Assembly: GCF_907164915.1 (NCBI RefSeq)
Contig: NC_061863.1
Location: forward strand, 26,331,710 to 26,395,709
Source: Impatiens glandulifera
Taxonomy: Eukaryota > Streptophyta > Magnoliopsida > Ericales > Balsaminaceae
DNA: 64,000 nt
Direction: 5' to 3'
Shown: one piece after another, positions 1-64,000 of the stretch
Position numbering within the stretch: position 1 is the stretch's first letter
Layout: each line of letters starts with the position of its first letter
Made by a program: the position numbers and the translations under genes
The notes under the pieces: model-generated
Database searches by the model: none
Seen by the model: the letters and a program-made list of their open reading frames with translations, nothing else
Told to the model about the DNA's origin: nothing

Positions 1-513
1 TGTTTCATCTTTGTTAGTTACTTATAATGTTTTTAGTCATGGGTGTGTTTTGAAAATATAATAGATGTGAATTTAAACTAACATAAAAATGTTAAGATTT
101 CAAAAATTCATAATTTTGAAAGGTCTTCATTTTTTTTCTATTTTAATATCCAAAATTTCAATTCTCTTGTGATAATTTTATATTCAGCAGTATCACACCA
201 TGATAGAAATCTACACGCAATGGAATGAAGGAATCAATAATGATTAAAGAATGACCCATTTGTATATTTATATATGATCTAATAGAGTTTTATATGAGCG
301 AGACGATATATTTATTGTACACCAATCATATCACGCGATAAAAGAATTGGGATTAATAATCTGTTCCAATACCTCAACAAATTGATCAGGTACGTTTTCA
401 CCAGTTTTACTAAGATCAATTTTTGGCAATTGAACTTCCATTTCAAAAGTTTATTTAAAAAATTACTATATCATGCGTTTCTTAGTTAAACGTTTCATAA
501 TTGCAATTATTTT
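1..513. other. AT-rich flank, copy 1 of a triplicated PP2C upstream segment
   Basis: No gene is visible. From about 40 to 300 the sequence matches about 22820-23060, with shared landmarks such as 'tttaaactaa', 'tcataa.tttgaaaggtct' and 'tatcacaccatgatagaaa'. It matches more weakly 41690-41870 on the same strand. All three stretches lie upstream of, or follow, a PP2C gene, so this is the 5' flank of a tandemly duplicated unit. It is interrupted at 514 by a Copia element and resumes at 4762. Confidence 0.6.
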
Positions 514-747
514 TGTTGGGTGTGAATGCGATTGGAGTTTGGCTCAGTCCTCTTATTTATCGATTCTGTTGCACCACTATCTCACACAAAAGAGGCAACC
601 CTCTCTCTAGCATCCAAACACCACAAATAAATTTGACCTTTGTCTCCCACCAAGAGAATAATATCTATTTATATTATTAGGTCAAGTCCAATAAACGGGT
701 TACTAGAGATTGGGCCACATTAATGTTGGGCCAATCAATACCCAACA
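514..747 (-). repeat. 3' LTR of Copia A
   Basis: The 234-bp direct repeat of 4531-4761 starts TGTTGGG and ends CCCAACA. It abuts TSD ATTTT on its outer side. Its inner side is followed by the reverse complement of a polypurine tract (ATCTCCACCTTTGG), which marks it as the 3' LTR of a minus-strand element. Confidence 0.92.
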
Positions 748-865
748 ATCTCCACCTTTGGCCCAAAATAGTGCGAAACACAATCACAGAATCACAAGAC
801 ACATTATCGTCAATTTATTACCACCGAGGCAACAAAGAGAATACTCAAGGTAAACTCATATCACA

Positions 866-1095
866 AAGACCAGTGGCAAAGGCACAAAGCATGCGAAAAT
901 CATAAAGATCAGACGTAAGAGCACAAAACATGGGAAAATCACAAAGATCTAACGCAAGAAACACAAAATATGCGAAAATCACAAAGATCAAATTCAAGAG
1001 CACAAAGCATGCGAAAATCACAAAGATCAAACGCAAGAGCACAAAGCATGGGAAAATCACAAATATTGGAGACAAAATCACAAAGCATGCCCTGT
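866..1095. repeat. 39-bp tandem repeat inside Copia A 3' region
   Basis: About five imperfect copies of a 39-bp unit containing GCACAAAGCATGCGAAAATC lie between the end of RNase H and the 3' LTR. The unit length is a multiple of three, so several frames stay open on both strands. Those short ORFs are repeat artefacts, not genes. Confidence 0.8.
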
Positions 1096-1228
1096 CCACA
1101 AATGACGAACCTCAAAGAGTTTTCCCTAAGTCAAAGTTTAAAATCCGTTGACACGAAATAAATTTTTCAGCAGGTAGACACTTAGTACCCACCCATATCA
1201 GCATGATTAAATTCTGAAAGAAATTTCT

Positions 1229-4158
1229 CTAACTTAACAATGTGCTTTTCAACAATATCCCGAATGTAATGAAACCTAACATCAATATGTTTACTTCTAT
1301 AATGAAAAAATGATTTTTACATAGTTGAATAACATATTGACTATCAGAAAACACAACCACATTTTTGTCAGGAAAACCAATTTCAGACAAAATAGCCATA
1401 AGACAATTTGTTTTCTTAAAAGCTTCAGTGGCAGCTACATACTCAGTTTCTGTAGTAGATAAAATAATAATGGGTTGAAGTTGAGACTTCCAACTTATAC
1501 AAGAGCCACACAAAGTAAACACATAGGAAGTAGTAGACTTTCTATTATCCCTATCATTAGCATAATTGGAATCTACATAACCAACCAACTTTGTACCTAC
1601 AGAACAGTTAGAGAAAGTCAAGCCAACATCAATAATGGTTTTTAGATATCTCAAAAGTCATTTCAAAGCATTCCAATGAGGCATACCACGGTTAGACATA
1701 AATCTACTCAAGCAACTAACTGTATATGCAATATCAGGCCTAGTACTAATCATGAGATACATAACAGATCCTATAACATTGGAATAAAGTACATTCTTCA
1801 TTTCAGTTATTTCAGTTTCAGTCTTAGGAGACTGATCCTTACTTAACACAAAGTGGGAAGCAAGAGGCACATTCACAGATTTAGCATCAGACATAGAAAA
1901 TTTACTCAAAATTTTAGCAACATATTCACTTTGATTCAACATAAGAGAAAATTTTGTTCTATCTCTAATGATATTCATGCCCAAAATATTCTTAGCATCA
2001 CATAAGTCTTTCATGTCAAAATTTTCACAAAGCAATTTTTGCACATGTATAACAGACTTCAGACATAGGCTAACAATCAACATGTCATCCACATACAATA
2101 AAAGAAATACATGCATAAAGTCTATATTCTTGAAGTAAAGGCAATGATCAAAAGAACTTCTTTTAAACATCATAGATTGCATGCACTTATCGAACTTGAT
2201 ATTCCATTTCCTAGGAGATTATTTTAAACCATACAAGGATTTTTTTAACAAATAAACATGATCAGGCAACTTGGGGTCAACAAACCCTTCAAGTTGATGC
2301 ATATAAATAATTTTTGAAGTTCATCATGTAAGAAAGCAGTAATAACATCCATTTGCTTCAAATCCCAATCAAAGTGAGCAACTAAAGCAAGCATAATTCT
2401 AACAGTAGTGAATTTGACAATAGGAGCAAAAATTTCAGCATAATCTATTCCCTCCTTTTGAGTAAATCCCTTGGCTACTAACCTAGCCTTGAATCTAATT
2501 TTTTCAGACACTTGATTCACCTTATAAAACCACTTGCAATCCACTAAGGAGAAATTATGAGATTTAGGAACAAGTTTCTAAGTATCATTGATTCTTAGAG
2601 AATTCATCTCAATATTCATAGCAACAATTCATTTAGTAGAAAACTTAAACCTCAAAGCTTCTTTGTAAGAGCTAGACTCATTACAGTAGAGGGATTCAAA
2701 CATGTTAAAAGCAAATTCAAACATATTGCAATCATTCAAATTATCATCCCTAAATCTAGCATGCATTATAACAGTTCTTCTACTTTTATCTCTAGCAAGT
2801 TGATAGTCATGCAAATCATTAGACAAATCATTTGAATTATACAAAACATTTGAATCATGCAAATCATCAATACCATGCACATTATCATGCTCCACCTCAT
2901 TGGGAACATTCACATCATGTTCAACAGGTTGATCAAAAACTACAGGCACATATTCCACCTTATTAGGAGCATCATTAATAAGAGTGAGGGACATAGACAA
3001 GAAAGGAAACCATTCTCATTAAAGACAACATCTCTACTTATCACAATCCTAAGCCCAGGTTCACCCCTATCCCAAAGTCTATAACTTTTTACCCCTTTAG
3101 GGTAGCCTAAGAACACACATTTCTTGGACCTAGGCTCCAACTTGTCAACCTTCCGATGCACATAGACAACACAACCAAAAACTTTCAAGTTGCTCAAATC
3201 AAGAGGTTTACCTGAAAACACAGATTCAGGATATTTCCCTCCTAAGGGAACACTAGGGGACATATTTATTAAATCAAAATCTTCCACTCTTTAAACTTTT
3301 CAAAAACATCAGACTTATGTTTCAATAGTAACACCCAAACTTTCCTAGAATAATCATTAATGATGGACATAAAATATTGGTTCCCTCCATGTATAGAAAC
3401 ACTAGAGGGACCCCACACATCAGCATGTAAATATTCAAGGATATCAGTACACATAGACACATTTGGGTAAGAGGAGATGGGAAAACTCACCTTATATTAT
3501 TTTCCTAGGACACATGATTCACAGAAGGGGATGAGGGACAATTTATCACTACTAAAGTGACCACCTTTATGCAAAATTTCTAGACCTTTGTTACTCATGT
3601 GACCTAATCTATTATGCCAAAGAACAGATTTATAACCAATCACAGAGTTCGCAGAGTCACACGCAGTCTCATCATGACACACATACAGATTGTTCATCTT
3701 TTTAGCAGTAAAGATAACAAGAGACCCACGTAAAATTTTCATAACACCCTTCCCCCACTTTCCCTCCAAACCATCATTTTCAAGAGATGCACAAGACAAC
3801 AAATTATAACGCAAATCAGGAACATGCCTCACATTCTTCAAAGTAAACACAGATCCAAAAAAAACCTTAGGCATACATCACCTATTCCTAACACATTGCA
3901 ATTTTTCGAATTCGCCATAGACACAAAACTATGTTCAATCTGTTTATAGTTCGAAAACAAATCTGTAAATGGAGTCACATGGAAAGTACAATCAGAGTCA
4001 ACTAGCCAGTAAGATTTGCACAACGAATCAGATAACACAGAGTTCAAGCTAGCATAATCACATAGATTATTAAATAAATTAGTTTTTCCGTCAAACGGAA
4101 CAATACCATATTGATTAACACCAGACATGCTATCAAAAAAATTAAAAGCAATCAACAA
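1229..4158 (-). pseudogene. Copia A pol polyprotein remnant (AP-INT-RT-RNaseH)
   Basis: Read from 4158 down to 1229 on the minus strand. The protease region (about 4158-3838) has the motif WLVDSDCTFHVTP, in which the usual D-S-G is D-S-D. The GAG-pre-integrase zinc segment (3874-3497) has LWHNRLGHMSNKGLEIL and a C-x2-C. The integrase start (3490-3269) has LHADVWGPSS and NDYSRKVWV, but most of the DDE core is missing. It resumes at 3287-2940 with the post-integrase LKVFGCVVYVH and KKCVFLGYPKGVKSY. RT lies at 2544-2245 and 2182-1658, with an intact YVDDML catalytic box. RNase H (1654-1229) has VGYVDSNYANDRDNRKSTTS and a TETEY segment. Frames change repeatedly, so no full protein can be made. 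Confidence 0.9.
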
Positions 4159-4517
4159 TCAATTGGAAGAAATTAATAGGAGGGTTCAAGCTATGATACC
4201 TTGTGAAACTCAAATAAAGTTTCGACTTACCCACCCCGCTCGAGGATTTGCTGTTTCGTCTTCTCAGCAGCGGCACGACGACGACTTTGATTCTCAACGG
4301 TCGCGACAAGCGCTACACCGACAATGGTTGAACAGGACAGCAACAACTTCTTCTCCAGAGGCGGTAGCGACTTTCTTCTTCCTCTAGTAGCAGCAGAAGC
4401 AGAGAGTAAAAGCAAGAGGATTAAAGAAGAAATAGAGGATAAATCTATGCTTATTGGTGAAGATAACTTATATCCTCCAACTCAATCTCAAACTTCAATT
4501 ACAAACCCTAAACCCTA

Positions 4518-4529
4518 GCTCTGATACCA
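4518..4529 (-). promoter_or_regulatory. Copia A primer-binding site (tRNA-iMet)
   Basis: The minus strand reads TGGTATCAGAGC, one base inside the 5' LTR edge at 4531. This is the canonical complement of the plant initiator Met-tRNA 3' end, used to prime minus-strand DNA in Copia elements. Confidence 0.9.
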
Positions 4530-4530
4530 C

Positions 4531-4761
4531 TGTTGGGTGTGAATGCAATTGGAGTTTGGCTCAGTCCTCTTGTTTATCGATTCCGTTGCACCACTATCAC
4601 ACACAAAGGAGGTAACCCTCTCTCTAGCATCCAAACACCACAAAGGAATTTGACCTTTACCTCCCACCAAGAGAGTAATATCTATTTATATTATTAGGTC
4701 AAGTCCAATAAACGAGTTTCTAGAGATTGAGCAACAATGTTGGGTCAACCAATACCCAACA
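4531..4761 (-). repeat. 5' LTR of Copia A
   Basis: The 231-bp partner of 514-747. It is followed outward by the second TSD copy, ATTTT (4762-4766). Confidence 0.92.
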
Positions 4762-5580
4762 ATTTTTATATATCTAAATATCATTTTATAAATGTTGTTG
4801 AGATAACCACAAAAGTTAAACAAGAGAAAAAACCAAAAAAACATGTCAAAATCTAAATAAAAAGGAAATAACAAGGGTACGTGACCAACAAATTAAAGCA
4901 CTCCCAGATTATCTAGGAGATCAACCTCCATATAAAAAAGCCAGTGACTTCGAATACTTGACTGATGATAGGATGGAATTTTTTTCAAAACATTCTTAGA
5001 TAATGTTTTAAAAGTTCTTACAAATCATTTCATGCTGATAATTTATTTAAACATGATGGGGATAAGGTAGAATGATGCAACCATTTATTTGGCCCTCTTT
5101 ATATATAGAGATATGTATAATTAGATAATTAGAATATTCTCAATAATTGAAAGTTCATCCATTATTTAATTTCATCTAAATATTTTATTACTTTTGGTTC
5201 AAACAACTGTCAGACTTGAATCTTATTTATTGTGATAAGTACGTCAATAAATTTAATTTAAGAAAATAAAGGTTATAACAAATTTTGAAAGTTTGGATGT
5301 TTATATATATGATCATTGACATTAATTTTGTTTCTAACAAAGAAAGAACAAACTTATGACTTTCAGATTCTTTATTTTATTTTTGGTGAGATGACTTTTA
5401 GATTCAATTTGCTTATCCTACATGATAACAGCTCATATGCCCTTTAAGTGAATCTTTGGGGCATTTAAATAAGAAAATAGGAATTATGCAGGCAAAATAT
5501 ATATTATTCTTTATCCCTTGAGGGTCCCACTCCAACATATAAATTAATGGGGCATCTTCTTATGAGAGATTCTCAAAGCT
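4762..5580. other. Upstream region of PP2C copy 1
   Basis: AT-rich non-coding DNA. Segments 5130-5260 and 5400-5520 match 23270-23400 and 34050-34180 respectively, for example 'gttcatccattatttaat' and 'gaatctttggggcat'. They are remnants of the duplicated PP2C promoter flank. No ORF of significance. Confidence 0.6.
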
Positions 5581-5588
5581 TATATAAG
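5581..5588 (+). promoter_or_regulatory. TATA box of PP2C copy 1
   Basis: TATATAAG lies 61-68 bases upstream of the chosen ATG at 5649. This spacing leaves a short leader after a start site expected about 30 bases downstream of the box. Confidence 0.65.
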
Positions 5589-5648
5589 GAGACTTCCAAC
5601 CATTCATTGAGGGATTCCTAAAACTCAACATTTTGATTGAATAAGAAA

Positions 5649-6961
5649 ATGGGTCTTTGTATCTCTAAAGGATCTGCAGAGATTTATGTTGAAGATGATG
5701 ATTGTCAAGAACCTGTGGTTTCTTATGGCATCTCAAACTCTGTCTCATCTCTTTTTTCTCTTGAAGGCAACAAGGGAGTCAACCAAGATGCAGCCGTGCT
5801 CTTCCATGTAAGTGTAAACTTTCTTGGTTAATTGGTCCTTTTTGGGATCTTTTTTTGTTTGTAAACTTTGAGATTCAATATATTTCTATGACACGTGAAG
5901 GGTTACGGTACAGAAGATGTAACATTTTGTGCTGTGTATGATGGGCACGGAATGAATGGCCATCGTGTGAGCAAATTAGTCAGAAACCGCCTGTTGAAAC
6001 TGATGTTAAATCTGAAGAAGGAATTCGCGAAGAACAAAAATAGACCGAGTCATGTAAACGAGATAAAGATGTGGGAAGAGGCGTGTATGAGTGCTTTTAG
6101 GGTGATGGACAAGGAGATCAAACTTCTTACCAATTTTGATTGTTCTTTGAGTGGAACAACAGCAGTTGTTGTCCTAAGAAAGGTACTTACGATCTTCTGT
6201 TCAATGCTATCTTTTTCATTTGAGTTAAACAACACGAGACTGATGAATATTATGATGATATCTATGATCAGGGTGAACATCTTTTGATTGCGAATTTGGG
6301 TGATTCAAGAGCAATTCTCGGGACAATGAACAATGATGGAGAAATGGTTTCGGTACAGCTTACTACAGACCTAAAGCCTAGTGTACCAAGTAAGGGAAAT
6401 ATTTAAAGACATAAAATTATTGATATGTTAATTGTAACTAAAACCATGTTTGTTGCTAATGCCAGCCGAAGGAGACAGAATAAGGAGGAGCAACGGGCGG
6501 GTGTTGGCTTTGAGAGATGAACCGCATATCGATCGAGTATGGTTGCCTCATGAAGACAGTCCCGGCCTGGCTATGTCGAGATCCTTTGGTGATCTTCTTC
6601 TAAAGAACCACGGAATCATTTCCATCCCTGAGGTTTCTTTTCACCATTTGACATCTAAGGATCACTTCCTTTTTCTTGCCACTGATGGGGTATGTTATTA
6701 CATCTTATACTTAAATCTGTATTAGTTGTTTAGATATTTTTTTTTTAACAATTTCACATTTCTTAGGTGTGGGATGTGATGAGTAATGATGAAGTTGCAA
6801 CGATAGTGGCATCATCGGATACAGGCGCGAAAGCTGCGGAGAGTGTGGTTAACGCAGCGGTTTCAAATTGGAGACAGAAGTTCCCTTCTTCTAAAAGGGA
6901 TGATATCACTGCTATTTGCCTCTTCTTAGCAGACAAAACAAATGATACAATATCTTCATAA
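5649..6961 (+). CDS. Protein phosphatase 2C (PP2C), copy 1, five exons
   Basis: Predicted exons are 5649-5807, 5901-6182, 6272-6389, 6466-6689 and 6767-6961, all with GT-AG borders. They total 978 nt and encode 325 residues without an internal stop. The family removes phosphate from Ser/Thr using two metal ions. The metal-site motifs are present: the NQDA Asp at residue 47, DGHG at 67-70, GDSRA at 157-161, ATDGVWDV around 258-265 and RDD at 305-307. SGTTAVVVL lies in exon 2. The ATG was chosen because it gives MGLCISK, a typical N-myristoylation plus palmitoylation start, so membrane association is likely. The protein is shorter than many plant PP2Cs (about 350-430 residues), mainly in the N-terminal linker. 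It resembles the plant clade E PP2Cs, but orthology is not assigned. The paralogue at 34292-39708 has the same intron positions and phases. Confidence 0.92.
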
Positions 6962-7916
6962 AATCATAGTTTCTTCTATATATATGTATATATAGTAATG
7001 GACAACTTAGCATATATGCTTTTCTATTATATAAATAATTTTGTACAGTTTGATCAGCCACTTAAAACCATCCAACTACTAGTTGAGAGTTGATTCTCTC
7101 TCTATTTTAGTGTTTAGAAAAGATGTTGAATGTTGGTGGTCTACATGTTCTATTTGAAAGCAAAATCATATATAAAACTTTGATTTAATAGAAAAAATTG
7201 TGTTATATGAGTAACAAGAAAAATGGCTTGTAAAAATGGCTGGACTTGAAAGTTTGTTATTCCTAGAGATTTGATCACGACAAGTAACTTATACACTTCA
7301 ATAAGTTGATAATCAAATTAAGTATTTTGAGGAAGACGAGAGGATTAAAAAATCATACTCCAAAAAAAAAATTTACAAAATTCATAGTGATACTAATTAT
7401 TTTTGAAAAGATCTTGAAAAAAAGTCATATAAAAAGTCAGGCTCCCAAATTTTATGATATTTCTGATTGCATTAGGGTTATCAGGATGTTTCACGTTTTA
7501 TTCATTTCTTTCGGGATCTTATATGTTTATATGTTTTTCTTGAGTAATTTTATATAATCGCAATTGTAGAATAAATTTTATATCGAAAAAAAGTAAGAGG
7601 AATTATAAGGGGTGCCAATTGGTTTTGATAAAGAGTGTTTGTGTTTATGCCCCTATATATGTTGTGCTTATTCTACCTAAATGCATTTGTGAATATGAAG
7701 ATATTAACATATAAGTTTCTATGAGATTATTATGATTCTTCATTTTTCAACTTGGTTCGCTAGGAGAAGATGAAAAGGATAAAAGATGCCAGCATTTTGT
7801 GTTAAGAATCCTTTTGCTATCGATTGCAGTTTATCTATGATCATCTTAAGGTTTTTGTAATTACCATATTCTATTACTCTATTTCTTCCATCATGGGAAA
7901 GGGGACAAACAAAAGT
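6962..7916. other. Intergenic region downstream of PP2C copy 1
   Basis: AT-rich. The 3' untranslated part of the PP2C gene probably occupies the first 100 bases or so. The remainder shows no convincing gene or repeat. Confidence 0.5.
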
Positions 7917-8222
7917 AATAAATCTAAAGAAGTAAGGGAGTTCATTTTGAGAGAAATTAAGAATGTTGCAGGAAAAAAGATTTAGAGGATAATTGATAAA
8001 GTTATCCAAGAAAAGTATGAGAAAAGCAATGTTAAATCAATAGATCTTATAGAAATTCATGTAGAAAAAAATGCAGGAAAACAAGGGAACAAAGAGGGAG
8101 TATGGAAGGTTAGTTATAATGAAAGAGCCAACATGTTTGGTCTTAAAAACCGTATTACCAAACTCTTGATGTATGTTAAGAAGGGAGAATCACAATCAGT
8201 AAAGAGAAAGCTTTCCAAATAA
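7917..8222 (+). pseudogene. LINE ORF1-type N-terminal fragment, copy 1
   Basis: One reading frame gives a Lys-rich stretch ending in WKVSYNERANMFGLKNRI followed by a basic segment, with one internal stop. Nucleotides and peptide match 30390-30720 (KVGYNERTNIFGLK). That second copy lies just upstream of a DUF4283 domain, the usual N-terminal domain of plant LINE ORF1/gag-like proteins. This copy is therefore a truncated retroelement fragment. No DUF4283 follows here. Confidence 0.6.
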
Positions 8223-8290
8223 TAGTTCAACTCAATACTCATTATCTCTAGGACTAAAATTTGCTAAAGAAAGCAGAATATGAAGAGATA

Positions 8291-8595
8291 GTTTTTTTTT
8301 TTGAGAAATGGCTTACGTCGTTAATTAAAAAGATCTCAAAAGAGTAAAAGGAGTACAAGATATGAAATTGAGCTTACAACAATTTCCTCAAAGTCAACAC
8401 AAGATGGCTATGAGGAATCCATAGTTGGTCTAAGAAACGCACACAGACATAAAATCAAAGTACAAAAGTGAATGATGAATAAAACTAGCAATCAATCAAC
8501 TACAAAAAGACGAACGGGTTGATTTCCTCAGGCTCATCTCTCTTGTCTTTGCCCTTGTTATTTCTTTCCTTCTTTTTTATCACCCTTAGGTCTTA
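8291..8595 (-). mobile_element. Probable LINE 3' end with poly(A) tail
   Basis: A run of T at 8290-8300 is the complement of a poly(A) tail. The minus strand upstream of it (8595 down to 8301) reads a short hydrophilic C-terminus (RDEPEEINPFVF then stop) and about 200 bases of 3' untranslated sequence. This looks like a 5'-truncated non-LTR element on the minus strand. Its source family is not identified. Confidence 0.4.
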
Positions 8596-9961
8596 TGTTG
8601 GGATTGGTATTGGCAATAGAGACTAGAGTCTGACTATTGTGAACGGCTTACGATAAACTCTTCGATAATAATCATGTGAGGGATTAATATTTATTTCTAT
8701 TCTTAGCAAATCCTACAAACTTTTGAAACAGATTCAAGTGCATAATTGTTCGTTGGATTTAAAGCTTTAGACAACTGAATGCAAATGGAAGAAAGTAAAG
8801 AACATAAGGAGTTTTATGAATGTTCGGAGATAAAACTCCTACGTCACCCCTTCTTCCACAACCGAAAGGGTATCCACTAAAGACATTGAGTTAAATACAA
8901 CTCACTGATCTAGCTAACTCTATTGAACAGAAAAACCTCTGTTCAACTTACAACACTGATGTTTCTCACAGAAAAGACAGTATGTAATTACAATGTGATC
9001 ACTGCTAGATAATAAGAGATTTAGTGTGTATGTTAAATAAAGTATCTCAGACTTGTATGTTTTTAGACCAGTAGTTCGACCGTTGTCCTTGAGCTTCTAT
9101 ATAGTTGAAGTACACCAACGGTCGAATATTCTTTGTGGACACGTGGCATGTATCCGTTGGACGACCTCCTATAGTACGAGAGTACAACACACTCTAAGGA
9201 TTTGAATCGTGGTCGTACCGAACAGGTACTGCGCCAAATATCTTCTGATCTTTCCTGTACTGGAAAGGTAATTGAGAGATATTCGTGTACGTGGTATTCA
9301 TTCATTTGATGGAATTATCTGGCTTGTCAGACTGTTGAAAGAAGTGGAGCATACAACTAAGTGATTGTGGTTAGACGGATGCTTCCTTCAGACAGCTACT
9401 AAAGTGAAGAATTAGACGTTCTTTTTTAGACCGCATCTAAAGGAGTTATACGTCCTCGTCTAACTACGCATTCCTTTATACAGCGTTTAAAGGAGTTAGA
9501 CTACCTCGTCTAACTACGTTTCCATTTAGACCGCGTCTACCTCGTCTAACTACGGTTTCCTTTAGATAGCGTCTAAAGGAGTTAAATGACCTCGTCTATC
9601 AACGTTTCCCTTTAGACAACGTCTAAAGGAGTTAGACTACCATGTCTAACTACGTTTCCATTTAGACAACGTCTAAAGGAGTTAACCTACATCGTCTAAC
9701 TATGTTTCTCTTTAGACATTGTCTAAAGGAGTTAGACTACCACGTCTAACTACGTTTCTCTTTAGACAGCGTCTAAAGGAGTTAGACGTCCTCGTCTAAC
9801 TAAATATTCCTTTAGACCGCGTCTAAAGGAGTTAGACTTCCTCGTCTAACTACATAAGACGTCTAAGACTACCTACTTCAGACCGTGTCTGAAGTAGCAA
9901 TGTCTTTTAGATTTGCACCTGCACAAAACCAAATAGACAACTTAACTTGATCATATCAACA
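8596..9961 (-). mobile_element. Solo LTR of a Sirevirus-like Copia family
   Basis: On the minus strand it begins TGTTGATATGATCAAG and ends CCCAACA. It aligns along its length with the LTR at about 56640-58690. In particular, the GGAAGAAGGGGTGAC.TAGGAG block and the 22 bases before the LTR end line up without gaps. It is about 1366 bp, against about 2050 bp for the other copy; the difference lies mostly in the internal tandem array. No PBS or internal region adjoins it, so it is a solo LTR or truncated remnant. I could not find a matching 5-bp target duplication. Confidence 0.75.
9413..9860. repeat. 50-bp tandem array of TTTAGAC/GTCTAAA palindromes inside the solo LTR
   Basis: About eight to nine imperfect units of about 50 bp. 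Each contains TTTAGACaaCGTCTAAAGGA and GTTAGAC..cctCGTCTAAC, two inverted repeats sharing the core TTAGAC. 'GTCTAAAGG' recurs at about 9569, 9620, 9670, 9721, 9771 and 9822. The same core builds the longer array at 56762-57660. Confidence 0.85.
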
Positions 9962-10479
9962 TATCGTTTTGTTAAGTTAACTTTGTTGGGATATTTTTTG
10001 CAACCTATTGTTCAATTTTTCATTGGTAAATTGTGGAACTTACATATTGTTTTCGTTTTCGAGGTGAAATGAAGAATGTTATAGTCACGACTACAAAAAA
10101 GGGTGCACTTACGAGATTTATGTTTTAAGGCCTTTAGAATTGGCTATGGTAATAAAGGCTCTCAATCAAGTATGTAATATAAAATTTTTATTTGAGTTAT
10201 AGAAATTCCTTCTTATCCTAAAATCTAATTTTAATTGTGTTATAAAAAAAATTTGAACCAAAAACTTTATTTTAAAATATTTTTAATAGTTTCATTGCAC
10301 GGATTCAAATTAAGAATTAATTTGAAATTGAATCGATCACACAAACTAATTACCAATTTTTTAAAAATAAAACATAAATTGTTATAAATAAATAATTAAA
10401 TAAAGATAATAAAATATATTTTTTGGAATTAATCTTTTGTATTTATTTTATACAATCAAAAAATAGGAAAAAGTAGATA

Positions 10480-13022
10480 ACAAACCGACCCTACCTGAAA
10501 TATATCAATCCAGATCTTCTGCTACCGATTTTCCTGTTCCCCCTGTTGCGGACCAATCAAAATGCAGGATTATTATTATATTAATAAATCAAAGTTGGGT
10601 TGAAAGAAGAGAGAGAACCTGGAACCCGGATTCAATTATGGGTTCAACACAAATGTCGTTAAACGGAATGTAGAGATATAGTATTGAGTGAAACATACTT
10701 CTCTCTAGGTGTCATGTAAAACAAAATGTAGAAATAGAGTATTGAGTGAAGCATACTTCTCTCTAGGCGCCATGTAAAAAGTGAAGCATACTTCACTTCA
10801 ATTAGTTAATATGCCTAGAGGTTCATGTAAAACCTCCAACACATCAATGTAAAGATATTTTAGCGTTTATGTAAAAACATTTATTCATTAATATATGTAA
10901 ACCCAATGGAGAATGTGGAGAGACTGATTTCAGTGAAGCATACTTCACTCCAAACGCCATGTAAAACGGAAGTGAAGCATTCTTCACTTTAAGCGCCATG
11001 TAAAACGGAAGTGAAGCGTACTTCACTTTAAGCGATATATAAAAAAGAAGTGAAGCATACTTCGCTCCAAGCGCCATGTAAAACGGAAGTGAAGCATACT
11101 TCACTTCAAGCGCCATATAAAATAGAAGTGAAGCATACTTCTCTCCAGGTGCCATGTAAAACAGAATGTAGAGATACAATATTGAGTGAAGCATACTTTT
11201 CTCTAGGCGCCATGTAAAAAGTGAAGCATACTTCACTTCAATTAGTTTATATGCCTAGAGATTCATGTAAAACCTCCAACAAATCAATGTAAAAGACATT
11301 TTAGCGTTCATGTAAAAACAGTTATTCATTCATGTATGTAAACTCATTAGAGAATGTGGAGAGGTTGTTTTTAGTTAAGCATACTTCACTCCAAGCGTCA
11401 TGTATAACGGAAGTGAAGCATACTTCACTTTAAGCGCCATATAAAGCGGAAGTGAAACATACTTCACTTTAAGCGATATATAAAACAGAAGTGAAGCATA
11501 CTTCACTTTAAGCGCCATGTAAAAGGGAAGTGAAGCATACTTCACTTTAAGCGACATATAAAACAGAAGTGAAACATACTTCGCTCCAAGCGCCATGTAA
11601 AACGAAAGTGAAGCATACTTCACTTCAAGCGCCATGTAAAACTGAAGTGAAGCATACTTCTCTCCAGGTGCCATGTAAAACAGAATGTATAGATACAATA
11701 TTGAGTGAAGCATACTTCTCTCCAGGCTCCATGTAAAAAGTGAAGCATACTTCACTTCATTTAGTTTATATGCCTAGAGGTTCATGTAAAACCTCCAATA
11801 AATCAATGTAAAGACATTTTAGCGGTCATGTAAAAACAGTTATTCATTCATGTATGTAAACTCATTGGAGAATGTGGAGAGACTGTTTTTAGTTAAACAT
11901 ACTTCACTCCAAGCACCATGTATAACGGAAGTGAAACATACTTTACTTTAAGCGCCATATAAAACGGAAGTGAAGCATACTTCACTTTAAGCGACATATA
12001 AAACAAAAGTAAAACATACTTCACTTTAAGCGCCACGTAAAACGGAAGTGAATCATACTTCACTTTAAGGGACATATAAAATAGAAGTGAAGCATACTTC
12101 GCTCAAAGCGCCATGTAAAACGGAAGTGAAGCATACTTCACTTCAAGCGCCATGTAAAATAGAAGTGAAGCATACTTCACTTCAATTAGTTTATATGCCT
12201 AGAGGTTCATGTAAAACCTACAACACATCAATGTAAAGATATTTTAGCGTTCATGTAAAAACATTTATTCATTCATGTATGTAAATCCATTGGAGAATGT
12301 TGAGAAACTGTTTTCAGTGAAGCATACTTCACTCCAAGCGCGATGTAAAACGGAAGTGAAACATACTTCACTTTAAGCAACATATAAAACAGAAGTGAAG
12401 CATACTTCGCTTCAAACGCAATGTAAAATGGAAGTGAAGCATACTTCACTTCAATCGCACATATTAAGGTATAAAACAAATTTTCCCGCTGCAAATTCTT
12501 TTATAATAATATATATATATAGAAAACCTAATATCATTTTATATTATAAAAATTGCCTTCCAATTCATCTCTCTCTTTCTTCAAGTTTCTGCCTCCTTTC
12601 ATGGCGATTCGAATCCGGTTCCCCGTCTACCAGAATTTTTTTGTCAAGAAGATCAAAAATCAGTCTAAAAAATGGTACGTACACCAAAATCGTTAAGTTA
12701 TCTTTGTATTTTTGAAATCCTAGGATTACGTACGCACAATGAGGTCGTTATTTCATTCATATTTAGGAAACCCTACTCCGAAAATGTCATGTTCAATGAA
12801 AATCTTTCGTATTTAGGAAAACCTACTTAGAGTTAGGTTTAATTACGGTTTTGTATATTATTTCCGCGAAACCCTAGTTACTGATGTAGGAAAAACTTAT
12901 TTTTGTTATTAACGAAACATATTTTTTGAATGTGTAGGTAACAAATAATGAAATCGTCCCAAACACTATAGGCAAAGAATGAATTTTTTGCCTCAGTTAA
13001 ATATCTATTGAAGATAAAGTAT
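10480..13022 (+). repeat. Left terminal inverted arm
   Basis: An outer unique segment (about 10500-10680) is followed by 39-bp tandem arrays (to about 12465). An inner unique segment (12470-13022) includes GTACACCAAAATCGTTAAG, GGATTACGTACGCACAATGAGG and TCTATTGAAGATAAAGTAT. Every part has an inverted counterpart in 19705-21815. Homology stops abruptly at about 13022, exactly where the OTU fragment begins. Confidence 0.85.
10680..12465. repeat. 39-bp palindromic tandem arrays with higher-order units (left arm)
   Basis: The 39-bp unit contains AGTGAAGCATACTTCACT, a near-perfect palindrome, followed by a linker such as TTAAGCGCCATGTAAAACG. Blocks of these units are separated by a longer spacer with 'atgcctagaggttcatgtaaaacct' and 'gagaatgtggagag'. 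The spacer recurs at about 10811, 11250, 11771 and 12195, giving higher-order units of 420-520 bp. The repetitive frames on the minus strand (for example 10844-11236 and 11375-11755, 13-residue repeats of the KYASLPFYMALKV type) stay open only because 39 is divisible by three. Confidence 0.9.
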
Positions 13023-14006
13023 ACAACATCCAAACCACAAGATGTGATTTGTATGGACAAGTGAATGTTTGGTTATGTATTTGACAAGCAGGAAGGCTCA
13101 GGGGGTGTATTATTGATATCATCCTCAAGGTTCTTTTTTGGTAGGAAAAGAACTATCAAGAGAGAGTGATGTTGATTTATGATGGACTACACTATGATGC
13201 TTTGGTTGTATGCTCTCTCTCTATATATATATATATATGTATATATTTATATGACTAGCACTATCTTCCCCTCCCATAATGGGAAAATATGTGCGCGCTT
13301 GTAATTATTGGACTGGATCAACATATATCAATGTCACCCGCTGAAGGAGCACCAGAGGAGTTTGATCAGACAATATTTCTAGTTGATAAGGATAGAACAA
13401 TTGGAGAAGTTGAAAAGTTGGCTCTGAATTTTGTCAAAGAACAACAAAGGTAATGGATTAAGTTTGACAGAAAGAAGCATTGTGTTATTGATCATTATTG
13501 AATGTTGTTCCTATAAAAGTGCAATATATATTTGCTGACCTCGAGCTGGTAAGAACATAACGTTTCAAATGCTTATCCTCTAGGGAGGCCTAGTTGGTGT
13601 GGTATTTTTGACCTACTTGATCTAATTGATTTGATTGATCTGTCGAGCTTGGTTAATGATTGGAGTGATAAAATTATAAATAGGTTTGGTTTGGTCTGGT
13701 CTGGTTTAATATTTGGTGTTAGCTAGCATGCATGGTAAGTAATCCACTCGATGAGTAACTTGTGTAGGAAAAGAAGTTTCACCAACACGGCCAACTTCAC
13801 TTTGTGATGTGGGGTTTGCCAGATTGGAGTCATTGGCCAAAAGGTAATTTACCTGTCCATTATTATTTTCAAAGGTAGTCTCCAAAATAAGAAAAGTCAT
13901 AATGTGGATTCTCTTGTGGTAGTGGATGTGGAAATAAATTAAAATATAGGAGGCTGTGGACCATGCACAGGCAACAGGACATGCGAATTTTCAAGAATAC
14001 AAGTGA
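13023..14006 (+). pseudogene. OTU2: Captured OTU-family deubiquitinase fragment (OTU2/YOD1-like)
   Basis: Pieces in gene order: IQTTRCDLYGQV (about 13025-13065), MLIYDGLHYDALVV (about 13165-13210), MSPAEGAPEEFDQTIF to VKEQQR (13331-13450), RSFTNTANFTL (13768-13843, continuing GVCQIGVIGQK), and EAVDHAQATGHANFQEYK with a stop (13950-14006). These match the C-terminal half of plant OTU2/YOD1-type cysteine proteases, which cleave ubiquitin chains. They include the catalytic-His segment (LHYDAL) and the C-terminal zinc-finger helix. Introns with AG/GT borders separate the last pieces, so genomic DNA rather than cDNA was captured. An in-frame TGA at 13805-13807 replaces an expected Arg codon, and the N-terminal half with the catalytic Cys is absent. 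Not functional as seen. Confidence 0.85.
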
Positions 14007-14927
14007 TGATGATATGTTAAACAAGAAAGAAAAAAACTTACATTTTAATTTATATGAGACCAATTAAGAAGTAGTAGCATGTAGAAACAGTTTGATCTCA
14101 AATTATTTGGTTTGGTTTGGTTGGGGGGATTTGTTGTATCATTGGAGGGTTTAGATAAATTGTATCATTGCCCATTGAATTGTATTTTGTTGTCATGATA
14201 ATAATAATGACCATTTTCACCCATACATACAGATTGAGATCAGCTCAGACTTCTTCTTGATCCAATAATAGGGCTTTACTTGTAGTAGTATAAGGACCAT
14301 TTTAGGTTCTCTGTTTGGATGGATGCTCCCAAGCCCACAACATTCTCTATTGTTTTTTTTAGGGTAGAAAACTCACAAATTTTATTACACAAGATGCAAG
14401 ATTAGATGAACAAGCATTTCATGCGCAGTTTGATTGCATATGCTTTTGTGAGATTGTCTTGAAGAGAAGTATTTTACCTTTATTATTAGAAAATGATAAT
14501 GTAGTGTGATCCTTGGATGAAAGGTTTGTACGAGGAGTAAAATGGCATGTGAATAATAAATAATAAATGCCTTGATAGAAATGTAGTCTCATTCTTAGGT
14601 ACTTTTCTCACCCCCAAAATAAATGTATCCATAATAATAATAATCGGCCAGTCATTAATCAATCTTATAATAATAACAATCAATTGTTTTACTCGTACAT
14701 CCATACAAAATTATCTATAGAATTTTTCACCTTTTCTATTATTAACTAAAAGACATGCAGACTCCTATCGACCCAATAATAGGTCATATTTCTTACAGAC
14801 TTATGGATGCAATATATATATTTTACCCCCAAAACAACACAAATTTTGGACTTCTCATCCTCCTCAATAGCAGCAAGCAATTGCTAAACTGCAGGGGAGG
14901 GTATTTTTCTTCATTTCTAGATAGTTA
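14007..14927. other. Spacer between the two captured fragments
   Basis: The first few hundred bases are probably the 3' untranslated and downstream sequence of the OTU fragment. The rest has no recognisable gene. The two fragments converge on this interval, their 3' ends facing each other. Confidence 0.45.
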
Positions 14928-17900
14928 GTTGTCTTTGCAGTTTCTGGAGTATCTAGAGGACAATCGAGACTGTGACGTATGAAAGAACTCAAAGGGTGTC
15001 CCCGACCCTAGAGATCTTCTTGTGGTATTTGGAGAATTTGACAGCAGCGGTTCATAAACTGGGTTTCTGTTGTTCTTCGCCTATGACATTATTATACTCA
15101 AAGGTGTCATATCTTTCTCATTTGCTGCTCTTCCCTGAGGAACCTCTATTATACTTCCAAGGGACAATATCGACCCTCCTAACCTCTCTGCCTGCTGAAG
15201 AACATTAATCTTACTCGGTCTTTATGTGTATCTTAAATACTTCAACGCAAGTATTGAATCCATTCCTGCTCTAACTATCAGCTGAAATATTCCCCCGATC
15301 ATCTTATAACTTCAATAATAATAATATTATATATTTTAACAAAATGACCCTTTAATCATTTCCAAGACTTACCCCAATGCTTATCCAATAAGATGGATGT
15401 CTACACAGGAGGAACATTATGGTATACATCCCCGACGAAGGAATAGCACTAACAATCCAGTTTATCACATAGAACCCAACAAGATTTCCCCATACCGCCA
15501 AATGTTGCAACGTTGTGAAGGAGCTACCAAAGCAAAATTATTCAATCATCATTACAAGATTAAATAACTAATTATCTTCTGTTCAAAATGAAATAAAAAA
15601 GTAACTCAGGTCCATATAATAACTTACATGGTCTCTATTGCAACTACAAAAGCCTGTAGCCAAATACACCCATATAGTGCCACCATTGACACTTCCTCCA
15701 TTTTGCTTCTTTCAGAAGCATAAGCATGCAACGTAATCACAAAAACCACATCCTGTTTAGAAAAACAAGAGCTTGTTTAATAAGGCTGGTAAAGAATTAT
15801 CATAGAAGTATAAAAAAGGAACGGATAGACATAATGTTCTATTTCCAAAATGGTATTTATGACACTATCCATAATATTTTGCTTTGTTTAAGAAACCTGA
15901 GGAGCAGCAGATGTTAACCAAATGAACTTTTAGTCTTGGTGTGTACAAATTATATTTATCCGCAAAATACAACAATACATCATAAAAACTGATCATATCT
16001 TACAGTGAATGAGTTTAGACCATTTGGAAACACTTCGTGGAGCTGGAACTGTGTCTTAGTTTGGATTTGGATGGAAAACATTAACAAATTTGTGAATATA
16101 TGCCTAATTAAGTAATGTTTCATAACATTAACTCATCTAAATCAAAATCCGGACAAGACCTTAACAAAATCAACATTTCCAAGGAAATTTATCTACACAT
16201 TTTCGTCCAACCTCATACCCAACCAACTCCAGATCAAGCTCCAGAAAGGCAAAAGTGTTTCCCAATGGGCAAAAATCTACGACCCTAATTGATTAAGAAT
16301 TACAAAGTTCTTCAAAACAGTAACTAAAAAGCAATTAATTAAGGATGTAATCCCTATTACAGTTATGGATCACAATTAGTTATTAGCACCAAAGCTAATC
16401 TTCTTCTAATTAGTTAAGGACATACTCTCTTATCACTATAACTTGTTTCAGATTTCTTATCAGGCAATAATTCCTGGCTTCCTATATTAATACATCAAAA
16501 AATATCTGAAAGCTCCCAAAAGAAATAGAATAAGTAAATTGTATTAGGTCCATCTTAGCTAGAAAATGTACACCTATATATCCATGACTTTAACAATAGA
16601 AGCTCCCTGGTTAATTGATATGATATGATGGGGACTGTGTAACTGAGGTACATAACATAGATTTACTACACCTTCAAATTGCTTACATCATTTAGAAATA
16701 CCATGAATGCTTTCTTTCATCATCAATACTACTATGCAATGCAAAACAGCACCTCCAACTCCTTACTAACAATGCTTGACATGTAAGCCTATCTTTATAG
16801 CCTCACACCACAATAATTGCACTAAAATGTTAAGTATCCCAATTCTGAAGGCATTATATGTGCAGATGCATCAGATTTACTTCCACAAAGATGAAACAAA
16901 TTCATCCTCAATCAGTTTCCTTTCAGTTAACAAAAAAGGATTATAAATTCACGTCCCAAATAAGAATTTCCCTAAGCATAAATGACAAGAAGATGGTAAG
17001 AGCGTAGCAGAGATTAGCTGCAAAACTGATATGGAAAACAATTATATGTTCTCAAGACCATACTCTAGGTTCCGAATTTGTTATTCTCATTATAAGAAAC
17101 ACTCTCTCTAAGCTTCTACAAACTTCATCTTCAGTCTTGCCATTAATTAAAAGAAGCTTGCCTTTGGGTTCTGCAAACAAGAAAGGAAGACAAGAAGCGT
17201 CCTGTTATTATAGTAGATAACAAGATGTAGAACGCAAAGAGTTCCCTGAAATTTAGTTGCATATATTCCCACAAAATTATATATACATGATTTTTTGCAA
17301 TATTCAGCTTATACAACATATTAAGCACAGGATATGAGCAATCCCGAATTCAAACATACATTAAAACAAATAGCAATGTAGATATATTCTATCTAACTCA
17401 TGATCCTCATTTTGAAAATTAATTGCGCATATTTTTGATCAGTCGATATAATGAGTATTGACGTCATAATGAAATATCAAAGATGTCACTGGTTATTTTG
17501 GTAGTTGATTAAAAATAAACTAAAATGACTAGATCCACAAAGAGGGAAAAATGAAAACAAAGATAAACTAGCTTTCTTTGATTCCCCACAGATATTGAGG
17601 ACAATCTCAACCTGTAATTTTGTTTATCAGCATGAAAAAACAAGTCACTATAGGTGGTTGTAGTCACAGATTCAAATAATAATACCTTCATTACAACTAG
17701 ATTATTTTTCTTTTCACATATTTCTTACCTGTTTTTCTTTATAACATTTAAAAGAAAAGGTCTGAAACGTATGAAAAAAAAGAATCCAGCTGTAATGAAG
17801 GTATTACTACGTGAAACAAAGTCATCCGCCGACATGTTTCTTAACTTATTTTGAAGACCTTCCTAATCAGCAATAGAACATAGTATCTGAAGTGTTGATT

Positions 17901-19130
17901 TCTTGATATTTCATGGTTTCCCATATTTAGTTTTTGTTTGTTTGTTTGAGAAAAGTCCATTCATAGAATGACAAAGAGGTCGTTTAAGCATAACGACTTA
18001 AGCATATCTTGAAAGTTGAGGGAAATAAAAATATTTACGAAATAGTTTTCATAATTAGTGGACCTTATTTAATAGATAATTATAAAATTTCATGTCATAT
18101 ACTCCTTTTTCCAGCTCAAAATTGAGTAACCTTAAAGTTTGTGTCCAAGTTATATATTGCATCGACTCCTCAAGCATTGTCTATCAAGATAATATACCTG
18201 CAGACTATACACAATATTATTACATTTTGGACTACTTCTGTTCTTCTATTTGATATAAAAAGATAAAGAGTCTTAGTAGCACAAAGAAGTCAGCAGGCAA
18301 TAAGAAACCTCACGGGGTCAAGGCTCAAGTTCTCATGCAGATGAATGTTTTTGAATAAAAATAAACTTCAACTTGGAACATGGCATTATATAGGGAGTAT
18401 TCTTCGTGTCTCCAGTTAACTTAATCATCTAACCTGGGGAAACAAAATTGCATGAAAGAGCAATTTGTATAGTAATATTCTACTTATATCCAGTTAGCAT
18501 CCAAAAATTTATCCCAGCTTTCCTGAGTGTCTCAATTGTCTCTGGTACGCCATCCTGGAAAGGCAGATAAATATGAATGAAGATATATCCAGTTATGTCT
18601 AGATCACATTAGGCAAACAAGGAATACATAGATACTAAGATAAATGATGTTAAATGTCAAATGTGTAATTTCAGATACCTGTAGATGATCTTCTATTGCA
18701 GCAACCCCAAGGATTTCAAAGTTCTTCTCTAATCTTTGCAGACTTCATCCACTTTCCACTACACGAAGCAGCAAAATAAATTATCAGCAAGAAACATACA
18801 ATTTATGTAGACATATAAAGATATATGTTTACATTTGATAAAAAAAATATGAAATAGAAGAAGGAAGAAAAATAAATGAAAGTTGTAGTGAGTATACTTA
18901 CTTCCCTATCTACCAATGAACTATTTGCTTCTTTAAAAATCAAAGACCATTCGATGTATTCATCTTATTCTAGTTCACGCCAAGCCAGGCATAATGTTCT
19001 TAGTCCTTGTTGTGCATAATGTTCAACAGCTTCAGCAAAATTTCGTGTTTGTTGCCCTGTCATTTGTTCTGGTGTAGGATGCACAAGAACATGGATAACA
19101 TCCATATTAATGTGTTTCATGATGTTATAG
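14928..19130 (-). pseudogene. ALA2: Captured P4-ATPase (phospholipid flippase) fragment, ALA2-like
   Basis: Minus-strand exon pieces from high to low coordinate: HYAQQGLRTLCLAWRELE (about 19130-18900), LEKNFEILGVAAIEDHLQ (18767-18682), DGVPETIETLRKAGINFWML (18556-18481), AEPKGKLLLINGKTEDE (17170-17095), a membrane-segment piece with MVALYGCIWLQAFVV (15712-15633), LAVWGNLVGFYVIN to SSGMYTIMFLLCRHPSYW (15545-15374), and the C-terminus with INVLQQAERLGG and NPVYEPLLSNSPN (15253-14928). The order and spacing match plant ALA2, which moves phospholipids across membranes. The phosphorylation-site half and the segment around the hinge GDGGND box are missing. There is a TAA at 18965-18967, a one-base frameshift near 18750 and a TAA at 15222-15224. 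A broken gene copy. Confidence 0.88.
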
Positions 19131-19704
19131 GCTATATCAAAATCCCATAAAAGGCCACAATATTCGGGTGGTATAGCTTCGAGAGAATATTAGCTACAGT
19201 CCAGAATTCTGTTGTCTGTTAACAACTATGGAATGGTTAGTATACAAATATCAATCTTCCTGATTAAACAGACTTAAGAACAAAGATAAATACTTTAAAG
19301 ACAAAATTTGATCCTAAATTTACATAGGGATGAGAAGCATAACTCTGTCTGTTTTTACAATATATTTTTTAACGAGTGTGAGCCGACATTGTACTTGTTA
19401 AAAATACGAGAAGATTATTTAAAGTTTTACCTGCTTAACATCACATACGGCTTCATATAGACACTTTGAGGAGACGATTAAAAACATAAAAGAAGATGAA
19501 CACTCTCTTATAGATATGGTTTACCTGAATTTACAAAAATAAGACAAAAACTCGACGAGCAATTTCTAACAGAGAAATCGCATATGTACAACAACGAATC
19601 GCTACACACTTCAGGAGATCCAATGTTGCATTAACATCATCCCAAAGACCACAAAGAACCTTCGACGCCACCCCCATCAAATGTCATTTTGCAAGAAGAT
19701 TGTA

Positions 19705-21815
19705 GAGGAGAATACTTTATCTTCAATAGATAATTGATTGGGGCAAAAAAATCATTCTTTTCTTATAGTGTTTGGGACGATTTCGTTGTTTGTTGCCTTC
19801 ACATTCAAAAAATATGCTTCGTTAATAACAAAAAAAAGTTTTTCCTACATCAGTAACTAAGGTTTCGTGGAAATAATATAGAAAACTGTAATTAAACCTA
19901 ACTCTAAGTAAGTTTTCCTAAAAACGAAGGATTTTCATTGAACGTGACATTTTCGGAGTAGGGTTTCCTAAATATGAACGAAATAATAACCTCATTGTGC
20001 ATACGTAATCCTAGGGTTTCATAAATACAAAGAAAACTTAATGATTTTGGTGTACGTATCATTTTTTAGACAGATTTTCGATCTTCTTGACAAAAAAATT
20101 TTTGATAGACGGGGAGCCGGATTCGAATCGCCATGAAAGGAGGCAGAAGCTTGAAGAGAGGGAGATGAATCAGAAGGAAGTTTTTATAATATAAAATGAT
20201 ATTAGGGTTCATATATATATATATATATTATAAAAGAATTTGCAGCGAGAAAATTTGTTTTATACCTTAATATGTGCGCTTGAAGTGAAGTATGATTCAC
20301 TTCCATTTTACATGGAGCTTGGAGCGAACTATGCTTCACTTTTGTTTTATATGTCGCTTAAAGTGAAGTATGCTTCACTTCTGTTTTACATGGCGCTTAA
20401 AGTGAAGTATGCTTCACTTCCGTTTCACATGGTGCTTGGAGTGAAGTATGCTTCACTGAAAACAGTCTCTCCACATTCTCCAATGGGTTTACATACATGA
20501 ATGAAAAAATGTTTTTACATGAACGCTAAAATGTCTTTATATTGATGTGTTGGAGGTTTTATATGAACCTCTAGGCATATAAAGTAATTGAAGTGAAGTA
20601 TGCTTCACTTCTGTTTTACATGGCGCTTGAAGTGAAGTATGTTTCACTTCTATTTTACATGACGCTTGAAGTGAAGTATGTTTCACTTCCGTTTTACATG
20701 GCGCTTGGAGCGAAGTATGCTCCACTTCTGTTTTATATGTCGCTTGAAGTGAAGTATGCTTCACTTCCATTTTACATGGCGCTTGGAGCGAAGTATGCTT
20801 CACTTCTGTTTTATATGTCGCTTAAAGTGAAGTATGTTTCACTTCCGTTTTACATGGAGCTTAAAGTGAAGTATGCTTCACTTCCGTTTTACATGGCGTT
20901 TGGAGTGAAGTATGCTTCACTGAAAACAGTCTCTCCACATTCTCCAATGGGTTTACATACATGAATAAATAACTATTTTTACATGAACGCTAAAATTTCT
21001 TTACATTGATATGTTGGAGGTTTTACATGAACATCTAGGCATATAAACTAATTGAAGTGAAGTATGCTTCACTTTTTACATGGCGCCTGAAGAGAAGTAT
21101 GCTTCACTCAATATTGTGTGTCTATATTCGGTTTTACATGGCACCTGGAGAGAAGTATGCTTCACTTCTGTTTTACATGGCGCTTGAATTTAAGTATGCT
21201 TCACTTCCGTTTTACATGGTGCTTGGAGCGAAGTATGCTTCACTTCTGTTTTATATGTCGCTTAAAGTGAAGTATGCTTCACTTCCGTTTTACATGGCGC
21301 TTAAAGTGAAGTATGTTTCACTTCCGTTTTACATGACGCTTGGAGTGAAGGATGTTTTACTTAAAACAGCCTCTCCACATTCTCCAATGGGTTTACATAC
21401 ATGAATGAATAAATGTATTTATATGAACGCTAAAATGTCTTTACATTGATGTGTTGAAGGTTTTACATGAACCTTAGGCATATAAACTAATTGAAATGAA
21501 GTATGTTTCATTTTTTACATGGCGCCTGGAGAGAAGTATGCTTCACTCAATATTGTATCTCTACATTCTTTTTTACATGGCACCTGGAGAGAAGTATGCT
21601 TCACTCAATACTGTATTTCTACAATCCGTTGAACGACGTTATTGCTGAACCCAGAATTGAATCTGGGTTCCGGGTTCTCTCTTCCTTTTAACCCAACTTT
21701 GATTTATTAATATAATAATAATTCTGCATTTTGATTGGTCCGCAATAGGGGAACAGGAAAATCGATAGCAGAAGATCTGGTTTGGAAATATAGTCGTTAG
21801 CCGGTCAATAGGTCT
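19705..21815 (-). repeat. Right terminal inverted arm
   Basis: Inverted counterpart of 10480-13022: the same outer block, 39-bp arrays and inner block in reverse order. It is shorter because it has fewer array units. Homology ends at about 19705 with the reverse complement of TCTATTGAAGATAAAGTAT. The next bases are unrelated to the left arm, so the captured DNA lies exactly between the arms. Confidence 0.85.
20275..21640. repeat. 39-bp palindromic tandem arrays (right arm)
   Basis: The same unit as the left arm, now reading AGTGAAGTATGCTTCACT on the + strand, with spacer blocks at about 20470-20590, 20935-21050 and 21370-21490. The open frames here (20240-20500, 20593-20964, 21057-21404) are repeat-generated. 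Confidence 0.9.
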
Positions 21816-24234
21816 CGACAAAGTTCATAAAGAAAATAAAGCCAAAAATAAAATTCTAAGTGTTAAATTATAAAAATAAAGATGAAAGACTCTCAGCAAA
21901 ATAAAATAAAATGAAAAAAAAATCATCTTTGAGTTTTAAATAAAATCAAGATTTTTCTTCACAATTATAAATATATAAAAATAGAGTTATTATTAAGTAG
22001 AGAGTGAGCAAAAGTTAGAGGGAGAATAAAAGAAAAAATAAATATAAGTAGAGCTAGGAGAGACAATAGTATTAAAGAAGAGTGATAGTTTAAAAAATTT
22101 AGGTATATAATCAGAAAATAAATGATTTTGTATCACTTTATTAACTATTAACTAGAAAATAAAAAATAAGTTATTCTCTTAATCATTTCTTCGTATTAAA
22201 ATTACATAGTTTCCTATTTGTTGTTATGTGTCATTAATTATTTGACTTTCAACTTTACTTTTAGAATTTGAAATATAATAATATTTAGACATGGTATAAT
22301 TATTGGGAACTTTGTCTACTACAGTTATTTTATTTATTGCACAAGTGAATTTGTGGCAATTATTTATCACAGTTAAATTTATTATTTTTATTTTGTTACA
22401 TTTATTTCTCAATTGAAACTTAATAATTATATATCTTTTTCATATGATTTTCTTTTTGGATGAATTATAATATTTATGAATTTAAATTTAAAAATTATAT
22501 GTTATAACACTTTAGAATCACTTTTTCAAGTTTAAATTATCCAATATACAATTCATCTTGAATTTGTATAAGAATATTAAGATATAACATATTATACATT
22601 ATCATAATATTGCTTAAAATATTATACATAATAATTTATAAATTAATTAGAATTAATGTATGTAATTTGATATATTATTCAATACATATTTTGATTCAAT
22701 TCTCATGAACTAGCATTTACATATAAATTATTTTAGCTGCCACCTTTTGATGGAATATTGTTATAAGACTAGCAATATTTATGCTGTTATAGTCAACATA
22801 TCAAAAGCGTTGTTAGTTTTGAAAGATAAGAGAAATAAAATTTAAACTAACAATAAATTGCTAAAAGACTTTCAATAATTCATAACATTGAAAGGTCTAT
22901 ATTCTCTTCCTATTTCAATATTCTAAATTCCAATTCTCTTGTAACAAATTTATACTGCTGTATCACACCATGATAGAAATCTACACACAACAGAAAGAAA
23001 GAATCTAATAAATAATAAAAGAATCACTCATTGGTACATAAATATCTATTTATTTATTCATAGTCAATACAAGCCAATTGGTGCTAATTGCTAATAATCT
23101 TCCCAATTAAGGAAAAGGAAATCAAATATTTAGTATTATGACACGATTGGTTAATTTATAATCTATAATGATAATTATATGAAAATACTAATTTATATGA
23201 GAATGTACACAATACCCATCTTATTCAAATATAATTAGATAGGAGGTATATTCAACAGTGATAAATTTGATAGGATATTTTCAATAATTGAAGTTCATCC
23301 ATTATTTAATTATATCTGATCAACATTTTATAACCTTTGATTCAAACAACTGTCATATATTCTTGAATCTCTTTTGGATGAGTGTGTCATTAATTTAAGA
23401 ATTTATTTTTCAATTCTTATCCAACTTATCAAATACTTATGATACGATTACTTTTAAAACTTAAAATTTCCACTCGGCCCAGGAGAGCAGATCATGAAGG
23501 AGAGATTGGTGATCAACGTTGGACATTGTCATAGTAATTAGTCTGAAAAATAGAAAAGAATAATACAGTTGTAGGTTTTAAATTAAATAATTTTTTGATT
23601 ATTTAAAATTTTATTATTTATCAGATTAAGGTTATTATTATTTTTTCTTAAATTTAAAAAAGTATTAATATATAGTTAAAAATAAAAAGTATTTAAGAAT
23701 TTTGATTAATAAATTAAATAATGTGATAGATGAAAATATATAAATGAAAAATAATATTTGAATATGGTTAACTTTTTGTTTTGATGGATAATTTATATAT
23801 TTTTTTATAAAGGATTTTTTTAAAAGTAAAACCTCTTAGATAGAAGCCGTAAAAAAAAATTTTATTTTTTCGGTGATTTTTTTTAGTATGAGAAGGTGTC
23901 TTGTTTTTCTTTTCATAACTCAAATTTGAGTTAGTGTTGTGTTTTTGTTCGATGTGGCATATGTCGGATCAAATTTTTCATCGCGATTTTCTACAATCCG
24001 AACAATATTCCCAGCAGTTGGTGGGTAGTTTGTTGGTCATACTCTTCGATTGTTTTGGTGATCATTTATCAAGTTCGTGTCGTCTCCTTTTTAACAACAA
24101 AAGATGAAGGTACCAGGTCTGAAGTTGTTTTTCGTTTCTAATAAAGAGTTATTGAATGCTTTAGTTATAGGCACTTTTACATGTATCCTCTCATTATTTT
24201 TATGAGTTTCTCACTTTTTAGACCATATATGTAG
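21816..24234. other. AT-rich intergenic DNA with copy 2 of the PP2C upstream flank
   Basis: No gene is recognised. 22800-23060 matches 40-300, and 23270-23400 matches 5130-5260, both on the + strand. This continuous stretch shows what the flank of PP2C copy 1 looked like before Copia A inserted. Homology to copy 1 stops near 23460 and resumes near 33950, so the intervening 10.5 kb was added in copy 2. Confidence 0.6.
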
Positions 24235-24489
24235 ACAAAGGCGGATCTTTACTATTATACAAGTAAAGGCTAACAGCTCCGCTCCTTCTTCAGCCCACCC
24301 ATAAATATAAAAAAAAATTAATTTTTATTTTTTTAAGGTAAAAATGTGACATTACCCCATAATTTCTTTAAATTTTCAATATAATTCAATGTTTGTTTAT
24401 TTAATCCAAAATTTTTTTTTGTTATTTTTTAAGTCCATCTCATTTTTTTTTCAAGCTCATCCCAACTCTGAATCTTGGATCCGTCCCTG
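24235..24489. mobile_element. Small hAT-like MITE candidate
   Basis: A 255-bp AT-rich segment with imperfect inverted ends (ACAAAGGCGGATCT at the left, the reverse complement of ACGGATCCAAGATT at the right). It is flanked by similar 7-mers, TATGTAG and TACGTAG. Size and ends fit a non-autonomous DNA element. It has no coding capacity. Confidence 0.45.
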
Positions 24490-24689
24490 TACGTAGATAG
24501 TCATTTATCACTTGTCAAAACATTTTTCGACAATTTTTACCAACCCTCAGTAAATAAAGTTTTCACTTTCTTTCAGAATATTTGGTAGAGATTATTCTGA
24601 TACTATTTATTTTTGGAGTCACCGTTAAGAATTTTCAATATTGTTGGATATTCTTTTTAAAATTTTAATTATTACGAATATATCATATT

Positions 24690-25690
24690 ATAAGAACCAG
24701 GGTTAAGGGGTAAGAGCTGGAGTGAATGTTGTAATTATGGGTTGAGATCAGAATCAAGGTCATGCTGGAAATATGAGAAAGGATCAAGGTTAGGGTGTTA
24801 AGGATGGGAAGAATGTTGTTGTTATGAATTAAAACCGGAATAAGGGTCATATTGGAATTCTGAATGTAAGCCATAGTCGGTCTAATGCTGGAGTGAGCTA
24901 CATTGAAGGTTAGATGCCAATATCTGCAAAGATTAGAGCTGATAAATCTGATACTAGTTTAGGGTATTAAATTGGGTCAGTGTTGAATGATAGCAAGGAT
25001 TATGGTCAAATTTAATGGGAAACTGAAATGTTGGGTCGGAATGATACTACTACAGACTAGAATTGGTTTAATGTTAAGGGAGATGTTAAGACTAGGAAAA
25101 GGAGAGGGATGTTGGGAAACTGAATCATGTGGTAACTGTTGGGAACCAAATGGATGGAGTTTTTCAAAAATCTAGGAGTTAGGATGAGGTTCAAAATCAG
25201 AATAAGATAGTTTTATGGCTGCTAATGAACCTGATCAAACTGCAGATAATGGTCAGATTTAGGCTGGAAAATGTGTAAATTCTAACCATTCTGTCAGAAT
25301 CATTAATATAATTGTGAGCTGTCAAGTTAAAAACAAAGAATACTTAGAGGAAACTGATCCGATTTCTGATGGAAGCCAATGTCAAAAAACAAAGTCCTCA
25401 TCCATTAGCAATGATAGGTTACACCTCATGTTATTTATAATAGGAGAACTGAAAGTAGCGATCCAATGTCATCTTGGGATACTAATCAACTAGTTGCCAT
25501 TGAAGATAATGAGGATAGTGATGCATATGAATATTCCAATGATGAAGAAAGTTTCCATGAAGGCAAGGACACTAGTGGGAAAAAGGACAACCGTGAAATA
25601 GTGGGAATGCAGAAAGTTGATGGGATAAACAAAAGGTCGAAAAAAGAGGAGATTTGGAATCCAGGTGAATGTCAAAGAGTAGAAATCTAA
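24690..25690 (+). pseudogene. LINE ORF1 C-terminal remnant
   Basis: A Gly/Asn-rich then acidic stretch without a long frame. The last 75 codons (25466-25690) are highly charged, with EDNEDSDAYEYSNDEESFHE. It lies immediately upstream of the ORF2 start, where ORF1 ends in plant LINEs. No DUF4283 or zinc knuckle was recognised here, so the assignment rests on position and composition. Confidence 0.4.
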
Positions 25691-25705
25691 CTCTTATATT
25701 CATTC

Positions 25706-28700
25706 ATGAATATTATGACATGGAATATTAGAGGTCTTAATGAACCTCTCAAATGCTAGGAGATCAAGAGAATCATTGAAGATCAAAGAGTAAATATCAT
25801 TAGAATTTTGGAAACCAAGGTTAAGCTCCAAAATGTGGACATAATTGGTTCGCTTTGTGTTAATAGTAGTTGGGTCGTACTGTACAATTTGAATATGAGA
25901 ACAAGAAGAATTTTGGTATCTTAGGATACTAAGGTTGTTGAAATTAAGTTATTGCACTCAAATGACCAGGTTAGCATGGTTGAGGTCAAATTCAAGGTTG
26001 CTAGAATTTGTTTTCAGCTGGCTATTGTTTATGGCAACAACTCAAGCACGGATAAAAGGCGGTTATTAGATTGTTTAAGAAGTTGGGTAGGCAGCATTAA
26101 ATTGTGGGCAGTTCTCATTGACTTCAATGTCACAAGGGTGAGAAATGAATGAAGCCCAGAATATGATATCATGCATGATATGATCAATTTCAACGACTGC
26201 GTAAGGGATATCGGATGCATTGAACCTACTAACTCCATGAACTTCTATACATGGTCTTCAACTAGAGGATATGATCAAGTAAGAAAAAGAAGAATTGACC
26301 AAGGAGTCATGTGCATGTGCTGAACCCGTGGATCTTGGATCATTGTCCGATCAAACTCTTCTGGGAAAAGGAAAAGAGAGTTAGGTTCCCATTTTAGTTC
26401 TTCAACTTTTGGATGTAGAGTAATAGATTCAAGGTTATATTGAGTGAGGTGTGGGCCGAGAAGGTTGGTGGTTCAAACATGTTCTAGGTTTCAGAAAAGT
26501 TAAGACTTCTCAAGAATCAACTCCAAAGGTTTGATAAGAAATTTTCAGCAACATCTTCAAATGGGTGATGGCTGCTAGAACCGAGCATGTTTAAAGTTGA
26601 TTACTTGGAGGAAATAGTGTGATTCGTCTTCAAGAAGAGGAGAAGACTGCCCTAAGCATGTTTAGAAAATTGAGTTCGTAAGAGGAAAGTTTTATAAAGC
26701 ATAAGTCAAGACAAAAATTACTCTTCCTTGGCGACAAAAATACAGCCTTCTTCTTCCAAAAATGCTCGGCCAAAACATGCGGAATTGTGTGCACAAATTC
26801 ATGAAAGATGACGGGGAGTGTGCACAAGGGCAAGACCAAGTTCATGATTTGATTGTCCAATTCTATTGACTACTTATGGGAACCAAAAAACAGCAGCGTA
26901 TCAATCTTGATATTCTATGTCATATTATCGATAAAAGAATTTCAACGGAGGATAGTCGGGATTTAATTAAGGTTGTTACAAAGGAGGATATCAAGAAAGT
27001 AGTGTTCAACATAAACAGAAATAAGAGCCCTGGTCCGGATAGGTTCAATGTTGAGTTATTCAAAGAAAAATAGTTCGTTGTGGGTCATGATATTAGCGAG
27101 GGGGTGTTGGAGTTCTTTTAGAATAGGAAAATGTGAAAGCAATATAATGTAACTATTCTAAACTTGATCCTGAAGAAGTCTGTGCCCGAAAGGATTCAAG
27201 ACTTCAGGCCCATTTCTTGTTGCAACGTTATCTATAAAATCATTTAGAAAATCCTTTCAAAACAGTTTACAAATTTCATTTCTAAGATTGTTAGTTTATG
27301 GAAGTATGTGTTTATCCCCGGTAGATTAATATCGCACAATATTCTTCTCATGCAAAACATTTGAAAGAGTTATGGGAGGAAGAACCTAACCCCGATAGTA
27401 GCTTTTAAAATAGACATCCGCAAGGCTTTTGACTCCGTTAGATGGGAAACGTCCACGATTTCATGGTTTTTTCTGGATTTTTGTACATTTATATTGTTTG
27501 GATTATACAATGCATTTTTACTTCTCATTTTGTAGTCAGCGTTGATGCAATCTATAGAGGCTATTTCAAAGGGGAGAACGGGGTGAGGCAAGGGGATCCC
27601 CTCACTTCGTAAAACTTTTTCCTCGTCATGGAGGTATTTGAGAGCATCTTTATGATATTCCAAAAGAACTGTCCATACATCTACCACTCATTCTACGAGG
27701 AGGAAGGGATCACACATATTTGTTTCGCTGATGAATTGTTTATACTTGCACACGCGGATACACAGTATTATTGGCATTGAGTATGCCAATTTTTTGGTTA
27801 GGTACTTGGTGATACCCTTGAAGACAAGAGAGATTCATATTGTTCATTGTCGTCCGCTAATTGAAAAGGTCAAGATTTCGATAATGAGGTAGGCTGCCAT
27901 GAAACTATCATATGCTGGCCAAATTGAATTGGTGAAAAGCGTTGTCATGGGAATTATCACATGTTGGTCTCAATAAATGGTATTACCGAAAAAGGTTATG
28001 AAGGATCTAGATTGTTTAATGAGGAACTTCATTTGGGGAAACCAATGAAGGGGAGGGAAGAAGGTGAAATGGGAAAACTTGTGTAAGCCAAAGAAAGAGG
28101 GCGGAGTCGGGTTAAAGAATTGTGTGAAATAGAATAAAGCTCTAACGTTTAAGTATCTATGGACAATTGAACAGAAGCAGAAATCGTTATAAGTTAAATG
28201 GGTGCACTCGACGTTTATGAAAAGGGAGGCGAGTACATGAACTTGAAAAGTGAAAGACGACATGCGTGGTCCTTGAAGAAGATATTCAAATTAAGGCAAA
28301 GTGCGGGAAGCATGGTTCAAATTCAGTTTGGCGATGGGAGGGGTACTCTCTTTTGGCACTATACATGGTTCGAAGGTCAAGCAATCTTTACTAGACAAGA
28401 GTTTTAAAGGGTCCGTATACGACGGGATTGGCAAAGTGTGACAGTTAAAGATGTGAAAGAAGGAATGTGGGACTGTCCTTTGAGGAGAATACCGGAAGGG
28501 TAGTGAATACTTGAGCAAGTCAATCAAATTTATCTTCATGATAGAAACAACTCACACATATGAGAAGCATAAGAGGATGATATATTAAAATGTAGTAAGG
28601 TATGGAAGACTATCCGAGAAAGGGCGCAGATTGTGGAGTGGACACCCTTGGTTTGGTCTTTGATAATTATTCTGAGATAACAATTCATACTATGGTTAAT

Positions 28701-29190
28701 GTTTCGTGGGAAACTAAATACGAGGGATCGGGTTAAGAAATATATGGATATAATGGATACAAACTATCTTTAGTGCGAAGGAAACGAAGAGTCCATTAAT
28801 CATCTATTAGGCGGATACCCGTTTGTTAGCTCGGTTATGAATAATTTTGCCACAACTATGGGTCTTTCTATATTTCTGAGGGAGTGGCAAGACATCAAAG
28901 AGGCAGACATCACTAAGGCGAATGGTAATTGGTTATCGGTTAACGTCATCAAGTGTTGTTTTGCTTTGGTTATATATCACGTTTGGGTTGAAAGAAATTC
29001 AAGGGCATTTTCTAGAGTTTTGTGAAACGAGGAGAAACTGTGGAGCGATATAATTTTGGACAGACAAGCTTTAATTTACACGTAGAGGCGTATTCCAATC
29101 ACTCTAGAGAATTGGATGCTTTGCTGAGAATGGGGTATCATATTTGAGAAACTCATTGATTTACGTTTGTATAAAGCGAGTTAGTTAGAT
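25706..29190 (+). pseudogene. LINE ORF2 (endonuclease-reverse transcriptase) remnant
   Basis: It starts MNIMTWNIRGLNEP, the usual opening of the plant LINE AP-endonuclease domain. QLAIVYGNNS and FYTWSS follow within the endonuclease part (to about 26330). RT blocks are KSPGPDRFNVELFK (27025-27070), IQDFRPISCCNVIYKII (about 27195-27250), FKIDIRKAFDSVRW (about 27405-27445), GVRQGDPLTS (27580-27610) and CFADELFILAHAD (about 27720-27760). The last has FADE in place of the catalytic FADD, so the active site is damaged. The C-terminal zf-RVT region follows (about 28780-29025) with INHLLGGYPF and VWVERNSRAFS. At least ten stops or shifts interrupt it. Confidence 0.85.
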
Positions 29191-29232
29191 TGTAATGTTC
29201 GTTTGTTGATGAATGAAGTAAATAAAAATAAA

Positions 29233-30311
29233 TTTTAAAATGTGATAAATACATAAATTTTGAGTAAAAATCTCTAAATAATTCATATCAAATGAACTAA
29301 TGACATATTCAGATGTAAAACTCGTTTTGAGGTAAAATAAGAAATAAAGAAAACATATGTTTGTCAAAATTAAATAAAAAAATACATTAATGAAATTCAC
29401 ATAAACATAAAAAATAATGTGATCTTCCTTAATTCTCAACTAATTGGGATACAAAAATATTAAAATGAAATTCACATAAACATAAAAAAATAATGTGGTC
29501 TTCCTTCTCAATTAATTGGGATACAAAAATATTAAAATAATCAATTGTAACTGTAAAATAGTCTATATAGACTATTCTAGTTCACTAAAGTTTTATGTTC
29601 TAGTGTGATAATTGATAATTTTGTTGCTGTAAATATTGTCTTTAACAATTCTAAGTGTCTATTTTACATTCGTTTTAAATGCATAATTATTAATACATTT
29701 TATTGTATTGAATTATTTTAATGAGTTTTAATTATAAATTAGTACTTTAAAATTATATTTAGATAATATATAATATGAGGTGGGATAGGAGGAGGGCATT
29801 GGATGATGATAGAAGAGAATGATGTGATAGAAAAAAAAAAGTTTGAGAAGAGAGAAAATTGAAAGTTTTTATTTTATTTTTTCAACCAATTAAATTACGG
29901 CACACTTCATTCTTTTTCCATTTTCTCTTCCAAATCCATCACTCTATCATTTCTCTTCTAATAAGTTAGAACTCGAACTCTTTTTAATCAGTATATATAA
30001 GTTAAAGATAATATTAATTACAATTTTGTATAACATAAGATATACGATGAGTAGAACGATACGATTGGTACGAATGAAATGATCGGCACGATCGACACGA
30101 TCGACAAGATATCAAGGTCGCAATTCTCTTGCTGTGATCGCGGTTGCTAGTCGCTTAGGTCGCTTTCGGCACAATCGGCACAATCAACACAATCAGCACG
30201 AATGACACACTAACTTTAATAGCTAGGTCATTCATTCATCTGTAAAATTTGGTTAGAAGATAGGGTTTCTAGTTTAACATATTCTGTAATAACTAAGGTT
30301 TTTGGTGTACC
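29233..30311. other. AT-rich gap with a short GC-richer ATCGGCACA-type repeat
   Basis: No gene. At 30050-30210 a GC-richer patch has imperfect repeats of GATCGGCAC, GATCGACAC and AATCGGCAC (about 9 bp). The remainder is AT-rich and unremarkable apart from the 75-bp duplication listed separately. Confidence 0.5.
29391..29540. repeat. 75-bp tandem duplication
   Basis: Two adjacent copies starting TGAAATTCACATAAACATAA (29391 and 29466), ending with GGGATACAAAAATATTAAAA. They differ by a few bases and small gaps. Confidence 0.85.
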
Positions 30312-32297
30312 TTGTTCTATAATTTCTCTGTTTTGTTGCTATTTTCTGTTTTTCATCAAAATTGGAAGAAAAAAAAGAAAAAGAATAAGGAAGTCAAAGA
30401 ATTTGTGATTGAAGGTTTAAGAGAAGCAGCTGAAAAGAAATTGATAGGATTGTTGAAGTTATTATCAAGAAACAACAGGAATGCAACAAAGGTAAGGGCC
30501 TAATTGGTGATAAAAATTCTGAAGATAATGTAGTAGGAAACAGGGAAAGAAAGAAGGAATTTGCAAGGTTGGTTATAATGAAAGAACAAATATTTTTGGA
30601 CTAAAAATCAAATCACAAAGCTCCTGATGCACGCAAAGAAATGAGAGATTGTGCTCAACAAAGAAAAAATGCAGTAAACAATCGTTCAATTGAATGTACA
30701 CTATCTTAAGGACTGGAATTTACTAAAGAATGAACATTATGAAATATAGTAAACTGGTCAGTTAAAATAATGAGAGAGCTAATAAAGTCCCCTAAATCTA
30801 AGACCTATTCTGTCAGGAGCAATTCCATCTAGAGAGTAAACGAAGTCTGGAAAAATAATGCAGGAAAGAAAGCAGATAATCATGCTTATAAAGGAAAATT
30901 TTACTTGGGCGATGTTAAAACAAAAGTCGAGGTACTCAATTCTCCTTTTGAATTTAAATTGACAAGTGAAATGGATGAAAAATGTGTTAAAGAATGGGAA
31001 AATGTAGTGGTTGGAAACTACATAGGGAAGAATAGAGTATCATTTTCAATCACCAAGGAAGCCTTAATGAAACAATGGGAGCAGAATGAACTAGATAAGG
31101 TTTCTGCAAATATACATGATCTCTATTTTCTGAAATTTAAGAAGTTATCAAACTTGGATGATATTTTGAAACATGGGCATACTTATATTGGATCCAACTG
31201 TATGAAGCTAGAGAGATGGTCTAGAGAATTGAACCTACTAAGAAAACCAAAAGAAACAGCCCATATATGGTTTAAGCTTTGGAACATCCCAGCACACATG
31301 TATAATTAAAAGTTCTAAGTCACTTTGCAAGTTTATTGGGGAAACCATTATACATGGACCCAATTACAGAAGGAGGAGAATAACTTACCTTTGCTAGAAT
31401 AAGCATTTAAGTACATCCTCGAAGTACGCTGCCAAAGAACATGACAATAGTTGACTTGAGATGAAAGTTTACAGTAATGGAAATCTCATATGAATGAAGG
31501 TCAGATATGCTAGCACTAAATGTGCAAAAACAATTTAGGAAGAGCATAAAATCCTGAAAGCCCAAGAAGAAGAGAAGCAGAAAAATGAAACAAAAGAATC
31601 AAGGATCAAAGAGAATATTGGGGAAGTTAAAGACAATTAGCAAGGAAAAAATACAGAGGAAGAAATTAAGGAAGAATCAAAGAAGAAAGAAAATAATGAT
31701 GTAGAGGAAGAAAGCAATGTAGAATTAGATAATGAAGAAATCAATGGAATTGATGAAAAGGGGATGTTAAAGAAGATAAACCTAACGACAAGGAAGAGGA
31801 AGAGGAAGAAGATGAAAACAAAGATGTAACAGAAGAGAAAAGAAAAGAGAAAACTAAGGTGGTTGATACTCAAATACGTAAAACTGATATAAAGAAAAAT
31901 AGTGACAAAAGCTCTGAAATCCTAAAGAAGAATACATTTTATTATATTAGTACGCATTCATATAGAGGAAGATTAAATAATGAGAGCAGACAAGCATCAC
32001 CATCTGCTTCAATTCAATCTCCCTTCATGAAGAACGAGAGAAGAAGGGGACGCAAAAGAAGGCAATATGGTCAAAAGGGAGGATATGAAGACATCATAGG
32101 TTGGGATAACTAGATTGTAGTCTTTGTTCATTGTAATCTATGTTTTGTAATGTGATTTGACTGCTAACATTCAAAAACTTTTGGGTCTTTTATTTGTCAT
32201 CTTATAATCAAAACTAAGGGGTTGTCTAATTTTGATTATTGACCCTCCCACTTTTGACTTGTTAATGAAATAGTGTTAAAATGTTTTCCTAAAAAAA
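30312..32297 (+). mobile_element. Non-autonomous LINE-like element, ORF1 only with 3' tail
   Basis: An ORF1-type protein remnant with DUF4283 (30390-32113) is followed directly by a 3' untranslated region and A-rich end (about 32297). No endonuclease or RT lies between. The 5' part is related to 7917-8222. Either ORF2 was deleted or this is an ORF1-only derivative. Boundaries are approximate. Confidence 0.55.
30390..32113 (+). pseudogene. LINE ORF1 / gag-like protein with DUF4283 domain
   Basis: The N-terminal basic helix-rich part (about 30390-30700, with stops) contains the KVGYNERTNIFGLK block. The DUF4283 RNA-binding fold is clear at about 30905-31309: VVGNYIGKNRVSFSITKEAL, then DLYFLKFKK, then LERWSRELNLLRKPKETAHI with a WFKLWNIPAHMY ending. 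After a gap with stops there is a long acidic/basic tail (about 31560-32113, Glu/Lys-rich, ending RRRGRKRRQYGQKGGYED). No CCHC knuckle was seen. DUF4283 is characteristic of plant LINE ORF1 proteins that coat the RNA. Broken by several stops. Confidence 0.7.
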
Positions 32298-32405
32298 GAT
32301 ATAGGATGAGTATAATGTAAAAAGAGAGTAAGTTTTACTATATATAATTTCATTTTTGACTCTCTCTTATTGCTTCTCAAATCGTCTTCTCATTCAATCA
32401 CGATT

Positions 32406-33457
32406 AAGGTGTTTATCGGTTCGGTTTTCGGGTTATTCGAATTCCTCAGTTTAAATTTTTATTTATTTTAGCCAATTCGAAAAACGAACCGAATTCGAAT
32501 AAATTCTAATAAAACCGAACCGAATAGGAATTTAATATTCGGTTTGAATTTCGAATAATTCAAATTCAAACCGTATTTCGAATAATTCAAATTCAAACCG
32601 AATTTGGTTTTCTTTTTTCTTTTATTGCCAAATCATAAATTCAAATTATTCTAATTCAAAACAAAATTTAAATTAGGATGTTGATAGACGGAGATAGATG
32701 TTGAACGATGAGATAGATCTTAAACTCAAAATAAGTGTTGATCAACGAAGATAGATCAAGACTTTAAAGTCTTGACAAAGAAGAAGCTCTACAGATAGCG
32801 AGATTAGATAGATCGAAGTCGAAGCTCTAGAGGGAAAATATAGTGAGATTAGATTAATAGTCTCATTTTTTAGGTGAATGTCTATTTTATATAAGAATAT
32901 AGATGAAAGAGGGAGGTAACGATGGGATATTTAGGTTAAAAAATGAGGGAGGGGAGTAGCGCCTCCTCGTGGATTAAGTTAAGAAAATAGAGATGAGGGA
33001 GGCTAGAAATATTATTTGATTAGGTTAGAGATTAAATAGGGATTAAGTTAAGATAATATATATGAAATGAGTTGAGGTTTAGAACATATAGATGAGGTGG
33101 GCGACTAAGGAATTAGGTTTACAGAATATAGATTAGGTGAATTAGGTTTACATGAAATAGATGAGGTGGGAGATAAATTAGTTTAAAGAATATAAATGAG
33201 ATAAATAAGGAATTATTATATGTTATATATACTAAATTATATAATATATTATATATTATATAATAAATAATATAATATATATATAAAATAAATAATAAAA
33301 AATGAATTCGATTTCTGCTTGGTTTTAGAGTTGAAACTCAAAAACCAATTCGAAAACCATATTTGAATTCGAATTAGATTAAAATTCGATTCGAAAACCA
33401 AAAATAAAATTCAAATCGGTTGGATATTCGGTTCTGACCAAATATCGATCACCCCTA
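32406..33457. mobile_element. hAT-like non-autonomous element rich in TTCGG(T) motifs
   Basis: 1052 bp flanked by near-identical 9-mers ATCACGATT (32397-32405) and ATCATGATT (33458-33466). Ends are imperfectly inverted: AAGGTGTTTATCGGTTCGG at the left, TAGGGGTGATCGATATTTGG read inward from the right. Subterminal regions are full of CGGTT/AACCG and TTCGAAT/ATTCGAA motifs, as usual for plant hAT MITE-like elements. No coding sequence. The middle has imperfect 'gagattagatagat' and 'atagatgaggtggg' repeats and an AT microsatellite near 33230-33290. Confidence 0.65.
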
Positions 33458-33466
33458 ATCATGATT

Positions 33467-34234
33467 TGAGAAGGTCTTTTATTAAGAGCTTATTTGATTT
33501 TGAATATTCTAGAATTTTCATGGTGTGTTTTTTAAAATATATTAATTGATAAAAAAAATTGATTTTTAAAAAAATGAACTGCCAAATTTTGTTTTCAAAT
33601 TTAATAAAATTAAAGTGAAGGTATGTTGATATTTTAATTAATAAATAAATAAATTTAATTGTTAGAATGATAATAATGTCATCAATATAAAAATTTCATT
33701 TTTTAAAAATAATTTTAATAAAAAAACAAAAAACACACCAGATCAAGCAGCAAGTGATAATCATATTTTGTGAATCAAGAATTTCAAGGGTTTTCATATT
33801 TTTTTAAGTGTATTTTTACAAATATTATAGATAAATTAAATGATTTTATCCTTTCAAATATATAGTATATATCCAAACTTATTTTTGCAATTAAAAACCT
33901 GGTTGAATGATCCATATATATTTTATCACCTATTTATTTATATATAACTTTGAATATATCTTTGGTGCATTTTTATCAATTAAAAACATGGAAACTTAAT
34001 GTGTGTGCCTTTTTCTTATAATTATGATATTTTTGCAACCTTAGCAAGTAATTTATCTTTGACTTCTTAGCTTATCCTACATTCTCACACATCATACGTC
34101 TTTTAATTGAATCTTTGGGGCATCTTAATAACGCAAGGAATTTGAAATATTCAAGTAAATATAAAATATTATTCTTTGCTTAGTTAAATAATGCTATAAT
34201 TAAGAGGTATCTTCTAAGGTCCACTTTCTTTGCT
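33467..34234. other. Upstream region of PP2C copy 2
   Basis: AT-rich. 34050-34180 resembles 5400-5520 upstream of copy 1 ('gcttatcctac', 'gaatctttggggcat', 'atattattctttgc'). No ORF. Confidence 0.55.
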
Positions 34235-34242
34235 TATTTAAG
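34235..34242 (+). promoter_or_regulatory. TATA-like box of PP2C copy 2
   Basis: TATTTAAG lies 50-57 bases before the ATG at 34292, in the position equivalent to TATATAAG of copy 1. Confidence 0.5.
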
Positions 34243-34291
34243 AAGACAAGCTTCTGGATTCTAAAACCAAATTAGATACAAGCTTAAGAAA

Positions 34292-37200
34292 ATGGGGCTT
34301 TGCATCTCAAAATGGTCTGCAGATCATCATAAATATAGGGTTAATGACCATGATGATTGCCAGGAAATTGTGCTTTTCGACGATGGGGACAACCCCATTG
34401 ATGGAATCTCATCAAGCTCTGGCTCATCTCTTTGTTCTCGTGAAGGCAGCAAGGGAGTGAATCAAGATGCGGCTGTGATCTACAAAGTAATTAAGCCTAA
34501 CCCATCATATATGGTTTATTGGTTTGTCCTTTTTGGATCAAATTTTGTAACATTGGTTTGATTTATGTTTATATATGATAATTGTGAGTTTAAGCTTGAT
34601 TGTCAGAAAATATAAAGTTGTAGGCCTTTATTGATGTTAGTGTATATAATATAATAATATATTATATTGATATATTATTATATTATACAATATAATATAT
34701 TATATTATTATATTGTCTTTTATACCATTAGGGTATATTTAATTATTAATGGGCTTGGGCCTGTATGTATAAGCAATTTAGGGTTTTAGGCTAATTACTC
34801 CTATATAAGGATTGGTTGTAAATGTTGAATAGACAACACTCAAGGTTTTTCAAGACTTTTTCTTCTTTAGCAAATATTTATTTTCCAGAGTTTCATATCT
34901 TCATAGTTGTTCTTAGAAAGATCCAATAGTCAAAGCCAACATTTGGTATCAGAGCTAGATTGAAGAACATGTCGTCGACAAGATCAACCAGAGATGCGGC
35001 GGCAATGAAGATTGGAAGAGAAGGAAATGTGACGCTCTCCTATCCGTTACTCACGAAGAGTAACTACTCGGTTTGGGCATTGAAGATGCGGGTAAACTTA
35101 CAAGCACAAGGAGTGTGGGAAGCCGTGATGCTCGAAGATGTCGACGAACGGATGGATAGAATGGCTCTCGCCGCCATCTATCAAGCACTCCCTGAGGACG
35201 TCCTTCTCATGGTGGCTGAGAAGGATTCCGCCAAGCTAGCGTGGGAGACGCTAAAGACAATGCATGTTGGAGTGGAGAGAGTTAAGGAGGCAAAAGTGCA
35301 AACCTTGAAGACACAATTTGAGGCGATTCGTATGAAGAATGGGGAATCGGTGGATGATTTCGCCATGAAATTGACATCCATTGTGACTGGTATCCGCTCG
35401 TTAGGAGAGAGGGTGAAGGAGATCTCCGTCGTCAAGAAGTTCCTTAGAGCCTTACCACAAACATACATGCAGATCGTTACAGCGATCGAGCAATTTGGTG
35501 ACCTCAAGAATATGACCGTCGAAGAGATCGTCGGTCGTCTCAAAGTCCACGAGGAGAGACTTCGCGGATACGGAGACCAAGAGGAGGAGCATCTATTGCT
35601 CACGCATGATGAATGGATGTCACGAATGAAGAAAAACGGAGAAGCCGATTTTTCTTCTGGATCATCGAGTCGTAGCGGCAACGGTGGAGATAACCGAGGT
35701 CGTGGCAAAGGGCAAGGGCAAGGTCAAGGGCGAGGTTGTGCAGAAAGCTCACCTCGACAAGAAGGTACCAAGCCCCGCAAAGACAAGAGCACAGTGAAGT
35801 GTTACGCTTGTCAAAAGTATGGGCACTACGCGTCTAAGTGCCCTAACAATAGGTCTGACGGTGAGGCAAACCTCACTAGCTTCTATGATGAGGAGCCATC
35901 ATTAATGTTTGCTGAGGTAGTGACAAAAGCTTTGCCCGAAGAAGATGATGCAAACCTCGCTAGCTTCTATGACGAGGAGCCAGTATTAATGTTTGCTGAG
36001 GGAGACGAGAAGACAAACCTTGAAGAGTTCATGCAAGATTCGTCCAAGGAGGAACCAGATGTGGTGTTGTTCAGTGAAGAGAAAGTCATGGAGAAACTCC
36101 TCGCAAGTGGCGATGAGTGTAATCACACTGATGTGTGGTACCTTGACAATGGAGCAAACAACCATATGAAGGGCCATCGAGAGAAGCTCAATGAGCTCGA
36201 CGAGAAAATTACCGGAAATGTGAAGTTCGAAGACGGAAGCAAGGCACACAAGTTTCCTAATTCATCTTACGGGGAAATCTATGTGAGCAGAGACGCTATA
36301 TTAGATGAAGAGAAGAAGTGGGAGTGGTGCAACAACAATAACAAGCTCGTACAAAATCCCGTGGAGTTCGGAATCCTACGAGATGTCTATGTGGAGGCAC
36401 CACTAGTAGAGATGGATCCTGAAGAATTGTTGTTGCTCACCACCGATGAGCCAACAACATATCACGAGGCGGTAATCGAAGAGTCGTGGAATGAAACCAT
36501 GAACAAAGAGCTCGAGTCTATCAGGAAGAATAAGACATGGGAGTTCACTGACTTACCACCCGGTCACAAAACCATTGAGTTAAAGTGGCTTTTCAAGTTG
36601 AAAAGAGACAGCGAAGGCAACATCCTCAAGCACAAAGCGAGATTGAAAGCAAAAGGCTATGTGCAGAAGCAATGCAATGATTTTGAGGAGAACTTTGCAC
36701 TGGTGGCGAAACATTACACAGTCAGGTTAATACTTGGTATCGAGGTGGACCAGAAGAAATATAGCATTAAGGTAAAGCAGGAAGCTTATGCGAAACATGT
36801 GTTGAAACAGTTTGTAATGGAGTATTGTAACTCGAGCAAGTATCCTATGGAAGCAAAGTTGCAGCTCGGAAAGGATGTGGAAGGAAGCTTAGTGGATCCG
36901 AAGGAGTATTGGTGTATCATCGGGTGTCTCAGGTACTTGACACACACTCGACCGAATATCTCTTATGTAGTTGACATAGCGAGTCGATACATGGAGAAGC
37001 TTGCCACTCTACACCAACAGGCAGTAAAAGACATTCTTCGTTACGTGAAGGGAACGATGAATTATGGGATTCAGTTAAGAAGAGGACGAGAAGTTGAAGA
37101 ACTCGTTGGTTTTACTGACAGTGACCTAGCCGGTGACACAGATGACAGAAAAAGTACTGGAGGGATGGTGTTTTATCTCAACGGGAATCTGATCACGTGG

Positions 37201-39708
37201 CAATCTCAGAAACAACGAACTGTTGTTTTATCTTCATGTGAGACGGAGTTTATGGTAGCTACTGCAGCGTCGTGCCAAAGACTTTGGCTAAGAAACTTGT
37301 TGAGCGAGGTGCTCGGATGCGAGCTGAGGCCGGTAACCCTCTATGTCGACAACAAGTCTGCAATAGAATTAATGAAGAACCCGGTGTTTCATGGACGCAG
37401 AAAACACATCGACATTCGGTTCCACTTCATCCGTAAATGCGTCAAGAATCAACAGATCGTTGTAGAGTTTGTAGGCACTAGAGAGCAGCGTGCAGACATT
37501 CTCACTAAGGCACTAGCAATAGTCAAATTTGTAGAGATGCGAGAGATGCTCGGCGTGAAGTATCTCGAACCAAATCAAGCTTACGGGGGAGATTGTGAGT
37601 TTAAGCTTGATTGTCAGAAAATATAAAGTTGTAGGCCTTTATTGATGTTAGTGTATATAATATAATAATATATTATATTGATATATTATTATATTATACA
37701 ATATAATATATTATATTATTATATTGTCTTTTATACCATTAGGGTATATTTAATTATTAATGGGCTTGGGCCTGTATGTATAAGCAATTTAGGGTTTTAG
37801 GCTAATTACTCCTATATAAGGATTGGTTGTAAATGTTGAATAGACAACACTCAAGGTTTTTCAAGACTTTTTCTTCTTTAGCAAATATCTATTTTCCAGA
37901 GTTTCATATCTTCATAGTTGTTCTTAGAAAGATCCAATAGTCAAAGCCAACAATAATTACTAACAAGGTCTATGGAGGAAAGGAAGATGTCACCTTTTGT
38001 GGCGTGTTTGATGGGCATGGAACAAATGGTCATTTAGTGAGCAAATTTGTCAGGAATTACCTGATGAATTTTCTTCTAGATCAGAAGATCATAGCCTTGA
38101 AGAACAAAAGAAGCTCGAAAAAGGCATGTATAAGCGCTTTCAAGGTGATTGATGAGAAGATCAGACATTTTGAGAACATGGATTGTTCTTTGAGTGGAAC
38201 AACAGCAGTAATTGTCCTAAGACAGGTAATTATGTTAATATTTCATAGTTTTGGATTTATGAAAGGATTTTTTTTCCTGCAGTCAATGAATGAAGATCAT
38301 GTTCTTGATCATAGTTTTTCATTTATGATAATCTGATTAGGGCGACAATCTTATGATTGCTAATTTGGGTGACTCGAGAGCAGTCTTGGGGGTCATGAAT
38401 TATGATGGAGAAATCACGGCCGTTCAACTTACAACAGACCTAAAGCCTAGTGTTACAAGTAAGGATGGTTTGATCAGGGTTTTCTTTTTTTGCAAATAAA
38501 CTGAAATTTTGTACACATACAAAGAAAATTATTTAGGTTATTAATTGGGTTCGAATGATATATCCATATATTTCAAAGAATTAATAGAACTTTAGTTAAT
38601 GATTTTATAGAAGACCTTGCAAATGAAACCCAATTAAACAACATTAAGCAAGAGATTGGATCCAATGGTCCATTTGCAAAACACTTTTTATATGTAGATA
38701 TTAGTTTGTTTGAGAAAATGCCAATAAATGCATGTCTTATTAAGGTATGTTGCAAAAGTAAAAACATTATTTCATCTATATTTATATATATTTGGATTGA
38801 AATTTTCACAAAAAAAAACATGTTTATAAATAAAATTCCCTATAATTTCTCATTCAACACAGATTTAAACCTAGAAGGTTTTTCTAAAAAATATTCGAGC
38901 CCATTTGTAAATATTTTTTTGAAAGTAAATTGAGTTTGAATTTAAACGAGAAAAAATTGATAAATTTATACATATATGTTAATTATGTTAAATTTCATAA
39001 AAGTATCTAAGTTATTCAACATCCAAATTAGATGAAATGCAAATAATTTGATTCATATTTACTCTTTTAAACTCAGCTTCAGCTCCAAAAAAGTGTTTCA
39101 AAATGAATATATTTTATTTATTAAAGCCCCTTGATGTTGATTTCTTTTTGGTGCATCGGCCAGCCGAACGAAAGAGAATAAAAAGAAGAAATGGTCGGGT
39201 ATTGGCTTTGTTACACGAGCCACACATCGAGCGGGTATGGTTGCCCCAACAAAATATACCAGGTTTGGCCATGACAAGATCCTTTGGTGATTTTCTTGTA
39301 AAGAATCATGGCATTATTTCCATCCCTGAGGTTTCTTTCCATCACTTGACCTCTAAGGATCAATTCCTTATCATTGCCACAGATGGGGTAAGTTATTATA
39401 TATAATATTTTCTTCTTCTTTATGACTTGTTTCTTATAATTAATTATTTTAGCTAGTCATAACTGTTTAGTTTTTGCATTTTTAATCTCAAAATTTCTTT
39501 ATAGGTGTGGGACGTGTTGAATAACGATGAAGTTGCGACGATAGTAGCATCAACCGATACAAAAGTCACAGCAGCAGAGGCATTAGTGAATGCAGCGGTT
39601 TCAAAGTGGGGAGAAAAACACCCTTCCTCTAACAGGGATGATTGCACTGCTCTTATCCTCTCATTGCATACAAACCTAGCAACCAAAACAAATGTTTCAT
39701 CTTCATAA
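34292..39708 (+). CDS. Protein phosphatase 2C (PP2C), copy 2, five exons, Copia insertion in intron 1
   Basis: Predicted exons are 34292-34486, 37968-38225, 38341-38458, 39164-39387 and 39505-39708, with GT-AG borders. They total 999 nt and encode 332 residues without stops. Exons 3 and 4 have exactly the lengths of copy 1 (118 and 224 nt). Metal-binding motifs are kept: VNQDAAV at the end of exon 1, DGHG at residues 80-83, GDSRA around 161-165, ATDGV at the exon 4/5 join, and RDDCTAL near the C-terminus. It starts MGLCISKW, again a myristoylation/palmitoylation signal. Intron 1 is 3481 bp, of which 3375 is the inserted retrotransposon plus one duplicated target site; without it the intron would be 106 bp. 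Intron 3 is also long (705 bp against 76 in copy 1). Splice sites are intact, so the gene may still work. Expression cannot be judged here. Confidence 0.9.
34583..34941 (+). repeat. 5' LTR of Copia B
   Basis: 359 bp. It contains a strongly AT-rich U3 (alternating TATAAT motifs) and a likely TATA box, CTATATAAGG, at about 34801-34810. The downstream 130 bases would be R/U5. Confidence 0.95.
34944..34955 (+). promoter_or_regulatory. Copia B primer-binding site
   Basis: TGGTATCAGAGC lies two bases after the 5' LTR. It is a perfect initiator Met-tRNA complement. Confidence 0.93.
34969..37626 (+). CDS. Intact 885-residue Gag-Pol derivative lacking integrase and RT active site
   Basis: The ATG at 34969 follows the PBS; the stop lies inside the 3' LTR. 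Order of parts: Gag (UBN2-type, about residues 20-200, with NYSVWALKMRVNLQAQGVWE), a Gly/Arg-rich linker, and a CCHC knuckle CYACQKYGHYASKC (278-291). Two copies of an acidic LTSFYDEEPSLMFAE-type repeat follow, then a protease start VWYLDNGANNHM (about 389-400). The frame then jumps directly to a post-integrase segment and to the RT N-terminus (TWEFTDLPPGHKTIELKW, about 525-545). The RT palm with YVDD is absent. RNase H (about 650-860) is complete in outline: TDSDLAGDTDDRKSTGG, ETEFMVA, YVDNKSAIELMKNP and RADILTKAL. The usual full length is about 1300 residues. The deletions are in frame, so a protein can be made, but it cannot integrate or polymerise alone. Confidence 0.93.
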   Translation: MSSTRSTRDAAAMKIGREGNVTLSYPLLTKSNYSVWALKMRVNLQAQGVWEAVMLEDVDERMDRMALAAIYQALPEDVLLMVAEKDSAKLAWETLKTMHVGVERVKEAKVQTLKTQFEAIRMKNGESVDDFAMKLTSIVTGIRSLGERVKEISVVKKFLRALPQTYMQIVTAIEQFGDLKNMTVEEIVGRLKVHEERLRGYGDQEEEHLLLTHDEWMSRMKKNGEADFSSGSSSRSGNGGDNRGRGKGQGQGQGRGCAESSPRQEGTKPRKDKSTVKCYACQKYGHYASKCPNNRSDGEANLTSFYDEEPSLMFAEVVTKALPEEDDANLASFYDEEPVLMFAEGDEKTNLEEFMQDSSKEEPDVVLFSEEKVMEKLLASGDECNHTDVWYLDNGANNHMKGHREKLNELDEKITGNVKFEDGSKAHKFPNSSYGEIYVSRDAILDEEKKWEWCNNNNKLVQNPVEFGILRDVYVEAPLVEMDPEELLLLTTDEPTTYHEAVIEESWNETMNKELESIRKNKTWEFTDLPPGHKTIELKWLFKLKRDSEGNILKHKARLKAKGYVQKQCNDFEENFALVAKHYTVRLILGIEVDQKKYSIKVKQEAYAKHVLKQFVMEYCNSSKYPMEAKLQLGKDVEGSLVDPKEYWCIIGCLRYLTHTRPNISYVVDIASRYMEKLATLHQQAVKDILRYVKGTMNYGIQLRRGREVEELVGFTDSDLAGDTDDRKSTGGMVFYLNGNLITWQSQKQRTVVLSSCETEFMVATAASCQRLWLRNLLSEVLGCELRPVTLYVDNKSAIELMKNPVFHGRRKHIDIRFHFIRKCVKNQQIVVEFVGTREQRADILTKALAIVKFVEMREMLGVKYLEPNQAYGGDCEFKLDCQKI
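37584..37593 (+). promoter_or_regulatory. Copia B polypurine tract
   Basis: The purine run CGGGGGAGAT immediately precedes the 3' LTR start TGTGAG. It is the expected primer for plus-strand DNA synthesis. Confidence 0.85.
37594..37952 (+). repeat. 3' LTR of Copia B
   Basis: 359 bp, same as 34583-34941 except for a T/C change near position 297 of the LTR. It includes the last 11 codons of the element ORF at its start. Confidence 0.95.
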
Positions 39709-40461
39709 CAACTAGCTAAAGACAATTTGTCATATATACTTACCTTTTTCCAAAATAATTTTGTATAATAATTGAGCTAGCTACTTAAATCAACAGATTT
39801 TTAGCATTTCAGGAGGCATTTTTTTTTATGTAATTATGTTATACAAATCTTTATTTTTCGTAAATAATGTATTTCATTGGTATCATTGTATAGCGACAGA
39901 CTAAACTCAGTCGATATTGAGCTATAGCAACGAAAAATTGTTATTTTCCGGTCATGTTATCCAAATAAGGATGATAATTATAATTTGTTCATCTCGTGGT
40001 ATTCGATCCAAATTGTTCTACTTGTGACGGTTTTTCTCCAGTTTGACCGGATGGGACAGGATGATATTTGTGCCCAACTCCGATTCTGTTCCTAACATGG
40101 CTAATAAACACAATTAAATTTATAATATTACCAATATACATATTTATTTATTCTTCATATTTTAGAAAAAAAAAATTATTCTTTATCATAATAATTTTCA
40201 AAATATTACATTATATTATATAAAAATATCATTTCATATAATTTTATCATAAATTTTTATTTATTTATTAGCTAATATATATAGGATAAACGATGCCCCC
40301 AACGGGTCCCGATAACAAACAAAGTCGGGATAGTAGTAAAAAAAATCACAAAAAAACCAGGCGGGAACATCAATAATGCACTCCCCACCCTATTTCAAGT
40401 TTTAAATAGACACTATTTTAATTGTTAAAAAATATGTATGTTTGTTCAGAAGGTCCAAAAC
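39709..40461. other. Intergenic region downstream of PP2C copy 2
   Basis: The PP2C 3' untranslated region probably covers the first 100-150 bases. At 39960-40110 and 40290-40400 there are GC-richer patches ('gaccggatgggacaggatg', 'cgggtcccgataac') of the type found in degenerate non-autonomous DNA elements. Ends could not be defined. No gene. Confidence 0.4.
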
Positions 40462-40477
40462 ATTAATAATAATAATA

Positions 40478-40513
<36 letters not shown>
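40462..40513. repeat. (AAT/ATT)n microsatellite
   Basis: About 50 bases of AAT units switching to ATT units, next to the left end of the small LTR element at 40510. It obscures any target duplication there. Confidence 0.9.
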
Positions 40514-40515
<2 letters not shown>

Positions 40516-41678
40516 AGTATATAATATAATATATTTGTAAGATATTATCACAATATTATAAATTTTAATAATATCAATATTATATTATTTAGTTTTCTTA
40601 TATGTCAATTATATAATTACCTAATATATGTAACCATAAATTATAATTCCATACAATCTTTCTTTTTTTAGTTTAACATGGTATCCGAGCCTTGTTATTG
40701 TTTTGAGTCAATCAAGCGATAGTCTTTCGCTGTCTCCATCAATGGTTACCTTAGTCATTGATGGAGGGCTCAAATCATTTAGTATTAATATTATTTTTTA
40801 TCAGTGGTCTTAATCATCTTATCTGGAGTTTTGGATTTCATTTGAGTGAGTTTGTTTTCATTTAGTTGGATTTGGGGATTTTGGTAGCTTGGTGGAAATG
40901 AGTTTGGTTGTTTTATTTTTAAGTGAGGAGGGTAACTTGGACGGATCAAAGGTTGATTTGGTTTAATTAGTTGGTTTAGAAGATTGTTGCTTTTATTATT
41001 AGTCTTGGAGGAGAGGAAATTGGAGGTGAGTTTTTGAAGCTTGATTTGATTAGTCTTTGTTTGATTGGTTTTGGTTTGGTTGTTTTGTTGAGTTTGGTTG
41101 TTTTGTTGAGTATAGGGAGTTGAATTTGGATTGGTGTTTCCCTATGTTTGTGAAACTTGGTTTGATTGGTTTTGGTTGTTATTGAGAATAGGGAGTTGAA
41201 CTTGGTTTGAGTTTTCCCTAAGTTTGTAAAGTTTGGTTTTAGTTTGGTTTGGTTTGGTTGTTGTGGGTTGTTGATTTCAAATTGATTTTAGAGGAGTTTG
41301 TGAAACTTGATATTATTGGTTTTGATTTGGTTGTTAATCGAAGAAGAGCTATTTTTTTGTGGATGGTCAATGGATTGGGCAGAAGAGAGAAGAGAAGGAA
41401 GAGAAGAAGATTAAGAATAATGTGTAATTTCTTATTGTTTGTGCTTTCGTTTTCTGACTGTCAAACTCTCAATTCTTATTGTTGTTGCATCGTGAGTTTG
41501 AGTGGGAATGTTAGAGTATAATATAATATATTTGTAAGATATTATCACAATACTATAAATTGCGATAATATCAATATTATATTATTTAGTTTCCTTATAT
41601 TTCAATCATAATGTCTATATAATAAACATAAATGTAACCATAAATAACAATTGAATACCATCTTTCTTTTGTTTAATA
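40510..41678 (+). mobile_element. Small non-autonomous LTR element (TRIM/SMART-like)
   Basis: Direct repeats of about 170 bp (40510-40678 and 41509-41678) share AGTATAATATAATATATTTG, TATTATCACAATA and CATCTTTCTTTT-type blocks. The first is followed at once by TGGTATCCGAGC (40679-40690), a one-mismatch initiator Met-tRNA PBS. The second is preceded by GAGTGGGAA, a short purine tract. The 818-bp interior is T/G-rich with many TTGGTTTGGTT repeats. It shows no gag or pol; the 90-codon frame at 41249-41521 has no recognisable domain. Structure fits a terminal-repeat retrotransposon in miniature, somewhat larger than typical. Confidence 0.75.
40679..40690 (+). promoter_or_regulatory. PBS of the TRIM-like element
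   Basis: TGGTATCCGAGC is directly adjacent to the left repeat. It differs by one base from the canonical TGGTATCAGAGC. Confidence 0.75.
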
Positions 41679-43117
41679 ATAATCCGGTTCTATGAATAGA
41701 ATAAGGAAATTTAAACTAATATAAGAAGTTAAACAGCCAATGATCTTAAGGATCATAACTTTGAAAAGTCTTTGTTTATTTCCTATAAATATATATGATT
41801 GAATATTCCATTTCTCTTGGAGCCACGAAGCCACACGCAAAGGAATGAAAGAATCCATTAATCTTACAAAATAAACCCATATTGAAGTCAACTATAGCCT
41901 AATAATGCTATTAAATTAAAGAAAATGGAAAAGCAATATAAAAATAGTATCTTTGCGGAACTTTTTCGGTAAAAAGACTTGGCAGGAATAAACTTTGAGT
42001 AACTCATAGTAACATCTTTGCTGAGTCATTTTCTTTACTGAAAAAGTATTGTGTTAAACATAGTATATGGATCTTATATAAGTTAAAATATAAACCAAAA
42101 CCTAACCTAATACACTACAATATAGAAATACTTACCTGATATATATACCATTATAAAACATGATGTTTAATTGTATGTGGGTAATAATTTTATTAGTATT
42201 TTTATTTTTATTTAAAATGATTTATAGTCCTTTCATGAAAAATGTATCAATGTAGGAACCATACAATCATTTTTGTTGGAAAAAATAAACAGTTTGATTC
42301 AACATATTAAAAAATTTCAAACGAAATTAAGCAATTACATCAAAATGATAAAAATAATACATAAAATGAATCTAATTAACTCACGTTGTATTAGATGATT
42401 TTCATAATCAATGTTGAGACATTGACATGTTTTTCAGTAATGTTGCGTGATCGAGACTCTTCTCCACGTGTAAGTCAAGATTTAATATTCTATAGTTAAA
42501 TTAATTTACCTTTAAGAACTAACTACAAACATATATGTTGCTTGACTTGCTTCTATATCTAAGCTAATAATTAATAGTTTCAAAAAGTTTTTCTTTTAAA
42601 TACATTCAATCAATTGATAAAGAAACCTATCATTGATAAACTTACACTAATCATTAATAGAGAAAATATGTTTTCATAAATTAAATAATAAAGAGCTTCA
42701 CAACCTATACATTTCTTTCTTTTCTTTTAGAACATTATGATACAAACATTTTATTAATAGTAGCAACTGATAAACAAGCAATACCAATATCACATGAAAT
42801 TAGATCTCACTATTATATACAAGCAAGTGAATTTTTTTTCGAAGACTTTAGAATAGCAAAAACCAAGACAGATATTGTCACCTTGGAAAGTGCAAGTTCT
42901 AGATATATTAACACTTTTGTATAAAAAGCCGGAAACCAGATCTCTTATGCTTGCAAAATGGTAAATATACTTTGAGAAGAGAATTATTCATGATTTTAAA
43001 TTAAAACATTTTAATATTGAATGTAGTTGAACTTTGTTATTATTCAAGGGTGGCACAGATCTTTCATCTTAGATTTATTTTAAGTATCATATTTCTCATT
43101 ACTAAATTTGTATGTGT
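41679..43117. other. AT-rich intergenic DNA, start of a third PP2C flank copy
   Basis: 41690-41900 matches the flank copies at 60-260 and 22840-23030: 'tttaaactaa', 'ttgaaaagtctt', 'ccatttctcttg', 'gaaagaatccattaat'. Downstream no PP2C exon was recognised within the window. The rest is featureless AT-rich sequence. Confidence 0.5.
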
Positions 43118-43379
43118 TGTGCAGAATGCAAGAAAGTGATGAACAATGAAGTATAGAAAAACAGATGAAGAGAGATTTGTTATTTTCAAAGATGAAGATG
43201 AAAAGATTACTACAAAAATGAAAAAGACTAAAACTATAAAATGCTGAAAAGAAGAAAACGTAAACACCTAACTTAATTAAGCGTGACTGTAAAATAAATG
43301 TGATATAACAGAATTAATATAAACCACGAACAATTGATGGTTGATATTAATTCCTATATACTAAAGGAAAAACGTTACA
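43118..43379 (-). repeat. 3' LTR of Copia C
   Basis: 262 bp, next to the RNase H end of the element. It is followed inward by AATCTCTACCTTGCC, the complement of a purine tract. Confidence 0.9.
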
Positions 43380-43427
43380 AATCTCTACCTTGCCTTAGTA
43401 TCACCCAACAAGAAGAGCCTTATCAGG

Positions 43428-46400
43428 CTACTTCCAACTGTCAACATTTAGCAGGTCCAAACAATAGGTGAATTTGTTAAGTGGGACCGACTTCGTGAAC
43501 ATGTCAGTAGAATTATGATGTGTGATGATCTTTTTCAACTTGATTCTCTTCTCGGTACGAAGAAAATGATAGCGAACATCAATATGTTTGGTTCTATCAT
43601 GATGTACTTGATCTTTCGCCAAACAGATAGCACTTAAGCTATCACAAAAAACAATTGCATGATCATGATGGATACCAAGGTCACTAATTAATCATTTCAA
43701 TCATATACCCTCCTTGGCTGCTTCAGTTAGCGCCATATACTCAGCCTCGGTAGTGGACAACATCACAGTCGACTGTAATGTTTCCTTCCAACTAACCATA
43801 GAGTCACCAAGGGTGTAAACATAACAAGTCATTGGTCTTCTACCATCGATATCTGCAGCATAATCTGAGTCCGAATAACCAGTTACGAGACACTGGTTAT
43901 TACTCCCATAAATGAGACCAACATCGGATGTGCTTCTTAGATAGCGAAATATTCACTTTACCGCTTTTTAGTGTTCCTTACCAGGTAGAGACATAAACCT
44001 GCTAACAACACTAACTGAATACGCAATATTAGGTCCAGTGCATACCATGAAATACATTAAACTACCCACCGCACTAGCATACTATACATGAGACATGTAT
44101 AACTTCTTATCTTTAGACTAGGGTGCGAATACAGACAAATGATTAGTAACAGTTGCAAGAGTAATGAAAGCCTTTGTTGTACTCATCCCAAAACGAGACA
44201 ACATTTTAAAAATATAACTCTTCTACGAAAGAAATAGCTTCTTTTGAACTCGATCTCTTACTATTTCCATGCCCAGAATTTTTTGTGCTCCACCTAGATC
44301 TTTCATATCAAACTCGAAATTGAGAAGGTCTTTCAGCTTTTGAATCTCCGACATTTTCTTGGCTGCAATTAACATGTTGTCTACATACAGGAGTAAATAA
44401 ATTATAGAACCATCACTGATTTTGTTATGATAGACACAACAATAATATGTACTCCTATTGTAACCATGTTCAATCATGAAATTGTCGAACCGCTTATACC
44501 ACTGTCAAGGAGACTGTTTAAGTCCATACAAAGACTTCTTCAGATTACAAACGTGTGTTTCCTTACTAGGAACTAGAAACCCTTCAGGACGACTCACCAA
44601 TATATCTTTTTCAATCTCACCATGTAAGAATGTCATCTTCACGTCTAATTGCTCGAGTTCCAGATCCTGATGTGCTACTATAGTCCTGATAGAAGTGTGT
44701 CGGACTATAGGTGATAATATTTCATTGTAGTCTACGCCTTCCTTTTGACTGAATCCATTTGCAACTAATCGTGATTTATATCTGGTCCCTTCAGCACTAG
44801 AGGTTTCATCTTTCCTTTTGAAAATCCATTTACACCCAATAACTTTTCTCCCCTTAGGTAAAGTAACCAACTCCCATGTATTATTCTTGTGAAGTGAATC
44901 CATTTCCTCACACATGGCAGCAATCCATTGCGCGAAATCACCAACATTAACAGCTTCATTGTAAGAAGATGACTCATTATGTATGACATCTTCAGCTACC
45001 TGAAGTGCTTAACTTACAATTTCTTCTGTATCATTCATAGAGGGACTGATTGTCCTACTTCCAGGACCAATTGAGATCTTTCTTCCCTCGATTGAGTAAA
45101 TTAACCTGTCATGAGCTTTAATTTACCTTCTTGGCCGTCTAGTAATGTCAGATTGACTTTCAGGTACTCCAAACTGATCAACTTCCTCAAATGGTTTATC
45201 AGTAACGTGTGTCATGTTAGTTGTCCCTTGAACTAGAGCCACCTCAAGCTCCACCTATTTCTCGGTATTATCATTTTCTCCAGAAAGTGATGGCTTGATA
45301 GAGGAGTTAAGTATAAACTTCTCATTAAATGTGACATCCCTACTAAGGATTACTCTACCTTCAAAAGATGACTAGATTCTATATCCCTTGACTCCATCTT
45401 CATAGCCCATGAAAATACTTTGTTTTGCCCTTGGTTCTAACTTCCCTTCATTAACATGATAGTAAGATGTGCACCCAAAGACTTTCAAATGAGAATAATC
45501 AACGACGTTACCAGACCATACCTCATAAGGGATTCTTCAATCAATCCTAGTATGCGGTGCACGATTTATTAGATAGAAATCCGTTAGGACAACCTCGCTC
45601 CAATTCTTTCTAGCCAATCCAGCATTAGAGAGCATGCTTCTAACTCTCTCTAGTAGTGTTTGATTCACCTTTAATGCTACACCATTCTGCTATGGTATAC
45701 CTCGGACAATGTGATGTCTTGCAATCCCCATATCCCTCCAGAACTTTTTAATCTCAGATGAACATTTTTCAAGTCCATTATCTGTTCGCAGCCTCTTAAC
45801 CTTATTTCCAGATTGATTCTCTACCAGTGCCTTCCAATGTTTCAAGGTATTAAATACATCGCTCTTATGTCTCAGAAGATACAACCAGGTCATCCTTGAG
45901 TAATCATCTATGAATGTTACAAAATAGTTATAACCTCATATACCTTCAATTTGAGCAGGACCTCAGCAATTAGAGTGTATATAATCCAATGTGCCCTTAG
46001 TTTTGTGAACTCCCTTACTGAACTTAATATGATGCTTTTTCCTGAAAATGCAGTATTCACACAACTCAAGGTTGGTAACCTTATGGCCAGATATAAGATC
46101 CCGTTTGGACAGAATTTGCATCCCCTTCTCTCCCATATGTCCAAGTCGCATATGCCACAACTTGGTTACATCAGGGTGCTGATTCACAGATTTGGATGCG
46201 ACCGCAACGGAACCTGTCAGCGTCTTACCTTGTAGTATATACAAGGTATTCTATTTGATACCTTTCAGTATTATTTTTGAATATTTACTGATGAAAAATT
46301 TTCCTTCTTCACCGCTAAACTTGAAACCTTTAGCATCTAAAATGCCTAAAGATATTAAGTTCATCTTCAGTTGAGAAACACGTCGAACGCCAGTTAGGGT

Positions 46401-47430
46401 CCGTATCTTACCATCATCAGTCAGAATCTTGATAGTCCTAATACCCATTGTTTTACATATGGCATCATTTCCCATGACAACGTTTCCACATCATAATCTT
46501 CATAGGTATTGAACCATTCTTTGTTCGGACTCATATGATATGAACACCCTGAATCCAACACCCACGTATCAATAGGGTGTAGAGAAGTGTTATCTACAAA
46601 GGCAATGTCTTCCTCCAAGTAAGTGATTCTGTCTTTATGTGCTATAGCAGTTGTAGAATATTTCCCCTTTTCTTAGGATAATTATTCTTCCAATTACCAG
46701 GTTCTTTATAGTAATTGCAAATGTCTTTAGCACTAGGCCCCTTAGCTTTGTATTTTTGATCATTCTTCTTTCCAGACCCTTTGTAGTTGACTGTGCTGGC
46801 AATCAACCCAGATGCTTGACTGTCTAAAATTTCACTGCTCGCCTTATGACGCAGTTCTCTAGTATGAAATGCTGACCGAACTTCCTCTAGAGTTATAGAG
46901 TCTTTACCGACAACGAACGATTGAACAAAATTTTCAAACGAGTTGGGTAAAAATACCAACAGAATTAATACAGAATCTTCATCTTCAATCTTAACATCTA
47001 TATTTCTCAATTCAAGAAATATAGTGTTTAACTTATCAAGATGTTCACGAAGAGACTTACCTTCAAGCATACGAAGACTGAATAGACGTTGCTTCAAAAA
47101 CAACTTGTTAGTTAGTGATTTTGTCATGTACAAAGCCTCTAACTTCAATCACAGACCGATTGCGGTATCTTCATCTGATACCTCAGTAATCACTTCATCA
47201 TCCAGACAAAGTAAAATCGTTGAGTATGCCTTCTCTTCCAAGACCTCAAGCTCAATAGTGATTTTTCTAGAGGTAGACTCCTTTGCAGGACCTACAACTA
47301 TCTTCGCCTTTTCCTTCAATAATGGTGCCCAGACGCCTTGTTGTTTAAGCAAGGCTCTCATTTTGATCTACCATAGACCAAAACTATTTTGCCTTGTCAA
47401 GTTTTTGATTTTCAGATTCATTAAAGACAT
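43428..47430 (-). pseudogene. Copia C gag-pol polyprotein remnant
   Basis: Gag starts at the minus-strand ATG at 47430 and reads past a TAG (47368-47370) and a TGA near 47146, both where Trp or Arg is expected. IKMRALLKQQGVWAPLLKEK and the UBN2-type middle are clear. The zinc knuckle is degraded (CNYYKEPGNWKNNYPKK, lacking the His and last Cys). Protease has WVLDSGCSYHMSP (about 46570-46530). GAG-pre-integrase has LWHMRLGHMGEKGMQILSK and CEYC (46244-45963). Integrase has LRTDNG (about 45790) and IARHHIVRGIP. RT (44915-44223) has ELVTLPKGRKVIGCKWIF and ends with YVDN in place of the catalytic YVDD. RNase H follows to 43428, ending DMFTKSVPLNKF. Several frame changes. Not functional. Confidence 0.9.
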
Positions 47431-47476
47431 CTTCTCTCCAGAAAACAAATAGTGATAATCTGATCGGATCTAACCC

Positions 47477-47488
47477 GCTCTGATACCA
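47477..47488 (-). promoter_or_regulatory. Copia C primer-binding site
   Basis: The minus strand reads TGGTATCAGAGC, five bases inside the 5' LTR. Confidence 0.88.
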
Positions 47489-47493
47489 ATTAT

Positions 47494-47746
47494 TGTGCAG
47501 AATGCAAGAAAGTGATAAACAATGAAGTATAGAAAAACAGATAAAGAGAGATTTGTTATTATCAAAGATGAAGATGAAAAGATTACTACAAAAATGAAAA
47601 GACTAAAACTATAAAATGCTGAAAACAATAAAACGTAAACACCTAACTAGTGTAACTGTAAAATAAATGTGATATAATGAAATTAATATAAACCACGAAC
47701 AATTGATGGTTGATATTAATTCCTATACTAAAGGAAAAATGTTACA
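47494..47746 (-). repeat. 5' LTR of Copia C
   Basis: 253 bp, partner of 43118-43379. It is missing short stretches ('taattaagcg', 'ta'). Confidence 0.9.
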
Positions 47747-47914
47747 GTATATTTCATTGGAAAACTAGTGAAATGTTGGAGTAAGTCATGTTGGGACACA
47801 TATTGTGATGTCTAAAATTTGTCAATGAAAAATTGAGTTGTATATCAGTATACATAAACTTGATTGTGATTTTTTCATATATTTGATAATTTGTGTCCAA
47901 ATATTGATTGATAA

Positions 47915-48239
47915 TGTTGAGCTTCTATTCACTCTCGTTTTATCTCAATATAAATTTATTGAGAAAATATTTAATCTAAACACACACGATAAAAGAAAGA
48001 AATAGAGAGATAGATGAATAAATAATAATGAATACAAGATATAACGAAGTTCAACCAACAAATACCTACATCTTCGGAGAATCATCCAATCTATAGATTT
48101 ACATGGAATAATGGTTCAAGTAACCCTATGTTACAATTTCTCTTTTATATGAATATATTAAAACCATAAAGACTAAACTACTATCCTAAGTCCATTACAA
48201 TATATAAACTTTGATAAAATATGAGTCTAAACCTCAACA
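47915..48239 (-). repeat. Lone minus-strand LTR of another Copia-like element
   Basis: On the minus strand it begins TGTTGAGGTTTAGACTC and ends AGCTCAACA (325 bp). It is preceded by CCCAATGTGGAAAT, a plausible polypurine tract, so this would be a 3' LTR. No matching 5' LTR or pol was found in the window. The adjoining 48240-48366 plus 49855-51240 probably is its degenerate internal or untranslated part. Confidence 0.6.
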
Positions 48240-48374
48240 ATTTCCACATTGGGAGAATACCGCGCTTATTGAGATTTCATAAATAAGTTACAAATTCAAA
48301 AATCTCCACCTTGACGAATTTCACGTCCCTTAAAAAATACAAGAGTCCACCTTGACAAAAGTTGTGCCGTCAAG

Positions 48375-49846
48375 CAGTGGCGGACCTACAAGGGGGGCCT
48401 TGGGCGGCCCGGGCCTCCCCCAACCAGGATAAAACTTTTAAGATATTTTATATATATGTTTACCAAATTAGGCTTTGTCTTGCTGGTTTTGGAGCTAAAA
48501 TATATAATAGAGGTCAGGTGATCAAACCCTACCTCTCACATTTCTTTAATAATAACCTTCACACTTCTTTTTATAAAATTTTTATTTTATACAAACACTA
48601 TTTTCTAACATTTATAATAAACTAACACTTTCTTTTATAAAAAATAAAAAAAAAAACTAATTCATAATTATATTATTCTAATTTCAATTATAATTTTATT
48701 AAAGTAATTATTATTAATATTTTATTTTATAAAAAAAAATATTTTCTAAGAAACAATGTTTATAATAATACATAAATTTTAGTTAATATATAAATAAAAT
48801 TTATTTATATAAGTTAAAATATAAAGAATTATATATAATGAAAATCATATAATATTATTATTTATTTTAATACTACATTTATATTATAATTTATTTATAT
48901 ATATATATATATTGTTAATTTTAATATAATTAATAATATAAATTATTTATAAATATAAGGGTAAAATAACAATTTATATAAATATAATTTATATAAATAT
49001 AAGGGTAAAATATTATTTTATATTTCTTAATTTTAAATTAGTTTTAAATTATTTCAACAAATAAATATATTTGTTAGATTTTATTTAGGGGCCTAGGGTT
49101 GTGACACATATTTATTTTTAATTATTTATTTTGTGTAGGATATAGAATAATAGAGATGTTCTATAAACGAATTTGTATTTCTACATCACATGACCAGCAT
49201 GAGTCTTCTCAATCAATTAATGAGCCTACTAACGAGTCTAATGTTACTGATCAAATATACATGGTTAGAATATAGCATATCAAAAGATGCATCATTTTGT
49301 TTTTGGTGTTATCTTTTCAAGCCTTTAAATAGAGAAAACGTAGATGATACATTTATAGGAGATGGGTACAAAAATTGGAAAAGGGCATTAGAAAGATTCA
49401 ATCGTCATATGAGAACTTCAAATAGTTGTCATAATGAAGCTAGAGTTCAATTTGAATCATTTTAAGATCAAAGACATAATGTGAGAAACGTTTTACGTAC
49501 ACATGATCGTGATATAAAAATAAATTATCGCACCCGTTTAACGACAATGTTTGATGTAACACGCTTTCTATTGAGGAAAGGATTACCTTTTCGAGGACAT
49601 ATGAGTCAAGTAGTTCATCAAATAAAGTTAATTTTCTTGAATTGATTGATTGGTATAGTCAACGTAATGAAGATATTTTGTCTTCTTTTGTACCGACTCA
49701 TGGACAAGAATAATTTAGTAATTGTGCTTGTTAGTATTTTTATGTAATTATCGAGTAGAATTTTAATTAAAAAATGCATTTATTTGATAGCCAAAAAAAT
49801 GCTACGTTATTTGGCCCCCCGATAAAATATTTCTGGGTCCGCCACG
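48375..49846 (+). mobile_element. hAT-type DNA transposon remnant with 8-bp target duplication
   Basis: Ends are inverted: CAGTGGCGGACC at the left and GGTCCGCCACG at the right. The GGGGGGCC motif is repeated just inside each end. It is flanked by the 8-mers CCGTCAAG (48367-48374) and CTGTCAAG (49847-49854), differing by one base. Removing the element restores a continuous sequence that resembles neighbouring text ('gccatcaagaggttatgag'). The interior holds part of a TTF-finger transposase. 1472 bp; autonomous relatives are about 3-4 kb. Confidence 0.8.
49190..49720 (+). pseudogene. hAT transposase N-terminal fragment (TTF-type zinc finger/DUF4371 type)
   Basis: The frame gives WLEYSISKDASFCFWCYLFK, the typical TTF-finger segment of plant ZMYM1-like hAT transposases. 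GYKNWKRALERFNRHMRTSN follows, then after a stop LRKGLPFRGH (about 49570-49600), the start of the DUF4371 region. The remainder of the transposase (DDE parts and hATC dimerisation region) is absent. Confidence 0.75.
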
Positions 49847-49854
49847 CTGTCAAG

Positions 49855-50279
49855 AAATAAGTGAGTTCAACACTTCAATTTTCAACTTTGTTCGAGCCAT
49901 TCTTAAGATAGCTTTTTATACATCTACTTCCACTAAAAAACCCTTAGAAAAATAACAATCTCCACCATCAAGTATATCGCGCCATCAAGAGGTTATGAGC
50001 CACACATCAATCTTCACATTTTCTTGAGCTATTCACGAGATAAATCAATGTACCTCCACTTTTATTAAAAACTATTAGAAGATAAAATCATAGAGTTTAT
50101 AACACCATATAAATTTAGGCAACCACACTACTTCAGTGACTAGAGACATTCGATAACTCTTTCCAATTTTTGTTCATACCCATTGACATTTGGGAAAACT
50201 AGAAGTAACAAATTTTTTTTATTTCAAAATAATCTTTACTCTTGTTTGCCACAAACTAAGTATCTTATTCTTTAAGTCC
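49855..50279. other. Non-coding retroelement-like sequence
   Basis: Contains CTCCACCATCAAG- and CCACCTTGAC-type phrases that resemble untranslated regions next to minus-strand polypurine tracts. No gene. Confidence 0.4.
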
Positions 50280-51200
50280 AACAATCGAATGAAACCAAAC
50301 ACTTATTAGACCCAAGACGGACTTTCATCATCTACTTTTTCAAAATCAGATATCTATCAAAAATAGATGACACGCAAAACGAACTTTCATTGTCTACTTC
50401 CTCCAAAATAAGATACCAATCGAAACCGAGAATACCCAAAACGAACTTTTATCATCTACTTCATAACAAATAATTAGGTATATGTCGACATCAGTTTTCT
50501 AAAGCTCAATATCTGACAAAGCAATTGCCATCTATCTTACCTTGAACTTTACACCCTCAATTAACTTGAAACTCATATTTCTCTTTGAACAATTTAACTT
50601 TCAATCAGCTAATTTTTGAATAATAATAAAAACACTAGTAATTCAAAAATATATTTTCAAGATTCACTAACTATCTTCAATTGTTTTCACCATGTTTCAA
50701 ATGTTTATCCATAGTTTCTTTGAAAAAAATTGCGAATATCCTTCTATTTGAATTGATTTACCCTCTCATTTAACCCATTTTTCATGACTAGGAATCTCAT
50801 TCAAGGTCACATTCACCTTATCACATTAAATGACAATTCAATAATTTCATTCCCTTCGAATGGACCGAGTTTCTCATCCAGCCCGTATTTTATGACTAAG
50901 AATTTCATTCAAAGTCTCAATCCTCTCCTTAATAAAATGACAAATCAATAATCTTATCCATCTAAACCGTGATCCCCAATGCACAAACAATTAAGATAAA
51001 ATAAAAGAAATAACAAAATTATCACATGTGAATTAATAGAGTCTCTCATCTAGCCCATTTTTCTTGACTAAAAATCTCACTCAAGGTCTTATTTATATTC
51101 TCACATTAAAATATAATGCAATAATTTTTCTTGGTTTGTTTGAGAGTTGTTTTTAAGATGTCTTTAGCTCAACATATAAGTGTATTTCAATAGCCCTCCT
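50280..51200. repeat. 0.9-kb direct repeat block, left copy
   Basis: Matches 53870-54720 on the same strand: 'ctttcatcatctact', 'aaaataagataccaatc', 'ataattaggtatat', 'tgacaaagcaattg', 'aacttgaa.ctcat'. Each copy contains three imperfect 120-180-bp subrepeats around 'cccatttttcttgactagga' and 'tctcattcaaggtc'. The two copies bracket the Copia D remnant. Function unknown; probably untranslated sequence of an older retroelement. Confidence 0.75.
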
Positions 51201-51284
51201 CTTCTCAGTCTTTCATTCATATTGTGCGTTAAATAAAATTATATCAATGCTTAATCACCCGCTAACTCAATAAAATCCTACAAA

Positions 51285-53860
51285 ATATAATTAATTAAGA
51301 AATCGAAAAGTCATCTGAAAATCGAAAAAGCATGACGTTTAAAGGTCCATTTAATAAGACTTTGGCAGTCTTCTACTTCCCAAAAGATATTATCAGACTT
51401 GTATTAAAATGACAATAATACGGTCTGTATGTTTGAAGGCTCCTTCTGTATTTTCCGAAAATGTTTTGTATTTCACTAGAATGGAAACTACCGGTCGCTC
51501 TTAGTATAAAAATCTGTCTTAGCATAAAACTGGTTTCGTCTCTTAGATCTGATCGGTCAAACTAGCGATCATTTTACAAATTGACTTGTATAGTAGCTTT
51601 AAGATTATACTAAGTAGTTTATCGGGTAAACCACCGGTTGTGCCGTCTTTTTAATATTGGTCAACCGGTCATACTGCCGAAGTATAGAAAACGATTTATC
51701 TTTATATTGAGGGAGACCAATTTATCTTCCTAAAACATAGCTGATGAGTTTACCGATCATGATGTTGAGCGGTAAAATCGTTTTTCACTACTGAGTCGAT
51801 CCTCTACTGGTTCCGTTTCTTGTAGAGATAACCAAATATAGTTTATTTAGATGATTCCAGTTTGCGCCGCCTTTTTAATATCAGTCAACCGAACTAAGCG
51901 GTAAAACCGACTTGTAGATATGAAGGAGTAAGTTGTCGGTTTCGGTTTTTCCGATTCCTGTATTTCCGAGCTTGTTTGGTCTTTTCGGATTTCTTTTATC
52001 CTGCACAGACGGTGAATTTGATTAAGTTTTTTAAATAGTTAATTACTTACTAATTAACTATCTATTTTATCTAACATATGGGAACTCACTTCTCTTCCAA
52101 CGGGTCAAAAGTTCATTAGTGTCAAATAGATTTTCAAAGAGAAAAATAATGCCAAAGGTGTTGTTGAAAAAGATAAAGCGAGATTAGTCGTCAAAAGGTA
52201 TACACAACGACATTGAGTGGACTATGAGGAGGTATTTCCTCTAGTTGCTCGTCTAGAAATAATCTGATTTTTTATTTCACTAGCATTACAAAGAAATTGG
52301 AAAATATTCCAACTAGACGTGAAGTCATTATTTCTTAATGGTTTCCTTATGAGGATGTTTTTGTGGAGCAACTAAAAGTCTATGTGATGAAAGGGAAAGA
52401 ATGAAAGGTATTAAAGTTAAAGAGGGGTTTATATTGTCTCAAATAAGAGACTCAAGCATGGTATAGTCAGATTGATGTTTATTTTCGAGAGAAAGGATTT
52501 GAAAAATGTTCACATGGGTATGCACTTTATGTGAAAATAGATAAAAATTGAGATGGTTTATTTGTTTGCCTCTACGTAGATAATCTTATTTTCATAGGAA
52601 ATAATACGAGTCTCTTTGAATATTTCAAGAATGATATGACCTGAGAATTTGAGATGACATATATTGGCTTAATGTCATTTTACCTTGGATTAGAATTGTG
52701 TTAATCGAATTATAGAATTTTTGTTGAGTAACAAGCATATAAAAAGGAACTTCTAGATAGATTCAATATGTCGAATAGCAAACCGGTGGATATCCCTATA
52801 AAAGTTAGATCTAAATTGAGCAATGATGAAAAGGGATAAAATGTGGATCCCACACTGTTCAAAAGATTCGTTGGATGTCTAAGGTATTTAACATGTACTC
52901 GGCTGGATAATCATTTTAGTGTGGGAATTATTAGTCGATTCATGGAGGTTCCCACGACGAAGCACATGAAGGCAGCAAAGAGGATTTTGAGATATTTGAA
53001 AGATACTATTGATTTTAGACTATTTTATTCATCGTCCAAGGAATTTCAACTTGTTAGATATTTCGATAGTGATATTGCCAGAGATATAGATGATCGAACA
53101 CAACTGGGTTTGTGTTTTTATGGGGTCAAATGAAATTTTGTGGAGTTTGAAGAAATAAGCGATGATCTCAATATATTCTTGTGCGTCTTATTATGTCCCG
53201 GTTACAACATGTGTTTGTCATGCAATCTAGCTAAGAAGAATGTTGAAGGAGATAGGTTTGTCAGAAAATAAAGCAACCACATCTTTTATTGACAAGTCTG
53301 CTCAATCTTTAACAAGGAATCAAGTTTTTCATGATTGAAGTAAACACATCGATACACGCTATCACTTCATCCAGGAGAGTATTACAAAAAATGAGATCAA
53401 ACTTTAATATGTGAAATATATTGTTCAAGTTGTAGATATTTTTATGAAGCCTCTTGGAATAAAGGTTTTCAACAGAATGAGGAGTATGCTTGGAATCAAG
53501 AAGAAAAAATAATTTTATAGGGGAGTGTTGAAAATAAAATTAATTAAGGAATCAACGATCTGTTTGAAAATAGAAGAAACATTAAGTTTAAAGGTCTATT
53601 ATATAGTAGAGTTTTTTTCTGTTTAATAGGTTTCTTAATAAGCGTTGTGTTCATTGTGAAAGTTTAAGAAAGATAAAGTCTGAAATATTTTAGATGTTTA
53701 AGAGTTTTTATCTTGTTATAAATAGAATAAATAGTTGTACGTGAAGAAACAGATAACAAAATGAAATTGAATCTCTTCCCCTTTTGAATTTTATTATTTT
53801 GAGTTTGTGAGAGCATACGTCAATTCTTTCGACGTATATATAGAGAGAGTGCCTACCAAC
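51285..53860 (+). mobile_element. Copia D remnant, internally deleted
   Basis: A 3' LTR begins at about 53527 with TGTTGAAAATAAAATTAATT after a purine tract (AGGGGAG). Its first 90 bases match 51290-51375 ('taattaattaag.aatc', 'gtttaaaggtc'), a degraded 5' LTR start. The region up to 52078 is non-coding. It includes a phrase repeated 225 bp apart ('gccgtctttttaatattggtcaacc' near 51645 and a close variant near 51870). RT/RNase H follows from 52079. Confidence 0.65.
52079..53500 (+). pseudogene. Copia D RT-RNase H remnant
   Basis: Starts WELTSLPTGQKFISVK and continues KDKARLVVKRYTQRH. Then come FQLDVKSLFLNG (RT motif A region), FVCLYVDNLIFIGN (YVDN instead of YVDD) and GCLRYLTCTRLD. RNase H starts YFDSDIARDIDDR (about 53058-53096). 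The 3' part after 53133 continues in shifted frames to about 53500. Gag, protease and integrase are missing. Confidence 0.8.
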
Positions 53861-53869
53861 GTTTCTAAA

Positions 53870-54720
53870 ACTTTCATCAACTACTTTTTTAAAATCACAT
53901 ATCTATCGAAAACCGAGGACAAGCAAGACGAACTTCCATCATCTACTTCTTCAAAATAAGATACCAATCAAAACCGAGAAAACCCAAGACAAAATTTTAT
54001 CGTCCACTTTATAAAAAATAATTAGGTATATCTCGTAATCTCTTTTCTCAAGTTAAATATATGACAAAGCAATTGGAACTCATCTGGCCTTGAACTTTGC
54101 ACACTCAACCAACTTGAACCTCATACTTCTCTTTGAAAAAATTAACTTGCAATCAATTAGTTTTTGAATAATATTAAACAACTAGTAATTTAAAATTTTA
54201 TTTTCAAAATTCACTAACTATCTCAATTATTTTCACCATGTTTCAAATGATTATCCATAGTTTCTTCGAAAAAAATCACGAATATCCTTTTATTTGAATT
54301 GATTGAGCCTCTCATCTTTCCCATTTTTCTTGACTAGGAATCTCATTCAATGTTTCATTCACCTTCTCACTGTAGATGACAATTCAATGATTTCATTTGC
54401 ATTCGAATTAACAGAACCTCTTATATAGCCCATTTTTCATGACTAGGAATTACATTCAATGTCTTAATCCTCTTCTTAATAAAATGACAAATTAATTATC
54501 TCATTTATCTAAACTATGATCCATAATCCATAAACAATTAAGATTGAATAAAATAAGTAAAAAAATTATCACTTTTAAGTTAATCGAGTCTCCCATCTAG
54601 CCCATTTTTCATTACTAGTAATCTTACTCAAGGTCTTACTTATCTTAGTTCGTTTGAGATTTTCTCTTAAGATCTCCCCACCCCAACTTATAAGTGTATT
54701 TCACTAGTCGATTAGCCCTA
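53870..54720. repeat. 0.9-kb direct repeat block, right copy
   Basis: Partner of 50280-51200. Homology begins within 'aaaactttcatcaactac' and ends near 'aagtgtatttcactag'. Confidence 0.75.
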
Positions 54721-54736
54721 ATTATGAATTTTAAAA

Positions 54737-54738
<2 letters not shown>

Positions 54739-54768
<30 letters not shown>
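54739..54768. repeat. (AT)n microsatellite
   Basis: About 15 AT units at the junction between the repeat block and the Copia E remnant. Confidence 0.9.
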
Positions 54769-54771
<3 letters not shown>

Positions 54772-54879
54772 AAACGAGAAGTATAGTGCGAGACTAAAAC
54801 CGAGAATAAACAAAGAGAGTTAGAGTTTGTAATCCCTATTATAACTCAGCTGTCTTATCAATCGTTGTCCATCGATTGT

Positions 54880-56610
54880 ATTGGAATGCAAGACCCTAGA
54901 AGAAGTTTGGAATGACGCTCCTCCAAAATTCGACAACCTGAAGGTATTTGGGTGTGTGTCTTATATGCACCAACGAGATGGAAAGTTTGATCTAAGAGCG
55001 AAGAAGTGTATGTTTGTTGGATACCCTAAGGGAGTAAAGAGTTGGAAGCTCTTTTACAAAGACAAATAGATGATCAAGTGCATCATTATCCGTGATATGG
55101 TCTTTAGAAAAATCGAGTCCTATTATGGAGCAACACTGTCAGTTGAAGCAAACGAAGTCACTAAAGAGGGGACCAAATTTGAGGTGGAGTTCTAGGAGAG
55201 ATTACTAAAGAATCAGTAGACATTGGGATGCTAGTGAAGAGGATGAAACAGACGGTCAGGTAGAGGAGGAAGATACGGACCTAGAAGAGAACCTTAACTC
55301 CTATCAGTTAGAGCGAGATAGAGATCATTAGACAACCTGATCATAAAGAGATTTGGGTACTCCAAATGTAAGTGTGTTATGGAGGAAGAGAAGGAATCAC
55401 TTGACAAAAATGAGATGTGAGAATTGGTGGACAAACATAAGAATCAGTGGGTGGTTGGTTCAAAGTGGGTGTTCAAGTGCAAAGAAGGTGTAGAGGGTAG
55501 TAACAAGCCAAGGTTTAAGGTGAGATTAGTATCTAAGGGCTTCACACAACCCGAAGGGGTTAAATTTAACGAGATCTAATCCCTAACAGTGAAGAACACC
55601 TACATTCATGTGTTGCTCACTCTAGTAAATCAAATTGACTTAGAGCTCGAGCAAATGGACGTGAAGACAAAATATTTTGATGGGAACTTGGGGGAGAAAT
55701 CTTTATGACAGAACCTAATGGGTTCCTCAAATCCGTTGATGAATGTAAGGTATGTCTCCTTAAATGCTCGCTTTGTGGTTTGAAACAATTCCCAAGACAA
55801 TGGTATTTTCACTTTGATGAGTTCATGGTTCGTAACGATTTCGCGATGATCAATTTTAATAGTTGTATCTATGTCAAGTGGGTTGATGTTTGCGGAGTCT
55901 TCCTATTATTATACGTGGATGATATATTGATTGTATTAGAAAACAAGGAAGAGATTTGTAAGCTCAAGAGTTTACTAGGGAGTGAGTTCGAGATGAATGA
56001 TATAGGACTGACAAAGAAAATTTTGGGGATGGTGATTGAGCGGGGTCGGGAGAAAGGTTTTTATTCGTGTCTCAAAGTGACTACCTCTGAAAAGTGGTCG
56101 CCAAGTTAGGGATTCCTAATGCTAAGGCGATTCAAACGCCATTATCTACTTATTTCAAGCTCATCAAAGATATCACCGAGTACATATGAGGAAAAGGTAA
56201 GAATGACAAACACCTCATATGTGAGTGTCGTTGGGAGCCTAATGTATACCATAGTATGTACACGACCCGATCTTACTCACGTGGTCAGTATTGTCATTCG
56301 TTTTATGATGAACCCGGGGAAAGAATATTGAGAAGCGATGAAGTGGGTTCTACATTATGTTGGGAGATCTTTAGATGACGGTCTTTGTTTTAAATGGGTG
56401 GGTGTAGGTGATCATAAGTATAAAAGATATGTTGATACTGATTTTATAGGTGACTTGGACAAGGGAGGGTCTCTAACGGGATATGTGTTTACCCTATTTG
56501 GATGCTCGGTAAGTTGTAAGGCACAATTACAATCTATAGTTTCCCATTCAACAAAGGAGGTCGAGTATATTATTGTGATAGAGGGTGTTGGGTCAAATTA
56601 TTTTGACTAA
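54880..56610 (+). pseudogene. Copia E integrase C-terminus, RT and RNase H remnant
   Basis: The post-integrase segment reads FDNLKVFGCVSYMHQ and KKCMFVGYPKGVKSWK (54940-55069). RT begins with ELVDKHKNQWVVGSKWVF (about 55420) and SKGFTQPEGVKFNEI. It continues after shifts with LLLYVDDILIVLENKEEICK (about 55900-55960), an intact catalytic YVDD. RNase H starts at about 56420 with YVDTDFIGDLDKGGSLTGY and ends abruptly at 56610. The next sequence is the Sirevirus-like LTR, so that element truncated this one. No LTR of its own was found. Confidence 0.85.
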
Positions 56611-56639
56611 GGGTCAAATCATTTTGACTAACGGTATTT

Positions 56640-58690
56640 TTATGATGAACTTGTGTAAAACTTAAATAAGAAGGAAACTAAAGCCGTCTAATTTTTTTGT
56701 GTAGGGGCATCAAAACATGCTAAGTTTGACTTAGCTTGAATCTGGTTCATTAGACGTATTGGTTATTAAAGATACGTAGTTAGACGTGTAGTCTAACAGA
56801 TACGTAGGTAGACGTGTAGTCTAACAGACGTAGTTAGACGTGCAGTCTAACAAACGTAGTTAGACGTGCAGTCTAACAGATATGTAGTTAGACGTGAAGT
56901 CTAACAAACGTAGTTAGACGTGCAGTCTAACAAATACGTAGTTAGACGTGCAGTCTAAAAGATACGTAGTTAGACGTGTAGTCTAACAGATACGTAGTTA
57001 GATGTGCAGTCTAACAAATACGTAGTTAGATGTGCAGTCTAACAGATACGTAGTTAGACGTGCAGTCTAATAGATACGTAGTTAGACGTGCAGTCTAACA
57101 GATACGTAGTTAGACGTGCAGTCTAACAGATACATAGTTAGACGTGCAGTCTAACAGATACGTAGTTAGACGTACAGTCTAACAGATACGTAGTTAGACG
57201 TACAGAGTAATAGATACGTAGTTAGACGTGCAGTCTAACAGATACGTAGTTAAACGTGCAGTCTAATAGACGTAGTTAGACGTGTAGTCTAACAGATACA
57301 TAGTTAGACGTGCAGTCTAACAGACGTAGTTAGACTAACATTCTAATAGAGACGTTGTTACACGTGCAATTTAATAGAGACGTAGTTAGACGTGCAGTCT
57401 AACAGAGACGTAGTTAGACGAGCAGTCTAACAGACATAGTTAGATGTGCAATGTAACAGACGTAGATTAGACGTGTAGTCCAACAGATACGTAGTTAGAC
57501 GTGCAGTCTATCAGACGTAGTTAGACGTACAGTCTAACAAACGTAGTTAGACGTGAACTCTAACAGACATAGTTAGACGTGCAGTCTAACAGACGTAGTT
57601 AGATGTGTAGTCTAACAGACGTAGTTAGACGTGCAGTCTAATAGATGAAAGTTAGACGTAGGGAGTCTAACTCCTTCAGATTAGTCTGAAGGGACACGTA
57701 GTGTTAGACGTGTAATCTAACTCCATTAGACTTAGTGTCTAATAGAATGTAAAGTTAGTCGTGAAAGTTTAACTCCTTCAGATTATTCTAAAGTGATATA
57801 TAGTTAGACGTGTCGTCTAACTCTATTAGAATTGGTGGTCTAATGGATCCTGCTATTAGACGTAGGCGTCTAATTTCATTAGACTTGTCAGTTTAATTGG
57901 AGCACGTCTAATGCCTCGCTTCAGCAGTTGCTTGAAGTTAGCATTCGTCTACCCACGATCAACTAGCTGTACGCTACTCTTGCTCCACTAATCCTTGCAG
58001 ATAAATATGACAGCCAGTTGCATCCAATGAATTAATGCCACATAAGCAAATATTCTTCCCACTACTTGTTTCTTGCAGGACTATTCTAGAAGAATTTTTG
58101 GCGCACTACCAGATTGGTACGGCCACGATCTTTGTGCACAAAGTCTGTTGTACTTGTGTTAAAGATCCTCAAGGACAACGGACAAAGAGAGACATGGAGA
58201 ATATACGAATCACACGCTAGTTTGCCAAACTTACAATCGATCTTATGAAGTGCTTTCTTGCTTACTGTGTTTTACATTAAAAGAGAGATAGAATTAAAGT
58301 ATTGTCTAGCTGAGTGATATTATTTAATATACTGTAAGTTGAACAGAGTATGTTATGTTCAATTGTGAGCTAGCTTTGAAACTGTATTTGATTCTAAAAA
58401 AAGTATAGTGAATCCTTCCGGTGGTTGGAAGAAGGGGTGACATAGGAGAATTTTTTTCCGAACATCCATAAACAACTTTTTGTGTCTTTTTCATTCTGTC
58501 CTTCATTCTTGCATTCGTTATTAGCTTTAAACCCAAGCAAACGTTTCCGCACTTGAATCGCTTCAAGAGTTTGCAAATGTTTGTGAATAATAGAAAGTGA
58601 TAAATCCCTAACAGGATTCTATCAATCCGTTTTCAAGAAGTTGTCATCAATAGTTAGACCCCTGTATTATTGGTGCCACCGATTCTTTCA
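56640..58690 (+). repeat. 5' LTR of Sirevirus-like element F
   Basis: The 3' edge is set by the adjoining PBS (LTR end TTTCA at 58690). The 5' edge near 56640 comes from alignment with the solo LTR (8596-9961) and is uncertain. It contains the 0.9-kb TTAGAC array, then unique sequence shared with the solo LTR (GGTTGGAAGAAGGGGTGAC near 58420). Confidence 0.75.
56762..57660. repeat. 25-28-bp tandem array of GTTAGAC/GTCTAAC palindromes
   Basis: Roughly 33 units of the form (AGATA)CGTAGTTAGACGTGCAGTCTAAC. Each contains the inverted repeat GTTAGACGTGCAGTCTAAC. Two unit lengths alternate depending on whether AGATA is present. It fades into longer variants up to about 57900. Confidence 0.92.
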
Positions 58691-58692
58691 AT

Positions 58693-58704
58693 TGGTATCA
58701 TAGC
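58693..58704 (+). promoter_or_regulatory. Element F primer-binding site
   Basis: TGGTATCATAGC, one mismatch from the initiator Met-tRNA complement, two bases after the LTR. Confidence 0.8.
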
Positions 58705-58734
58705 CATGTTTCTATTCTCAAGCTTTCACTAAGA

Positions 58735-60519
58735 ATGTCGACCATAACCAAAGATGCTAGTGCTACCGCAATCTCCACATTCTCAAGAAAAAACTATATC
58801 GTGTGAAAGAATAGAGTTCGTGCTCACCTCTCTTCTCTTCATGACGACATGTAGAGTGTTATCACAAATGGTCCCGTCGAGATTGATAAGGAGAAATATG
58901 AATGGACCAGTGAAGACAAAAGGAGAAATAACCTCAACAACATGGCATTAGACGTGTTGTACATATCTCTTGATGACAGTATGTTCAACTACATCATCGA
59001 GTGTGATACTGCCAAGGAGATCTGGGACAGACTTACCCAACTGTGTGAGGGAAATAAGCAAACAAAGGAGAACAAGATCATGGTTCTCACTCAACAGTTC
59101 GACAATTTCAAAATGCGTCCTGGAGAAACGATGAATGAGTTTAACACAAGGTTTAGCAAAGTTGTTTCCAATTTATCAATAGCAATAAGGAGATTTCTAT
59201 CAAGGTTATGCGTGCTCTGCCAAGGGAATGGGACATAAAGACAATGGTTATGAGGGAGTCCAAAGACCTCAACAAGATCTCGCTCTTCGATCTATTTTCT
59301 GATCTCAAGCCTTATGAGTTCGAGTTGAACTCAAGGATTAAAGAAGATCAACCCTCATCCATCATCATTGCCAAAGCTTTGGTGACTGCTGAAGAGTCAC
59401 CGGTTGCTCCTGATGTGAAGACAGTTGCCCAGCAGCTCAGCATCGATGTTATGTCTCTCTCCGTGAAGAAGTTTGGCGACTTCATGAAGAAGAGCAACTC
59501 TAACTCAAGCCCTTCAAATTCAAATGATAATAAGAAATTCAAAGCTAATGTTAAGTGTTTTAACTGTGGTATTCTAGGTCATTACCAGTCGGAATGTTGG
59601 AAGCCGAAGCGTGATGAGAAGAAGAAGGACGGAGAAAAGGAGTTGGAGGCTCTTGTGGTAGGGGACGAAAAGAACAGACGAAACTATAGTGATTCTTACT
59701 CTTCATCCAGCGACAGTGATGAAGACGAGGTTTCTTGTTTCATGGCAAGAGAAGAAGAAGAAACTTAGGAAATTGAGGTATTTGACTTCTCGTCTAAAAT
59801 ATTTTCTTGGGAACAACTGGTAGCTGCACTAGATGACATGGTCATAGAGTACAGAAAGTTAGCAGAATCCCTAAATGAAATAAAATTCCCATGTAAAGTG
59901 TCTCAACCTATTTTGTCTCAAACTCTAGGATTAAAAACTCTTAAAAATGACAAGATTGAGATCTCATTAGAGAATGAGATGCTCTAGGAACAGATTCGAA
60001 CTCTTTTTTCTGAGAACAAAAGGTTAAACTATGTTGTTAGTGCGTGGACAAGGTTCTAAAGAAGCTGTCAAATATCAGATCAGTCTAATAAAACCTGCTG
60101 GATCTAAATCCAGTTTAGGATTTGATAGCGATGACCCAAACCAGTCCCACAATAAGTTAAAATCAGCAACTGACAAGTTTAAGCCAATAAGTTTTGTCAA
60201 AAGGAGTTTAACTGACATTGAATCTGATCTGATTCATGAAGAGTTAGCTTTAAAAAATGAAATAACTTATGTTCCGCCAACTGTTAGTTGGCTGAAAAAT
60301 AAGTTAGATCTAGCCAGCAAGTCTGGCAATCTAAAACCTGACTCAAAGTCAAGGAGTTTTAAAAGAAAATCATCTTTAAAAGTTAAAGGATCAGTGGCTA
60401 GTAAGAAGTCGTCTGCTATGTCAAAATCATACGCATTAATTACAACACAAAATGGGAAATCCATCAAAATAACTCAAATATGGATTCCTAAGGGACTGAT
60501 TGATAGAGGACCCAATTGA
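58735..60519 (+). pseudogene. Element F gag remnant
   Basis: Starts MSTITKDASATAI. Two stops in the first 45 codons sit where Trp is expected (NYIV-stop-KNRVRAHLSSLHDDM-stop-SV). LYISLDDSMFNYIIECDTAK and EIWDRLTQLCEGNKQTKENK form the UBN2-type Gag. A frameshift near 59190 moves to LFDLFSDLKPYEFEL. The zinc knuckle CFNCGILGHYQSEC (about 59555-59600) is intact. An acidic Ser-rich stretch, a TAG at 59766-59768, a helix-rich part with another TAG near 59985, a frameshift and a basic tail ending WIPKGLIDRGPN follow. The long tail after the knuckle is a Sirevirus trait. Gag would coat the RNA and form particles; this copy cannot. Confidence 0.82.
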
Positions 60520-61496
60520 ATATAGGTACCAAAGTTTGTAAATATTTTATTGTGTATGTGATACAGGAAAGCGGCAGGAAGGAATCATGGAGTATACTCT
60601 TTTGAGTGTATATTCTAGAAGATCAACAATGACTTTTGCCATTCCTAAGGACTAAGTGTTTTATGTTTTAAGAATATTTTTGGTCTCAAGGACCTCAAAA
60701 CCTTTATTTAATCATTTTGTATATGCACAAAATGAGAGGGAAAATTTATTATGAAAATAAAGATGCACGCAGACAAAATGATTTAATCGGTCTATTAGAC
60801 GAGGGTCGTCTAAGAAGAAAAAGCATGTACTTAAATGTATTTTTACTTACACACTCTATGCATCTAAGTCAATTTGTCTTGGTTAATAACCTGCATGGTT
60901 AGACGCTGACATCTAATAGACGGTTAGACATTTATGAGACAAGAGCAATTGGAAGCTCACGTCTAACTAAACACACGTCTAATATGTGTTGTTCATGTGT
61001 AATTAGACGTCGACGTCTAATAGACGTTAGACGTATATAAGACACGTGATTAGACGCATGCGTCTAATAGATCCATGCGTATAATAGACATTTAGATCTC
61101 ATAGATTGGAGAAGTAAGAAAATCGTCTAACTACATGTGTATTAGACTGATCAAGGACAACTGTACCACATGCCGTGTCATCTAATTTTCCCGCTCAAAC
61201 ATAAAAATAGTCATCGTCAAATAACATGAAGACACGTGTCTTTCAAGTTAAAAGAGAATGACTTATATACCCTTAAAATTAATTATGACTCTTTGGAAAG
61301 GACGTCTAATATTAATTAATGGGTCCTACCCTTTGGAAAAGTGACGGTTAAGCCATGTGACTCTTCGAAATCTATTTAAGAACATCGTGCATGAGATCGA
61401 AAAGTTTTTCTCTCAAATCTCTCAAGAACCCTAGATTTCTTCAAACCTCTCTCTAAAAACTCTTGTTCATCTTGTGTCTGTTCATCTTCTTGTCAA
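60520..61496. other. Non-coding stretch rich in TTAGACG motifs between gag and the extra ORF
   Basis: At 60560-60660 one frame gives SVYSRRSTMT, possibly a mutated trace of the Copia protease start LDSGCSRHMT. From 60790 to 61330 there are many TTAGACG/CGTCTAA motifs, several as close inverted pairs (CGTCGACGTCTAATAGACG type, GATTAGACGCATGCGTCTAA). These are the same core as the LTR arrays. No tandem order. It ends with a TATA-like box and a leader-like CT-rich stretch. Confidence 0.55.
61373..61380 (+). promoter_or_regulatory. TATA-like box before the extra ORF
   Basis: TATTTAAG lies 117-124 bases upstream of the ATG at 61497, followed by a CT-rich leader (TCTCTCAAATCTCTCAAG). It suggests the ORF once had its own transcript start inside the element. 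Inference only. Confidence 0.4.
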
Positions 61497-64000
61497 ATGG
61501 GCAACAAGAGAATCACCCTCGGACATTGTACTCTACAGGTGGATTTTCCTTCTGTGTATACATTCGATCAACAGGAGGTGGTCTACATGTTCAGATCTCT
61601 GGAATACTCTGGTCTCGGGAAGTATCTCGGCGGGCCGTTCATATTCTACGAAAAGGAAGTCTAGGAGTTCATTAAATCGGAAACTATGGTTGGCGATTTT
61701 ATCACAGCAACGGTGAACAACATGACTATTTCTTTCAACGATGCGTCCTATGCGAAGTTTTTCGAACTTTCATCGGAGGGCCATACGTTCAACATAAATC
61801 TCCCATCAGAAATCACTTCAAAAATGAAGACTGTTTTCTCAGCCAACGGTTCAGAAATCATATTAAACGGGAGTAAGAGGGTTCTTAAACCCCATTTTAT
61901 CTTGTTGAATGATGTTGTTGTTAAAGCTCTTCAAGGGATAGCGGGATCGTTTCATCTCTATAGTCAGGATCGTTTAGACTATATGACGGCCATTTCTAAG
62001 GGTATCCAGGTTAACTGGTCTTCAACGCTGTTCTTGAACCTGTGTGCGACGATTGATCCCAAGAATAAGGAGAGTGTGAGCTTTGTTGCTCAACTTAGTC
62101 GATTGCTGGAACACTTAGAGGTCCCCATGGGAGATTCCGAGCCAATTAACTCTTGCCGAGTGTTCAACGTCTTCACAGTCGCCAACACTCTTGTTCGAAT
62201 GAAGAACTCCAAGGAGTCTCTTTCTGGCGCGTCAACCCAACAAACGGGTGGAAGATCCGTCACTCGTTCTTAACAACCTACGGCTTCTATTCTTTCGACG
62301 GGAGCTAAAAGAACAAGAACCGTGAATGAATCAGAGGCTAGTTCTACTAGCCAGAAAAGTTCTTCGAAGAAGGACTCTGGAATTGTTGATTTCAGAGTAA
62401 AGAAAGGTTCGTTTAAACTTGTTGCTAATCCAATGCATCCCCTGTCTCCCCTGTCTCCTCCTGCAAGCCAGTTGAGAAAACCAGCAAAGTCCTCCGTTTC
62501 AAGAGGAGAAAAGTCAAAAGCACCCAGGGCGTCTACATCTGTGAAAGCCTCATCCAAGGTAACCCCTACTCAATCTCAGGCCGAAGTGCCTAAGTTTAAT
62601 GTTCCTATGTTTGAACAAGTTATGTTTGTTTCTGTTCCATTGGTGGAACATATTGTCGGGCCAACTATTGAGCTAGTTGGTCCAATTCTTGAAAATCTTG
62701 ACAGGGTTCCATCTCCTGTCCGTCAACCCGATCCAGTAGTTGTTGAAGCTACAGTGTTTATCGAAACAAAGTAGGGTGTTGTTCTTACCCCTGTTGTTGG
62801 TGTCGTATGCGATCAGGCTCTTTCTGTGCCAAATGAAGAGCCTCATGTACCCAAACAAGTCCAAGAAGTGTCCTTAGTGATAGGAAAGATAGTTCAGTCT
62901 AAAGCTTCGCTTAGGCTCTTTGCAAAGCCTCTTACTCCTCATGAGGTAATGAGAGCCACCAAAAAAGCTACCGGAATAACCATCGAGGAACCAAAGCCTA
63001 CTCCAAAACCTGTTGAGGTTATTGGAAAAGGCAAGGCAATTGCAACCAATTCGAATGAGGAGATCTCATAGGCAATGTGTATCGTTAACTTAATGACGAA
63101 TTAGGCCGACGTTAAAGATGCTACGAAGATCAAGATCTTCGATACATGGGTTATGAACAGAATGTCCCATAGGTATGATCAGGTCATCAAAGGAAAATGT
63201 ATAAGCGGGCAATGGTTGAAGCTGGTCAACATTGAAAAGATAGTCCTTAAATGGGCTAAAACTTCGGAAGTCTATGAAGCTCTAAAGAGAAAGGAGTTGG
63301 TTGAAGCCAATCTGAGGGTTGGGCTCTTTTTCCGATCCTACAAGCGAGAAAATCCAACTTCAATTATTTGGAAAAGAATGCTGATGCAGAGAAGAAGGCT
63401 TTGAAGAGACTTGATGAAATCATGCAGAATTATATCTCTATCGTTCTCAGGTACGTTCATGAAGCAGACTACTCAGGGGTAATTCCTTTCGGAAACTCTT
63501 CAGATGAAGATGATCCGATGCAACTTTCTGATGATGTTGATTTAATTCTTCCTGAAGATGAGTAAGTCGTTGCTCATCTCATTGAACTGGGAAGCCTTTC
63601 TGTTGAAGAAAAACGCCTTATGACTCAACCTAGAATTAAACAGACAAAGATTCCAGTTCAACCCGATCCGATCATTGAAGAAGAAGAGATCAATATCGAA
63701 CCAGTTCAACCGAGTGCAACCCATGAAGAGGAAGCGTTAAAATCCCCTATTCTTGAAGAAGCACATTCTGAGGGGGAACCCTCAAAAGAAAAGCAATCTG
63801 ACAAGAGTTCTTCCTCTAAGGGGGAACAAGACAACAATGATACGTCTTCCGAAAAGTCTGAAGATTCTCCTCGACTAACTCCAATTATTACAGGTGCAAA
63901 CATTCATGATGATGTTGTTGATCTTCCTCTTCACTCCAACGGTATGTCTGATCAGATTCACAAGGTGTGTGAAGATATTTTGGGTGATGAAGAAAAGTCT
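61497..64000 (+). pseudogene. Long decayed retroelement-associated ORF of unknown function (runs off the window)
   Basis: One frame runs from ATG 61497 through about 1900 bases, interrupted only by single stops (61662-61664 TAG, 62271-62273 TAA, 62772-62774 TAG, 63069-63071 TAG, 63102-63104 TAG). It then shifts frame near 63370 and continues to the end with one more stop at 63563-63565. The first 200 codons form a globular part (CTLQVDFPSVYTFDQQEV, LLNDVVVKALQGIAGSFHLY, GIQVNWSSTLFLNLC). A Ser/Lys/Pro-rich linker follows, then a second helical part (VLKWAKTSEVYEALKRKELV), then an acidic Glu/Ser-rich tail. I recall similar ORFs beside retroelements in Gesneriaceae genomes, often mislabelled as a splicing factor. 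It resembles neither Gag, Pol nor Env. No function is proposed. Confidence 0.6.

What the first reader, a model, noticed from the sequence alone, without database searches (positions are those of the whole stretch)
10480..21815. Large inverted-repeat element that captured two unrelated genes, with introns, in convergent orientation
More than 2 kb of inverted arms enclose an OTU2-like fragment on + and an ALA2-like fragment on -, and arm homology stops exactly at the captured DNA on both sides. Gene capture by Mutator-like elements is known, but arms made mostly of short palindromic tandem repeats together with two partial host genes is an unusual architecture. No transposase or clear target duplication is visible, so the superfamily is open.
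Basis: partly seen in the sequence, partly recalled or inferred. Interest (0 to 1): 0.9.

Follow-up and report, generated by a model that had tools for sequence, protein, structure and literature searches.

The report
Foldback transposon that captured neighbouring genes
This is a plant DNA transposon with long repeat-filled inverted ends that picked up, in one piece, the tail halves of two genes lying next to each other and then spread that cargo to at least six places in the Himalayan balsam genome.

Summary
Real and mobile. The window lies in the Impatiens glandulifera assembly. The family has at least 41 arm ends there. I examined 12 paired elements: of 7 with both tips nearly whole, 4 have perfect 9-bp duplications, 2 have 8 of 9, 1 has none. 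That fits a foldback-type, non-autonomous Mutator-like (Pack-MULE) element.

The 'two unrelated genes' are one capture. OTU2 and ALA2 are tail-to-tail neighbours on contig C6, and the cargo is a collinear copy of C6:187363-196147, introns included, with one 2.6-kb internal deletion. At least six loci carry the cargo; the four I read differ by 4-5% from each other and about 6% from the parent, so capture was followed by a burst.

Other members hold different host genes: a methyltransferase and a plasma-membrane H+-ATPase. The two arms are separate lineages (one split, 99/99). Both cargo genes are decayed. The transposase was not identified. A new member of a known kind, well resolved.

The parts
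10497..10505 (.). left copy of the 9-bp target duplication, GAAATATAT
   Evidence: abuts the BLAST-defined arm end; 8 of 9 match with 21785-21793
10506..10686 (+). outer unique terminal inverted repeat, arm B (CAATCCAGATCTTCTGCTACCG...)
   Evidence: several genomic copies begin at query position 27 = 10506
10687..12455 (+). arm B repeat field: 33 palindromic cores in a 39-bp unit, with four copies of a spacer between blocks
12456..13022 (+). arm B inner leader: TATA-like stretch 12540-12552, ATG 12601, possible splice donor at 12675, possible acceptor ending 12937; found in both arms of 9 of 12 paired elements, in part in one arm of E6 and E11, not in E3
   Evidence: promoter role inferred
13018..15750 (+). 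cargo part 1, collinear with C6:196147-193353 (OTU2 3' half, intergenic DNA, ALA2 3' end)
13022..14006 (+). OTU2 fragment, residues ~91-208 with natural stop 14004-14006 and four introns; premature TGA in exon 13766-13843
14007..14924 (.). intergenic DNA between the two convergent genes, collinear with C6
14925..15750 (-). ALA2 C-terminal exons (residues 906-1107) with natural stop 14925-14927
15736..15750 (.). junction of the internal deletion of C6:~190783-193353 (ALA2 residues ~695-905), short shared sequence ACAAAA
15736..19152 (-). cargo part 2, collinear with C6:190783-187363 (ALA2 residues ~538-694 and introns)
17671..17815 (.). MITE-like imperfect palindrome inside an ALA2 intron
19153..19218 (-). 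short piece of unknown origin, weakly kinase-like; not from the C6 segment
   Evidence: Pfam PF07714 E 0.0094, below cut-off, for 19135-19218
19398..19711 (-). block beside one arm in E0, E2, E5, E7, E8, E9, E10 (about 150 bp of it in E4): family's own DNA
19712..20258 (-). arm A inner leader, same kind as arm B's but from a separate lineage
20259..21605 (-). arm A repeat field: 25 palindromic cores
21606..21784 (-). outer unique terminal inverted repeat, arm A
21785..21793 (.). right copy of the target duplication, GAAATATAG

Best explanation
A non-autonomous, foldback-type Mutator-like element (Pack-MULE) of an Impatiens glandulifera family. Shown: long inverted arms of palindromic tandem repeats, 9-bp target duplications in several members, one contiguous DNA-level capture of the convergent ALA2/OTU2 3' halves from C6 with an internal deletion, and presence of that cargo at six loci. 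Inferred: a Mutator-type transposase supplied in trans binds the repeated arm sites and moves the element; capture came from template switching or gap repair across short shared sequences; the leader at the inner end of both arms starts inward transcription, which now runs over dead gene pieces and may yield only non-coding or small RNA.
For: Exact arm limits abut a 9-bp repeat: chance 3.85e-4 for random position pairs, 1.3e-3 if AT-matched, 0.016 if length and limits may vary; 69 of 200,000 in a second draw. Perfect 9-bp repeats in E1, E3, E4, E6 and 8 of 9 in E9. Parent locus found and collinear, with no arm sequence in it. Cargo divergence between four copies K2P 0.044-0.054, to parent 0.056-0.061. 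Mutator-type transposase domain PF10551 abundant in the genome: 150 of 2920 candidates scored, all 150 over the cut-off. Other members carry other genes.
Against: No transposase in this element: its inside is the C6 copy plus 559 bp. In other members 16 of the ORFs listed were scanned against Pfam and none gave a Mutator-type domain; the rest were only looked at. None of the listed PF10551 places lies within a listed arm pair (compared by eye). Termini CAA..TTG are not the G-rich ends I recall for many plant MULEs. This element's own duplication has one mismatch. E2 has both tips but no target duplication. No expression data.
Confidence: 0.87

Rival explanations
1. Two independent captures of unrelated genes that happen to sit tail to tail in the element.
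For: In 7 of 7 other species that I picked by eye from two capped lists (those with one assembly or shared locus tags; others left out), OTU2 and ALA2 are not neighbours: six on contigs of different length, Nyssa on one contig but 347 tags apart.
Against: In this genome both genes are neighbours on C6 and the cargo is collinear across both and the DNA between them.
Confidence: 0.02
2. Foldback element of another superfamily (hAT or P) with repeated long ends.
For: This copy alone could be read as an exact 8-bp duplication, GAAATATA; Drosophila Galileo is a P-type element with foldback-like ends (abstracts in the listing).
Against: Four other members have perfect 9-bp repeats, one of them 10 of 10 if the first base of the end is counted.
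Confidence: 0.09
3. Not a transposon: an inverted segmental duplication around a local OTU2/ALA2 pseudogene pair.
For: Arms are long, and E7/E8 do look like an inverted duplicated pair elsewhere.
Against: Same structure at several loci with different flanks and own target duplications; the parent sits on another contig and shows no arm sequence in 12.9 kb.
Confidence: 0.02

Closest known systems
Pack-MULEs and tandem-TIR MULEs of tomato and Arabidopsis (PMC3310237; abstract, part 1 of the results and passages read)
   Same: Mostly non-autonomous, long terminal inverted repeats, a target duplication, a host gene fragment in some, multiplied after capture, ends that can be doubled
   Different: Arms here are 2-2.5 kb of 39-bp palindromic repeats; cargo is the 3' halves of a convergent neighbour pair; arms form two separate lineages
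Ssk-FB4 of Drosophila, called a foldback Pack-MULE (PMC8277862; passages read)
   Same: Foldback element with repetitive arms that captured a host gene, then spread; 9-10 bp target duplications
   Different: About 0.7-kb arms, one nearly complete and expressed gene; here two truncated, decayed genes
Tm1 of root-knot nematodes (PMC3169594; passages read)
   Same: Mutator/foldback family: composite ends with tandem repeats, 9-bp target duplications, differing inner loads
   Different: Repeats of about 14 bp, asymmetric 7-bp tips, a putative transposase in some members
Muta1 of Aedes aegypti (PMC5225508; passages read)
   Same: Ends made of subterminal tandem repeats, 8 or 9 bp target duplications, derivatives with foreign inner DNA
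   Different: 145-bp ends with 12-bp repeats; active transposase known
MuTAnT and FARE1 (PMC4486113 passages read; FARE paper not held, known only as cited there)
   Same: Plant MULE-type foldbacks with modular or palindromic ends
   Different: MuTAnT is small and targets TA runs; whether FARE members carry captured genes was not checked

Membership tests
Mutator-like (MULE) superfamily | target duplication of about 9 bp | tested here: met
   12 paired elements examined: 4 perfect 9-bp (E1, E3, E4, E6), 2 with 8 of 9 (E0, E9), 2 with 7 of 9 by eye at gapped tips of one duplicated locus (E7, E8), 4 without: E2 (both tips present) and E5, E10, E11 (one tip missing)
Mutator-like (MULE) superfamily | long terminal inverted repeats | tested here: met
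   arms 2517 and 2073 bp
Mutator-like (MULE) superfamily | Mutator-type transposase encoded by the family | tested here: inconclusive
   none in this element; 16 ORFs of other members scanned, no Mutator domain; domain abundant in the genome but not within a listed arm pair; only part of the family was fetched
Pack-MULE | host gene fragments between the ends, from a locatable parent | tested here: met
   C6 parent, collinear
Pack-MULE | mobile after capture | tested here: met
   six loci with the cargo by two protein searches; four read in full
Foldback-type element | arms built of internal tandem repeats of varying number | tested here: met
   33 against 25 cores; repeat spans differ among members
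hAT superfamily | 8-bp target duplication | tested here: not met
   perfect 9-bp repeats in E1, E3, E4, E6
Helitron | no inverted arms, no target duplication | tested here: not met
   both present

The most novel reading that the evidence does not exclude
The family works as a two-sided expression trap with specialised ends: arm A (in all seven A-type leaders of the tree beside its 0.3-kb block, in one only part of it) and arm B have kept separate lineages, each carries an inward leader with TATA box and splice site, and captured genes come to lie in sense behind an arm, so the element repeatedly makes new fused transcripts from host gene tails.
Probability: 0.2. Interest if true: 0.65.

Novelty: new member of a known kind. 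Interest (0 to 1): 0.5.

Why it matters
It shows by parent, deletion and compared copies that a plant foldback-type MULE can lift a convergent gene-pair region in one step, keep its order and introns, and multiply it. That warns against reading two genes in one element as two captures. With parent, at least six copies and other cargos in one assembled genome, the steps of capture (short shared sequence, internal deletion, role of repetitive arms) can be tested directly. It also flags a gene-annotation problem: an I. glandulifera protein named OTU2-like (P0126) is a copia piece joined to a copy of this cargo.

Tried and rejected
Inverted pair 8670-9853 / 57521-58618 as a larger element: rejected; it reads as two members of one copia-type LTR with its own palindromic repeats (LTR reading from neighbouring frames and a primer-site-like stretch, by eye).

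Coding first exon in the arm leader: rejected. The 25-residue frame of arm B (MAIRIRFPVYQNFF...) is not kept: of 16 arms 11 show the ATG motif; of those, 6 stop after 22 codons, 3 earlier, and 2 stay open over the 30 codons looked at. A leader with a possible splice site remains (TGGTACGT in 6 of the 11).

Arm divergence as a clock of insertion: rejected; arms A and B were separate lineages before the copies spread.

OTU2 and ALA2 not neighbours, as judged from seven other species: true there, wrong here; dropped.

A longer kinase-like stretch beside ALA2: most of it is ALA2 intron of the C6 parent; only 19153-19218 remains unexplained.

Rfam: 0 matches. Two scans of viral contigs with arm motifs: 0. 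Pfam on ten other window ORFs: only DUF4283 and RVT_2. Pfam on ten ORFs of other members: copia gag twice and a weak PF20167 'putative plant transposon protein' (E 0.0014, below cut-off) downstream of a single arm at C2:30.50 Mb. P0126 as an allele of the window: rejected, 105 of 117 identical and on another contig.

Claim of print: I saw no plant foldback-type element with captured genes in the listings; these cover open-licence papers only, listings are capped, and the FARE paper was not held.
Full report
What the window is. Two PP2C-72 genes in the window (5.65-6.96 kb and 34.3-39.7 kb) match two Impatiens glandulifera proteins, P0241 and P0328 (for P0328 residues 1-66 are 66 of 66 identical). 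The genome search later gave the window's place as contig C2:26331710-26395709 of a 653.9-Mb assembly. C2 is 68,082,729 bases long and C1089 194,119, the same lengths as the contigs of P0241/P0328 and P0126 in the protein listings. I therefore take it as the I. glandulifera assembly.

The observation. The inverted arms are real. BLAST limits them to 10506 and 21784 outside; the inner ends are 13022 and 19712. Over 2067 gap-free aligned columns 1893 are identical (K2P 0.090), and the level is even: outer tip 0.905, repeat blocks 0.908-0.925, inner leader 0.920. The left arm has a further stretch (12082-12455) that the right lacks. An 18-base palindromic core sits in a 39-base unit: 33 in the left arm, 25 in the right, none elsewhere in the window at up to 3 mismatches.

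Target duplication. GAAATATAT (10497-10505) and GAAATATAG (21785-21793) abut the arm ends. Among 61 x 61 offset pairs outside the arms only two reach 8 of 9, and this is the one that abuts. Chance for random places is 3.85e-4 or 69 of 200,000, 1.3e-3 for AT-rich places, and 0.016 if length and limits are left free. On its own this is moderate. The family decides it.

The family. The outer 321 bases match 631 places in the genome, a lower bound; the first 41 rows listed, the window's own two among them, reach into the unique outer end, and several begin exactly at 10506. Perfect 9-bp duplications: E1 (C5:33.557 Mb), E3 (C2:31.795), E4 (C1:121.706), E6 (C4:42.897). Eight of nine: E0 (window) and E9 (C8:46.247). 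E7 and E8, an inverted duplicate pair with gaps in their tips, show 7 of 9 by eye. E5, E10 and E11 lack one tip. E2 has both tips but no duplication; its flanks are inverted copies of each other.

The cargo and its parent. Before the genome search answered, the cargo read as the 3' half of OTU2 on + (residues about 91-208, natural stop, four introns) and the 3' half of ALA2 on - (residues 538-694 and 906-1107, natural stop). In seven of seven other species that I could compare from two capped lists the two genes are not neighbours, which spoke for two captures. The genome overturned that. An OTU2 gene with every part from residue 1 to 208 lies at C6:195321-198299 (-), and an ALA2 gene at C6:176819-194173 (+), seen in pieces from residue 42 to the stop in a capped list: tail-to-tail neighbours. 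The cargo, 6.1 kb, is collinear with C6:196147-187363 in two blocks: window 13018-15750 and 15736-19152. Between them 2.6 kb of the parent (C6:190783-193353) is missing, with ACAAAA shared at the joint. That explains the absent ALA2 residues 695-905. The four copies read share this absence, and no match to those residues is listed at any of the six places (42 of 188 candidates scored). At the OTU2 edge the arm end AAAGTAT meets parent AGCATAC, again a short shared stretch. No arm sequence is found in the 12.9 kb of parent read.

Copies. OTU2 and ALA2 searches both place the cargo at six loci besides C6: C2 (window), C1:80.94, C5:36.33, C8:46.25, C8:47.80 and C1089. Four were read. Over about 4.06 kb they differ by K2P 0.044-0.054 from each other and 0.056-0.061 from the parent; the branch shared by the copies is short (0.002) and the order within is unresolved. 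E9 and E10 share a 0.33-kb absence (C6:188808-189135). With Ks 0.25 at 26.16 My between I. glandulifera and I. noli-tangere (PMC12598466, passages), that is about 4.8e-9 per site and year, my arithmetic puts the spread at about 5 My and the capture at about 6 My; this is rough. P0126, annotated OTU2-like, is the C1089 copy joined to a copia end; of 120 homologues, 117 have a readable position before YDIQ, 116 of them with A and only P0126 with V, as at the window's arm/cargo joint.

State of the genes. The OTU2 piece lacks the N-terminal part, which holds the catalytic Cys by recall, and carries a TGA in exon 13766-13843 where the parent has CGA. The ALA2 piece lacks the N-terminal half and has in-frame stops and MLTGYK where homologues have MLTGDK. 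Stops differ among copies. I infer no working protein.

Other cargos. E1 holds a stretch matching PF02636, a methyltransferase family (E 8.4e-17). E7 and E4 hold plasma-membrane H+-ATPase parts (best PDB match 5ksd, E 2.2e-64 and 2.3e-41); E8 has the same by eye, with only a sub-cut-off Pfam match (E 0.0058). Each lies in sense behind the nearest arm by my reading; these are few events and prove nothing.

Arms. Sixteen inner leaders split into two groups (one split, 99/99): those beside the 0.3-kb block (arm A: E0, E5, E9, E10 on the ALA2 side, E2_L, E4_R, E7_L) and the rest (arm B, including both arms of E1). The window's two arms are thus old, separate lineages, and their 8% difference is no insertion clock. 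The leader is in both arms of 9 of 12 paired elements. It has a TATA-like stretch, an ATG in 11 of 16 and a splice-donor-like site in some, but no kept reading frame. Its promoter role is inferred, by analogy with MuDR, whose ends hold promoters for convergent genes (PMC3310237, passage).

Mechanism. Shown: end structure, target duplication, single collinear capture at DNA level, internal deletion, six cargo loci. Inferred: transposase in trans (PF10551 is abundant; none seen inside a listed arm pair), binding to repeated arm sites, and capture by template switching in repetitive arms as proposed for Ssk-FB4 (PMC8277862, passages).

Verdict. A foldback-type Pack-MULE, a new member of a known kind, with an unusually complete case history.

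Noticed in passing
8670-9853 and 56770-58618: Two inverted stretches, 66-72% alike in part, with another palindromic tandem repeat (GTTAGAC..GTCTAAC); they look like LTRs of a copia-type family, one of them beside a gag-like frame at 58855.
   Followed up: partly
34581-34941 and 37592-37952: Young copia-type insertion (LTRs 99.7% alike) with a long open frame, lying between exons of the second PP2C-72 gene (34292-34489 and 37965 on).
   Followed up: no
5649-6958 and 34292-39705: Two PP2C-72 genes in the same direction, matching P0241 and P0328 of I. glandulifera.
   Followed up: partly
17671-17815: MITE-like palindrome (AATAATACCTTCATTACA..TGTAATGAAGGTATTA) in an ALA2 intron; copies E9 and E10 lack the stretch from about 17389 to 17715.
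   Followed up: partly
G000:C4:25695000-25742800 (L019-L022): Elements E8 and E7 have mirror-image flanks (CGTACCTAATATTC / GAATATTAGGTACG): they look like an inverted duplication of about 13-14 kb carrying H+-ATPase pieces.
   Followed up: partly
G000:C4:33723000-33747100 (L010-L012): 23-kb member E2 whose flanks are inverted copies of each other (TATACATAATAAA / TTTATTATGTATA) and which holds copia-type frames; no target duplication.
   Followed up: partly
P0126, C1089:48127-59149: A protein annotated as OTU2-like is a copia end joined by prediction to a copy of this cargo: likely a false gene model.
   Followed up: partly
19153-19397: Piece of unknown origin between cargo and family block, with 22 residues weakly like a protein kinase.
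   Followed up: partly
860-1091: Another tandem array (39-bp unit, CACAAAGATCAAACGCAAGAG...), different in sequence from the arms.
   Followed up: no
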